From: Chlorobiota bacterium
Lineage (GTDB): Bacteria; Bacteroidota; Bacteroidia; Bacteroidales; F082
Length of the DNA stretch: 64,000 bases
Assembly (NCBI GenBank): GCA_013151215.1
Contig: JAADIS010000113.1
Coordinates: 1-64,000, forward strand
Direction of reading: 5' to 3'
The position numbers and the translations under genes were made by a program. Shown one piece after another: positions 1-64,000 of the stretch (position 1 is the stretch's first letter; each line of letters begins with the position of its first letter). The notes under the pieces are model-generated. The model was not told the DNA's origin, made no database searches, and saw nothing but the letters and a program-made list of their open reading frames with translations.

Positions 1-153
1 CACTAAGGCACGAAGTTTCACCAAGCAATTTATATAATGTATAACCATCTGATAACAAATATATTAAGGCCTAGTGTTGGTATGCGAAACTTCAGTAATA
101 CTTGTTCATTTTCCTGTTTAAGCAGTTAATGCAATTTTTAAGCAGCCACCAAT

Positions 154-2112
154 TTAGTTTTTTATCAAATATTCCTCAATAATTTTATTGAAAGTGTTTT
201 CATTAATGGGCTTAGCGATAAAATCATTGCAACCAGCCGAAAATGCAAGTTTTCTTTTATCATCTGTGGTATAAGCTGTTTGTGCGATAACCGGTAATTC
301 CGGGAAAAGCTTCTTGATTTCCTTTGTGGCTTCAAAGCCATCCATCACCGGCATTTTCAAGTCCATCAGCACCAGCTCGATTTCTTTGTTTTGCTTACAC
401 AGCTCGATGGCGTCCAGTCCATGTTTGGCATGTAGCAGAAACAAGTCCAGATCAATTCTTTTCAGTATCGTTTCAATTAACAAATAGTTCAATTCTTCAT
501 CCTCTACGATAAGTATCGTATAAACATGTTTCCTGATTGTATCCTGTAAGGCATTATTGATTTTGTCATTACTGTTATCGACTAGGTTGACAGGCTTATA
601 CGGGATTGAGATAATGAATGTGGAACCTTTGCCCTTTTCGGACCGGAGTGAGATATCCCCCCCAAGCAGCTCAGTGTTTTCTTTGGCGATCGACAAGCCC
701 AGTCCAAGGCCCCCGATGTTTTTTGTCAGTTGCTTTTTCTCTTGTGAGAAGCGCTTAAATATCACTTCCTGGTTTTTCGCTTCTATTCCAATTCCCGTAT
801 CTTTTACATATAAATCAAGCTTGTCGTTTTTTAGGTGATATCCGAATTCGATAAAACCCTCAAAAGTAAATTTCAAGGCATTTTCCAGAAGGTTGCTGAC
901 TATTTTGTTCAACTTGGTCTTGTCGGTATGTATCGTGCTTCCCCTGTCTGACAACTCTTTTTTCAGATAGAGCGATATTTGCTTTTCTTTTGCCTTCAGG
1001 TCAAAAACGGAAAACTGTTCCAAGAGCAATGTGTTCAAACAAACCTCTTCTTCGATAATAGCAACCTGTTTGGTCTCCAATTGCGATATTTCGAGTATAT
1101 CGTCGATAATCCGCAACAATTGTTTACCGCTGTTGCGAATGATGTTCACATAATGTATTCGCATATCTTCGTTGATGTCCGGTTTGTTCAACAAACCTGA
1201 GAAACCCAGAATCGCATTCATTGGGGTCCGAATTTCATGCGACATATTTTGTAAAAACTCGGTCTTCAGTTTGTCGCTTTCTTCCGCCTTTTCTTTGGCA
1301 GCGATGATATCCATGTTTTTTTGTTCTATTTCCCATTCCGTTTTTTTCCTTTCGGTGATATCCCTAACGGCGGTCACGCGAAGCATTTTACCCAATATGC
1401 TGATGTTGCGTGCTTCCACCTCAAGCGGGATTATGGTCCCGTCTTTTTTTGCTCCCTCTATTTCGTATGGTTTTGCATAATTCCGTTTGATATTATCATT
1501 AACAACATTCCTCCATACGGGGGGGACAAGCATCTCTATTATGTTGCGGCCTATCAGTTCCTCTTTAGAATAGGCGAACATTTTCGAGAACGACATATTT
1601 ACATCAACTACTATCCCGTTGTCATGTATTAAAATACCTTCAAATGTGATATCTGAAAGAAGCTTGTATTTCCTCTCATGCTCCTTGAGCCTTTCCAGTG
1701 CCAGGCTCAATTCCTCCCTTTGCTGTTTGTTCTCAAGCTCGAGGTTATATAAATGCAGGGCGCTCTCGATTATCTTCAATAATTCCTTCTTTTCCCAAGG
1801 CTTTTGTATATATTGGAAAATACGTGCATTGTTAATGGCGTTCTGCATAGCGTTTATATCCGAGTATCCCGTTATCAAAATCCTGTTTGGCTCGGGAAAA
1901 TGCTCCAATGTATATTTCAGGAACTCCACGCCGTTCATTTCAGGCATGCGCTGGTCGCTCAACACTAGGTCGATCTTAACCTCATCAAGGATTTTCATTC
2001 CTTCCCTGGCCGAAACAGCCGTATAAACATTGAATTTTCTTCGAAAGGTATCTTTGAAAATCCGCAAATTGCTTTCCTCGTCATCAACGTATAATAGCGA
2101 AAACATATTCAT
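154..2112 (-). CDS. Hybrid sensor kinase / response regulator (REC-PAS-HisKA-HATPase-REC)
   Basis: N-terminal receiver (LLYVDDEESNLRIF...LVLSDQRMPEMNG), PAS (ITFEGILIHDNG...RDITERKK), H-box FLQNMSHEIRTPMNAILGF, ATPase DTGIGI/GLGLGLSI, C-terminal receiver VLMDLKMPVMDGFEAT. Confidence 0.93.
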   Translation of the reverse strand: MNMFSLLYVDDEESNLRIFKDTFRRKFNVYTAVSAREGMKILDEVKIDLVLSDQRMPEMNGVEFLKYTLEHFPEPNRILITGYSDINAMQNAINNARIFQYIQKPWEKKELLKIIESALHLYNLELENKQQREELSLALERLKEHERKYKLLSDITFEGILIHDNGIVVDVNMSFSKMFAYSKEELIGRNIIEMLVPPVWRNVVNDNIKRNYAKPYEIEGAKKDGTIIPLEVEARNISILGKMLRVTAVRDITERKKTEWEIEQKNMDIIAAKEKAEESDKLKTEFLQNMSHEIRTPMNAILGFSGLLNKPDINEDMRIHYVNIIRNSGKQLLRIIDDILEISQLETKQVAIIEEEVCLNTLLLEQFSVFDLKAKEKQISLYLKKELSDRGSTIHTDKTKLNKIVSNLLENALKFTFEGFIEFGYHLKNDKLDLYVKDTGIGIEAKNQEVIFKRFSQEKKQLTKNIGGLGLGLSIAKENTELLGGDISLRSEKGKGSTFIISIPYKPVNLVDNSNDKINNALQDTIRKHVYTILIVEDEELNYLLIETILKRIDLDLFLLHAKHGLDAIELCKQNKEIELVLMDLKMPVMDGFEATKEIKKLFPELPVIAQTAYTTDDKRKLAFSAGCNDFIAKPINENTFNKIIEEYLIKN

Positions 2113-2117
2113 AGTTC

Positions 2118-2501
2118 TTAAGTTTTAATAGTTTTATTGATTATTTCAAGAAGTTCCACATAATTCCAAGGCTTGGGGACAAACCGGGAAAGCTTATATT
2201 TTTCAAATGCTTCTTTTATATGCTCGTCTTCCATATATCCACTTAATATCAATCTGTTGGGCGGTATCTCCGAAAATCTTTTGCTTATCTCGCACAAAAG
2301 GTCCACACCTGTCATGCCTGGTATTCTTTGGTCGGTTATTACCACATCTACTGCAAGCTGCCCCAAAATATCAAAGGCATCAAAACCTGGTATGGCCGTA
2401 AAGACCTCAAAGTCCCTCCTAAACGTATCCTTAAAGATCCTCAAGTTGCTTGATTCGTCATCAACGTAGAGTACTTTATGTCTTTGTTTCATGGCTTCCA
2501 T
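2118..2501 (-). CDS. Stand-alone response regulator receiver domain protein
   Basis: 127 aa receiver only: VLYVDDESSNLRIFKDTFRR...VVITDQRIPGMTG...FVPKPWN; no output domain. Confidence 0.9.
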   Translation of the reverse strand: MEAMKQRHKVLYVDDESSNLRIFKDTFRRDFEVFTAIPGFDAFDILGQLAVDVVITDQRIPGMTGVDLLCEISKRFSEIPPNRLILSGYMEDEHIKEAFEKYKLSRFVPKPWNYVELLEIINKTIKT

Positions 2502-4495
2502 TATTTGACAGGCAATATAATAATAATTTCACTTCCTTCTCCGGGCTCCGATATCACTTTTATCCGACCTTTATGCTCTTGGATAATACCATAAGTAATC
2601 GACATGCCAAGCCCCGTGCCAGAACCAACGTCTTTAGTTGTAAAAAACGGGTCGAAAAGTTTCATGCGGGTATCGGCATCCATACCGATACCGTTGTCTT
2701 TTATGGAGATGTTTACTTGTTGGCTTTTCAGGTAGGTGGAGATCTCGATTTTACCCTTATCTTTTATTGCATCGATGGCGTTTGCCAGGACATTGAGGAA
2801 AGCCTGGTTTAATTTCCCCGGATAACATAGTATCTCAGGTACTTCCAGCTTATAATCCTTAATTATATCAATAGAGTTCTTATACTTGTTTTTTAGCAAT
2901 AGCAAGGAGTTGTCCAGGCCCTCGTGCAAATTATACGGCTGTAGGTTATCCCTGTCGGCCCTGGTAAAGCTGCGAAGCCCTTTCACTATCTCTGCCGTCC
3001 GGTCTGCTCCAATCCTGATATCGGCTATAATTCCCGGAATAGCCTTGTAAGATTCGTCGAAATAGTTCTCCCTTTTCAGTTTGTTTATTAGCAGCAGCTT
3101 CTCTTTTAAATTATCTCTTTCAGGATCAAGTTTTCTTATCTCTTCAATTACCGGGTCAATATCTTCAAAATCGCGTTGCAGACTGTTGATACCTGCATAT
3201 ACGAAGTTGATTGGGTTATTTATCTCGTGGGCAATTCCGGCCGACAACATACCCAGTGAGGCCATTTTCTCGGATTGTATCAGGTGCTGTTGAGTCTGCT
3301 TCAAATTATCAAGCGTGGCTAGCAGTTCTTCGTTATTGGCTTGAAGATCCTTATTTATCTTATCAATTAACTGTTTCTGCTTGGCGAGTTTGTTGGCTTT
3401 TCTGTGGTTTTGACGATACTCGAACAAAAGAGTCAGTACCAAAGAACCTATAACGACTATCACTAACAACAAAACGAGCATGAGGTTTTTTTGCTTTATG
3501 ATAGTTATGGTCTTATCTTTTATAGATCTGTTCTTTTGGGCTATTTCATTATTGATGATGTCGATCTGCACATATTGGTTTTCCAGTATTTTTTTACTGC
3601 TATCGATTTCCTGTTTTTGCAACTGAAGGGTCCTCTTGTTTTGGTCGAGCCTGTGCTGCAGCTGACCGAGCAATTCACGGTTGTCTTGCAGTTTCTTTTT
3701 ATATAAACCTACCTCTGTTTTGTATTTTTCGGCTTTCTCCAGCTCCTCTTTCAAAATCTTCTGCTGAGAATTTATTTCCCTGGTTTGCGACTGTATGATT
3801 TCATGCTGTTTCCTTGTTGCCTGCAATTGCTTGTCCAAGCTTGCGTTGCCTTTTGCGATCATATCCCTCAATTGATCCGCTTGTTTGGAAAGCTCGTTGA
3901 TTTCTTGTTCCATATCGCGCAATTTCTTTTGCGTTTTATAATAGACCTTAGCCACGTCGATTTCGGTACCGCCCATTAATAATATTTCATCGCTTAACAG
4001 CAATTTCTGATTAATGATATTGGGCTTGTTTATCTCGAACTCAAGTTTTTGGTCATCGGTACTGTATATATTGAGCATCACATAACTCTTCAGGCTATAA
4101 TCCTCGCTCACCAGCAAAATGCCACTGCCTTCAGCAATATCAAAAACATCTAGATAAAGGTAACTCTTGTCCTTGGCCACAAAAACCATCTGCGATTTTT
4201 TTATGACAGCCCGGTCCACCTTGTTCGATACAGTTAGTTTAATGGATTTTCCGTGTATTTTCTCTTGAGCCGCCATTTTCCCCAACTCTTTGATTATATC
4301 TGTATTAGAGCTTAACAAGACCAAATTGAATTCAGGAAAATTGTCTTTGGGCCACTTTATCTTATTGCCGAAATTATAAATATAACCGCCAATAACCTCA
4401 GTCCTTGTCAACTGGGCATCAGCCTTGTTGAACCAGCCTGTGGCCATCGCCAGCAGTATGGCTAAGGTCATTCGATATAGATGTGTTTTTTTCAT
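2501..4495 (-). CDS. YfiR/DUF4154-like periplasmic domain fused to coiled coil, TM helix and histidine kinase
   Basis: Signal peptide, [12 protein letters not shown]...[22 protein letters not shown] (YfiR-like), [24 protein letters not shown]-box [22 protein letters not shown], HATPase [20 protein letters not shown]. Confidence 0.85.
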
Positions 4496-6474
4496 TTATC
4501 GTCAAATTTATAGTTTAGCTTGAGCATAAAATTTTGTTGTGGCTGTCTGTATCTTTCAGGGGGGCGATTTGAAGTATGATAATATTCGGCATTGAGGATA
4601 TTATTGGCAATAAGCTGAAAATCGATGTTTTTAAACTTAACGAACGACAAGCTGCCATCGAGCACTACTGCCGCATCAACATAATTGCTTCCCGTTGTTG
4701 TGATGCTTACGGGGTTTTTTCTTCTTCCGTAATAGTTCATCCTCAAGTTCAGTACACATAAATCCCTAAAACGATATGTAAAACCTGCATTGGCCGTATG
4801 TTTGGCGATTTCGGCGACTTCGACTTTATTTTCGTCAAGGCTGTAATTAAAAGTATAGTTGGCATAAAAGTTCCAGCTACCGACAGAATACCTTGTCCAT
4901 ATTTCAAGACCATCGGTTTCGATTTTCCCAAGGTTTATCCAATGATAACTGTTAAGGCTGTCAACATTGCTTTTTACAAAGGCCTGGGAGAGCTTGTTGT
5001 TATATAAAGTTATCGCTAAAATAAGGTTCCGTGAGAAGTATAGGTTATTGGAAAACTCGAAGGATCTGATTTTCTCAGGTTTAAGTTCAGGATTCCCTAT
5101 GCCGCTTGTAAAATCCCAAGGCCGCGGGGCCCGATAGGCTTCAGTATATAAAAGTTTTGAGGTTAATTTGCGATAATTGAATATCAGCCCAACTTTTGGC
5201 GTAGCCACCTTATCGTAGTAGGTACTATAATCGAAGCGGAAACCGGCAACGACGAGCAGAGGAGGCAATAAAGTATAATCGCTTCTCATGAAAACACTCA
5301 TCAACCCGTTTTGTACCATTGGGGGTTTTGGCGGCTTTGCAGGACGCTCCGACAGAGACCCGCTATATGTTTTGGAAAAACCTGACGCAAGTTCTTCATA
5401 TTGCAATGAAAGCCCCGAAATCAACTTCAATTTATTTTTATGATTGTAAACCATGAGATTCTCGTTCCCAAAAAGGAAATTGGGGCGATAATACCCTGTT
5501 TGCGAGGAATCTTTGATCATGCCTACGGTATTATCCATTACAATGGCATTTCGGTTGTAAAGGCTTGTGCTTAATATGAGGTTCTCGCCAAATTGATGAG
5601 AGTAATTGACATAGGCATTCGCAAACGAGATATTCCAGAGAGTTCCAAAATCCTGATACGTGGTCCCTGTCGATTTATAGTTAGTGGTTCGTGACGACTG
5701 TTTATTCATATAGTTTATGCCGACTTTAAAACCTTTGAATTTCATTTTCAGATCAACGGAATAGTCATTTTCGAAATTTTCCATCTGATTGCTCCAGTTA
5801 AAATCTCCTGCCGCTCCGGAAAGCTCGGCCTTTTGGCTGGTTTTATACATAGCCGCCAAGCTAATTCCAAGTCCGTTTTTTTCGCCGCCGGCACTAAGGC
5901 TTGCGCCAAAGGTGTTGAAGCCTCCTGTTAGCACCGACCCTTGCAGACCCTTGTTGTCCTTGGTGATGATGTTTATGACACCTGAGATGGCATTGGTGCC
6001 ATAAACCACGGAGGCCGCTCCGTAAACTACTTCGATACGATCCACATTGTCGAGGTTATATTGCGCCCCGCCATAAAAGCCTCCCGAATTAAGCTCGTTT
6101 ACTTGTACGCCGTTGACAAGCACGAGAATAAGGTTGTTCTGGCTTGGTATCCCGCGCTGGAATATATAGGAATTGAATCCAAGGGTATTCCTGAACTGAA
6201 AGCCAGGTAAGTTAGCAAGTACCTGATCCAGAGTAAAATACCCCCCTTCCTTTATTTCCTGTGCCGTGACCACCTGTACGTTTGCAGGCGATTTCCTTGC
6301 CTCTTGCGGTGTTTTGCTTACTGTTACCACCGATAAGTTCGAGAGTTCCATTAAATTGAAACGATACACATCCAGGCTATCGGCCTGCGGCAAAACGTAA
6401 CCGGCCCGTGCCGTAAGCAAAAGCAAAATCAAAAACCGGACTATATGTGTTTTCCCCCCTCGCACCATACTCAA
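4492..6474 (-). CDS. TonB-dependent receptor
   Basis: Plug domain (VVTAQEIKEGGYFTLDQVLANLPGFQFR...VYGAASVVYGTNAISGVINIITK) and barrel ending in aromatic beta strand; 4-bp overlap with the downstream kinase. Confidence 0.92.
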   Translation of the reverse strand: MSMVRGGKTHIVRFLILLLLTARAGYVLPQADSLDVYRFNLMELSNLSVVTVSKTPQEARKSPANVQVVTAQEIKEGGYFTLDQVLANLPGFQFRNTLGFNSYIFQRGIPSQNNLILVLVNGVQVNELNSGGFYGGAQYNLDNVDRIEVVYGAASVVYGTNAISGVINIITKDNKGLQGSVLTGGFNTFGASLSAGGEKNGLGISLAAMYKTSQKAELSGAAGDFNWSNQMENFENDYSVDLKMKFKGFKVGINYMNKQSSRTTNYKSTGTTYQDFGTLWNISFANAYVNYSHQFGENLILSTSLYNRNAIVMDNTVGMIKDSSQTGYYRPNFLFGNENLMVYNHKNKLKLISGLSLQYEELASGFSKTYSGSLSERPAKPPKPPMVQNGLMSVFMRSDYTLLPPLLVVAGFRFDYSTYYDKVATPKVGLIFNYRKLTSKLLYTEAYRAPRPWDFTSGIGNPELKPEKIRSFEFSNNLYFSRNLILAITLYNNKLSQAFVKSNVDSLNSYHWINLGKIETDGLEIWTRYSVGSWNFYANYTFNYSLDENKVEVAEIAKHTANAGFTYRFRDLCVLNLRMNYYGRRKNPVSITTTGSNYVDAAVVLDGSLSFVKFKNIDFQLIANNILNAEYYHTSNRPPERYRQPQQNFMLKLNYKFDDK

Positions 6475-8816
6475 AATTTATAGGAGATAGTTGCCAGGAA
6501 AGTTCTTCCCAATTGTGGATGATATGATGGAATATGTCCTTCCGGATTAGAATTGGAACCATGCTCATAAGCATCGATGTAGCCATTTCCCGTTTCCCTT
6601 CCAAGACCGTAATATTGCTCGTCAAGGATATTGTTTACAATAAACTGCAAGCTAAATTGATTAGCAATTCGATAAGTAATGACCAAGTTTCCCTTTAGGT
6701 AGGAAGGTGCATAGCCGTTTTCGTTCCGTTGCAGCCATTGATTTGTCGAGGGGGCCAGCCGCCTGCCCACATAGTTGAACCTCAAGTCAACAATAAACCT
6801 ATGTTTTAAAAAATCAATATTGATACCTGCATTTGCTTTTTTTCGTGCTATCCCTTCAATTTCATATAAAGCCAAATCGTTGGCGGACATTCCTGACAAA
6901 AAACTGTAATTGGAATAGAAACGAATCTTTTTGGTGATTTGAACAGATAATAAGAGGCTTAGGCCCGTATAATTTATTTTCGCAAGATTCTCGTAGCGTT
7001 CCAAGGAGAGCTTGGTGCTGTCCGGTACTTTACCGATGTATTGCTTTATATCAGAATAAAAAATATTCAGCTTAATCCCTATTTTGTTTTGAAGTATCAA
7101 TGAGGACAGATCCAGTTCGCCGGTGGATATTTTTTCAGGCTTTAAGCCTGGGTTCCCCCTGAACTCGTCATACAGCTCGAAAATGCCCGGCTGCCGGAAA
7201 GCGGTGCCGAACAAAAGCTTCACATTAAAGGCGGGCAAAGGTTTATAAACAACATTTAAACGCGGATTAAGAATGCTGCCGAAATAGGAATTATAATCGT
7301 AACGAAGGCCTATGGACGACTTTAAACGCTTAGTCCAGTTATAATCCCATAAACCGTATAGCGAAGCCTCCCGCTCATAATAAACCGGATAGCTCATCGG
7401 CTGGTTTAAGCCACCTCCGTTTACGGCTATGTTCCAGGAGGATGATGTACCTGAACGTAAATAATTGTATTCGCCTAAGGAAATGATGCGGATGCTCTTG
7501 CGGTTAAGGCCTGCTTTAACTCCAACCAACAGTTTGCTTTTAGTACTTATTTCGTATAAAAACTTTTCTTCAAAGTAGAATTGATATGAAAAGTTGTTGT
7601 AGCTTTTAACCAGGCCGGGAAAACGGTATAGATACTTAAAACCTGTTTTGGGCAAAATACTGGTAGTACGGTAAACCAAATTGGAATTAAGGCTGAGCCT
7701 TGGGTTGAGCTTGCTGTCGTTTTGCATAAAGATATTCATAGCGCGATAATGCCCCATGCTCTCCTTATCGGTCAAATCATATTCATAGGCCAGATAGCCA
7801 GAGGCATTACCTCTCTGATAATCAGAATAAAAAAAACCTAGCCTTGTATTCTTATACGATATATTCGACCTTATGACATAACTGTTTTTCTGTGTATTGA
7901 AACCATCGGGAATAAAAGTTCCGGCCAAGGGGTTTTGTTTGTCCTGAACATAATCCCCATTCTTGTCGTAATCGGCCAAAATAGTATCAGGATACTTATT
8001 TCCGTGAAAATAACCTCCGGGATCGTAGCTGTCAAGCCCCATATCGCCTTTAGCATGAAATTGCTGCAAGGCTATCGTAAAGTTTAGGTTCTTTTTAATA
8101 TCGGTTCCATAAAAAATCTCGTTTTTCCATCTGCTGTACGAGCCAAGCGCGGAAGAGGCATATAAACCTTTAAAATGCTTTTTGGTAATAATGTTTATCA
8201 CCCCTGTATAGGCCTGTGCGCCGTACATAACCGAACCGGGGCCCTGTACTATCTCTATTTGTTCCACATCAACCAACATATTTCCATAAGTCCATAACAA
8301 TGACCAGTTGAAACTGATGTCGTTTTGCACAACACCGTCTATCATAATCAATATTTCAGGGTTCCCCACAGACCCCAGGCCACGGTTCTTGCTGTATCCA
8401 GGATATTCACCGCCGCCATCGTTATACATCATGAAATCAAAGCCTGGGATATCCTGGCATATATCAGTTAAGGTTTGGTATCCCCTTTCCACTATCATTT
8501 GCTGCGTAATAACCTGCACATTCGCCGGTGCGTCATTATAGCTTGTACTCTTTGCCATGCCGGTGCTTATTTCAACCCGGGAAAGTTCTTCAAGCGATAA
8601 GCTGTAAACGGATTTTGTTGTGTCGATTTTTTGTGCGTATAAAAAATAAGGGTATAGGATACATGATAAGACAATCGCTTTCATGAACGAAATATTCTTT
8701 CTGATTATGATATTATTCTTTCTGTGCATTTTAATTTTAGTATCAAGAAAGATTTCAATATTTATGCGGTTTTCATGCTTGGGGCAACTATTGTCTAATA
8801 TACTTCCAATCTGCAT
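6471..8816 (-). CDS. TonB-dependent receptor (start may be internal, e.g. at MHRKNN or MKAIVL)
   Basis: Plug APANVQVITQQMIVERGYQTLTDICQDIPGFDF...VQGPGSVMYGAQAYTGVINIITKK; C-terminal barrel ...LATISYKF. Confidence 0.91.
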   Translation of the reverse strand: MQIGSILDNSCPKHENRINIEIFLDTKIKMHRKNNIIIRKNISFMKAIVLSCILYPYFLYAQKIDTTKSVYSLSLEELSRVEISTGMAKSTSYNDAPANVQVITQQMIVERGYQTLTDICQDIPGFDFMMYNDGGGEYPGYSKNRGLGSVGNPEILIMIDGVVQNDISFNWSLLWTYGNMLVDVEQIEIVQGPGSVMYGAQAYTGVINIITKKHFKGLYASSALGSYSRWKNEIFYGTDIKKNLNFTIALQQFHAKGDMGLDSYDPGGYFHGNKYPDTILADYDKNGDYVQDKQNPLAGTFIPDGFNTQKNSYVIRSNISYKNTRLGFFYSDYQRGNASGYLAYEYDLTDKESMGHYRAMNIFMQNDSKLNPRLSLNSNLVYRTTSILPKTGFKYLYRFPGLVKSYNNFSYQFYFEEKFLYEISTKSKLLVGVKAGLNRKSIRIISLGEYNYLRSGTSSSWNIAVNGGGLNQPMSYPVYYEREASLYGLWDYNWTKRLKSSIGLRYDYNSYFGSILNPRLNVVYKPLPAFNVKLLFGTAFRQPGIFELYDEFRGNPGLKPEKISTGELDLSSLILQNKIGIKLNIFYSDIKQYIGKVPDSTKLSLERYENLAKINYTGLSLLLSVQITKKIRFYSNYSFLSGMSANDLALYEIEGIARKKANAGINIDFLKHRFIVDLRFNYVGRRLAPSTNQWLQRNENGYAPSYLKGNLVITYRIANQFSLQFIVNNILDEQYYGLGRETGNGYIDAYEHGSNSNPEGHIPSYHPQLGRTFLATISYKF

Positions 8817-9051
8817 TCTCCTATAAAACCGAGAAGCCTTTTCTGTATATTACTGATAACCCGACAATTCATCAGCCTCTTCCATCTCCAACATATTCAG
8901 TTTAATTTAAAGCCCATCAAATTTACAAAATTTCCCGTACAATAATCAGTATCTTCAAAAAATTCAAAAAGCGCAGGCCAGGGTTTCTAAAACAAGGGGT
9001 TTTTGTGGTTTTTATAGGGATGCCAAGAAAGGTAATTGGGGATCCTTCCAT

Positions 9052-9077
9052 AAAAAAAGCCCCGCAAAAAGCGAGGC
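9052..9077 (-). terminator. Rho-independent terminator downstream of tRNA-Arg
   Basis: On the minus strand: GCCTCGC-TTTTT-GCGGGGC followed by a T-run. Confidence 0.75.
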
Positions 9078-9083
9078 GAACTG

Positions 9084-9157
9084 TGATCCCGGAAGGACTC
9101 GAACCTTCGACCCGCAGCTTAGAAGGCTGCTGCTCTATCCAGCTGAGCTACGAGACC
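9084..9157 (-). tRNA. tRNA-Arg(TCT)
   Basis: Cloverleaf by eye: acceptor GGTCTCG/CGGGATC, T-arm GAAGG-TTCGAGT-CCTTC, anticodon loop CTTCTAA (TCT). Confidence 0.93.
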
Positions 9158-9425
9158 AGAGCGTTGTTTCAGGGCGGCAAAATTAATTATTTTTTTTATT
9201 AATATACCTTTTTTAGTATAAATCGGGACTATTTTTTTTAATTGTTTCATTTGAGCAATATTTGCGGAAGCAACTCCCAAAAACATTCATGATCAACAAA
9301 AAAGCAGAGGGTGGGCAATCTCGGGATGCATTGCGCTTTTGCACGGCGGGAACCTCAGTGGCGCTGCCACAGGAATGACAATAGTGTCGCGGGGATGCCC
9401 CTTTGCCGCCTTAAAAATAACGCAG

Positions 9426-9983
9426 CTAGTTCAAGGTGTTCCCCACGAATATCTTTGAGTCGGCATAGCTGCGTATTTCCCCTAGCATCATCGAAATATT
9501 GCTGTCGATGCCCAAGCTTGCCGAACCGAAGGAATAAGCCGACAGGTTGAAATTTATCGGACCCCGTACTCCTTGTCCCAGGTTTGGCCTGATAGTAATG
9601 ACTACGTTAATGGCTTTCCCGGGCTTTTTCGCGGAAACCCTATACTTGTCGATCACACCCTTTACGGTAATTCCCCCAATCCCGTTTAGCCCGCCGCCAA
9701 AGCCGTTGGCAAACTGAATAACCGCATCGTTATCAGAAATATACAGGAAGTTTATTTTTGGGTCAAGCGATTGCCCATTGATGGTTTTACCGGTAAAAAC
9801 GAAATCTTTATCCTCTATTTTCTTTTTCAACAGCTGCCATTCGGCTTCTTCATTTTTTTCCTTAATGGCCTTTGCGTTTTCTCGTTCCTTTTTTCTCTGT
9901 GCCTTGCTTAGGGTAGTCTGTGCCTCAATGGTGTTCCATGCAAATGCAACCAGCAATCCGAATATTAATACTTTGATTTTCAT
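9426..9983 (-). CDS. DUF4251 family secreted protein
   Basis: Signal peptide, then KKIEDKDFVFTGKTINGQSLDP...FLYISDNDAVIQF...SYADSKIFVGNTL, typical of Bacteroidetes DUF4251. Confidence 0.75.
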   Translation of the reverse strand: MKIKVLIFGLLVAFAWNTIEAQTTLSKAQRKKERENAKAIKEKNEEAEWQLLKKKIEDKDFVFTGKTINGQSLDPKINFLYISDNDAVIQFANGFGGGLNGIGGITVKGVIDKYRVSAKKPGKAINVVITIRPNLGQGVRGPINFNLSAYSFGSASLGIDSNISMMLGEIRSYADSKIFVGNTLN

Positions 9984-9993
9984 AAGTTTATAA

Positions 9994-10737
9994 TTATTTA
10001 TTAAAAAGGAAGCTCATATCGCTGCCCGAAACATATTCTACGGCTTCCTTGCCAAACTCGAACAGGCGAAGGTTGCGGCTACCCAGCAGCTTAATGGTTT
10101 TCCCCTCGACAAGCAACATGCTCGCCTCGCGCAAACCTACAACTTTCGTTCCACGATTAACCGCCAGGAACTCTTCTATTCTTTGCTGACGGGTCTCTCC
10201 TCCATGGCCTTCCGGATTTGCGTCGAGGTAATGAGGGTTTATTTGAAATGGTACAAGGCTCAGTGCGCCGAATGAGCCCGGCTCGTAAATGGGCATGTCA
10301 TTTGTTGTTTTTAATGTAGGGCATGCAACGTTTGCACCTGCGCTCCAACCCATAAAAGGCATTCCTGCCTCTACCCTTTCCTTAATAACTTCCATAATTC
10401 CCGTTTCGTGCATCTTTCCTACCAAATGGAAGGTATTTCCACCGCCAACAGCCACGGCTTCGGCACTCCTCATCAATTCGACAGGATTTTCTGACCGGTG
10501 CACCGACTTTAATTTAAAGCCCAGCTCCGCATACACGGCGGCAACCCTTTGCTCATAAACATTATAGCTTTCTTCCAAGCTTTCATCCGAGAGGTTTACC
10601 CCGGCATAAGGAACAAAAACCACCTCCTTTACCTTATGCTTGTTCAAAAAATCGGCGATAAATTGCTTTGGCCATTCCAGATACGGCTTTCCCGCCATGG
10701 TTGAATTGCTTATCAACAATAGTTTTTTCTTACTCAT
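9994..10737 (-). CDS. pepE: Dipeptidase E (peptidase S51); ORF extends to 10767 but start at MSKKKLLL is likely
   Basis: KKLLLISNSTMAGKPYLEW...AEAVAVGGGNTFHLVGKM...PFMGWSAGANVACPT...FQINPHYLD. Confidence 0.92.
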   Translation of the reverse strand: MSKKKLLLISNSTMAGKPYLEWPKQFIADFLNKHKVKEVVFVPYAGVNLSDESLEESYNVYEQRVAAVYAELGFKLKSVHRSENPVELMRSAEAVAVGGGNTFHLVGKMHETGIMEVIKERVEAGMPFMGWSAGANVACPTLKTTNDMPIYEPGSFGALSLVPFQINPHYLDANPEGHGGETRQQRIEEFLAVNRGTKVVGLREASMLLVEGKTIKLLGSRNLRLFEFGKEAVEYVSGSDMSFLFNK

Positions 10738-13360
10738 ATACTTTTTTATATTTAAATTTGAAATCAAAATTAAGACTTTTTCTATTCACTTCCCTCGAAA
10801 AGTATTTATACCATTCTTGCCTTATCCCCTGATCGCTTATCATCTCATTTACCGAGTCGATATCGAAACCTTCCGATGATTTCATGGCCCTTGCCAGTTT
10901 TATTTGGATATCCTTGCTTTCAGAAGCCGTTTCCCCTTGCGAATTCAATATTTGCAAATATTCGAATGCCAGGAGGAATTGATCTTTTGCGATAAAATAT
11001 TCAATACTGCTAACTGTTAATGATTTCAATTTCTGCTGTTTAACAAACTTGCGAAGCGATGGCAGGCTAAAATTATACATCCCGATGTTCCTTGAAACAT
11101 ATTCGCTTCGCAAAAGCAGGTATTTATCGATCGCATCAAAATAATTACCGCTGAACAATTGGTTTTTCATAGATGAATATTCTTGATAAAAATCTAGCAG
11201 GTATCCGTATTTATCCACGAGGCTATCTGTTTTATAGGAATCTAGCTTACAATCGCTATTATCCTCCATCAAAACATAAGAAGATTTTATTCGTTCCACT
11301 GCAACATCAAACTGTCCGGACCTGATTTTCAGTACTATGTCGTTATTATATTCGTTAAGCCTGAACTCGGCATCGAGGCAATGCCGGCCCTGCATCTTGC
11401 CGATTAGCTCGCGCATGGCCCTTTTGATCACTGGATTGTCCTGTTGTAGATATTTTGCTTGTAGATCCTCGGCATCCTTGAGAAGCGCAGCTGCCCTGTC
11501 ACCGTGCTTTGCCCAGGTTTCGAGACGGGCTTCCTCCAAAATGCTTAATATTTTCGGTTCCGAGTAAGCCCTCAATAAGATATTTAGCCTTTCCACCTCA
11601 TAGGTTAATATTTCACTTTGGATATTTTTGGCTTTCAACAGATTATCAAAGGCTTGCTCATTATTCCCCTTGTCCAATAAAATTTCACCGTTTTGCAAAA
11701 ATTCAAGGAAAACGGAATAAGAAATTTCATCAAGCTCCTGTTTGTCGTAAATAATATCAGGGTTGCCGGCAATATATTTCTTGAGATCGAACAATTGAGA
11801 ATAGGAATCATCAAGATTTGAAGTTTTCATTTTTGAGCTAATATCCTCAATCTTAAGCCTGTAGATCCCATTACAGGCCAGCACCTTAAACCGATCAAGC
11901 TCATCATCCTTTTCAAGATTTTTTTCATCAGATATGTCCATTGCATTTTTTATCAGCAAATCGGCCTCGTAAAAAGATTTCTGCCCGAGCAAAACTTTTA
12001 TCCTGCGTTTTTGCGCTTCCACATAAATAGAGAACGGGCTTACAGCTATCCCGGTCTCAACAAACATATCTTTGTTCTTGCGATAAACCTCCTCTGCCTC
12101 CCGGTAATAGTTCTGCGCAAATTTCAACTTTCCGCTCTGAAGGGCTTTGTCCGATACCTTGAGAAACGATTCTATCATGCCGTTCAGAGTGGAATAGGCG
12201 GTCTTGGTATATAATTCAGATTCCTGCAGATCGAATCGGGTTTGAAGGAGCTTGGCATTCTTCAATAGTGCCAAAGCCATTATGTTCCTGGACTTGAGAA
12301 AATATATGTTCGCAAGCTCGACAAAACCCTTATAAAGCAATTGGGGCACGATAATGTTTTCGCCATAGGCGTAAGCATCATAATAGTCTGATATAAAGTT
12401 TATTATCCTCAGGTCAGACATATTGTCCAAAACAATCATCTGCCTGTAGGCAGAAACCATATATGGTTGCAACTTAAGCGACTCTTGGTAATAGTTTTCC
12501 GAAACACCTATTAGCTTTTTGACATATAATGATTTATCTTCTAGAAAACCTCTTTTCAATTCCCTTTCCAATGTTTGCCGCGACAAAGTGCTCCAACGTT
12601 TTTCCAGTCTTTTGAAAGCAGAATATTTCTGTTTGAAACCTTCAGGGTCCAGTTTTGAGAGATGTAAATTGTCCTCAAAGTCCAGCTTGCCCAATATCAC
12701 GCCCAATCTCGAAGCTTCCTGCCAACTAATGAAAACCCCTGAAGCGCCCTGCTTGGAAGCCCTGCCCTGCTTAACGAATTTTTCATTTAATGTGCCCAGA
12801 ATCCGGGAATAACCATAATAATCGTTGACCAACTTGACAAGATCGTTGAATTTATGATAATCGTTTTGCGAATATTCCACCCCGGCAATTTCGGCATCTA
12901 CCACAAGGCCTGCATCGGAAAAGATACGTTGTTTGGTTTTCAAGATCGTCAGCAAACCATTATTTCCCATAGATATTTTCCCGGAATAGATTATTTTCCC
13001 GGCTTTTATAAGTTCAAGCTTGACTGCATAAGCCGATGCTTGCAAAAGACTGTCAACACTAAACCCGCGATATTCATTATCCCCTTTAATCGATATTATC
13101 AACGGCCTGGCCTCAATTTGGACTTTACCGCTGCCAAGCAGTTTGATGCTTGTATTTATCTCATACTCAACTGATACTTCAGTCCTGGAGAGATCCTTGT
13201 TATTTCCCAGAGCTAATAGTGAGAGGATTTTCCTGCCTGGGGAGTCCTCCGGCAAGCCGGATTTGTTCAAGACAAATACCTGGGCTTGATCTTGTTGGGC
13301 AGCGGCCGTGCCCCACAGAAAAAACAAAACAACAAATAATTTGCGATAAATAAACCTCAC
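10730..13360 (-). CDS. Large secreted, mostly helical (TPR-like) protein of unknown function
   Basis: 876 aa single ORF with signal peptide; repeated Tyr/Ala-rich amphipathic helices; no recognised catalytic motif. Confidence 0.7.
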   Translation of the reverse strand: MRFIYRKLFVVLFFLWGTAAAQQDQAQVFVLNKSGLPEDSPGRKILSLLALGNNKDLSRTEVSVEYEINTSIKLLGSGKVQIEARPLIISIKGDNEYRGFSVDSLLQASAYAVKLELIKAGKIIYSGKISMGNNGLLTILKTKQRIFSDAGLVVDAEIAGVEYSQNDYHKFNDLVKLVNDYYGYSRILGTLNEKFVKQGRASKQGASGVFISWQEASRLGVILGKLDFEDNLHLSKLDPEGFKQKYSAFKRLEKRWSTLSRQTLERELKRGFLEDKSLYVKKLIGVSENYYQESLKLQPYMVSAYRQMIVLDNMSDLRIINFISDYYDAYAYGENIIVPQLLYKGFVELANIYFLKSRNIMALALLKNAKLLQTRFDLQESELYTKTAYSTLNGMIESFLKVSDKALQSGKLKFAQNYYREAEEVYRKNKDMFVETGIAVSPFSIYVEAQKRRIKVLLGQKSFYEADLLIKNAMDISDEKNLEKDDELDRFKVLACNGIYRLKIEDISSKMKTSNLDDSYSQLFDLKKYIAGNPDIIYDKQELDEISYSVFLEFLQNGEILLDKGNNEQAFDNLLKAKNIQSEILTYEVERLNILLRAYSEPKILSILEEARLETWAKHGDRAAALLKDAEDLQAKYLQQDNPVIKRAMRELIGKMQGRHCLDAEFRLNEYNNDIVLKIRSGQFDVAVERIKSSYVLMEDNSDCKLDSYKTDSLVDKYGYLLDFYQEYSSMKNQLFSGNYFDAIDKYLLLRSEYVSRNIGMYNFSLPSLRKFVKQQKLKSLTVSSIEYFIAKDQFLLAFEYLQILNSQGETASESKDIQIKLARAMKSSEGFDIDSVNEMISDQGIRQEWYKYFSREVNRKSLNFDFKFKYKKVYE

Positions 13361-13449
13361 ATCAAATAATTGAATGGCAAATTTATCAAATTTGAGCTTT
13401 GAACGTAAACTTTCCGTATGTTGCCTGCTTTAATATTAGATATGAAAGT

Positions 13450-13532
13450 ACCCAAGATAAGACTCGAACTTACACGACCTTGCGGTCACTGGTCCCTGAA
13501 ACCAGCGCGTCTACCAATTTCGCCACTTGGGC
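13450..13532 (-). tRNA. tRNA-Leu(CAG)
   Basis: Minus strand GCCCAAGTGGCGAAATTGGTAGACGCGCTGGTTTCAGGGACCAG...GTTCGAGTC...CTTGGGTA; long variable arm; anticodon CAG. Confidence 0.92.
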
Positions 13533-13548
13533 ATTTCAATCTATTTTG

Positions 13549-13632
13549 TGCCCAGAACAAGAATCGAACTTGCACTCCCTAACGGGAACATGGCCCTCAA
13601 CCATGCGCGTCTACCATTTCCGCCATCTGGGC
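13549..13632 (-). tRNA. tRNA-Leu(GAG)
   Basis: Minus strand GCCCAGATGGCGGAAATGGTAGACGCGCATGGTTGAGGGCCATG...GTTCGATTC...TCTGGGCA; anticodon GAG. Confidence 0.92.
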
Positions 13633-13806
13633 TTTTGCCTTTACAAGGATTATTCCCCTGTAAAAGCGGCTGCAAAAATAACACATATTTCCAATTTGCA
13701 AATAAAAATTATAATTAAAATCCCAATGCTGCTCTATTTAATAAAAAACAGCATTGTTTATCGTCATTTGCAATAAATTTTTAATTTTACGTGAAAAAAC
13801 AAAAAT

Positions 13807-15360
13807 ATGTTCTCTGAAAAAGACATTGCCCAAATAAGACAAAAGGGACTTGATATTAAAGATGTTGAACATCAGATAGGAAACTTCAAAAAGGGTTTCC
13901 CTTTCATAAAACTTGTTGCTGCTGCAACTCCCGGGAATGGCATAGAGTGTTTTGATGATGCCGGGATAGACGAATTAGTCAAGTTTTTCGATGATAATTA
14001 TCCTGATTACGAATTGTTGAAGTTCGTTCCCGCGTCAGGTGCCGCAAGCCGTATGTTCAAGCATCTTTTTGAGTTTATGATTACTTTCGGGGGTAGCCGG
14101 GAGGAAATTGCCACCATGGAAAGCGACAAAAGCTTCAACTCGGTCTCTAATTTTTTCGCAAGCATCAAAAACTTTGCCTTTTATCAAGACCTTAAAAATA
14201 TCATCTCCGCAAACGGATTATCGCTTGACGGTTTATTGGACAAGAAAGATTATAAAACGATATTGGAGTATTTCCTTACCGACAAAGGTTTAAATTATGC
14301 CGCAATGCCAAAAGGGCTTTTGCAATTCCATTCTTACGACGAGGGCCCTCGCTTATCGGTGGAGGAGCACCTTGTCGAAGCAGCGGTTTACTCGACAAAT
14401 TCAGAAAAGGTATCGAAACTGCATTTAACGGTTTCCCCTGCTCACGAAAGCAGGTTTAAAGATGCAATAGGCGAAAAATCAAGTATTTATGAGCAGAAAT
14501 ATGGTGTAAGCTATGATATCGGGTTCTCGCGTCAAATGCCTGAGACCGACATTGTCGCCGTTGACATGAACAACCAGCCCTTCCGTACTGAGGACGGCAC
14601 GCTCTTGTTCAGGCCCGGCGGACATGGCGCCCTTATAGAGAACATGAACCGGCTTGATGCCGAAATCGTATTCGTGAAAAATATCGACAATATCGTTCCT
14701 GACCGTCTGCGAGGCACAACTTACAGATATAAAAAAGCAATCGGCGGCCTCTTGCTCAAGCTTCAGGAAAAGAGCTTTGAATACCTTGACATGCTGGAAG
14801 ACGCCAACCTCGACGACGACCTGATTGAAGAAATAAGGGAATTTGCCCAGGATGAACTTTTTATAAACATCCCTGATGCCTATCTTGGCTTTGACAAAAT
14901 GGAGCGCATCGACTTTCTCTTTAATAAGCTTAACCGTCCTATGCGCATTTGCGGAATGGTAAAAAACGAGGGGGAGCCGGGCGGAGGCCCGTTCTGGGTA
15001 GAGAACCAGCAGGGTGTGCGATCCTTGCAAATAGTTGAATCGTCGCAAATGGACTTGAACGATGAAGGACAAAACCATATCGTTGCCAACGCCACCCACT
15101 TCAACCCCGTTGACCTGGTTTGCAGCATGAACGACTTCAAAGGCGATAAATTCGACCTGAAAAGATATGTTGACCCCGAAACCGGTTTTATCTCCATAAA
15201 ATCGTTGGGGGGCAAGGATTTAAAGGCACAGGAACTGCCAGGTCTTTGGAACGGGGCCATGGCTGACTGGATCACGGTTTTCGTGGAAACGCCGATCATC
15301 ACCTTCAATCCGGTTAAAACCGTAAATGATTTGTTAAGGCCCCAGCACCAGGCTAAATAG
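13807..15360 (+). CDS. DUF4301 family protein
   Basis: 517 aa; FVPASGAASRMFKHLFEF, LLFRPGGHGALIENMN, CGMVKNEGEPGGGPFWV; nucleotidyltransferase-like glycine-rich motifs typical of DUF4301. Confidence 0.85.
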   Translation: MFSEKDIAQIRQKGLDIKDVEHQIGNFKKGFPFIKLVAAATPGNGIECFDDAGIDELVKFFDDNYPDYELLKFVPASGAASRMFKHLFEFMITFGGSREEIATMESDKSFNSVSNFFASIKNFAFYQDLKNIISANGLSLDGLLDKKDYKTILEYFLTDKGLNYAAMPKGLLQFHSYDEGPRLSVEEHLVEAAVYSTNSEKVSKLHLTVSPAHESRFKDAIGEKSSIYEQKYGVSYDIGFSRQMPETDIVAVDMNNQPFRTEDGTLLFRPGGHGALIENMNRLDAEIVFVKNIDNIVPDRLRGTTYRYKKAIGGLLLKLQEKSFEYLDMLEDANLDDDLIEEIREFAQDELFINIPDAYLGFDKMERIDFLFNKLNRPMRICGMVKNEGEPGGGPFWVENQQGVRSLQIVESSQMDLNDEGQNHIVANATHFNPVDLVCSMNDFKGDKFDLKRYVDPETGFISIKSLGGKDLKAQELPGLWNGAMADWITVFVETPIITFNPVKTVNDLLRPQHQAK

Positions 15361-15408
15361 AAGCTGTAATTTGCATGGGTTACTTTATTAATTATATAAC
15401 TTAAAGAA

Positions 15409-16077
15409 ATGACAATGAAGAAGATTATTATCGCGGCAATGCTGATTTCCACATTGCCGATTTTCGGGCAAAATCATTTTGTTGGTGTAATAAGTGGAAT
15501 AAATGGCACATCCGTTAATTCCGATTACACTTTTAACAACAGCACTAAGAGGTTTGGTTTCAAGGGCGGGCTGACATATCAATATCTGATTAATGACAAG
15601 TTCAGTCTTGATATCGAGCTGCTTTATGAACAAAGAGGGTTCAAGAACGATATAAGTTTTATCAATCCATCAGGTGACCCCATCGGCCCGAAGGAAAATA
15701 GTGAATTCTATTACGATTACCTATCGTTTCCTATAAAGGCCGGATATTCCATCGGTAATACTTTTTCAGGTTTTGTTAACCTTGGCATCGTCCCGGCATA
15801 CATCGTGAAGGCAGAAATAGCAGTCCCGACTTTCGGGGGCAGCGAAACCTTTGATAATATTGACAGGGCCACATCATTCGATTTCGGGGGGCTGATTGAA
15901 GCTGGCGCTGCTTATGCCATTATGGACAGGCTCATTATAACTGCTTCATTTGCTTATCAGCACAGCATTACAACTTTTTCAAACCCGGATTATTTTTCCG
16001 ACAGCAATATGAGGCATTACGGCATGTCCTTGTCGGTTGGGATAAAATATGCATTGAAAAAAAAGGGGGATCTATAA
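15409..16077 (+). CDS. Outer membrane beta-barrel (porin-like) protein
   Basis: Signal peptide; KFSLDIELLYEQRGFKND...GVKYALKK-type alternating strands (GFKGGLTYQYLINDKFSLDIELLY). Confidence 0.8.
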   Translation: MTMKKIIIAAMLISTLPIFGQNHFVGVISGINGTSVNSDYTFNNSTKRFGFKGGLTYQYLINDKFSLDIELLYEQRGFKNDISFINPSGDPIGPKENSEFYYDYLSFPIKAGYSIGNTFSGFVNLGIVPAYIVKAEIAVPTFGGSETFDNIDRATSFDFGGLIEAGAAYAIMDRLIITASFAYQHSITTFSNPDYFSDSNMRHYGMSLSVGIKYALKKKGDL

Positions 16078-16204
16078 AAATTGATTTCGCTCAAAAATCA
16101 ACTTATTGAACAAACCAAGTTGAAACCAAGCCGCGTTTTAAACATCATCTTGTTTCTTTGCTCCCGCTGCTTTTACTGTCCCTGCCGTGAAACCTCTTGA
16201 TTCT

Positions 16205-16273
16205 TTAAGCAATTGTTAAGCAATTGTAACTAAAAGCCCGATTTATTAACCTTTTGTTATCGTTAACCTAACA
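16205..16273 (+). promoter_or_regulatory. 11-bp phased TTAA(C/G) direct repeats, candidate response-regulator binding array
   Basis: TTAAGCAATTG-TTAAGCAATTG-TAACTAAAAGC at 16205/16216/16227, then TTAAC 16246, TTATC 16257, CTAAC 16268, also 11 bp apart. Confidence 0.4.
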
Positions 16274-16326
16274 TCATTGTAGTTTATGAATATGATTTTT
16301 GCCTCGTAATTAATTTTAAAACTAAA

Positions 16327-18027
16327 ATGATGTTTAAAATGAAACAATTTACTTTATTGGCTGTTGCGACAGTTATTTTCCTGATGGGTCTTAACTCATG
16401 TAAAACAAAAGACGGACCCAGCCCGGAAACAAAACAACCTTCGATGAGTTCAATTCAGATTAGCGGGGAGCTAAAGCATTTTGTAGTAGTTATAGGCTTT
16501 AGCGAGGGTGTTTATAAGAACTCCGACAAAACCGGCGACCTCGACGAGAACAGTTTCGATATTAGCCTCAACGGAGGAAGTACGATTTCCTCTTATCTGG
16601 TAACCCATTCAGCAGGACAATTGAACGCATCTATCATCCTTGAGCTGAACGATTACACTACGGGCCAGGAAGTACTTTCAGTAAAACCTAAAACAGCCAA
16701 CAGTATCTACAATGCCGATGGCAAGGCAATGGCTGCCACCGAGGAAAAAACTGCAAGCCTCGACGGAACCGTGCACGAAACAATAACCGTAAAGGATGAC
16801 GGCAACGGGACCGGTACCACAACTTGGACCGCAAACAACCTTTATGTTCTTGACGGACTTGTATTTATCAACGACGGCCAGACACTTACCATTGAAGCAG
16901 GAACAATAATAAAAGGAAAAGCAGGCCAGGGCGCCAACGCATCTGCCCTGATAGTTAGCCGTGGCGGAAAAATAATGGCCGAGGGAACGGCTGAAAAACC
17001 GATTATTTTCACTGCGGAAGCCGATGACCTGAACGGGTCCGTACAGGATTTGACCGACGGACTTTGGGGAGGGGTGATAATTCTCGGAAAAGCACGCACA
17101 AATGCCATTCCTCAAGAACAGCAAATAGAAGGAATCCCCCAAACCGAGCCGCGCGGAGTTTACGGAGGCACCAACGACGCCGATAACTCAGGTGTACTTA
17201 AATATATCTCGATCCGCCATGGCGGCACCGACATAGGCGAAGGAAACGAAATAAACGGCCTTACCTTGGGAGCCGTCGGAAGCTCTACAGAAATTGAGTT
17301 TATCGAAGTTTTCGCTAATAAGGATGACGGAATAGAATTTTTTGGCGGTATGCCGAGGTTAAAAAATATAGTAGTTGCCTTTTGCGGCGATGACTCATTC
17401 GACTACGACCAGGGATATAGAGGCTACGGACAGTTCTGGCTTGGCGTTCAAGGTTATGAAAGAGGCGATCGCTTAGGCGAGCACGATGGCGGCACCGACC
17501 CCGAAACAGGTGAGCCCTACGCAATTCCAACTATTTACAACGCAACTTATGTAGGCCGTGGCGATGGAGCTGCAAAAAGAACCCTTACTTTCCGCGATAA
17601 CGCAGGAGGAAACTATGCCAACTCCATTTTCTACAACCAGGAAAAAGGCATCGACATAGAACTATTGGTGGATGAGAGCTCATACACGCGATTTGAAGCA
17701 GGCCAGCTTACAATCAAGAACAATATATTCTTCAATATCGGCGATCCCATTATCAAGGTATCGACCGGCAGCGGAGTAACTGATGCGGACAAGGAAGCCG
17801 CCAACCTGGTTCTTATGGCATATTTCAACAATTCAGGGAACGAGTTCAGCGATCCCGGTTTCACTATCAACGGAAATACATTTAATGTGATCCCTACCAA
17901 TGATGTTTCACAGAACCTTACTGCAACTACCGATAGCTGGTTCACCACTGTCAACTACAAAGGAGCGATAGATCCCGCGAACGACTGGACGGCGGGATGG
18001 ACTCTCTACTCCAAATATATGAACTAA
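16327..18027 (+). CDS. Secreted lipoprotein with right-handed beta-helix-like repeats
   Basis: Lipobox-like GLNSC; NLYVLDGLVFINDGQTLTIEAGTIIKGKAGQGANASALIVSRGGKIMAEGTAEKPIIFTA...DGIEFFGG; typical Bacteroidetes partner of a CarboxypepD_reg-like TonB receptor. Confidence 0.8.
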   Translation: MMFKMKQFTLLAVATVIFLMGLNSCKTKDGPSPETKQPSMSSIQISGELKHFVVVIGFSEGVYKNSDKTGDLDENSFDISLNGGSTISSYLVTHSAGQLNASIILELNDYTTGQEVLSVKPKTANSIYNADGKAMAATEEKTASLDGTVHETITVKDDGNGTGTTTWTANNLYVLDGLVFINDGQTLTIEAGTIIKGKAGQGANASALIVSRGGKIMAEGTAEKPIIFTAEADDLNGSVQDLTDGLWGGVIILGKARTNAIPQEQQIEGIPQTEPRGVYGGTNDADNSGVLKYISIRHGGTDIGEGNEINGLTLGAVGSSTEIEFIEVFANKDDGIEFFGGMPRLKNIVVAFCGDDSFDYDQGYRGYGQFWLGVQGYERGDRLGEHDGGTDPETGEPYAIPTIYNATYVGRGDGAAKRTLTFRDNAGGNYANSIFYNQEKGIDIELLVDESSYTRFEAGQLTIKNNIFFNIGDPIIKVSTGSGVTDADKEAANLVLMAYFNNSGNEFSDPGFTINGNTFNVIPTNDVSQNLTATTDSWFTTVNYKGAIDPANDWTAGWTLYSKYMN

Positions 18028-18042
18028 TACGAATATCCGGTT

Positions 18043-18078
18043 TTATTGGAGGCGGCTACTATGGCCGACCTCCAATAA
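18043..18078 (+). terminator. Long intercistronic hairpin (terminator/attenuator-like)
   Basis: TTATTGGAGG ... CCTCCAATAA, 10-bp arms with inner CGGC/GGCCG pairing, between the beta-helix gene and the TonB receptor; little T-tract. Confidence 0.55.
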
Positions 18079-18114
18079 AGCCGTTATTGATTAAAGGAAT
18101 AAAACATATTGAAT

Positions 18115-20952
18115 ATGAGCATAAAATATATACTCTATCTTATCTTAATATTAATACCGCTGGGGGCTGCCACCCAAACAGGGACCCTTAAAGGAAAAAT
18201 AACCGATGCAGAACTTGGCGAAGTTCTAATAGGGGCAACTATCCTCATCGACGGCACTTTCATAGGGACTTCTACCGACCTTGACGGCAATTATACAATT
18301 ACTGATATTAAACCAGGGATATATAGTTTAAAAAGCCAGTATATTTCATTTCAAAGCCGGATATTCGAGAATGTGGAGATCAAGGCCGGCGAAGTAACGA
18401 CGGTTAACGTAATACTGAGCCCGACAACCGTTGGCCTGGAGGAGTTTGTTGTAAATGCTAAGGCAAACCACCGTACCGAAACGGCGCTTCTGAGCATCCA
18501 GAAAAAATCAAGCAACGTTATCGAAGGCTTATCGGCACAGCAGATGCAACGCTCGGGCGACAGCGATGCTGCCTCCGCCTTAAAAAGGCTTGCGGGGATT
18601 AACGTCCAAGGGGGCAGGTATGTATTTATACGGGGATTGTCGGACCGTTATTCCAAGACCACTATAAACGGCTCCGAGATCCCGGGCCTCGATCCGGACA
18701 GGAACACCGTCCAACTGGATATTTTTCCGACCAACTTATTGGAGAACATTATCGTTTACAAGACATTCAGCCCCAATTTGCCCGGGGATTTCACAGGAGG
18801 GTATATTGATATACGGACCAGGGATTTTCCTGAAGCTTATCAACTTGACGCCTATGTTGCTGCGGCCTACAATAGCAACGCCAGCTTGAACAACAACTTT
18901 ATCTCATATCCCGGCTCAGCGAGCGATATACTGGGTTTCGACAACGGGACACGGGATATCCCCGCCCCTGCCAGCGACAATATCCCAAACTACCCGAACG
19001 ACTTACAAACTTTATCAGATATAAGCATGGCTTTCAACAAGGTGATGGCCCCGGTTAAAAGCCCATCGTTCCTGAACAACAAGATGTCGTTTTCGGTAGG
19101 CGACAGCAAAGATTTCGGCAACAGTCAATTAGGGTATTTTTTCGGCTTTAGCTATAAACATGAAAACGAGTTTTACGAAGACGGTATCAAAGCAAGGTAT
19201 AAATTAGGCGGGGCTAATGATACCCAGCTAATTACCGAGCACAAATATAATGACACAAAAGCCAGTTCGGAAGCATTATGGGGCGCCCTTCTAAGCATCT
19301 CGTATAAAATTAACGCTTCACACAAATTGAGCATAAATATGTTTAAGAACCAAAGCGGCATGTCGGTGGCCCGGTATATGATCGGGGAGAAACCTTCCGA
19401 CGACGCCGATGGGCTGTTTATTGAGACGCGTGTCCTGCAGTGGCTTGAAAGATCCTTGAACACGGCACAGATAAAAGGGAGCCACTATTTTGAGAACCTC
19501 TCGAAACTAAAGTTCGACTGGATGGGCTCGTTTACCTTTTCATATCAAAACGAGCCGGATATGAGGTTCTTTACCAATAGTTATTATCCAGGAGCGGAGG
19601 GAGATAACAAATACCAAATAGAACCCTCGATTTATAGGCTGCCCGCAAGATATTATAGGAACATGAAAGAAAACAACCTTCATCTCAAGGGCGATTTCAC
19701 AATGGATCTTGGTTCGGGGGCCCAGTCTCCCAAATTAAAATTCGGGGCTTCATATTATCATAAAAAACGTTCTTTCAACGATAGAAGAATTGATTATGCC
19801 ATCCAATATCCAATATCAGGCAATTCTTACGACGGAAACGTCGCAAATTTTTTGGCGGATGGGAATATAGGCGTAAACTTTCCGACCTATGACCCTGAAA
19901 GAGGATTTAACTTTGGTTTGCATGTCAGGGGCAATCCGGGTGATGATTTAAAAAATTCCTATAAGGCAGAGCAGGGTGTTTTGGCCTTATATGCCATGAC
20001 CGATACTAAAATCGGCCCTTCATTAAGAATTGTCGGCGGCTTAAGATATGAGAGCACGCTTATCAACTCAAGAAGCAACAACAACGAACTAAAGCCGGGA
20101 TATTTGAAGAACAACGATTTTTTGCCTGCCCTCAACCTTACTTATTACCTGAGCAGCAGGACAAACTTACGTTTCAATGCGAGCAGGACCCTGGCAAGGC
20201 CAACATTTAGGGAACTAGCCCCTTATGCTAACGAAAACTTTGCAGGTGGCGAAACTTATGTGGGAAACGCTGAACTGAAAAGAACCCTGATCAACAATAT
20301 CGATCTTAAATGGGAGTATTTTGCCAAGCCCGGCGAGGTCTTGTCCGTGGGCGGGTTTTACAAAGGATTTATCGACCCGATAGAACTTGTGGACAATCCC
20401 AAGTCCCAAAACCCCGAGCTGAGGTGGGACAACGTTGACAAGGCTAATGTTTATGGTCTTGAATTCGATGTCAGAAAAAACCTCGACTTTTTAAGTGCTT
20501 TGAGGAATTTTAAATTGGGAATAAACATTTCTTATATCTTTTCCGAAGTCGCCATCGACTCTATAGAGCTTTCGGCAATCTTGGCCACCGACCCGGGAGC
20601 CAGGGCAACAAGACCTATGTCGGGACAATCGCCATATATCTTCAACGCCATTATTGGCTACATAAACACCGATATCGGCTTCGACGCCAATATCGTTTAT
20701 AATGTGAACGGCCCTAAAATCATTATAAACGTAAAAGGCGGAACACCCGACATATACGAGCAGGCATTCCATTCGCTTAATTTTACCGCTAACAAGGACA
20801 TTGGCGCAAATTGGCAGATAAGTGCAAAGGTGAAGAACATCCTCAACGGTGTTTATAAACAATCATACTTTTATAAAGGAAACGAATATGTTTACCGCAG
20901 TTTTACCAAAGGAACTATTTTTGAACTAGGAATAAAATTAATGATCAGGTAA
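18115..20952 (+). CDS. TonB-dependent receptor with N-terminal carboxypeptidase-regulatory-like domain (ORF track starts at TTG 18109)
   Basis: GTLKGKITDAELGEVLIGATILIDGTFIGTSTDLDGNYTI..., plug LKRLAGINVQGGRYVFIRGLSDRYSKTTINGSEIPGLDPDRN. Confidence 0.92.
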   Translation: MSIKYILYLILILIPLGAATQTGTLKGKITDAELGEVLIGATILIDGTFIGTSTDLDGNYTITDIKPGIYSLKSQYISFQSRIFENVEIKAGEVTTVNVILSPTTVGLEEFVVNAKANHRTETALLSIQKKSSNVIEGLSAQQMQRSGDSDAASALKRLAGINVQGGRYVFIRGLSDRYSKTTINGSEIPGLDPDRNTVQLDIFPTNLLENIIVYKTFSPNLPGDFTGGYIDIRTRDFPEAYQLDAYVAAAYNSNASLNNNFISYPGSASDILGFDNGTRDIPAPASDNIPNYPNDLQTLSDISMAFNKVMAPVKSPSFLNNKMSFSVGDSKDFGNSQLGYFFGFSYKHENEFYEDGIKARYKLGGANDTQLITEHKYNDTKASSEALWGALLSISYKINASHKLSINMFKNQSGMSVARYMIGEKPSDDADGLFIETRVLQWLERSLNTAQIKGSHYFENLSKLKFDWMGSFTFSYQNEPDMRFFTNSYYPGAEGDNKYQIEPSIYRLPARYYRNMKENNLHLKGDFTMDLGSGAQSPKLKFGASYYHKKRSFNDRRIDYAIQYPISGNSYDGNVANFLADGNIGVNFPTYDPERGFNFGLHVRGNPGDDLKNSYKAEQGVLALYAMTDTKIGPSLRIVGGLRYESTLINSRSNNNELKPGYLKNNDFLPALNLTYYLSSRTNLRFNASRTLARPTFRELAPYANENFAGGETYVGNAELKRTLINNIDLKWEYFAKPGEVLSVGGFYKGFIDPIELVDNPKSQNPELRWDNVDKANVYGLEFDVRKNLDFLSALRNFKLGINISYIFSEVAIDSIELSAILATDPGARATRPMSGQSPYIFNAIIGYINTDIGFDANIVYNVNGPKIIINVKGGTPDIYEQAFHSLNFTANKDIGANWQISAKVKNILNGVYKQSYFYKGNEYVYRSFTKGTIFELGIKLMIR

Positions 20953-20990
20953 TTGGATATCCGCTTTTTTCATAGAAAAGACCGGGTTTC

Positions 20991-23393
20991 TTAACGCAAT
21001 ACAGTGAATACGACTGATTTATATTCCCCGCCCTGATCTACTGCGGTGAGTTTATGCTTACCGCTTGCCGGAACGAAAGGCAGTTGGTGCCTTCTTTTCG
21101 TGATCCCGATAAGCTTGTCGTCCAAATGCCAATAGATGGTTGCATTATCATCGTGATGGCTAAGCTCGAAGATGATTTCCTTAGCCTTGTTATTTTCATC
21201 ATGCGAAACGAAGATAGTCGAGTTGGATGTGGGGTACATAAAGTCCATGCTGTTTTCTCCACCCGTTTCACCGCAGCCGCTTCTATATGGTGGAAGAGGC
21301 AGGTAGGCCGGATGCTTTTTCTTATAGTAATACTCTTGTACCGGGGGCAGGACAAACCAGTTGACAGCCATTAGCCCATCGTCGTCGGCGCATTGACGCG
21401 ATAAGCGGTATTCCTTGTTCTTATCAGTAAAGATATGTTTATGATAAGTGCATACTTTAATCGACTGCTCACTTAAGCCGCAGTCTATCAGTTCGGTATC
21501 TTCACAGAAGCGGGAAGCAGGGAGTCCGCTACGCTTACATACCTCTATTTCCTGTAACTCGTCGTAGGGAGGATAAAACTCAGTACTTTGTTTTAGGTTA
21601 TTAAAAATATCAAACATAAGGGGTGCGGCAGTTTTGGTCCCGCTCAAACCATTTCGGCCTTCGCCATCGGCATTACCAACCCAAACGCCCACAACATAAT
21701 CTGCAGTCGTGCCAATGGCCCAGGCGTCTTTATATCCGTGCGACGTCCCTGTTTTCCATGCTATTTGCGAAGATGACCCAAAGTTCTCCCAACCGGCTTC
21801 CGTCTCGGGCCTCGATACCTTTTTTAGTGCATCGTAGCAAAGCCATATCGAGGAGGCATGCAAGGGCCCAGGCTCTTCTGTCATCTTCGTATCAATTAGT
21901 TTATCAGCAAGCTCAAGCCTTAAGGGCTGATAAGCATTCCTTGGGTATTTTCCATAATTATCGTCGAAGCCCCTAAGCGTTCGGGCCATTGACGTATAAG
22001 CACCTACCAACTCATAAAGAGATGTCTCGCCCCCGCCCAAAATGAGGCTCAAACCATAATAATCGGCACTTTTGTTAAAACTCTTAAAGCCCAGCTTATT
22101 AAGCAAATATAAAAAACGTGCTATGCCATATTCCTGAAGCATATAAACTGCCGGAACATTCAATGACCTGGCAAGTGCCTGCGATGCTGGAACAGCCCCC
22201 TGGAACTCACCATTATAGTTTTGAGGGGAATAATTATCGAAATAACTCGGGATGTCCCTGACCAGGCTGTTGGGCAGAATACTTCCTTCATCTAGCATAG
22301 CAGCATAAAGAAAAGGTTTTAAAATACTTCCCGTACTCCTGTTGGCCATTGCCATATCATTATACTCGTCTTTTATCTTGAGTTTTGTCGTGGAGGAAAT
22401 ATTCCCGGCATAAGCCAGCACCTCCCCTGTTTTAACATAAGATATTATAACTGCCGCATTATTGATCCCGATATCCTGAAAGCTGTTTGCGTGACCGCTT
22501 AAAGCCGAGTTGACCATTTTCTGCAAATAAACATCGATAGTAGTAGTATGTGTCAGCCCCTTGCCCGATTTCTCGAGCTTTTGTAATAAATGAGGGCAGG
22601 TTTGTTCAAGGTCCTTGAGTTTGTCCGGGATCTCCTCAAGCACGGCCAGCTCATATTCCAGGCTATCTATAATTTGTTGGTCCATAAGGTTTTTCAACAG
22701 CTTATCCCTTTTCTTCCTTAAGCTGCTCCGGTTCCTGCCGGGATGAATTAATGCCGGGGCATTTGGCAATACGGCAAGCGTGGCGGACTCTGCCCAGCTT
22801 AGATCGCCGGCAGGTCGTTTGAAATATCGCCAGCTGGCGGCACTAAGGCCGACGACATTACCTCCAAAAGGCGCATTTGCACAATATAGCTCGAGTATTT
22901 CCTTCTTCGTATGAGTTAGTTCCAGCCCCAAGGCCATGATGCCCTCTATAGCCTTTTCCTTAATGCTCCTTGCCTTGCCTTTCCTGGCAATCCGCATCAC
23001 CTGCATGCTTATGGTGCTGGCTCCCCTGACAATTTTACCGGCCATGATATTGTCCCTTAAGGAGGTAAACACAGAAATGGGGTTTATGCCTGGGTGATAA
23101 TAAAAATACCTATCCTCAAAACTCAAGATACAAGTCTCGAACCTTTTGGGTATCAATGTTGTATCAGAAAAACGCCATTGGCCGTCAGAAGCGACCTTAG
23201 CCCCAAGTAGCCTACCCTTCCTGTCAAGGACAACGGTACTGAAACCATCGGTGAACAAGGGCCTGGGCAAAATTATCCAACCACCGATAAATAAAAGCAC
23301 AACGGCAGCCGTAAGCCACATAAAAATTTGCAATATTGTCTTTTTCAGGATTCTCATGATGCTAAAGGCCTTTTTTACTCCACCCTGACCCAA
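20991..23393 (-). CDS. pbpC: Penicillin-binding protein 1C (transglycosylase/transpeptidase)
   Basis: GT51 motifs (FEDRYFYYHPGINP, RGASTISMQVMRI), transpeptidase RSTGSILKPFLYAAML, KTGTSHGYKDAWAIG, C-terminal PbpC_C-like domain. Confidence 0.93.
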   Translation of the reverse strand: MGQGGVKKAFSIMRILKKTILQIFMWLTAAVVLLFIGGWIILPRPLFTDGFSTVVLDRKGRLLGAKVASDGQWRFSDTTLIPKRFETCILSFEDRYFYYHPGINPISVFTSLRDNIMAGKIVRGASTISMQVMRIARKGKARSIKEKAIEGIMALGLELTHTKKEILELYCANAPFGGNVVGLSAASWRYFKRPAGDLSWAESATLAVLPNAPALIHPGRNRSSLRKKRDKLLKNLMDQQIIDSLEYELAVLEEIPDKLKDLEQTCPHLLQKLEKSGKGLTHTTTIDVYLQKMVNSALSGHANSFQDIGINNAAVIISYVKTGEVLAYAGNISSTTKLKIKDEYNDMAMANRSTGSILKPFLYAAMLDEGSILPNSLVRDIPSYFDNYSPQNYNGEFQGAVPASQALARSLNVPAVYMLQEYGIARFLYLLNKLGFKSFNKSADYYGLSLILGGGETSLYELVGAYTSMARTLRGFDDNYGKYPRNAYQPLRLELADKLIDTKMTEEPGPLHASSIWLCYDALKKVSRPETEAGWENFGSSSQIAWKTGTSHGYKDAWAIGTTADYVVGVWVGNADGEGRNGLSGTKTAAPLMFDIFNNLKQSTEFYPPYDELQEIEVCKRSGLPASRFCEDTELIDCGLSEQSIKVCTYHKHIFTDKNKEYRLSRQCADDDGLMAVNWFVLPPVQEYYYKKKHPAYLPLPPYRSGCGETGGENSMDFMYPTSNSTIFVSHDENNKAKEIIFELSHHDDNATIYWHLDDKLIGITKRRHQLPFVPASGKHKLTAVDQGGEYKSVVFTVLR

Positions 23394-26300
23394 CCGCCTC
23401 CTTTAACGGCTTCTATGGTTTTATCGTACATATCGCTGCATGAGGCAGCCGGAAGATAAAACTCGCCTTTGTAGGAGGCATTTAAGAGAACGATGAACTT
23501 TTTGGTATCACCCCTGCGGAGAACAAAAAAGAAGTTTACCCTGTCGTCGCGGAAATCGACATAATCAGCGGGATCCGATTTCAGCTCGGCGCCTAAATCG
23601 AACAAACGGCTGTTTATTATTTCCCACCCAGACGGGAACACCTGGCTCAAGGCAAGATTGCGCATCCTTGAGGTCCAGTTGTTCGTAATCTTGATCTCGG
23701 CATAAAAATCAGTCCCTTGCTTAATACGTCCGGGATCGATAAGTTTTCCGTCCATATCTTTATAAAGCAGCTCCATACCAATCTTTGATTCCCTTTCGAG
23801 GGGAGCACCCATTTTTGGTATTCCCGATGCAGTTACGGTAAGAAAGATTTCTTTGGAACCTGTATTCTCGATTTTTATTTTTCCTCCGGGTTGGGCATCA
23901 AGATTAACTGAATAAATCGGCTTTCCCGTTTCTATCACGCCCGAGTTTTTATTTGCCCAAGTATAACTGAAGGATAAAGGCTCATTTTTTTTATCCTTGG
24001 CATAAAACTGGCTTATTGCACTTAACGAAAAAGCCGTTGTTTGAGTGCTATACCATCTGTTCGACTTCAAAGCCTCCGCTAGCTCGAAAACCAGCGCGAG
24101 GGCCTGCTCTCTGTCGATATAATTTAACGCATTTATGATCATTGCCTTATCCCTCAGCTCGGAACCGTAATTATAATACCAATACGAATCGTTGGGACTC
24201 AGGTATTTTATATTAGCAATTGCCTTCATGGCAATTCTCTTTTGACCAGCCAAAGCATAGGAAGCAGCAAGCTCATATTTTGCGATTGCATTTACGTTTT
24301 TTATCTCGCGCAATCGGTTCATGGCACTTATGTTAGGCTTTCCGGCCAACGCCAAGCTAAACAATCGGTATGCCTGTTGCAGGTCGTTTTTTAGCTTGCC
24401 CTTTATATCATATCGAGGCGTCCAGCTATCCGAGGCTTTCTTTTGATAGGCAATCCAATTAGTGAGCGCCTGATGTGAAACTAAATAGCCTTTCTCCTCA
24501 GCCTGAACCAGAAAATGACCTGCATAGGACGAGCCCCAGTCCGAAACCGTCGATCCACCTTGCCAATAGGAAAACCCGCCTCCTGCCATTTGCATCCTGA
24601 GAATTTTATCAATCGCAAAATTTATATTGTAGTCAACTTTATTCTTTTGCTTGTTGGTAAGCCCGACCAGCTGATTTAGATAGAGTTGCGGAAAAACCGA
24701 GGATGTGGTTTGCTCTATGCATCCGTAAGGGTAACGGATCAAATATTCGAGCCTTCTTTCAAGATTGATTTGTGGTATGGCAGAAATACTGATATTCAAC
24801 TCATTAGACCCTTTTTGCCCAATGAGTTCCGCTATGTGTGTTATAGTGGAGGCCGGCGGGATGATCTTATGCTCAACATCAAAGATCCTTTCATTGGGAT
24901 TCCTCACCTGTACTTCCAGCTCGTAATAGGCGGACTCGTTGCCTGAGCTTAGCTCTATTTTTATCTTTCCTATTCCGTTGACCTCGTCCACCGAAATATC
25001 AAAATCGAGGTCCTTCTCACCAATTTTGTCAACCTTTATCGTCTTCAGCTTATCTTTACAGATAAACATATCGTCAGGAATTAATTTGACCCTTACGTTC
25101 TTTATCTTATCGTCCAATATAAAGACCGATACGGGCAACTTCAACTTTTCGCCAGGTGCGAGAATACGAGGCAATGTTGCCAATACCATCAATGGCTGCT
25201 TTACGCTGACGGATTTATCGGTTTTGCCATAAGCACCTTGGTTCCCGGCTATCAGCATTACCCTTACCGAACCTATATAGTTCGGCATAAGCAGCTTATG
25301 CTCTGCCGTTTCACCTTTTTCCAAGCTAAAAGGCCCTAAATATGTTACTACTGCCTTGAACCTATTGGCTTTCTTTTTAGCTGGCGAGTCGTCAATTATC
25401 TCATCGCTTCCGCCTATGGCAAAGGTTTGGCTAATCTTGCCTATATAGGCCGACATGACATCGCTGAAAATATCCCATGTTTGAACGAACAGGGCCTGTT
25501 TTGCATAAAAGGAGGAATGCGGGTCGGGCGTCCTGAAATGTGTCAGGTCCAATAGCCCTTCATCGACCACGGCAATAGTATAAGTCATTTTTTCGCCGTT
25601 TTTCTCACTGACTTTTATTCCGTATGTCGAATTTGGCCTTATAGTCCCGGCCATTTCCAACTGTGGCAACAAAACACTCTTCTTGTCTTCCACCATAATA
25701 GGCACCAAGCCGTATTTCCTTATGGGAACATCCTTGACGTTTGCTCCATAGGGCTGTATTACAGAAATATAGGCGTATATATTCGGCGACATTTCCTTAG
25801 TTGCGACAAACTTGACAAGGCTTTCACCGGCAGTTGTTTCCTGCCACCAATAATCCAAGATCTTAGTGTCGCTCTCAAGACTTACCAGCATATTCGAGTT
25901 TTCGCCGGTAGGCAGGCTTATTTTAACAGTATCGCCGACACTATATTTTTCATTGTCGGTTGTCAGGCTCAATAAGGCTGCATCCTCTGCTCCTTTCCTG
26001 TTTTTCCGGCTGTACCATGATGGCCAATCCAGATAAGCTATCGATCCTGTGCTATGCCCGTTTTCGGGATCGAAGACATTTACATAAAACCTGCCCCATT
26101 CAGGATAAGAAATGTTCAAGTCGAAATCTGCTTTGCCATTTTTTGTGTCGAGCCGCGATTGATAGACTCTTCGATAATAATCCTTATTGATGTATCTGCC
26201 GGCTGAACGGCCTCCGGAACCATACCACCACGACCAGCTCATCCTATAAACTTCCACCTGCAGACCCTTAACATCCACAGGCTTGCCATTGGCATCAACT

Positions 26301-28912
26301 GTAACCACTTTGAATTTGTGGGGCTTATCAACTTCCAGATAATCGTTGCCCTCCCCGGCATCGGGTTGCAGCAGCCCGATATAATAATCGTAAGGCGAAT
26401 ATATCTTGCTTATTTGATCGATAGAAAAGTCGCCGCCTTTTTCGAATACCCTGCTCACGAAACTAACCTTCAGCTCTCCCGGCACGCGATCGAAGGAAGG
26501 CAGCTTGATATAGAAACCTTTCTCGCCACGGGAGTCTAATTCCGTATCAAGAACAACAATGTCGTCAGCCTTGAAATACCTGCCCACATCATCGAAATTA
26601 TAAGCGGGGAAATCATCAAAAGAGGTCTTAATGCTTCTTATAGTAGCATTTACCGTAGCCCGCAGGTTTCCGGCAATTCCGCCATGTAGCCAGTTCGCTT
26701 TCAGCTCAGCATGATTATCCCCCTTTTTAAGAACCTCATTATCAATAGACAAGTTTATTTTTAGCCTATTTGGTTTTATATCTTCTATCCGCAGCCTCTT
26801 GGAGAACTCAGATCCGCCATACCTAAACTTTGCTATCCACAAGCCGGTAATGTCCTCGACCGAAGTTTTTATCCTAAAGGAATAGAAACCGTTTTTATTA
26901 GTGGCAATAGTTTGTTCGCTAACTAATTTCGACAAGGGGTCGAACAGCTTTACCGACGCCGGATGCTGTTCCTGAACCTCATTGTTCATATCTTCAACCA
27001 TCATTGTCAGAAACAAGGTGTCGCCGGGGCGCCAAACTCCCCTATCGCCATAGATATAGGCTTTTATACCTTCCTTTAGCTTAATACCTTTAGTGTTGAA
27101 ACGCGAGAATGACAGTGTGCTGGCATCGCTTATTTTAAGATATGAATATTCATCGCCTCTATTGGCTATTACGAGCCAGGGTTCTTTGGTGTGCTTGAAA
27201 ACGGCAAAACCATCGCCATCGGTTTTTGTTTCCTCAAGCAATTGCTGCTGATAATTAAAAATGCTCAAACTAAGGCCGCTTATGGGCCTGGCCGTGATTA
27301 GATCAGTTGCAAAAACCTTATAATCCTTGCCATCGCCGCCTTTAAGCGTTAAGCCGATGTTTGAGGGCAAAACGTTCTTTTGGATAAAACGCTTATGATA
27401 ATAGTACGAGCCTGAGCACGGGTCATCTTTTTTATACCATTGAAAGCCTTCGGGATAATAATATTCGTCCTTATAATAATCACCCGATTGATAATAGGAA
27501 TATTCGGCGGCATCGTCTATGTCGTCCTGTTCGCACTCATAAAGCGAGTATTCTTTCTTGAATTTGATTTGAACTCTGTATACTCCTGTTTCATAACCTT
27601 TTATAAGGTTTCGCAAATCTAATTGATAAGCATTCCATTTACCGTTATTTGCCTGTTCACCGGCCATCAGCTCAAGGTTTTGAGTGCTTATGATCCCCGA
27701 AACCCTGCTTAGCTCGTATTTACCGCCAAGATTGTTCATCTGCATAAACTGCATAATGTTGTTCGCAAAAATCTTATGGACTATAACATCCACTTTCGAC
27801 AGGTTTACGGCTTCAAAAGTCAACAACCATTTGTCCTTGCCGGGCATTATTGCCCCATCGTCCAAAAAGCGGACGGCAGGCTTAAGCTGCCCGAAAAAGC
27901 CTTTCAGCACCACTTTGCCGGCTAGGTTTCTCCCCGTCTTGCTTCTTATTTCCTTGTTGATTACCACATTGATATCGCCGATAATATACTTATCCGGATA
28001 AATTAAAACCCTGTTTGCATCGATAATATATTTTGCTTCTGGCGATTCGACGATATAGATTATCCCTTTCGGGTTTAAACTTTTGTCGATGGGATCGGAA
28101 AAACTGATTTCAGCATACTGGTCAGGGCCGTTTACAAGCTTTATATCAGTTACTTCAAATATGTTCTTGGATGGTATGCGTATTTCCTTTATCCCACTGT
28201 CCTTACAATATATGCCGCTTCCGTCCCATTTAATAATCACCTTGCTTTTTTGTTCCATACGTTTAATTCCTATTATCCGGAACCCAAGTGCGTTGCCGAT
28301 GAGGTAATCAGCAAATACGATGTCGAGCTTATCGCTTTTCTGGCTGGCGCCGATGAGCGTTTTAGCTTTTTCATAATCAACTTTATCAGAGAAGTGTAAT
28401 TTCCCGTTTATATAATTAAGGTTTTCGTCCTTCTCGCTACTAGATGACAACACATCCAGGCTAACATAAAACCTGAGGGGAATTACGGAAACATCAAACT
28501 CAAAATCTTTTTTCTGCCCGTCAGGCACGACAAACAACTTGCCCATATTCAAGATTATATGATAATCCTTTCCGTTTTCGAGTGCTTTATCGGGCACAAA
28601 GGCCAACGAGGATTTGCCCCTCCAATACACCTTGCCGCCCACATTCGGCACCATCTTGAATATGTCTTCCTGGATTTGGTCGCCACCATCCTTTATAAGT
28701 TCTATATTTTTTCGGAACTCCACGATTATCTCCGAGGAGGAGGAGATATTGCCTTCCGTGGCATAATACACCAACGGGGAATATTCAACTTTCTGCCTGG
28801 ATTTGCCAGGAAGTTGTTTCCTGTCGGCATCATTGCAGGAATAGAAGCTTAGGAATATTAAAATCAAGCTTAAAACTCGTGTTGACACAGATTCTCTTAA
28901 CAGGTTGTTCAT
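23375..28912 (-). CDS. Alpha-2-macroglobulin family lipoprotein (MG1/MG2-TED-like)
   Basis: 1845 aa; lipobox LSFYSC; YIYGDRGVWRPGDTLFLT (MG2), YPYGCIEQTTSSVFPQLYL (thioester-like CIEQ), MQMAGGGFSYWQGG; next to pbpC as commonly seen. Confidence 0.92.
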   Translation of the reverse strand: MNNLLRESVSTRVLSLILIFLSFYSCNDADRKQLPGKSRQKVEYSPLVYYATEGNISSSSEIIVEFRKNIELIKDGGDQIQEDIFKMVPNVGGKVYWRGKSSLAFVPDKALENGKDYHIILNMGKLFVVPDGQKKDFEFDVSVIPLRFYVSLDVLSSSSEKDENLNYINGKLHFSDKVDYEKAKTLIGASQKSDKLDIVFADYLIGNALGFRIIGIKRMEQKSKVIIKWDGSGIYCKDSGIKEIRIPSKNIFEVTDIKLVNGPDQYAEISFSDPIDKSLNPKGIIYIVESPEAKYIIDANRVLIYPDKYIIGDINVVINKEIRSKTGRNLAGKVVLKGFFGQLKPAVRFLDDGAIMPGKDKWLLTFEAVNLSKVDVIVHKIFANNIMQFMQMNNLGGKYELSRVSGIISTQNLELMAGEQANNGKWNAYQLDLRNLIKGYETGVYRVQIKFKKEYSLYECEQDDIDDAAEYSYYQSGDYYKDEYYYPEGFQWYKKDDPCSGSYYYHKRFIQKNVLPSNIGLTLKGGDGKDYKVFATDLITARPISGLSLSIFNYQQQLLEETKTDGDGFAVFKHTKEPWLVIANRGDEYSYLKISDASTLSFSRFNTKGIKLKEGIKAYIYGDRGVWRPGDTLFLTMMVEDMNNEVQEQHPASVKLFDPLSKLVSEQTIATNKNGFYSFRIKTSVEDITGLWIAKFRYGGSEFSKRLRIEDIKPNRLKINLSIDNEVLKKGDNHAELKANWLHGGIAGNLRATVNATIRSIKTSFDDFPAYNFDDVGRYFKADDIVVLDTELDSRGEKGFYIKLPSFDRVPGELKVSFVSRVFEKGGDFSIDQISKIYSPYDYYIGLLQPDAGEGNDYLEVDKPHKFKVVTVDANGKPVDVKGLQVEVYRMSWSWWYGSGGRSAGRYINKDYYRRVYQSRLDTKNGKADFDLNISYPEWGRFYVNVFDPENGHSTGSIAYLDWPSWYSRKNRKGAEDAALLSLTTDNEKYSVGDTVKISLPTGENSNMLVSLESDTKILDYWWQETTAGESLVKFVATKEMSPNIYAYISVIQPYGANVKDVPIRKYGLVPIMVEDKKSVLLPQLEMAGTIRPNSTYGIKVSEKNGEKMTYTIAVVDEGLLDLTHFRTPDPHSSFYAKQALFVQTWDIFSDVMSAYIGKISQTFAIGGSDEIIDDSPAKKKANRFKAVVTYLGPFSLEKGETAEHKLLMPNYIGSVRVMLIAGNQGAYGKTDKSVSVKQPLMVLATLPRILAPGEKLKLPVSVFILDDKIKNVRVKLIPDDMFICKDKLKTIKVDKIGEKDLDFDISVDEVNGIGKIKIELSSGNESAYYELEVQVRNPNERIFDVEHKIIPPASTITHIAELIGQKGSNELNISISAIPQINLERRLEYLIRYPYGCIEQTTSSVFPQLYLNQLVGLTNKQKNKVDYNINFAIDKILRMQMAGGGFSYWQGGSTVSDWGSSYAGHFLVQAEEKGYLVSHQALTNWIAYQKKASDSWTPRYDIKGKLKNDLQQAYRLFSLALAGKPNISAMNRLREIKNVNAIAKYELAASYALAGQKRIAMKAIANIKYLSPNDSYWYYNYGSELRDKAMIINALNYIDREQALALVFELAEALKSNRWYSTQTTAFSLSAISQFYAKDKKNEPLSFSYTWANKNSGVIETGKPIYSVNLDAQPGGKIKIENTGSKEIFLTVTASGIPKMGAPLERESKIGMELLYKDMDGKLIDPGRIKQGTDFYAEIKITNNWTSRMRNLALSQVFPSGWEIINSRLFDLGAELKSDPADYVDFRDDRVNFFFVLRRGDTKKFIVLLNASYKGEFYLPAASCSDMYDKTIEAVKGGGWVRVE

Positions 28913-29328
28913 ATCGCAAATGTTTATTGATTAGCAGGAAAAATATAAATTTCAATATTATCTTATACGAATTTCAATGTATAATATTACAATATTTTCT
29001 GACCTGATAAATTTATAAAAAATGACATAATACTTGTTATTATCATAATCCCAGTATCTTAAAAAAGTATTCCCAAGATCGGATTTTTGTCATTTTTTAC
29101 TAAAGTGCATTTATTTTAACGTATCTGCTTCGTTGCTAAACCTTTGAAATAGACGACTATATCGTCAGGATTAGACGCCTCACATCTGCATCAAACTAAA
29201 TGCATAAATTAATCAGGCTGAAATCCAAATACGGATTTATGGTAAGTTTTTTCATAATAACTAACGGGCTGTAAGCAAGTAATATTCTAGTAGTTAAGTT
29301 AATAAATCATAAATGGCCTTTTTCCACA

Positions 29329-30963
29329 TCAATATACTTTCTCTCCATCCACATAGGTTGAAACAACTTTTGCCTTTAGCAGCTGCTCCTCCCCAGCCTT
29401 GATCAGGTCGGTATCCAGCACAACAAAATCAGCACGTTTTCCTTTTTCCAGGCTGCCTTTTTCCTTTTCGTCGAAGCTCCCCTTTGCAGGCCAAATAGTA
29501 ATTGACCTGAGCGCATCTTTCCTGTCCAGGGCGTTCTCGATTTGAAAACCGTTTTCGGGCAATCCTTTTACATCTTTCCTGATTACGGCGGCAAAAAAAG
29601 TTTTCAGCGGACTGATATCCTCTATGGGGAAATCGGTCCCGTTGACCAACCAGCCGTTCTGTCCCATCAAGTTTTTATAGGCATAAGCAGACTTCAGCCT
29701 CTCGTCCCCCAACCTTTCGTCGGCCCAGTACATATCCGAAGTACTATGTGTTGCCTGGACCGAGGGGATTATTGAGAAATCCTTGAAATAAGCAATATCG
29801 TCGGGACTAACTATTTGGGCGTGCTCCACCCTCCAGCGTTTATCGTTTCTTGATCTTAGGATTTCTGAATATGCCTTTAGCATAATACGGTTGGCCGAGT
29901 CGCCAATTGCATGCGTATTAACCTGAAATCCTGCATCATAAGCCTTCGAGCACATTTCCAGGAAATAAGATTCAGTATGCATTTGCAAACCATAATTGCC
30001 GGCATCGTCGGAATATGGTTTCAGTAATAAAGCACCTCTGCTGCCCAATGCGCCGTCGGAATATAGTTTGACCGCCGAAACGGTCAGCCTATCATAATGT
30101 TGAGGACCGATATTATAAAAATAGTCGAAATTTTCCTTATTGGGGTTTATCATGGCATACACCTTTATTTTAAGCTTGCCGTTGTCCTGGAGCCTCTTTA
30201 TCAGAAGAATATCCTGCTTGTCGAGACCTGCATCGCTTACCGTAGTAAGTCCTGCGGCAAAGCAGTTATACTGGGCCTTCATCAGCGCAAGGCTTTTTTC
30301 TTTTTCGCTGAAGCCCGGCACAGTGCTTTTTATCAAACCGGCGGCATTATCGACCAATACGCCGCTCGGCCTGCCGTTCTTTAATATTATTTCACCCCCT
30401 TTTATCTTTGTTGCCGCATTTATCCCCGCTACTTTAAGCGCATAATCATTGGCAATTACTGCATGTCCGTCAATGCGCGTCAACACTACGGGCCTGTCGG
30501 GGAAAAATTCGTTGAGCAAGCTATTGTCGGGGAACTCCTTGTGCTGCCAATCGTTCTGATCCCAGCCGCGGCCTAGGACCCATTTGGAAGGATAGCTCCT
30601 GTCATGCTCCTTTAGCCTCTCAACAACAGCATCAAAAGATCGGGTTCCAACCAAATCCGCATATTTCGTCAGCGAAATGCCATAAGACAAAAAATGGCTA
30701 TGCCCGTCGTTGAAACCAGGATATACGAATTTCCCATTTAAGTCAAGAAGGTTTTCCGAATCATAGTCCTTTAATATCCTATCATCGCCAAGGGCCAATA
30801 TTCTACCGTTCTTTATGGCCATGGCCGATGATATCGAAAAATCATCATCAAGCATATAAATCTTTGCGTTATAGATTATCAAGTCGGCGGCATTTGTTTG
30901 GGGGAAAACTGGTTTGCTCAAATAAATAATTACAAACAAGATGATTAAAGAAATATTTCGCAT
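29329..30963 (-). CDS. Secreted amidohydrolase (YtcJ-like)
   Basis: FVYPGFNDGHSHFLSYG, RGWDQNDW, VNTHAIGDSANR, WRVEHAQIVSPDD, GTDFPIEDISPL, ADFVVLDTD. Confidence 0.9.
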   Translation of the reverse strand: MRNISLIILFVIIYLSKPVFPQTNAADLIIYNAKIYMLDDDFSISSAMAIKNGRILALGDDRILKDYDSENLLDLNGKFVYPGFNDGHSHFLSYGISLTKYADLVGTRSFDAVVERLKEHDRSYPSKWVLGRGWDQNDWQHKEFPDNSLLNEFFPDRPVVLTRIDGHAVIANDYALKVAGINAATKIKGGEIILKNGRPSGVLVDNAAGLIKSTVPGFSEKEKSLALMKAQYNCFAAGLTTVSDAGLDKQDILLIKRLQDNGKLKIKVYAMINPNKENFDYFYNIGPQHYDRLTVSAVKLYSDGALGSRGALLLKPYSDDAGNYGLQMHTESYFLEMCSKAYDAGFQVNTHAIGDSANRIMLKAYSEILRSRNDKRWRVEHAQIVSPDDIAYFKDFSIIPSVQATHSTSDMYWADERLGDERLKSAYAYKNLMGQNGWLVNGTDFPIEDISPLKTFFAAVIRKDVKGLPENGFQIENALDRKDALRSITIWPAKGSFDEKEKGSLEKGKRADFVVLDTDLIKAGEEQLLKAKVVSTYVDGEKVY

Positions 30964-31115
30964 GATATTACATTTTTTGATTACTTTGTTAATTCAATAG
31001 CTCCTATAGTCTTTATTTCTCGCAAAGCCTTAAAATGCTTATTACGGCAATGATGATATTTCATTATTTATTTTGCAATTATAAGAATATCTGCATGTTA
31101 CAAAGCCTCAACAAA

Positions 31116-31919
31116 CTATTGACAATTATTAGCCCCACTTACTATTTCAAAGCTTAAGCTTTCCCTGTTAAAGACAATCCCGTCCTTATCGAAATACTCG
31201 TTTATCAGTCCTGATCTTACCATTTCATTTGGTTCACCGCTAATGAATTTCCCGTCAGGCGACAACAACCAGATCTTATCGGAAAAACGCAATGCCGACT
31301 CTATATCATGGGTCGTCAACAAAACGGATTTGGACTTATTATAAGTCAGCTTCCTAAGCATCCTCATTATGCCCAGCTTACCGGGGGAATCGATAAATGC
31401 GGCCGGTTCGTCAAGGATGATCAGAGGCGTATCCTGTGCTATTGCCCTAGCAATGAGAACTCTTTGTTTCTCGCCATCGCTAAGCTGCGAAAATACCCGG
31501 TTCTCAAAAGATCTCAACTTCATTATTTCAATTGCTTCCTTTATTTTGCGGATATCATTGTCGTTTAAGCTGCCCATCGCACTTCCGTGCGGAAACCTCC
31601 CGAGCGACACCAGCTCGCTTACCTTTAAAAACGCGTCATCAATTTTGTCAGTTAAGACAACGGAGACTATCTTCGATAGCTCATTTACATTTATATCTTT
31701 AAAATCCACATCATCGAAGGTTATTTGTCCGGAAACAACTTTTTGCATCCCCAATATAGAGCGGATGAGCGTTGTCTTACCGCTACCGTTCAAGCCCAAT
31801 ACGCTAACAAACTCCCCCTTTTCGACATAAGCGTTTTTTATATGATGCAGTATCCTCTGGTTTTTCTTCCCGACGAAATATGCCGTTTTCAAATCATGTA
31901 TTTGTAAAACCCGACTCAT
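31116..31919 (-). CDS. Iron/siderophore/cobalamin-type ABC transporter ATP-binding protein
   Basis: Walker A GLNGSGKTT, signature LSDGEKQRVLIARAIAQ, Walker B PLIILDEPAAF. Confidence 0.92.
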   Translation of the reverse strand: MSRVLQIHDLKTAYFVGKKNQRILHHIKNAYVEKGEFVSVLGLNGSGKTTLIRSILGMQKVVSGQITFDDVDFKDINVNELSKIVSVVLTDKIDDAFLKVSELVSLGRFPHGSAMGSLNDNDIRKIKEAIEIMKLRSFENRVFSQLSDGEKQRVLIARAIAQDTPLIILDEPAAFIDSPGKLGIMRMLRKLTYNKSKSVLLTTHDIESALRFSDKIWLLSPDGKFISGEPNEMVRSGLINEYFDKDGIVFNRESLSFEIVSGANNCQ

Positions 31920-32953
31920 TATTGCTTTATTTTGGCTCGTTTAACAATGGCCCAAATAACTATGGGCGCCCCGATCATCGATGTTACGGCATTAATGGGC
32001 AATGAAGTGTCGTAGCCGGGCAATTTTGAGATAAAGTTGCACAAAAGGGCAATAAAAGCACCCAGGGCAACAACAGCCGGCAATAATATCCTGTGGTTGG
32101 AACTATTGAACAAATTGCGAGCAATATGAGGGATTGCCAGGCCAAGAAAGGCAATGGGACCCGTAAAGGCCGTTGCCAGCGAGACCAGCAGGCCTGCGAT
32201 AACAAGTATCTTCAACTGCAGCACTTTGGTATTTATACCCATGCTGCGGGCATAATTCTTGCCCATCAGGAAGACATTTAAGGAGTTTTGAAAAAGGAAG
32301 CCCAAAACCACCAATACGGAAACAGATATTGCCAATCCGATTGATTGCGGGAGACTTGTTTTGGAGAAGCTCCCCAGCCCCCAAAGCACGTATGCCTGCA
32401 GTTCAAGGCTGCGGCTAAAGAACTGAAGAACGCCCACCATAGCGTTTATGGCATATCCAATCATGATACCAATTATCAATACCACAACTATGTTTGCTAT
32501 TTTCGACGATACGAATATTATCAGCAATAAAACGGCCAAGGCCCCCAGGAGCGCAGCCACGACGACTAAGATGTTCCCGAGGGCAAAACCCGACAACATA
32601 AAGTCGATTCCCGACAAGGACCCGCTCAATACCACCAGCGCAACACCAAAACTAGCCCCTGACGATATGCCCAGGACAGAAGGGCCTGCCAATGGGTTGT
32701 TGAAAAGCGTTTGCAACAATAAACCGCTCAAGCCCAGGGCCATGCCAACAAAGGTTGCTGTAACCGCCTGTGGGAGGCGATAACTATTAATTATTATGGC
32801 ATCCGGCGAATCGGCGATCCTGCCCAAAAGCGCATCCAATACCCTGTCCCATGAAATCAAGACCGAACCATAACTGAGGTTCAACAGAAACAACATCAGT
32901 ACGCCGGCAGTAAGTACTATTATATATGCGGATGTTCTTTTAGCCATTTGCAT
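31919..32953 (-). CDS. FecCD-family iron ABC transporter permease
   Basis: Hydrophobic; SYRLPQAVTATFVGMALGLSGLLLQTLFNNPLAGPSVLGISSGASFG, GPIAFLGLAIPHIAR. Confidence 0.93.
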   Translation of the reverse strand: MQMAKRTSAYIIVLTAGVLMLFLLNLSYGSVLISWDRVLDALLGRIADSPDAIIINSYRLPQAVTATFVGMALGLSGLLLQTLFNNPLAGPSVLGISSGASFGVALVVLSGSLSGIDFMLSGFALGNILVVVAALLGALAVLLLIIFVSSKIANIVVVLIIGIMIGYAINAMVGVLQFFSRSLELQAYVLWGLGSFSKTSLPQSIGLAISVSVLVVLGFLFQNSLNVFLMGKNYARSMGINTKVLQLKILVIAGLLVSLATAFTGPIAFLGLAIPHIARNLFNSSNHRILLPAVVALGAFIALLCNFISKLPGYDTSLPINAVTSMIGAPIVIWAIVKRAKIKQ

Positions 32954-33413
32954 GGCGTAAAAATACTGTTTTTAGCTTTAGTCCGAGACAAAATTTCATA
33001 CCGCTGGCAATAAGCGGTATGATTACTGAAGAATTGAGATAAGACCTGGTGTCCAGTAGAAATTTTGTGCAGAAATCAAACTGCTGACAAACACTTAGGT
33101 TGAAACCGTAAAAAGTCTCATAATACTATAAATAAAGTTCTTGTAAATAAATCGTATATTTCAAGAAGCACCACAAGACCTTGTACTTAAAATGTCGGCA
33201 ACCATTTACCACAGCACGTGAACAAGATAAATTTCTGTTGACAGCAATAATGCGGAACCCAAAGAATTTGAGAGAAATAGCAAATCGGCCAAAAGCATAA
33301 ACAACAGAGTATCAACAATAATATTTAAGATAAGCCTCAATCTTAAAACAAATAAAGATTAATTTGGCTTCATTACAATTGATAAAAGTCTATTTTTGCA
33401 TAAAACCGAAATC

Positions 33414-33833
33414 ATGAATGAGGGATTAGACAATAAAATGGAGTTTAGGCATATAAGGCCAACGGCGATGAGGGCGATTGTTTTAAAGCTTATGATGGAG
33501 AAAACTGCTGCCACAAGCCTGCCCGAGCTGGAAAACGAGTTGGAATCGGCTGACAAGGCCACATTATACAGAACCCTGAAAACCTTTGAACAAAACAAAC
33601 TGATACACCGCATAAACGATGGAAGCGGAACATTGAAATACGCCCTTTGCAAAGACAGCTGCGATTGTGATGTCGAAGACCAACACATTCATTTCCACTG
33701 CACAAAATGCAACGGCACCTTTTGTTTGAACGATATTTCAATCCCCAAGGTGATTCTGCCATCAGGATTCAGCCTTAGCGGTATCGACACCGTCGTTAAT
33801 GGGGTTTGTTCCAATTGCAACAATGATGCTTGA
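33414..33833 (+). CDS. Fur-family transcriptional regulator (upstream ATG at 33396 possible)
   Basis: IRPTAMRAIVLKLMMEK...LESADKATLYRTLKTFEQNKLIHRI...HIHFHCTKCNGTFCL...GVCSNCN metal sites. Confidence 0.9.
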   Translation: MNEGLDNKMEFRHIRPTAMRAIVLKLMMEKTAATSLPELENELESADKATLYRTLKTFEQNKLIHRINDGSGTLKYALCKDSCDCDVEDQHIHFHCTKCNGTFCLNDISIPKVILPSGFSLSGIDTVVNGVCSNCNNDA

Positions 33834-35364
33834 TTCAACAGCCTTCGCTGAAAAACAGGAATATTTTTATAAGGGAAAGCTGAGTTTACTGGCCTTTATT
33901 GCGTCGATGATTTTCGTTTCCTGCTATCCTACAAAACCAATAAGCAGAAAAAAGCACGATCTTGACACAGAAGTGGGAAACATCCTGGCTTATCCTCCTT
34001 TTAAAACCGCATCCTTCGGGTTTTATGCCATCGACCTCAACAGCGGCGAGGAAATTTCAGCATATCAGCCAGATATCGCACTTAAACCCGCCTCCACACA
34101 AAAGCTCATCACAACTGCGGCAGCACTGGAAATACTCGGCCCTGATTTCACCTTTGAAACAAAGCTCGCCTATACAGGTGATCTTAGCCAAGAAAACGGA
34201 TACCTCAACGGCAACCTCCTCTTGATAGGCGGTGGCGACCCAAGCCTCGGCTCCAAATATTTCGAGCAAACAGCAGGAAAGCAGTTCTTAAATGAGTTTG
34301 TCAACAAAATAAAGGACTACGGGATCGATTCTGTTTCAGGGCGCATAATTGCAGATGCCCGTTATTTCGACTGGGATATTATTCCGCCGACCTGGTCGTG
34401 GCAAAATATTGGGCAGTACTATGGTGCTTCGGCAAACGGGCTTGCGATTTACGACAATTATTTTTCCATATTGTTTAATACCTTCGACTATGGTAACACA
34501 ACGCTAATAACGGGTATTCGACCTTTTATCGAGGGCTTGAAGCTCACTAATTATGTTGTTGCCGATTCTATTTCATACGACAACGCTTATGTTTTCGGCG
34601 CACCCTATTCCAACAGGCGGACGCTAACAGGTGAGCTTCCCGTGCGTCGAACTAATTATGTAGTTGAGGCGGCAACCCCCGACCCTGCATATCTGGCAGC
34701 CCTTCAGCTCGACTCCGCTCTTAAAGCGAACAATATTTCGGTAAACCAAAAAGCTACAACGATCAGAAGAATCGTAGAATCGGGCGCAAAAAACAACCTG
34801 GCCGGCTTCCGCGTGTTTTATACCAAGAGATCTGTTTCGCTCAAAGAAATTATTGAACAAACAAATATACACAGCATAAACCTGTTTGCCGAGCATTGCC
34901 TGTTGCAACTTGCCGGAAATCTCGGCGGAAAAAAACAAACAGTCCCTGCCACCGACTCACTTATGTCGTTTTGGGCACAGAAGGGCATGGACACTCAAGG
35001 CATGTCGCTTAATGACGGAAGCGGGCTGTCGCATTATAACGCTGTAACGCCAAGGCAAATGGTTTTTGTGCTCGATTATATGAAAAACAGCAGTGCGCAC
35101 TTCAAAGAGTTCTACAGCTCATTGGCTGTTGGCGGACGGAGCGGGACATTGGAAAACATGTTCAAGGGCAGTAGTGCCGAAGGAAATATTCGCGCAAAAA
35201 GCGGAACTGTTACAAGGGGAAAAGCCTATGCCGGTTACTTAACTTCCGCCTCGGGAAGGGAAATTGCTTTTTCAATGATAGTGAACAACTTCAGCGGTAG
35301 CTCAGATGAGGCAAAAGCGAAATTGGAAGAGCTGATGACCGCACTTTCTGATTTTAATAAATAG
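33823..35364 (+). CDS. dacB: D-alanyl-D-alanine carboxypeptidase/endopeptidase (PBP4/DacB, peptidase S13)
   Basis: LKPASTQKLITTAAALEILGPDFTFET, SLNDGSGLSHYNAVTPRQM, RAKSGTVTRGKAYAGYL; start chosen at MMLDS (overlaps end of the Fur gene); ORF track starts at 33799. Confidence 0.88.
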   Translation: MMLDSTAFAEKQEYFYKGKLSLLAFIASMIFVSCYPTKPISRKKHDLDTEVGNILAYPPFKTASFGFYAIDLNSGEEISAYQPDIALKPASTQKLITTAAALEILGPDFTFETKLAYTGDLSQENGYLNGNLLLIGGGDPSLGSKYFEQTAGKQFLNEFVNKIKDYGIDSVSGRIIADARYFDWDIIPPTWSWQNIGQYYGASANGLAIYDNYFSILFNTFDYGNTTLITGIRPFIEGLKLTNYVVADSISYDNAYVFGAPYSNRRTLTGELPVRRTNYVVEAATPDPAYLAALQLDSALKANNISVNQKATTIRRIVESGAKNNLAGFRVFYTKRSVSLKEIIEQTNIHSINLFAEHCLLQLAGNLGGKKQTVPATDSLMSFWAQKGMDTQGMSLNDGSGLSHYNAVTPRQMVFVLDYMKNSSAHFKEFYSSLAVGGRSGTLENMFKGSSAEGNIRAKSGTVTRGKAYAGYLTSASGREIAFSMIVNNFSGSSDEAKAKLEELMTALSDFNK

Positions 35365-35376
35365 CAACAATTTATA

Positions 35377-36525
35377 ATGAAGGAGTTGATTAAAAAATTC
35401 GAACAGTACCAAACACCGTTTTATTGGTACGATATGGAATTGCTCGGGAACACCCTTAGGGTCATTAAGGAGGAGTCGTCCAAATATGGTTTTCAGGTTC
35501 ACTATGCCGTAAAAGCAAACGCTAATTTAAAGATTCTAAAAAAGATAAAAGAACACGGTTTTGGCTCGGACTGTGTAAGCGGTAATGAGATCCTGAGGTC
35601 GGCAGAAGCCGGATTCGCATCCGACAAGATTGTTTTTGCCGGCGTGGGCAAATCCGACGAGGAAATTAACATAGGGCTCGAAAACGACATTTTCGCGTTT
35701 AATGCCGAGTCGATACCGGAACTGGAAGTTATAGACGAGCTGGCAGTGCTCAAGGACAAGGCTGCTAATGTTGCCCTCCGCCTTAATCCCAACTTGGCGG
35801 CATCCACACACGAATACATCAGTACCGGGCTGAACGAGAACAAGTTTGGCATCAACCTCATGGATATGGACGAGGTGCTCAAGGTTCTCGAGGGGCTCAA
35901 AAACATCAAGCTTTGCGGGATACACTTTCATATCGGTTCGCAGATAACCGACATGGACAACTTCAAAAGTCTTTGCGACAAGGTGAACGGGATACAGGAC
36001 TGGTTTGAAAGCAAGAACATAAAACTCGAACATATAAATGTTGGTGGTGGTTTCGGAATCGACTATGAAAATCCTGACAAAAACCCAATTCCGGATTTCA
36101 AAGCTTATTTCAAGGTCTTTGCCGACAATCTGCAATTGAGGCCCTACCAACAGCTGCATTTTGAGCTTGGGCGCTCAGTTGTGGCCCAGTGCGGCAGCCT
36201 TGTTGCCAAAGTCCTTTATGTGAAGAACGGAGTTGAAAAGAAATTTGCTATTGTGGACGCCGGGATCACCGAGCTCATTAGGCCTGCCCTTTATAAGGCC
36301 CGCCACGAAATACATAATATCTGCTCGGAAGAAGTTCGGGAAAAATATGATGTTGTAGGCCCTATTTGCGAATCGGCTGATTTCTTCAGAAAAAACATTA
36401 TGTTGCCTACCACAAAGCGCGGCGACCTGCTTGCCATAAGAAGCGTTGGCGCCTATGGCCAGGTTATGACCAGCCGTTACAATCTTCGCAGGATTGTTGA
36501 GGCACATTATTCCGATGACGTATAG
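35377..36525 (+). CDS. lysA: Diaminopimelate decarboxylase (PLP, fold III)
   Basis: HYAVKANANLKILK, GIHFHIGSQI, HINVGGGFGIDY, ELGRSVVAQCG, PICESADFF, GAYGQVM. Confidence 0.93.
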   Translation: MKELIKKFEQYQTPFYWYDMELLGNTLRVIKEESSKYGFQVHYAVKANANLKILKKIKEHGFGSDCVSGNEILRSAEAGFASDKIVFAGVGKSDEEINIGLENDIFAFNAESIPELEVIDELAVLKDKAANVALRLNPNLAASTHEYISTGLNENKFGINLMDMDEVLKVLEGLKNIKLCGIHFHIGSQITDMDNFKSLCDKVNGIQDWFESKNIKLEHINVGGGFGIDYENPDKNPIPDFKAYFKVFADNLQLRPYQQLHFELGRSVVAQCGSLVAKVLYVKNGVEKKFAIVDAGITELIRPALYKARHEIHNICSEEVREKYDVVGPICESADFFRKNIMLPTTKRGDLLAIRSVGAYGQVMTSRYNLRRIVEAHYSDDV

Positions 36526-36763
36526 TAGGGTCTGCCGAAAAAGTCCGTAGTGCATCATATACGAAGCAGCAAGGTGAAGGTGTATAATAATACTGCGAGT
36601 CGCAGCAATGAAGTAGATGATGTGCTACGGGCTAGCAAACAAGATTATTAGAAAAAATGCAGGCTTTTTTAATAAATCCTTGAAAAATGTTTGCATCCCT
36701 AACTAACAAAAATCGTGTAACAATATATACCTCACGTTGTTAGGCGTTTTTCAGCAGACCCTA
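36526..36763. mobile_element. MITE-like element (non-autonomous, TIR-bounded, ~236 bp)
   Basis: Left end TAGGGTCTGCCGAAAAA, right end TTTTTCAGCAGACCCTA (reverse complement TAGGGTCTGCTGAAAAA): near-perfect inverted repeats; flanking TA at both ends; no ORF; internal inverted repeats. Confidence 0.7.
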
Positions 36764-36781
36764 GTTAAACAAAACACATAA

Positions 36782-37951
36782 TCAGGGAGCCAACCAAAAC
36801 CCGACCGAGACCCCTAGTATGGTGCCGATGACATAACCAAGTATCCCTACCAGCACTGCTGGAGTAACCATGTTCTTAGCATTGAAGGATGCTGCCATTG
36901 GTGCTGACAAGGTAGGCCCTGAAACGTTTGCGCAGGAGGCGATAGCAATCTCCTTAAGGCTGAATTTAAAGATCTTGCCGAAAAACATAATAATAATAAA
37001 TTGTATAAGTAGTGTTAGGGTTGCAAATATCAAGATCCCGGGGCCAGCAAGAAATACATCTTTCAAGTTGGAGGCCGCACCCACAACTGCCAGGAATATA
37101 TATAGCATCGACATGCCCAGGCTGAAAGCGATATCTTCAAGTTTTTTAAAGATTTTAGGGAAGGTTGATACAACTATGGCCATTAATATCGTTATTACTA
37201 AGAGGCTCAGGTTCGCGGTGGTATTGAACAGTTGGGCCAGCAACCCGCCCAGCCAAGAGCCGGCAAAGGTTATCAGCGCGGAAATAGCGATGGCATAGGT
37301 AATGGAACCAATGCTTGGTTTTTCACCGGGTTCTTCGGTTTCCTCAATAGCGGCATTGTTGTTTTTGGCATCAAGCTCAGGATAATATTTTTGCAAGACT
37401 TTGATGAACGGCAGGTAGAAAAGAAAGATGAGATAAAACTGTATGCCGAAATTATCAACTGCCATAGTAGTTGTAAACAGGCTGCTCGTACTGAAATCAA
37501 GGGTTTCGGAAGCAGCAACGAAGTTTACGCTGCCGCCCACCAGTGTCGCGACGAAAACACCTGCGACCTTGAATGTCTCAGGGCCTACATTAACGATAAA
37601 GAAACTGATTATCGACCCAATTACTATTCCTGCCGCACCTATCAGGTAAATTACTATTAGCCTCCCGGATTCTTTAATAATTTTCAGGATGTTTGCGCTG
37701 AAAAGCAGCAGGGGAATTGCCATGGGCGTTACATAATCGAAAACGAAATCATATACAACCACATCTTTATCGCCCGAGGCGGAAGGAAGGAAATGAATGA
37801 GTGCAAGTATTGCCGTTAACACCATGGTGTACATCACGCCTGCGATATTCTTTATCCACCCTTTTTTTTCGGCGTAAACACCAAATGCCGAACTTGCCAT
37901 GATGACTGCCCAGATTGCCAAATGATTGTCTGCTGAAATTAATGAACCCAT
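36782..37951 (-). CDS. DUF819 family integral membrane protein (YjcL-like)
   Basis: ~10 TM helices; SANILKIIKESGRLIVIYLIGAAGIVIGS, GGSVNFVAASE, CANVSGPTLSAPMAASF. Confidence 0.85.
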   Translation of the reverse strand: MGSLISADNHLAIWAVIMASSAFGVYAEKKGWIKNIAGVMYTMVLTAILALIHFLPSASGDKDVVVYDFVFDYVTPMAIPLLLFSANILKIIKESGRLIVIYLIGAAGIVIGSIISFFIVNVGPETFKVAGVFVATLVGGSVNFVAASETLDFSTSSLFTTTMAVDNFGIQFYLIFLFYLPFIKVLQKYYPELDAKNNNAAIEETEEPGEKPSIGSITYAIAISALITFAGSWLGGLLAQLFNTTANLSLLVITILMAIVVSTFPKIFKKLEDIAFSLGMSMLYIFLAVVGAASNLKDVFLAGPGILIFATLTLLIQFIIIMFFGKIFKFSLKEIAIASCANVSGPTLSAPMAASFNAKNMVTPAVLVGILGYVIGTILGVSVGFWLAP

Positions 37952-38010
37952 AATTCTGGTTTACTGAAATAAAAAATAATAAATTTCCGCTATATGAAAT
38001 AATGCCCTAA

Positions 38011-38964
38011 TTACAATACTGCTTTCTCAAGAAGCTCAAGACTGTTTTCGTTGGCGTTCAACCTGGCTTTTATGCCAAAGGGAATGCTTATTTTATAGTC
38101 GATATGCCCGAAGGGCAAGCCATAAGAAATTGGCATGTCATACATCGACAAAAGATCGTGAAGTGCCTGCCTGAGGCCAAGGGAAGGTTCTTCGTTTATA
38201 TTACAATTCTTGAACACGCCCATCACAATACCTGCTGCATGCTTCAGTTTAGTCGCTGACAGCAGGTGAAACAACATCTTGTCCACCTTATAGGTTTTTT
38301 CATCTACTTCCTCCAGATAAACAATCTTGTCTTTAAAATCGGGTTCGTATCCTGTTCCTATCAATGATTCAAGAACACTGATGTTGCCGCCCGCGAGATC
38401 TCCTTCGGCCACTCCCGGATTTAAGGTATAAATATCAAATTCAGGATTCCGGATTGTGTTTTCCTCCCTTTTATAGCCGTATTTATAAGTACCCGACGGT
38501 TCCGCTACCAGGTGATTGAATGAATCCACCGTGAAACTGTTGAAGTCGGACACTCCCATTGGGCTGTAAAAACCCACAAGTCCTGTTTTTTTATAAATGG
38601 CCGCATGCAGGGCTGTAATATCGCTATAGCCTAAAAGCAGCTTGGGGTTTTGCCCTATAAGTCCGTAATCCAATAGGCCTAGCAGCCTGACAGCACCGTA
38701 ACCACCTCTTACACATAATATTGCATCAACTTCTTTATTGGCAAACATCAACATCAGCTCGGCAGCCCTGTCGGCATCCTTTCCCGCCAGGTAGCCGTAC
38801 TCATCCAGTACGCTATCCTTATATAATACGCGATACCCCAAACCTTCAAGTTTGTTGACGGTTTCCTCCAACTGAGCGTCTTTTATCGCACTGCCGGGCG
38901 TTACAAGCCCGATTAGGTCGTTCTTCCTAAGCCGGGACGGCAATATCCTGGAAATCCTTTTCAT
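38011..38964 (-). CDS. LD-carboxypeptidase (S66, LdcA/YkfA-like)
   Basis: LIGLVTPGSAIKD, VRGGYGAVRLL, GYSDITALHAAIYKKTGLVGFYSPM, GNISVLESLIGT, YLEEVDEKTYKVDKM. Confidence 0.92.
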   Translation of the reverse strand: MKRISRILPSRLRKNDLIGLVTPGSAIKDAQLEETVNKLEGLGYRVLYKDSVLDEYGYLAGKDADRAAELMLMFANKEVDAILCVRGGYGAVRLLGLLDYGLIGQNPKLLLGYSDITALHAAIYKKTGLVGFYSPMGVSDFNSFTVDSFNHLVAEPSGTYKYGYKREENTIRNPEFDIYTLNPGVAEGDLAGGNISVLESLIGTGYEPDFKDKIVYLEEVDEKTYKVDKMLFHLLSATKLKHAAGIVMGVFKNCNINEEPSLGLRQALHDLLSMYDMPISYGLPFGHIDYKISIPFGIKARLNANENSLELLEKAVL

Positions 38965-40115
38965 TGGTTGCTGCTTATCTTAAGTATTCCTATTCCCGGC
39001 AGCTCGTTGAGCGTCACCTTGCCGTCAACAACCTTTATACCATCATAAATATCGTTGCTGATGAGCAGGTTGCCGTCAAGGTCAGCCCAGTCAGCAAGAG
39101 GCGACAATTGTGCCGCGGCAGATACGGCGCAGGAAGTCTCTGTCATACAGCCTATCATGACGTTCATGTCGAGGGCCCGGGCTACGGTGATCATTTTATG
39201 TGCTTCGCGCAAGCCGGTGCTCTTCATCAATTTTATGTTAATGCCGGAATATATCCCCTTGAGCCTGGCCACATCGGCAAGACGCTGAAACGCTTCATCG
39301 GCAATTGTTGGCAATGGGCTTTTTTCGGTGAGCCATGCCATATCATCAATTTGTTCTTTCGGTAATGGTTGTTCAACAAAGATAATCCCCTGTTCCTCAA
39401 GCCAGTTTATCATTTCCAATGCTTTGTCTTTATCATTCCAACCTTGGTTCACATCAACGTATAGCGGCAGATCTGTTATTGACCTGACTGTATTGATCAT
39501 TTCTTTATCGTTGCCTCTCCCAAGCTTTACCTTTAAAACCTTAAGTTTTTCAGGTGCCTCTATTGCTTCTATGGTTTTTTCCCTTACTATTTCGGGCTTG
39601 TCTATTCCTATCGTAAATGAGGTGTTTGGTGTATTTTCAGGTGATAAGCCCCAAAGCTTATACAATGGTTGATTCAGCATTTTGCCCACAAGGTCATGGA
39701 GGGCGATATCAACACAGGCTTTGGCCGCCCTGTTTTTATGATCGACCGACTCGACATATTCGAGTATCTCATCCATTCTGAACGGATCGTTGAATTGGCT
39801 CATGTCAACATTGTTCAGGAAGCCGGCAACTGATTTCTGCGACTCGCCCAAATAAGGTGGCATTGAGGCTTCGCCGTAGCCCGTAAACCCTTCATACTCA
39901 AGTTTACAAAGCATTACGGGGGTTGTGTCTCGCGAAAACTCGGCTACTGTAAATGTGTGCTTCAGCTGCAGGTCGTATGGCCAAAATGTCAACTTTAGTT
40001 TTCCGCTGCCTGGAGAAACAAGCCCGGGGCTTTTGCTAAACGACGGATTTGGCAATACTGTTGCTATCGAGGCAGCACCCAATGTTTTAACAAAATCTCT
40101 CCTATTGGTTTTCAT
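38961..40115 (-). CDS. Dipeptide (L-Ala-D/L-Glu) epimerase, enolase superfamily, Tat-type signal
   Basis: TNRRDFVKTLGAASIATVLP leader; GYGEASMPPYLGES, KVKLGRGND, LYVDVNQGW, VEQPLPKE, ADEAFQ, INIKLMKSTG, GCMTETSCAVSAA. Confidence 0.92.
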   Translation of the reverse strand: MKTNRRDFVKTLGAASIATVLPNPSFSKSPGLVSPGSGKLKLTFWPYDLQLKHTFTVAEFSRDTTPVMLCKLEYEGFTGYGEASMPPYLGESQKSVAGFLNNVDMSQFNDPFRMDEILEYVESVDHKNRAAKACVDIALHDLVGKMLNQPLYKLWGLSPENTPNTSFTIGIDKPEIVREKTIEAIEAPEKLKVLKVKLGRGNDKEMINTVRSITDLPLYVDVNQGWNDKDKALEMINWLEEQGIIFVEQPLPKEQIDDMAWLTEKSPLPTIADEAFQRLADVARLKGIYSGINIKLMKSTGLREAHKMITVARALDMNVMIGCMTETSCAVSAAAQLSPLADWADLDGNLLISNDIYDGIKVVDGKVTLNELPGIGILKISSNQ

Positions 40116-41340
40116 TTTCTTTATTTAGTATCTCTTTATAAAAATCGTTGTCTTTGATCCTCTGAACCCCGAAGTCGTCGTAGTTGCCGTTAACCCTTAC
40201 TGCCCTTACAAAACGGCGAGGATAAGAACTTATATAATTGCTTTGCGTACTGTCCATGCTGTTTATCCGCACCTTGCCGGAAGCATGAATAAACTCCCCG
40301 TCCTTTATATATAAAGCAACATGGGTAACTTTTTCAGGAAGCGTATCGCTGGCAGGGCGGCCAAAAAACAAAAGGTCCCCGGCCTGTAGCTTATCATATT
40401 CATAATCAGTGCTAATCTCTTTGCCGTATTTTGTTTGCTGCGAAGCGTCGCGCTGCAAAACCAGTCCGCTCATAAAATATACTGTCGATGTAAACCCACT
40501 ACAGTCGATGGCCTTGGAGGACGTACCTCCCCATAAATATGGTATTCCATTGAACTTTTTAGCAGTTTCAACTAGCTCGTTCATGTTTGGTTCTTTATTC
40601 GAGAGTTCCTCAAAACCGATAAATTCATTTTTCAGGACGAAAGCATTTCTTCCGTCAGGATAACTCACCCGATAAAATTCCCCCTTCTCCCCTTTTACCG
40701 GCAGTATGCACCCAAGGACAAGGTCGCTGACCACCAGCGATTTCGTATCGGGCTCCGAATATGAAAACCCATATTGCTTATCGTAAACGATTTTTTTTGC
40801 AACTTTGTACTTTTCCAAATGTTGCCGGTCAACTTCCACTATGGCACCGTCATCGGTCCATGCGATGTATTTATTAGGCGTCTGCACCAAATACCACTCG
40901 TCTCTCATTTCCAATATCCTCAAGGGGGTGCCTAGTAGGGCCTGGGTGGCTATTTCTGCTGAGTGTCGCGGCTCGGAACGCAGGTTTATAACGGAATTGT
41001 TGGCAAGTGCGCTTATCAACTGGGCACTTTCTTTTTCCGGCAACAATTCTATATGGGCATCAACTTCCGGGAAGTCCTTTGCTATTAAAGCTTTTACGAT
41101 ATTATAAGTAGCTTTATTGTCAAGAGCCAAGTCCAGCCTGCACGCTCCGTTAGTCTTTTGTATATCTGACATCCAGAGCTTTACACGTTTGTCGGGGGCA
41201 TAAACCTTTTGAACTGAGTCAAGGGCGGCACTTAAATCATAGCACGGGCCGCTTTCTTCAACAACATTGGAACAGGAGGACATAAAAAACAGGGTGGCAA
41301 TCAGGCTTAGCAGGGAACATCGTTTCAATAGACTGACCAT
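40102..41340 (-). CDS. NlpC/P60 (C40) lipoprotein endopeptidase with SH3-like domains (YkfC-like)
   Basis: Lipobox FMSSCSN; NLRSEPRHSAEIATQ SH3; GIPYLWGGTSSKAIDCSGFTSTVYF, HVALYIKDGEFIHASG. Confidence 0.92.
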   Translation of the reverse strand: MVSLLKRCSLLSLIATLFFMSSCSNVVEESGPCYDLSAALDSVQKVYAPDKRVKLWMSDIQKTNGACRLDLALDNKATYNIVKALIAKDFPEVDAHIELLPEKESAQLISALANNSVINLRSEPRHSAEIATQALLGTPLRILEMRDEWYLVQTPNKYIAWTDDGAIVEVDRQHLEKYKVAKKIVYDKQYGFSYSEPDTKSLVVSDLVLGCILPVKGEKGEFYRVSYPDGRNAFVLKNEFIGFEELSNKEPNMNELVETAKKFNGIPYLWGGTSSKAIDCSGFTSTVYFMSGLVLQRDASQQTKYGKEISTDYEYDKLQAGDLLFFGRPASDTLPEKVTHVALYIKDGEFIHASGKVRINSMDSTQSNYISSYPRRFVRAVRVNGNYDDFGVQRIKDNDFYKEILNKENENQ

Positions 41341-41410
41341 AACTCTGTATTAGTTGATTTTAAGAGCCAAAATTAGTAATTATTTAAACTAAGCAAATAT
41401 TAAATTATTT

Positions 41411-42421
41411 TTGCTCCAAAATACTTATGAAATGAAAAATATCGCCATTATCTGCGGAGGGTATTCCGGTGAATACCAGGTCTCGATAGAAAGTGCTGCT
41501 ACCGTCCATCGCAACATTGACAAGGATAAGTACAAACCATATATTATTTATGTTGAAAAAGACAAATGGTTCCACAAAGACGATGAAGGCATTGAGCATT
41601 ATGTAAACCGGAATGATTTCAGCCTCCTTGTCAGGAACATGCCAGTTAAGTTTGACGGTGTGTTCAACGCTATTCACGGGAGCCCGGGGGAAGACGGCAA
41701 GATACTGGCCTTTTTTGACACAATCGGGATGCTTTACACTTCCTGTGATACGGATTTGTCGGCACTTACCTTCAATAAATATCATTGCAACCACTTCCTT
41801 GCTTCTTTAGGAATCAAAGTTGCTCGGTCGGTTTCATTTTTAAAAGGGGAACATATCGACAAGGAATCAGTTATTGACGAACTGGGACTTCCATTGTTCG
41901 TGAAGCCAGCGAGGAGCGGCTCCAGCGTGGGTGTCTCGAAAGTGAAAACAGAGGAAGACTTCGGGAATGCCGTTGATGTGGCATTAAACATCGATGAAAG
42001 GATAATCATTGAAGAATTCCTCGATGGACGCGAATTCGGCTGCGGACTGTTTATGGGCGACAAAGAACTGAAAGTACTACCATTGACCGAAATTATCCCT
42101 AAAAATGACTTTTTTGATTTTGAGGCAAAATATTCGGGCTCTATGGCCGATGAAATAACCCCACCGGGAAACTTAAAAATTGATGTAGAGATTGATATCA
42201 AGGCTACTTCTGCAATGATATACAGAAAGTTAGGCTGCAAAGGGGTTATCCGCATTGATTATATGCTTAGCGGGACAGACCTTTATCTCATAGAGATAAA
42301 TACCGTTCCGGGCTTATCGCCGGCAAGCATTATCCCACAACAAGCCGAAATAATGGGCATTAGTTTGAAGGAATTGTTCAGCACTGTGATACGGCAGATG
42401 TTCAAAGGTGGAAATTACTGA
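41411..42421 (+). CDS. ddl: D-alanine--D-alanine ligase (likely start MKNIAII, 41429)
   Basis: ICGGYSGEYQVSIESA, NAIHGSPGEDGKI, LFVKPARSGSSVGVSKV, EEFLDGREFGCG, IRIDYMLSGTDLYLIEINTVPGLSPASIIPQQ. Confidence 0.94.
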   Translation: MLQNTYEMKNIAIICGGYSGEYQVSIESAATVHRNIDKDKYKPYIIYVEKDKWFHKDDEGIEHYVNRNDFSLLVRNMPVKFDGVFNAIHGSPGEDGKILAFFDTIGMLYTSCDTDLSALTFNKYHCNHFLASLGIKVARSVSFLKGEHIDKESVIDELGLPLFVKPARSGSSVGVSKVKTEEDFGNAVDVALNIDERIIIEEFLDGREFGCGLFMGDKELKVLPLTEIIPKNDFFDFEAKYSGSMADEITPPGNLKIDVEIDIKATSAMIYRKLGCKGVIRIDYMLSGTDLYLIEINTVPGLSPASIIPQQAEIMGISLKELFSTVIRQMFKGGNY

Positions 42422-42538
42422 TTAAGACTTGCCTGCCTGGCGGAGCGGGACGAAGTAGCGTACAAACAGCAACGCAATAGTTGCGGCAAGCCCTACAACA
42501 AAAAACCAGGCTGCAGCGCAGCGCTCCCTATCATACAT
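42422..42538 (-). CDS. Possible 38-aa single-TM small protein
   Basis: Hand translation MYDRERCAAAWFFVVGLAATIALLFVRYFVPLRQAGKS; no homology evidence; convergent with and immediately downstream of ddl. Confidence 0.3.
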   Translation of the reverse strand: MYDRERCAAAWFFVVGLAATIALLFVRYFVPLRQAGKS

Positions 42539-42775
42539 GGAAACAAAACATTAGGATTACATCTGGGATTTTTAGGGGAAAGCGGGAGTTATCCCTTTAT
42601 TATTAGTTATAATAATTTATTTTTATCAATAAGTTTATTACTTTTGCAAAAGAATTTACACACTAGTAAGCAGCGGTAATTGACGGGATCATTAATTGAT
42701 AAACTTGTTTTTCGGACAAGAACTCTTTATTCCAATACTCCCCTATTACGGTATTATCCACTTAATTAAATAAGA

Positions 42776-43222
42776 ATGGCGAAATCGCAACAGACTTTCA
42801 GTAAAAAAGAAAAAGAAAAGAAAAGATTAAAGAAGAGACTTGACAAGCAAAAAAAACGTGAGGAAAGACAAGCAAATTCAGAAGGCGGCGGCCTGGACAG
42901 CATGATAGCCTACGTTGACGAACATGGAAATATTACCGATACCCCGCCTGACCTCACTCAAAAAAAGAAAATTAAAGCCGAAAATATCGAACTGGGCGTT
43001 CCCAAGCGCGAAAAGGAAGATATTATTACAGAGCGCAAAGGCCGGGTAGAGTTTTTCAACGACTCAAAAGGATTTGGGTTCATAAAGGAAAATGGGACAC
43101 ATGAGAAGTTCTTCGTTCATATAAACGGCTGCTTTGAGCAAATTCAAGAAAACGACAGCGTTATATTTGAGATAGAGCGCGGCTTGAAGGGCATGAACGC
43201 CGTTCGCGTCAAAAAGGCATAA
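42776..43222 (+). CDS. Cold-shock-domain protein with Lys-rich N-terminal extension
   Basis: C-terminal CSD: RKGRVEFFNDSKGFGFIKENGTHEKFFVHINGC; N-term KKEKEKKRLKKRLDKQKKREERQ. Confidence 0.9.
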   Translation: MAKSQQTFSKKEKEKKRLKKRLDKQKKREERQANSEGGGLDSMIAYVDEHGNITDTPPDLTQKKKIKAENIELGVPKREKEDIITERKGRVEFFNDSKGFGFIKENGTHEKFFVHINGCFEQIQENDSVIFEIERGLKGMNAVRVKKA

Positions 43223-43249
43223 GATCTTCCATACATATTTAAAACAACA

Positions 43250-43277
43250 AAAAATCCGGCTAATACCGGATTTTTTT
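43250..43277. terminator. Bidirectional rho-independent terminator between convergent genes
   Basis: AAAAATCCGG-CTAATA-CCGGATTTTTTT. Confidence 0.85.
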
Positions 43278-43306
43278 GTTTATTGTAGGTTTTGTTAAAG
43301 CATCAT

Positions 43307-44692
43307 CTAATTGTTAATCAGTATTTTAGTACTATACACAAGGCCTTTGCTCCCGCTTAGCGTCATAAAATAGAGCGTATTGCCACCTACATTCCCGAAA
43401 CTGCCGGCAGCATTCCCATTAATGGTCGTGCTCTCAATAAGCCTACCCGACAAGTCGAATAATTGCAATTGGTAGTTATCTTGCCGGAGCCCCTTGAAGC
43501 TAATTGCCTGACCCGGGCGGTACGGATTTTCAAAAATCGCCTCTATACCATTGCCAGTATTATCGGCAATGCCCATAACCTGGTTATAATCAAGTATCAT
43601 CTCCCATTTTCTCCAGTTGACCCATTCCTCTGTCCAATGATGCCATTTTTGGATTATTGTTTCGGTCATATTACCGTCAACATCGTAAGTATATGAAGCC
43701 TGCTGAACGTTGACCCACTGGTCGCCCCACCATGGCATTTGCTGCCAGACATAATTGCTTAGAAGTTCTTCATCGTTATATGTATAGGCAATATTGATAT
43801 CGGCTTTCCATTCAGAGCCCCACTCGTTCCAGTATTCGGCCAAATAATTCGAGACCTCATCAAAATCGGTATATGTGTAATTATAGCGGTGGGCATCTTT
43901 CCACCCGGCGTCGCCTGCCCAATACTGACTTATAACGGTTATTATATTATCGCCGGAATCATCATACGAATAAAGATAATTCCTTTCGTTCTTCCATTCG
44001 CCGGACCACCATTTCCATCTATATACAGTCTTGGAAGTCTTCATCCCCAGATCGTTATAGTCGAAACTGCTATAATGATGGCTCAGCCATGCATCGGAAT
44101 TAAAAGGCAGGTACTTTACCGTGTCGGCTGTCAACAAGCCGCCAGTCCATGTAAAGACCTTCATCTGGTGAGGAACCCAATCCTGATGCCAATGCGACCA
44201 CCACTGCGTTTCAATTTCAGCTAGGTTTTCAGCATCATTATAGGTGTTTATCTTTTTAAAGTAATTCACCCAAAGCGATGAATCGTTGTTCCAATGCTGT
44301 ATAAGAAGTTCAGAAAGACTCCCGAAGGAGGTATATGAATAGTTGAACAACAAACCATCCTGCCAGTCGCCGTCGTCATTCAAGAACTGGAAATATTTCT
44401 CCGTTACCAGTTCGTCGTCGTTATAGTTTTTGATTATCCTGGCCCTGAGCGCCCAATCCTGGGCATCTTCGCTCCAGTGATAACCCAAAAGCGTATCGGT
44501 TCCCAGGGTGCGACTGATAAAAGCATAATACTCCTCCTCGGTTTTTACTTGTTCCGTCTCGTCGTAATTGACGGTTAAATCCAGATGTTCTTCGTCCATT
44601 TTTTCCTGAAGAATCTCGGGCAGCTGTGGCATTTGTGCCAGCAACACCAATGAAAATGTCATTGAAATCAAAAGAGATAGAAATTTTTTCAT
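43307..44692 (-). CDS. Secreted Trp-rich tandem-repeat protein with T9SS type A C-terminal sorting domain
   Basis: Signal peptide; about seven ~30-aa repeats with W..W..(D/E)W motifs; C-term YQLQLFDLSGRLIESTTINGNAAGSFGNVGGNTLYFMTLSGSKGLVYSTKILIN. Confidence 0.85.
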   Translation of the reverse strand: MKKFLSLLISMTFSLVLLAQMPQLPEILQEKMDEEHLDLTVNYDETEQVKTEEEYYAFISRTLGTDTLLGYHWSEDAQDWALRARIIKNYNDDELVTEKYFQFLNDDGDWQDGLLFNYSYTSFGSLSELLIQHWNNDSSLWVNYFKKINTYNDAENLAEIETQWWSHWHQDWVPHQMKVFTWTGGLLTADTVKYLPFNSDAWLSHHYSSFDYNDLGMKTSKTVYRWKWWSGEWKNERNYLYSYDDSGDNIITVISQYWAGDAGWKDAHRYNYTYTDFDEVSNYLAEYWNEWGSEWKADINIAYTYNDEELLSNYVWQQMPWWGDQWVNVQQASYTYDVDGNMTETIIQKWHHWTEEWVNWRKWEMILDYNQVMGIADNTGNGIEAIFENPYRPGQAISFKGLRQDNYQLQLFDLSGRLIESTTINGNAAGSFGNVGGNTLYFMTLSGSKGLVYSTKILINN

Positions 44693-44901
44693 AATCCAAT
44701 AATTTAATTATTTTTCCCAAAAGTAACAATAATTCAAGTAATTGACAACAGTTTTTTTGTTAAAACCAATAAAATGTGACTAATTTAACATATTGACAAG
44801 GGCGTTTTCATCTGATTATAATTCAGTTCATACCGGCTGAACACTATAACGGAACAAAGGAATCTGACAAAAAAGCCAAAAAACCAAAGATTTTATAAAT
44901 C

Positions 44902-44920
44902 ATTACATAAATTATGTAAT
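44902..44920. promoter_or_regulatory. Perfect 19-bp palindrome, candidate operator upstream of metal-associated gene
   Basis: ATTACATAA-A-TTATGTAAT, just upstream of TTTG (44922-44925) and TACTTTTG (44941-44948), a Bacteroidetes-type -33/-7-like pair. Confidence 0.45.
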
Positions 44921-45038
44921 TTTTGTTTCAAGACTAATTATACTTTTGTACCCTAATAAAAAAAGAACTGTTTTGATATCATTCGATGACATAAAATTTC
45001 ATAAGCGTTTCCTGAACGGAAAAGGAATGGTTATCGAT

Positions 45039-45464
45039 ATGTTTAAAACAACAAGCCTGATTTTTCTTTCCTTGGTCATCTTCATTTCAAGTTCCGGATT
45101 TAAAGTCAGTATGCATTTTTGCGAAAACACCTTATACGACATAGGTATTTTATCTCAAGCAGACAACTGCTATAAGGATGCCAGCCATCACCATAATGTT
45201 GAATGCTGCCTGGAAATGGAAAAAGTACCAAAGAACGCCTGTGAAAACGAGACATTCGAGTTTCACAAGCTGGATTCTTTTGTGGCAACGGCAATAAATA
45301 TGGACCTAAGCTCAAATATCGCCCATGATTTGACGCCTGCCGTTATAAGTATTTTCAATTTAGTTGAAGAACCCACAAACAAGCACATCACTGTTTTTGT
45401 AGAGGACTCGCCGCCGATGCGACTAACCACGACCCTGTCCTTGCTACAATCATTTTTACTTTGA
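45039..45464 (+). CDS. HYC_CC_PP-family-like secreted Cys/His protein (ORF opens at 44946; likely start MFKTTS)
   Basis: FISSSGFKVSMHFCENTLYDIGILSQADNCYKDASHHHNVECCLEME. Confidence 0.7.
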   Translation: MFKTTSLIFLSLVIFISSSGFKVSMHFCENTLYDIGILSQADNCYKDASHHHNVECCLEMEKVPKNACENETFEFHKLDSFVATAINMDLSSNIAHDLTPAVISIFNLVEEPTNKHITVFVEDSPPMRLTTTLSLLQSFLL

Positions 45465-45508
45465 TTTTTTATTGGTAAACAATTATTTACGGTATGTAAC
45501 TATTTTAC

Positions 45509-45516
45509 TATTTTTG
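45509..45516 (+). promoter_or_regulatory. Putative Bacteroidetes -7 promoter element for RND efflux operon
   Basis: TATTTTTG matches TAnnTTTG, 70 bp upstream of the cusA-like ATG. Confidence 0.35.
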
Positions 45517-45585
45517 TGAGTAGTAGTTATAAATCATTTGCCGTGAGACCGAATTTCAATAAATAAATCAAATTAAAAATTAAAA

Positions 45586-48500
45586 ATGTTAAACAAGACT
45601 ATTAAATTTTTCTTAGAGAACAAACTGGTAACATTCATACTACTGGCTGTGTTCATTGGTTGGGGGATAGTAAACTCCCCTTTTAACTGGGATACCGGCT
45701 TCTTGCCCAACGATCCCGTTCCGGTTGACGCCATCCCAGACATTGGCGAAAACCAACAGATAGTTTATACTGAATGGGCAGGAAGGTCTCCACAAGACAT
45801 AGAAGACCAAATCTCCTACCCTCTTACAACGGCCCTATTGGGCTTACCTGGCGTAAAGACCATCAGGAGCAATTCAATATTCGGGTTATCAAGTATTTAC
45901 ATAATATTTGACGAGGACATTGAATTTTATTGGGGGAGGACGAGGATACTTGAGAAGTTGAACTCGCTGCCTGCAGGCACCTTACCGCCGGGGGTCTCCC
46001 CTGCCCTAGGGCCGGATGCCACCGCCCTGGGTCAAATATTCTGGTACACACTCGAAGGACGGGACAAGGACGGAAATCCCGCCGGAGGCTGGGACCCTCA
46101 TGAATTAAGGACTATACAGGATTTCTATGTCGGATATTCCTTAACTTCCGCTAAAGGTATAGCAGAAGTTGCCTCCATAGGTGGTTTCGTGAAGGAATAT
46201 CAAGTAGATATCGACCCAAATGCCATGAAAGCCCATGGCGTAAACATCGCCCAGATAATGTCGGCAGTAAAAAACAGCAACCTCGACATTGGCGCCAGGA
46301 CTATCGAGTTCAACCGCGCCGAATATCTGGTCAGGGCATTGGGTTATATCAAAAGCCTCGAAGATCTCGAGCAGAGCGTTGTTGCCGTCAACAATAACAT
46401 ACCTATAAGGATAAAGGACGTAGCCAAGGTTAATTTCGGCCCTGCTACCCGTCGGGGAGGGCTCGACAAGGGAGGCTCCGAAGCTGTTGGGGGCGTCGTT
46501 GTTGCACGTTATGGTGCAAACCCTCTTGAAGCAATAAACAACATTAAGGAAAAAATTGCCGAGATAGCGCCTGGGCTACCATCCAAAACCCTTGAGGACG
46601 GAACGGTTTCAAAAGTTACGATAGTACCTTTTTACGATCGTACGGGACTTATTAAAGAAACGCTGGGGACTCTGGAGGAGGCTTTATCTTTGGAAATACT
46701 AGTAAGTATTTTAGTAGTTATTGTGTTAGTTCTAAATTTACGAGCCTCTTTCCTGATTTCCAGCCTGTTGCCCATAGGCGTACTGATGACCTTCATAATT
46801 ATGCGGCGGGCCGGGGTTGATGCGAACATAGTCGCCCTCTCGGGTATTGCCATTGCTATCGGGGTGATGGTGGATGTTGGCGTGGTGTTTACGGAGAATA
46901 TCATCCGGCATCTGGATATGGCGGAAAACCTTGGCGCCAGCGGCAAACGTTTGCTTACGATAATTTACGACGCCACCATTGAAGTTGCCAGTGCTGTAAT
47001 CACTGCTCTTTCAACAACTATCGTCAGCTTCCTACCGGTATTCGCCATGCAGGCTGCCGAAGGCAAGCTATTCCACCCACTCGCGTTCACAAAAACTTTT
47101 GCGATGCTTTCCGCATTGTTCATCGGAATTATAATAATACCCACATTGGCAAATGTTATTTTTGCCCTTCGCTTCGACAAAAAGAAAATCAGATATGTTT
47201 TCAACGGATTGTTGATAGCAGCAGGTATTGCTTTTGGCATAATTACAACAAATATTGTTGCCCTCGTTTTGGTATTGGTAGGGATAAACAACTTGTTTGA
47301 GTATCGCTGGCCGGTAAACAGAAGGAAATATGTCAACCTGATAAATATAGTGCTCACCTTAACAGTTGTAATATTCTACTTGACAAAGATTTGGATGCCT
47401 TTGGGAGCACAAAACAGTTTTGTGGCCAACTTTTTGTTCGCAATAGCCATAGTAGGAACAATATTGGGCGTGTTAATGACGATAGTTCATTTTTACCCTC
47501 AGATTTTACGTTGGTGCCTTGACCACAAATGGCAGTTCCTTAGCATTCCTATCACTGTTGTGATCTTTGGGATAGTTGTTTGGCTGGGCTTTGCTAAAGT
47601 GTTCAGGTTTATGCCCGATTTTGTTGAGGAAACCTCTTTTTGGCAGGCAGCAGACGAGAAGTTCCCGGGAATTGGCAAGGAGTTCATGCCTTCGCTCGAC
47701 GAAGGATCGTTCTTGCTCATGCCAACCACCATGCCCCACTCTGGCATACAGGAGAACATAGATGTCATTGCCTTGCTGGACAAAAAAGTAAATTCGATTC
47801 CTGAAGTGGAAAGCGTTGTCGGCAAGTGGGGACGTGTAAACTCGGCCCTCGACCCGGCACCTACCTCAATGTATGAAAACCTCATAAATTATAAGCCCGA
47901 ATTCATTGTTGATGAGGACGGTTATAGAATGAGGTTCAAGGTTGACGACGACAATGCCTTTATATTAAAGGACGGAAGCAAATACAATCCTTCCACCGAC
48001 GATTACAGGTCAATCAACAAGTCGGAGCTTATCCTTGACAAAAGAGGGGAATATTTCCGCCAATGGCGCAACAACATACATTCGCCTGACGACATCTGGA
48101 AGGAAATCATAAAGCAAGCCAGCATTCCCGGCTTGACGTCAGCACCGAAATTACAGCCCATACAGACGCGTTTGGTAATGCTCCAAACCGGAATGAGGGC
48201 GCCTATGGGCATCAAGGTATTCGGCCCGGATCTGGAAACCATTGAAAAAGTAGGCTATAAGATAGAGGGCTATCTCAAAGAAGTTGAAGGCGTGGAGCCA
48301 ATTTCCGTTTTTGCTGACAGGGTTGTTGGAAAACCATACCTCGAGATGGAGATCAACCGCAAGGCGATAGCACGCTACGGCTTGACAATAAAATATTTGC
48401 AGACCATATTGAGCGGGGCAATTGGCGGCATTAAGCTGACCTCTACCGTTGAGGGCAGGGAGAGATTCCCGGTTCGCATGCGATATGCAAGGGAGTTCCG

Positions 48501-49392
48501 CGACAATCCCGATCAGCTCAAGTCTCTTTTGATACCAACCCCGACAGGGGCGCAAATACCCCTTGGAGAACTGGTCAGCTTTAATTATGTAAGGGGGCCG
48601 CAGCTTATAAAAAGCGAGGACACATTCCTGGTTGGTTATGTTATTTTCGATAAAAAACCTGAATATGCCGAGGTTGACGTTGTTGAAAACGCCCAAAAAC
48701 TGCTTAACGAAAAAATAGCAAATGGCGAGTTCAAATTACCCGCTGGCATAAGTTACATATTTACAGGTAATTACGAAAACCAGATCAGGGCAACAAAACG
48801 GCTTATGATAGTGGTCCCTATTTCACTGATACTGATTTTCCTCATCCTTTACTTCCAATTCGGTTCGGTAACAGTATCGTTGATGTCGTTCTCAGGAATC
48901 CTGGTCGCCTTTTCGGGCGGGTTTATCATGCTCTGGCTTTATGGCCAACCGTGGTTTATGAACTTCGATGTTGCCGGCGTTAACATTCACAAACTTTTCC
49001 AGATGGGGACAATAAACCTCAGTGTGGCGGTGTGGGTAGGTTTCATCGCGCTCTTCGGGATCGCGACCGATGACGGCGTCATCGTTGGGACTTACCTCAA
49101 GCAGGTATTCGACAAAAACCAACCCGACAGCGTTGAAGGCGTTAGGAAATCGGTCCTGGAAGCAGGCTCGAAAAGGGTAAGGCCTGCCATGATGACGGCA
49201 GCCACAACGATTATTGCCCTAATCCCTGTTTTAACTTCCACAGGAAAAGGTTCCGATATAATGGTTCCTATGGCAATTCCATCTTTTGGCGGAATGCTCC
49301 TACAGGTTATGACAATGTTCGTGGTTCCTGTTTTCTATTCCATGTGGCAAGAAGGCAGAGTAAAACGTAGTATTAAAATGAAAAAAGCATAG
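45586..49392 (+). CDS. cusA: Heavy-metal (Cu/Ag-type) RND efflux transporter, CusA/CzcA family
   Basis: 1268 aa; DVGENQQ-like DAIPDIGENQQIVYTEWAGRSPQDIEDQISYPLTTALLGLPGVKTIRS; GVMVDVGVVFTENIIRHL; FGIATDDGVIVGTYL. Confidence 0.93.
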   Translation: MLNKTIKFFLENKLVTFILLAVFIGWGIVNSPFNWDTGFLPNDPVPVDAIPDIGENQQIVYTEWAGRSPQDIEDQISYPLTTALLGLPGVKTIRSNSIFGLSSIYIIFDEDIEFYWGRTRILEKLNSLPAGTLPPGVSPALGPDATALGQIFWYTLEGRDKDGNPAGGWDPHELRTIQDFYVGYSLTSAKGIAEVASIGGFVKEYQVDIDPNAMKAHGVNIAQIMSAVKNSNLDIGARTIEFNRAEYLVRALGYIKSLEDLEQSVVAVNNNIPIRIKDVAKVNFGPATRRGGLDKGGSEAVGGVVVARYGANPLEAINNIKEKIAEIAPGLPSKTLEDGTVSKVTIVPFYDRTGLIKETLGTLEEALSLEILVSILVVIVLVLNLRASFLISSLLPIGVLMTFIIMRRAGVDANIVALSGIAIAIGVMVDVGVVFTENIIRHLDMAENLGASGKRLLTIIYDATIEVASAVITALSTTIVSFLPVFAMQAAEGKLFHPLAFTKTFAMLSALFIGIIIIPTLANVIFALRFDKKKIRYVFNGLLIAAGIAFGIITTNIVALVLVLVGINNLFEYRWPVNRRKYVNLINIVLTLTVVIFYLTKIWMPLGAQNSFVANFLFAIAIVGTILGVLMTIVHFYPQILRWCLDHKWQFLSIPITVVIFGIVVWLGFAKVFRFMPDFVEETSFWQAADEKFPGIGKEFMPSLDEGSFLLMPTTMPHSGIQENIDVIALLDKKVNSIPEVESVVGKWGRVNSALDPAPTSMYENLINYKPEFIVDEDGYRMRFKVDDDNAFILKDGSKYNPSTDDYRSINKSELILDKRGEYFRQWRNNIHSPDDIWKEIIKQASIPGLTSAPKLQPIQTRLVMLQTGMRAPMGIKVFGPDLETIEKVGYKIEGYLKEVEGVEPISVFADRVVGKPYLEMEINRKAIARYGLTIKYLQTILSGAIGGIKLTSTVEGRERFPVRMRYAREFRDNPDQLKSLLIPTPTGAQIPLGELVSFNYVRGPQLIKSEDTFLVGYVIFDKKPEYAEVDVVENAQKLLNEKIANGEFKLPAGISYIFTGNYENQIRATKRLMIVVPISLILIFLILYFQFGSVTVSLMSFSGILVAFSGGFIMLWLYGQPWFMNFDVAGVNIHKLFQMGTINLSVAVWVGFIALFGIATDDGVIVGTYLKQVFDKNQPDSVEGVRKSVLEAGSKRVRPAMMTAATTIIALIPVLTSTGKGSDIMVPMAIPSFGGMLLQVMTMFVVPVFYSMWQEGRVKRSIKMKKA

Positions 49393-49395
49393 ATC

Positions 49396-50625
49396 ATGAA
49401 AAAGTTATTAATAATAATTATAATAGGTATGCTGATTTCATCCGCCCTAAGGGCACAGAATGAGTTGAACTCATATCTGGAAACAGCAGCCAGGAACAAT
49501 CCAGGATTAAAGGTCAGGTTTAACGAATATATGGCCGCACTGGAAAAAGCACCCCAGGCCAAGGCACTCCCTGACCCTCAAATTGCATTCGCTTATTTTA
49601 TCAGTCCGGTGGAAACAAGGGTAGGGCCGCAACAATTCAAGATATCGGCCTCGCAAATGTTCCCTTGGTTCGGAACCTTGAAATCGGCGGAAAATGCAAG
49701 TATCCAAGAAGCCAAAGCGAAATATGAGCTTTTTGAGGAAACAAAATCGGAATTGTTCAATAATGTAAAAAACAATTATTACGATTTGTATTTCAACAAC
49801 AAAGCGATTAAGATAACTCTTGATAATTTAGACATCCTGAGCTCGTTCAAGAAATTGGCGTTAATTAAAGTGGAGGCAGGTCTTGTATCGGCCGTTGACG
49901 ATTATCGGATCGAAATGGAGATATACGACCTCGAAAACTCCCTGGCTTTACTGAGGGACAAGGATTACGTTCTCAGGATAGCCTTCAATAATTTGCTGAA
50001 CACCGAGGGCAATCCTGAAATTATCGTGCCAGGTGATTTATGGACTGACGATATCGCCTACGAAAAAACGGCAGCACTCGACAGCATCCGCGCCCTTAAC
50101 CACCAGCTCCTGAACATCGACTTCCAGCAGCAGGCCCTTGTTTATAAAAAGGAATGGGCTACAAAAAAGGGGAATCCTTCGTTCAAGATAGGCTTTGACT
50201 ATGCCTTTGTAGGAAAAGGCGAAAACAATCTGTCGGGCAAAGATGCCTTCATCTTCCCTTCAATAGGCATAACGCTTCCGTTGTACCGCTCGAAATACAA
50301 GGCAATGGTAAACGAAGTTGTTTATCTTGAATCGGCCAAAGCCGACGAGAAGATAAATAAGATCAATGTCCTGGAAACCGTTTTTGAGGAGGCATGGAAG
50401 GACTATCGTGATGCCAACAGAAGAATAGTGCTGTATAACAGGCAGTTGGAACTTGCCAACATTTCGTTAAAGCTTCTTGAAACAGATTATTCCACAGGAA
50501 ATAAGAACTTCGAGGAAATATTGCGCATGGACCGAAAAGTCCTGAAATACAATCTCGAACTGGAGAAAGCGAAAGCCGACAAGCAGGCATCCATATCATT
50601 CATAACATATTTAATGGGAAAATAA
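49396..50625 (+). CDS. TolC-family outer membrane efflux protein
   Basis: Signal peptide; ELNSYLETAARNNPGLKVRFNEYMAALEKAPQAKALPDPQIAFAYF; helical hairpin; between cusA- and cusB-like genes. Confidence 0.9.
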   Translation: MKKLLIIIIIGMLISSALRAQNELNSYLETAARNNPGLKVRFNEYMAALEKAPQAKALPDPQIAFAYFISPVETRVGPQQFKISASQMFPWFGTLKSAENASIQEAKAKYELFEETKSELFNNVKNNYYDLYFNNKAIKITLDNLDILSSFKKLALIKVEAGLVSAVDDYRIEMEIYDLENSLALLRDKDYVLRIAFNNLLNTEGNPEIIVPGDLWTDDIAYEKTAALDSIRALNHQLLNIDFQQQALVYKKEWATKKGNPSFKIGFDYAFVGKGENNLSGKDAFIFPSIGITLPLYRSKYKAMVNEVVYLESAKADEKINKINVLETVFEEAWKDYRDANRRIVLYNRQLELANISLKLLETDYSTGNKNFEEILRMDRKVLKYNLELEKAKADKQASISFITYLMGK

Positions 50626-50636
50626 AGATCAAACAG

Positions 50637-52481
50637 ATGAAAAAAATAATCAATAATATAAAAGAAAATTACAAACTCGTTTTAGGGGTTTTAGTTATAG
50701 GAATATTCCTGGGTTGGATATTTTTTCACCAAGGCGGTGAAAATGCGATCCCTCAAACCCAGACGGAAAACGACGGGCATGACCATGCCAAGGAAGCCGG
50801 GACGATATGGACCTGCTCCATGCACCCGCAAATAAAGAAGGACAAACCCGGCAAATGCCCGATATGCTCCATGGATCTAATTCCGGTGCAGGATCATTCG
50901 GGAACTACTGACGAGGAATTGGATGCTGAAGCCATCACATTATCGGATGCAGCAGCAAGGCTAGCTCAAATAGAAACGATGAAAGTTGTTCGGGGCAAGC
51001 CAACCAAAGAAGTTTACCTTCAAGGCAAAGTACATGCCGACGAAAGGAATATCGCCGAGCTTACAGCCCGTTTTGGAGGCCGTATCGAGAAACTCTTCGT
51101 CAATTTCACCGGGCAAAATGTCAGAAAGGGCGAAAAGCTTGCGACAATATACTCCCCTGGCTTGGTAACAGCTCAAAGGGAACTTCTTGAGGCAATCTCG
51201 TTCAAGGAAACCCGGCCGGCGCTATACCGCGCTTCCAGGGCAAAACTTAAGCTTTGGGACCTCACCGACGGCCAGATCGACGAAATAGAGCAAAGCGGCG
51301 ACCCGATAGTCTATTTCGACGTGCTCTCACCCATAAGCGGAACGGTAATGAAACGCCATGTGGCCCTGGGCGATTATGTGAAGGAGGGCAGCGCCCTGTT
51401 CCAGGTAATTGACTTGAAAAAGGTCTGGGTCATGTTCGACGCATATGAGAGCGACCTGCCATGGATAAAACTGAATGACAAGGTGAACTTCAGCGTCCAG
51501 GCCTTGCCGGGCAAAAGCTTCAGCGCACGAGTTACATATATCGACCCATTCCTGAACGCCAGGACGCGAGTAGCAAAAGTAAGGGTTGAAATGCAGAACA
51601 AGAAGATGGAGCTGAAACCGGAGATGTTCGCAAACGGAATTGTTGATTCGGACCTCGCCGACAACAGCAGCGAGATCCTTATCCCCAAATCGTCGATATT
51701 GTGGACAGGAAAGCGCGCCATAGTATATGTAAAATCACCGAACAGCAAAGCCACTTCTTTCAAATACCGCGAAATAGTACTGGGCCCGGAGGCAGGCAAC
51801 TTTTATGTTGTCGCCAAAGGCTTGATGGAAGGCGAGACCATAGCGACCAACGGCGTGTTTAAAATTGATGCCGCATCGCAGCTACAAGGGCTTCCGAGCA
51901 TGATGAACCCCGAGGGCGGAGCAGGTTCCACTCCTCACGATATGTCGAAAATGGATATGGGCGGCGGCAAAAAAGCAAAGACAGCGAAAAAAAGCAAGTC
52001 CATGAGCAAAATGGAAAAGCCCGCCAAGACAGCTGTTGAATTCAAGACTCAGCTAAAGGCAGTTTATGAGGCCTATATTAAAATGAAGGACGCATTTGTT
52101 GCCAGCGACGGCAAAACTGCCGCAGCAATGGCAGCCAAAGTCAAAAAAGCCATCGGCAATACCGATATGGCCTTGCTGAAAGGCGATGCGCACATAATGT
52201 GGATGGGACAGATGACTAAGCTGAACTCCTTGCTTGAGGAAATTATAAATGAAGGAAATATTGAAAAACAACGATTCATATTTTCTAAATTCAATCCGGT
52301 TTTCGCCGAAAGCATTAAAAATTTCGGCTTAAACAACACAACTGCATATTATCAGTTTTGCCCCATGGCCAATGATCGTGGCGGAGCATATTGGATTAGC
52401 GAGAGCAAGGAAATAAAAAACCCCTACTTTGGCGACAAGATGCTGGGTTGCGGCGAGACCAAAGAAACATTCAATAATTAA
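50637..52481 (+). CDS. cusB: CusB-like periplasmic adaptor with HMBD domain and C-terminal DUF3347
   Basis: WTCSMHPQIKKDKPGKCPICSMDLIP (heavy-metal binding domain); HlyD-like ELTARFGGRIEKLFVNFTGQNVRKGEKLATIYSPGL; C-term FCPMANDRGGAYWISESKEIKNPYFGDKMLGCGE. Confidence 0.92.
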   Translation: MKKIINNIKENYKLVLGVLVIGIFLGWIFFHQGGENAIPQTQTENDGHDHAKEAGTIWTCSMHPQIKKDKPGKCPICSMDLIPVQDHSGTTDEELDAEAITLSDAAARLAQIETMKVVRGKPTKEVYLQGKVHADERNIAELTARFGGRIEKLFVNFTGQNVRKGEKLATIYSPGLVTAQRELLEAISFKETRPALYRASRAKLKLWDLTDGQIDEIEQSGDPIVYFDVLSPISGTVMKRHVALGDYVKEGSALFQVIDLKKVWVMFDAYESDLPWIKLNDKVNFSVQALPGKSFSARVTYIDPFLNARTRVAKVRVEMQNKKMELKPEMFANGIVDSDLADNSSEILIPKSSILWTGKRAIVYVKSPNSKATSFKYREIVLGPEAGNFYVVAKGLMEGETIATNGVFKIDAASQLQGLPSMMNPEGGAGSTPHDMSKMDMGGGKKAKTAKKSKSMSKMEKPAKTAVEFKTQLKAVYEAYIKMKDAFVASDGKTAAAMAAKVKKAIGNTDMALLKGDAHIMWMGQMTKLNSLLEEIINEGNIEKQRFIFSKFNPVFAESIKNFGLNNTTAYYQFCPMANDRGGAYWISESKEIKNPYFGDKMLGCGETKETFNN

Positions 52482-52486
52482 TTGTC

Positions 52487-52526
52487 ATTCACCGGACGGG
52501 GAAATCAAGTTACCCGTCCGGTGAAT
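52487..52526 (+). terminator. Strong hairpin downstream of cusB-like gene
   Basis: ATTCACCGGACGGG-gaaatcaagtta-CCCGTCCGGTGAAT, perfect 14-bp stem, weak T tract after it. Confidence 0.65.
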
Positions 52527-52559
52527 CTTTAATCAAATAACATTTTAAATATCAGTCAG

Positions 52560-53114
52560 ATGTCAGAAAATACCTTACATATCAAAAATATGGTTTGCGA
52601 CAGATGCATTAGGGTTGTAAAAGAAGACCTTAGCAAGCTGGGATTGAAAATTTATTCGGTTGAGCTGGGAAAAGCTGAAGTTGACCGGCAGCCTGATGAA
52701 GAAATGTTGCAAAAGATCAAAGTAACGCTCGAAAAAGAAGGATTTGAGCTTATGAGCGATAAAAAGACAAGAATAGTTTCTGCAATAAAAACCGAGATAA
52801 TAAAGCTTACCCGAGACGAAAGCAACGATCAGAAGCTTAAATTCTCGGAATACATTTCCTCCAAGCTAAACCACGACTACTCATATATAAGCAATCTGTT
52901 CTCGGAACTGGAAGGCACTACCATCGAGAAATTTGCCATCAACCAAAAAATAGAATATATAAAAGAATTGATTATCTACGATGAACTGTCGCTGAACGAG
53001 ATTTCCTATAAACTAGGTTATAGCAGCGTTCAGTATTTGTCGAGCCAGTTTAAAAAGGTTACCGGCCTAACACCTACCGATTTTAAAAGACTTTATAATC
53101 GGAGACATAAATAA
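52560..53114 (+). CDS. Fused HMA-like metal-binding domain + AraC-type HTH regulator
   Basis: N-term LHIKNMVCDRCIRVVKEDLSKLGLKIYSVELGKAEV (CxxC); C-term LSLNEISYKLGYSSVQYLSSQFKKVTGLTPTDFKRL (AraC HTH). Confidence 0.88.
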   Translation: MSENTLHIKNMVCDRCIRVVKEDLSKLGLKIYSVELGKAEVDRQPDEEMLQKIKVTLEKEGFELMSDKKTRIVSAIKTEIIKLTRDESNDQKLKFSEYISSKLNHDYSYISNLFSELEGTTIEKFAINQKIEYIKELIIYDELSLNEISYKLGYSSVQYLSSQFKKVTGLTPTDFKRLYNRRHK

Positions 53115-53191
53115 CTGTATTTTAATAATATAAACAAAAATATCATTAATTATTTCCATCATTTCATAATAGCGAATTGAATACTAAGAGT

Positions 53192-53199
53192 TATTTTTG
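53192..53199 (+). promoter_or_regulatory. Putative -7 promoter element
   Basis: TATTTTTG (TAnnTTTG) just upstream of the 53217 ORF. Confidence 0.25.
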
Positions 53200-53216
53200 A
53201 TAACAATTTATTTAAA

Positions 53217-53585
53217 ATGTTCAAAAAAATCACATACGCCATTTTTGCCAGCTTGCTGATACTCACTATCGGCAACCTGATTACGGCCGGTGGTTTTTGC
53301 AATATAAATGAATTACAAAAAACTCAACACGGTTGTTGCACAATGAACCATCCCGGCGACGAGAGTCAAAGCGATTGCGATCATTGCCTTATCACTCAAA
53401 AGGAAATAATTAGCATCGACAACAACAAAATTTTTTCTCAAAATAGTGGTGATATAAGCGAAGTTGATTCGGAGATTGCCCCTGATGCCACTGAAATTTC
53501 AAGGCCTGCCATTATCAAGCCTAGGTTTTTCAACAATAACAGGGATCGAGACCTGCTCGCTTATTATCACTCGTATTTAATTTGA
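53217..53585 (+). CDS. Small secreted Cys/His-rich protein
   Basis: Signal peptide; FCNINELQKTQHGCCTMNHPGDESQSDCDHCLIT. Confidence 0.6.
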   Translation: MFKKITYAIFASLLILTIGNLITAGGFCNINELQKTQHGCCTMNHPGDESQSDCDHCLITQKEIISIDNNKIFSQNSGDISEVDSEIAPDATEISRPAIIKPRFFNNNRDRDLLAYYHSYLI

Positions 53586-53705
53586 AGTATTAGTTTGAAT
53601 TAGTTGAAAGATCAATTCTACGGTCTTTATATGACTAATATAAATTAATTGCATTTTGTTTTTCGTAAGAACAAATGTTAGGTTTCATAATTAAATACTA
53701 ATAAA

Positions 53706-54248
53706 ATGAAAAAAATCATAATTATAATGCTAATTGCATTCGGATACCAATTAAATGTTTATTCGCAGTTTCAGCTTATAGCTGACACACAGACCAATAG
53801 TAGGATTATTGAGTTAAATGACGGCAATTTAAAGTTGATGAACACAGATTTAAAACATAAAACCGTAAGTATAAATAATATTGACAATACACCCTGGAAG
53901 AGTTTTAAATTGAACATTGGTAAATCACAAGACCTCTACAACTTACAATTGTTGGATTTAAGTGCAAACCAGCACGACAGCACTCATTTATTTTTACTTT
54001 ACTCCACCTATCGCAGCGAACTGATGCCCATTGAGGATTTTTCCGAAAAATTTCATGGCAGTTTAACCCTGACCATCACTAACACCAAAGGCGATATGCT
54101 CCTGTTTGTTGACAAGGCTGCCGATTATAAGATATTGGGAAGCTACCCTAAATCGAAACTGATTGTTTATAAGCTAAAAAGACATGGTTTCAAATCGCGC
54201 AGGAATGTTGAAATATACAATTTAAACAATTATTCATTAAGTCTTTAA
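53706..54248 (+). CDS. Secreted hypothetical protein
   Basis: 180 aa ORF with signal peptide (MKKIIIIMLIAFGYQLNVYSQ), in-line with the metal cluster. Confidence 0.65.
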   Translation: MKKIIIIMLIAFGYQLNVYSQFQLIADTQTNSRIIELNDGNLKLMNTDLKHKTVSINNIDNTPWKSFKLNIGKSQDLYNLQLLDLSANQHDSTHLFLLYSTYRSELMPIEDFSEKFHGSLTLTITNTKGDMLLFVDKAADYKILGSYPKSKLIVYKLKRHGFKSRRNVEIYNLNNYSLSL

Positions 54249-54258
54249 AAGCAGTATT

Positions 54259-54573
54259 ATGACACAGCCAAGAACAGTAAACTCGACATTCACAGCAGAG
54301 AAGTTTTTAGATAACGAATTGGTTATCAAGTTGCTTAAGGCACTCAACAGCATTAGGGGCATTACTAACATACAGGCCTCGCACAATCAATTATACGTTG
54401 AGTACTACGACCGGATGCTTGACGAAAGCTATATTAAAAGCACTCTGGAGAATTTAAACTTCCCGTTTGAAAAAACTGATGTTCAAAAGGGCTTCTTCGG
54501 ACGGATGATAGATAAAATTGCCGATGACAATAAAACGGAGTTCGGCAGCAGCGGACCCCATTGCTGTGGTTAA
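54259..54573 (+). CDS. HMA-fold-like protein lacking CxxC, with C-terminal HCCG
   Basis: LLKALNSIRGITNIQASHNQLYVEYYDRMLDESYIKSTLENLNFPFEKT matches the HMA beta-alpha-beta pattern; tail SSGPHCCG. Confidence 0.6.
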   Translation: MTQPRTVNSTFTAEKFLDNELVIKLLKALNSIRGITNIQASHNQLYVEYYDRMLDESYIKSTLENLNFPFEKTDVQKGFFGRMIDKIADDNKTEFGSSGPHCCG

Positions 54574-54585
54574 AATATCAAAACT

Positions 54586-54765
54586 ATGATTTATCTTAAG
54601 ACATTTCTGTTAGTATTGGTATTGATAATCACCCTAAGCAGCATTTTTGCCTTAACCAGCAAACATCGCGATAAAGGCAAGGATGAATCAAGGGGTGGGA
54701 ACAAAGATGAAGATGCCTGCGCCGAATGCGGCATAAAGGAGTTTATCAAGTGCGACAAGCTTTAG
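54586..54765 (+). CDS. 59-aa membrane-anchored Cys-rich small protein (not in ORF track)
   Basis: Hand translation MIYLKTFLLVLVLIITLSSIFALTSKHRDKGKDESRGGNKDEDACAECGIKEFIKCDKL; 13-bp gap after the previous stop. Confidence 0.55.
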   Translation: MIYLKTFLLVLVLIITLSSIFALTSKHRDKGKDESRGGNKDEDACAECGIKEFIKCDKL

Positions 54766-54820
54766 GTGCAGGTATTAAACATAGGAATTAATAAAAAATC
54801 GAAAATTAAAATTAAAGATC

Positions 54821-55162
54821 ATGAAACTTATAAAAGCATATATCCGCCATCGTAAAGCAGCCGATGTATTCAATGAGCTGCAAAAAGCAGGGTTCTGCTG
54901 CATGACCTTCGTGGATTGCGAGGGCACAGGGCAATATTCCGACAAGGAAAAGCAGCACATCAGCACAAAATATCCTTTCACGGATTCATACCGGGTTATA
55001 AAACTTGAGATGCTCATCGCAAAAGAACATGTTGAAGCTGTTGTGAAGCTTATTAAAAAGAGCGCAAAAACAGGATATCGCGGCGATGGGCTTATAATCG
55101 TCTCGCCTGTTGACGAGGTATATAAGGTAAGAACGGACGAAACCGGGATACTATCAATTTAA
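54821..55162 (+). CDS. PII-like signalling protein (nitrogen regulator family, metal-cluster-associated type)
   Basis: MKLIKAYIRHRKAADVFNELQKAGFCCMTFVDCEGTG...KTGYRGDGLIIVSPVDEVYKVRTDETG (B-loop/C-loop-like PII motifs). Confidence 0.85.
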   Translation: MKLIKAYIRHRKAADVFNELQKAGFCCMTFVDCEGTGQYSDKEKQHISTKYPFTDSYRVIKLEMLIAKEHVEAVVKLIKKSAKTGYRGDGLIIVSPVDEVYKVRTDETGILSI

Positions 55163-55208
55163 TTACGACCGCTTATCGCAGAAATCACCTTTATTATAGA
55201 TAACACAC

Positions 55209-55847
55209 ATGAAACTAAGGACAATATTGATTATGGCATTTATAACTTCCTGTTCGTACTACTCCGTAACTTTAAGCCAGGAAAACAATCCCGGCTACAG
55301 TAGCATAATGGAAGTTACTGACTCATCGTCCGCTAAGCAGGCGGTCATCCATGAGCAGATAGAAGCGGGAATGCTTTTGTTAAGAACCCCTTACGAACTA
55401 GACGACGACTCGCAAGGGCAGATGAAAGCCGTTTTAAGGTATTATTTCTGGCTTGAGGATGCAATGTTCAACAAGAACGCCAACGATATCGCGCTTGCTG
55501 CCGGACTGATGAAGTGCAAGACCAAAAATGTCTCGGATAAGAACATTTGGGGAAAGGGCTATACTGCCTGGGACAATCACAAGGCAGCCCTTTTAAAAAA
55601 TCTGAACCTTATCATAGAAGAAAAACCAATTGCTGAAAAGCAAGCCCATTTCAATAAGATATCGGAAACTATTTATTGCATGATAAAAAACTTCAACATA
55701 ATTGATAATAGGGCTTATGCTGCTTTTTGCCCCATAGCGCTAAAAAACAAGGGCGCGATATGGGTTGGGGACGGCCGAGTGCTGAGAAACCCGTATCTGG
55801 GGAATAAAATGCCCGATTGCGGCGAAATAATCGAATTGTTCAAATAA
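55209..55847 (+). CDS. DUF3347 domain protein
   Basis: AAFCPIALKNKGAIWVGDGRVLRNPYLGNKMPDCGEIIELF matches the DUF3347 tail of the CusB-like adaptor. Confidence 0.8.
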   Translation: MKLRTILIMAFITSCSYYSVTLSQENNPGYSSIMEVTDSSSAKQAVIHEQIEAGMLLLRTPYELDDDSQGQMKAVLRYYFWLEDAMFNKNANDIALAAGLMKCKTKNVSDKNIWGKGYTAWDNHKAALLKNLNLIIEEKPIAEKQAHFNKISETIYCMIKNFNIIDNRAYAAFCPIALKNKGAIWVGDGRVLRNPYLGNKMPDCGEIIELFK

Positions 55848-55858
55848 AGATAAATAGC

Positions 55859-56425
55859 ATGAAAGCTTTAAAAAACAACATTAGCAAATTTAAATTTCTC
55901 ATGGCAATACTGCTGAGCATGTTTTATGCGAGGAGTTTTTCCCAAACAGAAATCTACAGGACAAACAATGGCTTGTTGAAAGTCTCTACAGATTTAAATA
56001 AACAGTCGCTGGTAGTAAGCTCCAAGAAATTAATTATAATGCTCGATTACGAGACAGGAAACTTTACCATGAAGCAAGAGTTATCCGAATTGATTACCGA
56101 TAACGACTCCGTTCAGGACATGTTGACCAAGCTTCCCCAAAAATTCATTGTCATAAAAGGAAAGCTTGACATCGACTATGTAAACACTATACAGCACGCC
56201 CCTATTGACTTTAAGGTTGAGGGAACGATTCTGCCGGCGAATCGGCAAATAATCGGGAGCGGGAACCTGGTCCACATGGTCGAGGGCAGTTCTGCGGCTT
56301 GTTTGCTAAGCCTTTCCTTCACGCTTGAAAGCGATGATTTTTTTGACCGGGAAATAAGTTTTCCGCTCGACGGCAAGATTTACGTCAATGTTCTTCAAAC
56401 ACTAATGGCCAGGGTTAATGATTAA
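55859..56425 (+). CDS. Secreted hypothetical protein (possibly YceI-like)
   Basis: Start taken at MKALKN; signal peptide; beta-rich; LDIDYVNTIQHAPIDFKVEGTILPANRQIIGSGNLVHM. Confidence 0.55.
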   Translation: MKALKNNISKFKFLMAILLSMFYARSFSQTEIYRTNNGLLKVSTDLNKQSLVVSSKKLIIMLDYETGNFTMKQELSELITDNDSVQDMLTKLPQKFIVIKGKLDIDYVNTIQHAPIDFKVEGTILPANRQIIGSGNLVHMVEGSSAACLLSLSFTLESDDFFDREISFPLDGKIYVNVLQTLMARVND

Positions 56426-56462
56426 TAAATTAAAAGAAACCAAATTCCTAAATCTTATATAT

Positions 56463-56882
56463 ATGAAGTATTTAAATTTAAAGTTCGGCATCACCTTAAC
56501 AGTATTGTTGATGCTAATGCTAGGCACCGGGAAATCCATTTTTTCGCAACAGGCGGGTCAATGGGTTGCGCCCGAGGATGCAAGTAAAGTTACGAACCCT
56601 TATGCCGGCGACGAGCAAGTGACCAAGGACGGTGAAACCTTATTCACCCAACTTTGCCTTGTATGTCACGGCAAAAAAGGAAAAGGAGACGGAATCGGCG
56701 GCATGTCGCTGAACCCCAGGCCCTCCAACTTCACAAAAAGTGCTGTCCAGGATCAATCCGATGGTGCTTTATACTGGAAGATAACCACCGGGAGACCTCC
56801 GATGGCTGCGTATGAAACAGTGCTTAACGATAAACAGCGCTGGAGTTTAGTAAATTATATCAGAAAATTTAAAAAAGATTAG
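56463..56882 (+). CDS. Class I-type monohaem cytochrome c (ORF opens at 56418)
   Basis: CLVCHGKKGKGDGIGGMSLNPRPSNF...LYWKITTGRPPMAAYE. Confidence 0.9.
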   Translation: MKYLNLKFGITLTVLLMLMLGTGKSIFSQQAGQWVAPEDASKVTNPYAGDEQVTKDGETLFTQLCLVCHGKKGKGDGIGGMSLNPRPSNFTKSAVQDQSDGALYWKITTGRPPMAAYETVLNDKQRWSLVNYIRKFKKD

Positions 56883-56883
56883 T

Positions 56884-58116
56884 ATGAAAAAAATCTATTT
56901 ATTATCAGTAATGATTTTTTCGTTCGTGGCTGCCGTAAATTCTCAATCGGTAACCAACAACGATTATAAGACACTGAGCGACAACATTAATTCTATTACA
57001 CCAAAAAACACTTCCTTCATGGTAAGGGGTTATTCCCACTTTGGGCTAAACATCAACGATGAGCAAACAAGCTTTTCTTACGGCCAATTTTCCCCTATTT
57101 TCCTTTGGAAGCAGGGCAGCAGGTTTATTTTCGAAACCGAGCTTGAGTTCGAGTTCGAGGACAACCAGCTCAATATCGGGCTTGAGTATGCAAATGCTTC
57201 TTATATAGTGTCCAAGGCGTTGGTGTTCAGGGCCGGGGCATTCTTGCTCCCTTTCGGGACATTCATCGAAAGATACCATCCTGCTTGGATTAACAGGCTC
57301 TCGTCCAAGCCTTTGGGCTTCGGTCATGATGGCATCGGGCCTTCGTCTGATTTAGGGGTAGCTGTAAGAGGTGCTTTTCAAGTAGGGAAAAGCAAGCTTG
57401 CTTACGACCTATATGTTGTGAACGGCCCTCAGCTGAAGACCGGCCTTGTTGAGCCAGAGGAAGCCGGCATGCTCGATTTCAGCTTAAACACCTCTGACAA
57501 CAATAAGAACAAAGCCGTAGGAGGCCGTTTGGGATTCTTCCCTCTTAGCTCATCGGCACTCGAAGTAGGCGTGTCGGGATATTTTGCAAAACCCGGCAGC
57601 GAAACATCCCCCTTTGCAGGAGACTCGATATTAGGTTCATTGAATTACCAAGACGTTTCCGTTTCAATGTACAGCATCGACCTCAGCTTTGTCAAGAACC
57701 TGGGGTCTGTTGGCTTAATCGATATCAAGGGACAGTATAATTATTCAAGCCTAAGCGATGCTAATTACTATAATCCCGAAGAAGACAATATATATACCTT
57801 CAAGAACAAGAGCTCGGCTTATTATGCACAAATTTCGTATAAGCCTATCTCGGTAAACAATTCAATAATTAAAAACCTGGAGCTTGTCGGAAGGTATTCG
57901 GCATATAACACTCCGGAAGATGCATTGTGGAATTCCAAGCTGCGCCAGTACTCAATAGGCTTAAACTATTGGTTAACGTGGCGCTCAGTAATCAAACTGA
58001 GCTTCGACAACCTTAAAAACAATGTTTCCGAGGCAAGTGGCGAAAGAAACGAAGAAGAAGAACACGGCCCTCTGTTGGGCAACGCGTTTTATATTCACTG
58101 GGCAATAGGGTTTTAA
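56884..58116 (+). CDS. Outer-membrane beta-barrel (porin-like) protein
   Basis: Signal peptide; alternating amphipathic strands (RFIFETELEFEFEDNQLNIGLEYANASYIVSKALVFRAGAFLLPFGTF); C-term YIHWAIGF. Confidence 0.75.
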   Translation: MKKIYLLSVMIFSFVAAVNSQSVTNNDYKTLSDNINSITPKNTSFMVRGYSHFGLNINDEQTSFSYGQFSPIFLWKQGSRFIFETELEFEFEDNQLNIGLEYANASYIVSKALVFRAGAFLLPFGTFIERYHPAWINRLSSKPLGFGHDGIGPSSDLGVAVRGAFQVGKSKLAYDLYVVNGPQLKTGLVEPEEAGMLDFSLNTSDNNKNKAVGGRLGFFPLSSSALEVGVSGYFAKPGSETSPFAGDSILGSLNYQDVSVSMYSIDLSFVKNLGSVGLIDIKGQYNYSSLSDANYYNPEEDNIYTFKNKSSAYYAQISYKPISVNNSIIKNLELVGRYSAYNTPEDALWNSKLRQYSIGLNYWLTWRSVIKLSFDNLKNNVSEASGERNEEEEHGPLLGNAFYIHWAIGF

Positions 58117-58135
58117 TTAATTAAAAGGAAAAAAA

Positions 58136-58411
58136 ATGAAAAATTACTTAAATATACTAATAGTAAGCTTGTTCTTTGCAGTTATGGCCTTCGGGATCAG
58201 CAGCTGCGTTTCGGAAAAACAGCTGACGGAAGCAAAAAGCGGCGCCCAACTTTGGGCAGAGAACTGCGTCAGATGTCACAACACACCTTCACCAACATCA
58301 TACTCCGACCCTCAATGGGACGTAGTAGGGCTTCACATGAGGGTACGTGCCAACTTGACAGATAACGAAACAAAAAAAATAATCGAGTTTTTGAAATCTG
58401 CCAACAATTGA
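58136..58411 (+). CDS. Small cytochrome c-like lipoprotein
   Basis: Lipobox GISSC; GAQLWAENCVRCHNTPSPTSYSDPQWDVVGLHMRVRANLTDNETKKIIEFL. Confidence 0.8.
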   Translation: MKNYLNILIVSLFFAVMAFGISSCVSEKQLTEAKSGAQLWAENCVRCHNTPSPTSYSDPQWDVVGLHMRVRANLTDNETKKIIEFLKSANN

Positions 58412-58509
58412 CAAACATGAAACTTATGGCAGATGTTATTAGCAGCATTTGCCATAAGTTTTATACAATTTATCTATAATATTATAATATACAGTAAGTT
58501 GTAAATATG

Positions 58510-58517
58510 TAAATTTG
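58510..58517 (+). promoter_or_regulatory. Putative -7 promoter element for copA-like gene
   Basis: TAAATTTG (TAnnTTTG) 27 bp upstream of the ATG. Confidence 0.3.
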
Positions 58518-58543
58518 CTAAATTAATTAAAGAAAATAGTATC

Positions 58544-61024
58544 ATGAATAAAGAAAAAGAAAATACCGGGAATGGGCATAAAGCAGACTGCTGTTCAGGC
58601 CGCACAAAAGGTTCATCAGCAGATTTATATGTTTGCCCAATGGGCTGCGACGGCTCTAAGAAATACGAGAGCGAAGGCAATTGCCCTGTTTGCAACATGA
58701 AGCTTGTGCCTTTTAAGGAACACGAGCACGAAAAAAACGGCCATAGCGAGCATATGAGCAAGCATGACCACTCGCACGACCATCAGCATATAGCTGCAAA
58801 AGGAAGTTTTTACTGCCCTATGCGCTGCGAGGGCGACAAAACTTATGAGAAGGCCGGGGATTGCCCTGATTGCGGGATGCCCCTTGTAAAAGAAGCAGGC
58901 ACACAACCTAAAGGCACTGTTTACACCTGCTCCATGCATCCGGAAATCCAAAAAACAAAGCCCGGGAGCTGTCCTATCTGCGGAATGGATTTAATACCTC
59001 AATCAGGGGATATTGAAAGCGAAGAGCATAAGGCATATAAAAGCATGCTGAAGAGATTTTGGGTAGCCCTTGCTCTTTCGTTACCTGTTTTTATTATTGC
59101 CATGTCCGAGTTTTTCCCATTTCTAAACTTGGACAGTATCGCGTCGGGCAAGACTTTTGCCTGGATACAATTTGCCCTCGCCAGCCCCGTAATATTTTAC
59201 TCAAGCTGGGACTTCTTTATAAGAGGCTGGAACTCAGTGCGCAGATGGTCGCCAAATATGTGGACTTTGATCTCGTTAGGCGTGGGAGCAGCATATATCT
59301 TTAGTGTTATCGGACTATTGATGCCCGATCTTTTCCCTGCCCAGTTCAAGGATGCGTCAAACAATGTCCACCTGTATTTTGAGGCCGCTGCAATTATCCT
59401 GACGCTTGTTCTCTTCGGCCAGGTGCTTGAGCTTGGGGCCCACAGCAAGACGAATTCAGCAATAAAGGCACTGTTGAACATGGTTCCTCCTGTTGCCCGC
59501 CTATTTAAAAACGGCGAAGAAACCGAGATTGCACTGGAAGAAGTTTCCGTCGGCGATATTTTAATTGTCAAACCCGGAGAGAAGATACCCGTTGACGGGA
59601 AACTTGTATTCGGGACGGCGATTATAGACGAAAGCATGATCACGGGCGAACCGGTTCCGGCAGAAAAGGAAATAGGTAGCCCGGTTACCGGCGGTACCAT
59701 CAACGGTAAAACGGTATTCCGCATGGAAGCATTGAAAGTTGGTTCCGACACCTTGCTGTCGCAGATAATACAAATGGTAAACGACGCAAGCAGGTCCAGG
59801 GCGCCGATACAAAAACTGGCCGATGTCGTAGCAAAGTACTTTGTTCAAATCGTAATAGGCATTTCCTTATCCACTTTCTTCATCTGGTACATTTGGGGGC
59901 CGGAACCGGCATTGGTCTATGCATTTGTGAACGCGGTATCGGTATTGATAATAGCCTGCCCTTGCGCACTGGGACTGGCAACACCTATGTCCATCATGGT
60001 AGGCACGGGGCGGATGGCTCAATCGGGGGTATTGGTCAAAGACGCCACAGCCATCGAGTCCATGAACAAGGTCAACAGCCTTATCGTTGACAAGACCGGG
60101 ACCCTCACCCAGGGAAAACCCAGCTTGAATACTTTTAAGTCCTTTGGCGATTTATCGGACGAGGACATATTGCAGTTCTCCGCCTCCCTTGATGCCAACA
60201 GCGAACATCCCGTTGCTGAGGCAATAGTAAAAGGAGCCAAAAAGAAAAATGTCAGCCTTTTTAAAGTAGATGATTTCGAGTCGGTTACGGGACAAGGCGT
60301 AAAAGCAAGGCACAAAAACAAACTTATAGCACTTGGGAACATGCGCCTGGTGGAAACCCTGAAAGCAGATATGCCCAAAAAAGATGTCGAACTGGCCGAA
60401 AAATGGCAATCGAAAGGCCAAACGGTCATGTTCCTTATCATCGACAAGAAAGTGGAGGGCATGATAAGCGTTGCAGATGCGATAAAAGAAACATCGGCAA
60501 AAGCCGTCAAAGACCTTCAAAAACTTGGATTAAAGGTAATTATGCTCACTGGCGACAATAAGTTCACTGCCAAGGCCGTTGCCGACGAGCTGAACCTGGA
60601 TGGATTTGAAGCCGATTGCCTGCCCCAGGACAAATACAACAAAGTAAAGGAATTACAAGATAAAGGCATGATTGTTGCGATGGCTGGTGACGGCATCAAC
60701 GACGCCCCTGCCCTGGAGCAGGCCAATGTTGGCATAGCAATGGGAACAGGTACTGATATCGCAATGCAAAGCGCAGAGATAACTTTGGTTAAAGGCGATT
60801 TGACTGGCATTGTAAGAGCGAAGGAGCTAAGCGGCAAGGTAATGCGCAACATTAAGGAAAACTTGTTCTTTGCTTTTATTTACAACGCACTTGGCGTACC
60901 TGTGGCAGCCGGTATATTATTCCCGTTCTTCGGAATACTCCTAAGCCCGATAATAGCCGCCGCCGCAATGAGCTTCAGCTCGGTTTCCGTAATCAGCAAT
61001 GCTTTACGGTTGAGGGCCAAATAA
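58544..61024 (+). CDS. copA: Copper-translocating P1B-type ATPase with three N-terminal HMBD repeats
   Basis: DKTGTLTQG, ACPCALGLATP (CPC), TGEPVP, MLTGDN, GDGINDAPAL; N-term YVCPMGCDG..CPVCNMKLVP, FYCPMRCEG..CPDCGMPLV, YTCSMHPEI..CPICGMDLIP. Confidence 0.95.
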   Translation: MNKEKENTGNGHKADCCSGRTKGSSADLYVCPMGCDGSKKYESEGNCPVCNMKLVPFKEHEHEKNGHSEHMSKHDHSHDHQHIAAKGSFYCPMRCEGDKTYEKAGDCPDCGMPLVKEAGTQPKGTVYTCSMHPEIQKTKPGSCPICGMDLIPQSGDIESEEHKAYKSMLKRFWVALALSLPVFIIAMSEFFPFLNLDSIASGKTFAWIQFALASPVIFYSSWDFFIRGWNSVRRWSPNMWTLISLGVGAAYIFSVIGLLMPDLFPAQFKDASNNVHLYFEAAAIILTLVLFGQVLELGAHSKTNSAIKALLNMVPPVARLFKNGEETEIALEEVSVGDILIVKPGEKIPVDGKLVFGTAIIDESMITGEPVPAEKEIGSPVTGGTINGKTVFRMEALKVGSDTLLSQIIQMVNDASRSRAPIQKLADVVAKYFVQIVIGISLSTFFIWYIWGPEPALVYAFVNAVSVLIIACPCALGLATPMSIMVGTGRMAQSGVLVKDATAIESMNKVNSLIVDKTGTLTQGKPSLNTFKSFGDLSDEDILQFSASLDANSEHPVAEAIVKGAKKKNVSLFKVDDFESVTGQGVKARHKNKLIALGNMRLVETLKADMPKKDVELAEKWQSKGQTVMFLIIDKKVEGMISVADAIKETSAKAVKDLQKLGLKVIMLTGDNKFTAKAVADELNLDGFEADCLPQDKYNKVKELQDKGMIVAMAGDGINDAPALEQANVGIAMGTGTDIAMQSAEITLVKGDLTGIVRAKELSGKVMRNIKENLFFAFIYNALGVPVAAGILFPFFGILLSPIIAAAAMSFSSVSVISNALRLRAK

Positions 61025-61056
61025 ATTTAAATAAATAATAATAAATATATAATAAA

Positions 61057-61443
61057 ATGAAGTATTTTATAAACAAGGAGCTAAAAACAGGATTCGAGGA
61101 ATCCATCTCCAAGGTAAAAGATTCACTGATGAATCAAGGGTTCGGTGTTATAACCGAAGTCATGATGCACGAGAAATTAAAAGAAAAGCTGAATGTTGAC
61201 TACAATAAGTATGTAATACTTGGCGCATGCAACCCTGCTCTTGCATACGAGGCGCTAAAGCAGGAAGTCAACATTGGGACAATGCTCCCCTGCAATGTAA
61301 TAGTTCGCGAAAAAGAGGAAAACGTGATGGAGGTTGTTGCCATCGACCCCGTGCCTACAATGGACGTTGTAGAAAATGACGAACTAAAGAAAATCGCCAT
61401 AAAGGTTAAGGAAAAGCTCGAGCTGGCGCTGAGCGAATTATAG
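61057..61443 (+). CDS. DUF302 family protein
   Basis: GFEESISKVKDSLMNQGFGVITEVMMHEKLKEKL...YVILGACNPALAYEALKQEVNIGTMLPCNVIVRE. Confidence 0.9.
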   Translation: MKYFINKELKTGFEESISKVKDSLMNQGFGVITEVMMHEKLKEKLNVDYNKYVILGACNPALAYEALKQEVNIGTMLPCNVIVREKEENVMEVVAIDPVPTMDVVENDELKKIAIKVKEKLELALSEL

Positions 61444-61474
61444 TATCAATAACATTAAAAATTAAATTGGAGAA

Positions 61475-61984
61475 ATGAAGTATTTATTAATTCTGGGTAC
61501 GGCAGTCGCTTTGCTATTGACCAGTGCCTGCAAAAAAGACTCATATCCCTCCGCCGCAGATTTTATCGGCGATATTACGGGGACCTATGAAGGCAATTTT
61601 GTTAAAAATGGAATCATCGACCAGGATTCAGCAATTGCCGAGGTAATCCAGGTTGACGGAGGCCAGGTTCAGATCCATTGCTATAACGGCAATTACGACA
61701 CTACTTTCAACATGGATGTTTATTACAACAACGACAGCATCATGGTTTGCGCTACAGGAGACACTTTCGAAGGCATGTACGGCCACATGAAGGGAGACAG
61801 CCACATGGGCGACATGATGGACGGCCAAAACGAATGGACCCACCACATGGGCGACGAGCATGATAGCGGCGACATGCATTTTGGGGGGTTTAATATGAGC
61901 CTGCACAGTTTTGGATATACATTCCAGGACGGTATCGGCGACAGCACGCAAGAAATAGTTTTTAACGGAGTAAGAAAAAATTAA
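61475..61984 (+). CDS. Met/His-rich lipoprotein, putative periplasmic copper-binding protein
   Basis: Lipobox LLTSAC; MYGHMKGDSHMGDMMDGQNEWTHHMGDEHDSGDMHFGGFNMSLHSFG. Confidence 0.65.
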   Translation: MKYLLILGTAVALLLTSACKKDSYPSAADFIGDITGTYEGNFVKNGIIDQDSAIAEVIQVDGGQVQIHCYNGNYDTTFNMDVYYNNDSIMVCATGDTFEGMYGHMKGDSHMGDMMDGQNEWTHHMGDEHDSGDMHFGGFNMSLHSFGYTFQDGIGDSTQEIVFNGVRKN

Positions 61985-62005
61985 TTTTAAATAAACAATT
62001 AAATC

Positions 62006-62452
62006 ATGAAAAAATTATCAGTTCTATTCGCATCCTTAATGATGCTGACAATCACATCTTTCGCAGGTGTAAAAACAGAAAAACTAAAAGTTTACGGAAA
62101 ATGCGGCATGTGCGAAAGCCGTATTGAAACAGCGGTAAAAGCCGTTGATGGCGTTAGCACCGCCGATTGGGACAAAGACACCAAGATGCTCGAGGTTACT
62201 TTCGACGAATCAAAAACGGATATCCATAAGATCAACAAGGCGGTTAACGCAGTTGGTCATGATACCGAAATGATGCGTGCCGAGGACAAGGCTTACGAGA
62301 ACCTTCCCGGCTGCTGCAAATACGACCGCGCCCCTATGAAGGGAATGAAAATGAACCACGACCAGTCCGACGCCGGTTCCTCATGCAAGTCAAAAGGCAT
62401 GGAGATGGGCACAAAGTCATGCTGCAACGGAAAAACCGATGCCAAGCATTAA
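62006..62452 (+). CDS. Exported HMA-domain metal-binding protein with Cys/Met-rich tail
   Basis: Signal peptide; EKLKVYGKCGMCESRIETAVKAVDGVSTADWDKDTKMLEVTFD; tail CKSKGMEMGTKSCCNGKTDAKH. Confidence 0.9.
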   Translation: MKKLSVLFASLMMLTITSFAGVKTEKLKVYGKCGMCESRIETAVKAVDGVSTADWDKDTKMLEVTFDESKTDIHKINKAVNAVGHDTEMMRAEDKAYENLPGCCKYDRAPMKGMKMNHDQSDAGSSCKSKGMEMGTKSCCNGKTDAKH

Positions 62453-62468
62453 AAACTGATCTTACAAC

Positions 62469-62506
62469 AAGCCCCCTTCCCGGATTTAACCCGGAAGGGG
62501 GCTTTT
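62469..62506 (+). terminator. Rho-independent terminator
   Basis: AAGCCCCCTTCCCGG-atttaa-CCCGGAAGGGGGCTTTT (short bulge). Confidence 0.85.
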
Positions 62507-62631
62507 GAATTTTTTAGGCGTTGCCGGTAAACTAATGACTAAACGGATTGTCTATGAAAAAAATACTATAATATTTTACAAAAAACATCATAATAAATTA
62601 AACACTATTATTAATTAAACGCTATTAAAAT

Positions 62632-64000
62632 ATGAAATTAAGACTCTTTACAACAACTACATTAATATTGATCAGCATGATGCTGAAAGCTCAAAATCCC
62701 GTACTAATCCCGGGAACTCTATCAGGAACCGAATTTACCCTGAATCTCCAAAACGCGACATTCCAATTCTATGAAGGCATTAACACAACAACCATGGGAG
62801 CAAACGGAAGCGTCCTTGGCCCCACATTAATAATGCAAAAAGGCGACCTTGTTGACATTACGGTAAACAACGAACTTGCCGACACAACAACCATCCACTG
62901 GCACGGAATGCATGTTTCAGCCGAAAACGATGGCGGCCCCCATACCACTATCGACCCCGGCGGGTCATGGAACCCATCATTTACGGTAATGGACAAAGCG
63001 GCAACATATTGGTATCACCCGCATCTGCATCAAATGACCAACAAACACGTATCGCTGGGCATAGCAGGCTTTATAATTGTAAAAGACGACGAAGAGGCCT
63101 TGCTCGATTTGCCGCGAACCTATGGAGTTGACGACTTTCCGCTGGCGATACAAACAAAGGACTTCGACGACCAAAAACAGATCGTCGTCCCCTCGAATTC
63201 CGACGATGTGGTGATGGTTAACGCAACCATCGACCCCTATCTCGACCTACCTGCCCAGGTAGTGCGCTTGCGACTGCTGAACGGCTCTTCGATGAGGGTG
63301 TTCAATATCGGCCTGTCGGGCAACGGGACTTTTTACATGATAGGCTCCGACGGCGGACTCCTGAGCGAAGCACTTCCCTTGACACGGCTGCAGATGGGAC
63401 CCGGCGAAAGAGCCGAGATACTCCTCGACCTTGGGGACATGCAGGGTCAAACAATTAAAATCATGAGTTATGCCTCTGAGTTCCAAGACGGTATCTATGG
63501 GGCTACTTATCCTGGAATGAATCAGAGCATGACACTCGACGGTTATAACCCTAACCCTCTGAACGGCAACAACTATGATATTATTTCCCTCAATGTAATT
63601 GCCCCTACCGATAATCCGGTAACAAACATCCCGGGAAGCCTGGTTACGATTACCCCCTGGGAGGAATCCGCGTCCAACATCACCCGCGACCTTACGTTTT
63701 CGCCAGAGAACATGGGCCTTGACCAGTTAAACGGTAACTTCCTTATCAACAACACAAGTTTCGACATGGATGTCATTAATTATTCCATCCCGCTGAACAA
63801 TATCGAGATCTGGAGCATTGCCAACAACTCGGCTATCGCACACCCCTTCCACATTCACGATGTGCAATTTTATATGCTCGACAGGGACGGCAACCCCCCC
63901 CCTGCCTCTGAACAAGGCAGAAAGGACGACATACTGATAAAGCCGCAGGAAACGGTACGCTTCATCACTAAATTCGAGGACTTCGCCAACGACCCAGTAC
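62632..64000 (+). CDS. Multicopper oxidase (3' end truncated by window)
   Basis: Open ORF from ATG 62632; copper motifs IHWHGMHVS, YWYHPHLHQMT, AHPFHIHDVQFYML; signal peptide MKLRLFTTTTLILISMMLKAQ; not in ORF track because it runs off the end. Confidence 0.92.
   Translation, partial: MKLRLFTTTTLILISMMLKAQNPVLIPGTLSGTEFTLNLQNATFQFYEGINTTTMGANGSVLGPTLIMQKGDLVDITVNNELADTTTIHWHGMHVSAENDGGPHTTIDPGGSWNPSFTVMDKAATYWYHPHLHQMTNKHVSLGIAGFIIVKDDEEALLDLPRTYGVDDFPLAIQTKDFDDQKQIVVPSNSDDVVMVNATIDPYLDLPAQVVRLRLLNGSSMRVFNIGLSGNGTFYMIGSDGGLLSEALPLTRLQMGPGERAEILLDLGDMQGQTIKIMSYASEFQDGIYGATYPGMNQSMTLDGYNPNPLNGNNYDIISLNVIAPTDNPVTNIPGSLVTITPWEESASNITRDLTFSPENMGLDQLNGNFLINNTSFDMDVINYSIPLNNIEIWSIANNSAIAHPFHIHDVQFYMLDRDGNPPPASEQGRKDDILIKPQETVRFITKFEDFANDPV

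Follow-up and report, generated by a model that had tools for sequence, protein, structure and literature searches.

A PII-family protein within a copper-efflux gene cluster of Bacteroidales and its metal-linked relatives

Control of metal efflux is usually described as transcriptional. A group of PII proteins linked to metal transport was reportedly named PII-NG by Sant'Anna et al. in 2009. An example of PII-NG is GSU2134, encoded with czcABC in Geobacter sulfurreducens; the PII-NG/czcABC operon is induced by cobalt, and metal sensing has been suggested (PMC7726332). Known PIIs often act on transporters, and a metal-linked PII group is mentioned in the same review (PMC4285133). CutA1 is a trimeric copper-binding protein with a PII-like fold (PMC7726332). 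We searched the open-access literature and found the name PII-NG in PMC7726332 only, with no report of a copper-linked Bacteroidota PII branch or of the T-loop motif described here. PDB sequence searches returned nitrogen PIIs and no evident metal-linked member. Metal-linked PII has been known since 2009; the copper (Cus/CopA) branch of Bacteroidota, with its own T-loop motif, appears to be new.

We analyzed a 64,000-nucleotide stretch of DNA (the window) that carries a PII gene among copper-efflux genes. The window PII shares with GlnB/GlnK the PII fold, the length, T29, GDG, R103 and the linkage to a membrane transporter gene. It differs from them in lacking the 2-oxoglutarate/Mg residues, a uridylylation-type T-loop (YRGAEY) and linkage to amtB/glnA, and in falling outside their clade. 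It falls on one side of the tree with the czc-linked Pseudomonadota PIIs (100/99), which fit the published PII-NG; with PII-NG it shares the linkage to heavy-metal RND genes, the absence of classical PII patterns and the loss of K90, Q39 and K58. Unlike PII-NG, it has a Cus/CopA rather than a Czc context, belongs to Bacteroidota and carries its own T-loop motif and Cys26/27/33; it has also retained G87-D88-G89 and the basic character of position 103, both of which are largely missing from the czc-linked Pseudomonadota sequences. CutA1 is similar in its PII-like architecture and copper connection but is a different sequence family, whereas the window PII matches PF00543 and keeps PII nucleotide residues.

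The PII gene and its copper cluster

We found an intact open reading frame of 113 codons with an ATG start, encoding a 113-aa PII-family protein. The protein matched PF00543 (P-II) over residues 1-107 (E 2.7e-17; 63.4 bits, cut-off 25) as well as 41 distinct PDB PII sequences, and aligned over its whole length with GlnK structures. An AlphaFold2 prediction made for the monomer (34 relatives in the alignment) had the PII fold, with a mean pLDDT of 86.8 and ~63 in the T-loop. All 50 PDB fold matches listed for this model were PII/GlnK chains, the PII-NrtBCD structure among them (PDB 8wm7). The motifs quoted in an earlier sequence-only reading, GFCCMTFVDCEGTG (Cys26, Cys27 and Cys33) and KTGYRGDGLIIVSPVDEVYKVRTDETG, were both present, and the cysteines sat near the beginning and the centre of the second strand. 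Close pairs of the gene family gave dN/dS values of 0.02-0.12. This purifying selection shows that the PII gene is maintained and, together with intact homologues, ruled out a decaying gene.

All genes with recognizable functions between 45586 and 62452 lay on the + strand, in the order CusA, outer-membrane factor, CusB, HMA-like/AraC-type regulator, small proteins, PII, DUF3347, cytochrome-like proteins, CopA, DUF302 and HMA protein. The main features were:

45586..49392, + strand: CusA-type heavy-metal RND pump (TIGR00914; best PDB match E. coli CusA, 620 bits vs 338 for ZneA)
49396..50625, + strand: outer-membrane factor of the RND system (assigned from its place within the cus cluster and its conservation alongside CusA/CusB)
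50637..52481, + strand: CusB-like adaptor, its C-terminal part like the DUF3347 protein
52560..53114, + strand: weak HMA-like domain at the N-terminus (its score under the Pfam cut-off), joined to an AraC-type DNA-binding domain
54259..54573, + strand: 104-aa protein with a C-terminal metal-binding tail (NF040898, LDCC motif; 31.1 bits vs cut-off 30), a conserved neighbour
54586..54765, + strand: 59-aa protein with one predicted membrane helix and a Cys motif (CAECGIKEFIKC), a small conserved family
54821..55162, + strand: PII-family protein of the copper branch, 113 aa (Cys26/27/33; T-loop G-T-G-Q-Y39-S-D41-K-E-K-Q-H46-I-S48)
55209..55847, + strand: DUF3347 protein
58544..61024, + strand: CopA-type Cu(I) P-type ATPase (TIGR01511; best PDB match LpCopA, 784 bits vs 285 for ZntA)
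61057..61443, + strand: DUF302 protein, recurrent in these clusters
62006..62452, + strand: HMA-domain protein with an N-terminal signal-like sequence

We assigned the cluster to copper because CusA and CopA scored best against solved copper proteins. The HMA-like/AraC fusion is likely a metal-responsive regulator. These neighbours (CusABC/CopA), the PF00543 match and the three cysteines agreed with the sequence-only reading, which had described a Cys-containing PII-like protein inside a heavy-metal efflux cluster. It had also reported that amtB and glnA are absent nearby, and the AmtB and glutamine-synthetase matches of the genome were indeed on other contigs.

The gaps flanking the PII gene were 56 and 47 bases. 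Near the gene, sigma-70-like sites occurred at chance level, and searches for terminator-like sites and for a promoter pattern of the Bacteroidota type found neither. Judged by shared orientation and short gaps, the cluster may be co-transcribed with the PII gene. The DUF3347 protein is similar to the C-terminal portion of CusB, as though the adaptor domain also occurred free-standing. The window CusA has 1268 aa and carries, relative to E. coli CusA, a membrane-rich insert of >100 aa at about residues 525-695. We rejected a tie between this insert and the PII; equally long CusA proteins were common without a clade-A PII (the window clade, defined below), and the length is common in Bacteroidota CusA.

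Tree placement, ligand pocket and T-loop

A scan of 85,000 genomes gave 62 related loci, mostly from Prolixibacteraceae, Marinilabiliaceae and other Bacteroidales, with others from Balneolota and a few deep lineages. We built a tree of 68 PII sequences, with only 113 columns, and distinguished eight groups. A is the window clade, B comes from Balneolota and C from deep lineages. D holds czc-linked Bacteroidota sequences, among them this genome's second PII and one from a Pontibacter plasmid, and E those of czc-linked Pseudomonadota. The remaining groups are GlnB/GlnK (F), GlnK of Bacteroidota (G) and NifI (H). Groups A-E fell on one side of a branch, and GlnB/GlnK and NifI on the other (100 ultrafast bootstrap / 99 SH-aLRT). 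A quick 76-sequence tree had the same split (support 99). The sequence-only reading had made its case depend on the protein not belonging to the ordinary GlnK clade; on our tree the window PII lies outside GlnB/GlnK, in a metal-transporter-linked branch apart from the nitrogen PIIs. The sequence-only reading had also pointed to PII-NG; among the PIIs found here, the window PII groups with PII-NG-like, czc-linked Pseudomonadota proteins.

Clade A was supported at 100/100. A and B together formed a branch with 25 rows (97/75), and the Balneolota group is probably the sister of the Bacteroidota clade. The branch of A-D against E had a support of 85/72, and the order among the metal-linked groups was poorly resolved. 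AU tests rejected neither a union of clade A with the Pseudomonadota PIIs only (P = 0.28) nor one with the nitrogen PIIs (P = 0.37). We therefore draw no conclusion from the group order and take the main split from its branch support.

Q39 of a canonical PII completes the coordination of Mg, K58 binds the carboxylate of 2-oxoglutarate, and K90 contacts the beta-phosphate of ATP (PMC8395244, the source also for the ligand roles of T29, G87, R101 and R103). The sequence-only reading held that the nucleotide-site hallmarks are kept. In GlnB numbering, this was true of T29, G87-D88-G89 and R103 but not of K90, Q39, K58, F92 and R101, which are replaced by Leu, Tyr, Val, Ile and Lys, respectively (Leu91, Tyr39 and Val59 for the first three in the protein's own numbering). 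We observed Lys90, Gln39 and Lys58 in 0 of 67 metal-linked sequences, where position 90 holds Met, Leu, Ile or Trp; every one also lacked the T-loop RG. In groups A-D, residue 29 is T or S, G87-D88-G89 is retained and position 103 is Arg or Lys; the copper branch has a basic side chain at 101/103. In group E, the GD pair and the basic residue at 103 are largely missing. In the window PII, the adenine and phosphate-loop residues are kept and the 2-oxoglutarate/Mg residues (Q39, K58 and K90) are gone. The loss of these three makes canonical 2-oxoglutarate sensing by metal-linked PIIs very unlikely. On the tree split and these residues together we rejected an ordinary GlnK carried in a copper island.

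Two PROSITE-like patterns, for the T-loop tyrosine and the GDGK site, were used as classical PII signatures. Both matched 37 of 37 GlnB/GlnK controls, and neither matched the window protein or any metal-linked sequence.

The T-loop of the window PII follows a pattern of its own. The expression G-x-G-x-Y-[ST]-D-x4-H-x-S matched 40 of 43 clade-A sequences (43 of 43 with small variants allowed), 10 of 10 in group B and 0 of 62 others. Tyr39, Asp41 and His46 were invariant in the copper branch (A and B; 51/51). Among 41 aligned clade-A sequences, Cys33 was present in 40, Cys26 in 35 and Cys27 in 33, and the Cys26-Cys27 pair changed ~5 times on the clade tree. In group B, Cys33 was absent and the other cysteines usually so. 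We therefore rejected the three cysteines as a universal defining feature; judged by the alignment, the firm mark of the copper branch is the T-loop motif. Because the cysteines are incompletely conserved and mostly missing in Balneolota, a thiol sensor is possible but not core.

Metal systems paired with PII lineages

We observed recurrent neighbours at the related loci: CusB, CopA, an outer-membrane factor, CusA, a SHOCT-like small protein, the 59-aa family, the LDCC protein, DUF302 and multicopper-oxidase-like proteins. AraC-type regulator genes were in the cluster at many of them. The association with metal efflux noted from the window sequence thus holds both at the locus, in its copper-efflux cluster, and across these relatives.

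To score metal pairing, we compared each locus with a single reference each for CusA, CzcA, CopA and ZntA. In clade A, the CusA reference scored highest at 20 of the 21 loci that have an RND gene, and CopA at 31 of the 32 that have a P-type ATPase; both exceptions were contigs also carrying a Czc/Znt set. Group B gave CusA in 10/10 and CopA in 9/9. In groups D and E, CzcA was best in 8/8, and the ATPase was mixed (ZntA best in 5/7). The PIIs of clade A and Balneolota are linked to CusA/CopA genes. The clade-A PII gene was usually several genes distant from cusA. In groups D and E and at one C locus, the PII gene directly followed RND genes, with a 4-base overlap with the pump gene in two plasmid loci.

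The window's genome carries a second metal-linked PII (contig G000:C47, locus L133):

7727..8053, minus strand: second metal-linked PII, within a czcA-czcB-PII-zntA operon (5633-13737)

This protein was 44% identical to the window PII. Its pump was closer to ZneA (684 vs 570 bits), and its ATPase to ZntA (411 vs 286-318). One genome therefore holds two PIIs with two metal systems, the window copy with CusA/CopA and the other with a ZneA/CzcA-like pump and a ZntA-like ATPase. The two share the PII fold, RND pump and P-type ATPase neighbours and the loss of K90, Q39 and K58; the second differs in its Czc/Znt context, in having no Cys and in a T-loop without the Y-D-H motif. They were the only PIIs in this draft genome (estimated 98.6% complete), which gave no GlnB/GlnK match. 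An AmtB-type ammonium transporter is encoded at G000:C4:8740-9717 (L136) in the same genome.

We searched a 198-genome sample of the window's class and found no clade-A PII beyond the window genome. Full-length CusA of at least 55% identity occurred in 26 other genomes of the sample, all without a clade-A PII. These data make the PII an optional accessory of the copper system with a patchy distribution.

Proposed role in copper export

This PII has shifted from nitrogen control to copper-export clusters, where it probably tunes a copper pump. We tentatively favour, at slightly less than even chance, a specific form of this reading, in which the window PII is a PII homologue dedicated to copper export that docks on a copper exporter and is tuned by nucleotide and Cu(I). 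The protein would form the usual PII trimer in the cytosol and would bind adenine nucleotide (the ADP/ATP ratio or a related nucleotide) without 2-oxoglutarate. Its altered T-loops would dock on the cytoplasmic face of the exporter and adjust copper export to cell energy. In the Bacteroidota clade, Cu(I) bound by Cys26/27/33, and possibly by Asp41/His46, may be a second input; the sequence-only reading had likewise proposed a coupling of nucleotide and thiol/metal state to control of the pump or of a small membrane protein. With K90, the ATP beta-phosphate contact, lost, nucleotide affinity could be low.

Trimeric CusA is the first candidate partner, with CopA and the adjoining small membrane protein as alternatives. 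We prefer CusA because groups A and B have the T-loop motif, CusA and CopA in common but not the 59-aa protein, and because the PII gene directly follows the RND genes in D and E and overlaps the pump gene in the two plasmid loci. RND pumps are trimers, as is AmtB, and this threefold symmetry would fit a PII trimer as in GlnK-AmtB. Against docking on the pump, CusA is common without PII, so the pump does not need it; the clade-A gene usually lies several genes from cusA; and the cysteines are incompletely conserved.

CutA-like proteins have been proposed as metal buffers, chaperones or sensors. The window PII might likewise serve mainly to bind Cu(I)/Ag(I) in the cytosol; Cys26-Cys27 and Cys33 near the intersubunit cleft would take the metal, and the nucleotide pocket would be only structural. 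We consider this unlikely. The frequency of the cysteines in clade A, the copper context throughout and the Cys-free, Zn-linked paralog of the genome are consistent with such a protein, but the Cys26-Cys27 pair is variable, most Balneolota copper PIIs lack all three cysteines, and T29, E62, G35, G37 and G87-D88-G89 are conserved at least as well as the cysteines.

A relay of nucleotide/metal state to the 59-aa membrane protein or the HMA-AraC regulator, instead of the pump, is about as improbable. The 59-aa family, whose tail ends in C-x2-C-x-[IL]-[KR]-[DE]-[LI]-x2-C, lay immediately upstream of the PII at 23 of the 44 clade-A loci, and another 7 had it at a different place on the locus; these counts are lower bounds, several clade-A contigs being short. 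A Pfam and NCBIfam search placed the protein in no family above its cut-off. Its status as a conserved neighbour strengthens it as a candidate partner, and the AraC-type genes of many clusters fit with nitrogen PIIs acting on regulators too. However, the family was found in no locus of groups B-E (Balneolota, czc-linked and deep-group loci), and Balneolota share the T-loop motif without it.

Carbon-related PII-like proteins have been reported with AMP or cyclic AMP. A role of this sort, with control outside metal export, would suit a site that keeps its adenine residues and has lost the gamma-phosphate/Mg/2-oxoglutarate set; the metal context that groups A, B, D and E show throughout argues against it, and we regard it as quite improbable. 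It is highly improbable that the protein is an ordinary nitrogen PII replacing a missing GlnK and carried along in the copper island, a reading that the PF00543 match and a genome with AmtB and no GlnB/GlnK would allow, given the 100/99 split, the loss of Q39, K58, K90 and the T-loop RG in every metal-linked sequence, the recurrent copper context and the stronger PF00543 matches, several of them GlnK-type, that 7 of 7 checked genomes with a related metal-linked PII also hold.

The residue table, the T-loop motif and the copper/zinc-type pair in one genome give concrete predictions for small soluble proteins: 2-oxoglutarate binding absent, nucleotide binding kept and a lineage-specific pump partner. 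More broadly, docking on the pump may be one case of a wider pattern, which we hold to be conceivable but doubtful. PIIs would have split into single-metal lineages, one for Cu (CusA/CopA, a Y-D-H T-loop, thiols in Bacteroidota) and others for Zn/Cd/Co (Czc/Znt), which occur side by side in one genome. Through T-loop docking, these lineages would gate threefold-symmetric efflux pumps according to adenine nucleotides and the metal itself. If so, metal export would be subject to an energy check at the post-translational level.

In our metal pairing, PII lineage and gene context are confounded. On a mobilizable plasmid of Pontibacter actiniarum, a group-D PII (L113:7001-7333) lies next to CopA, an exception to the pairing. 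The lineage-metal match is therefore imperfect, and this copy is evidence for metal PIIs travelling on plasmids. Plasmid matches in Acinetobacter, Sinorhizobium and Haladaptatus were set aside as nitrogen or methylamine-type PIIs. A Chlorobiota-labelled contig (L033) carries a clade-A PII and a czc-type PII together, with CusA/CzcA-type pump matches.
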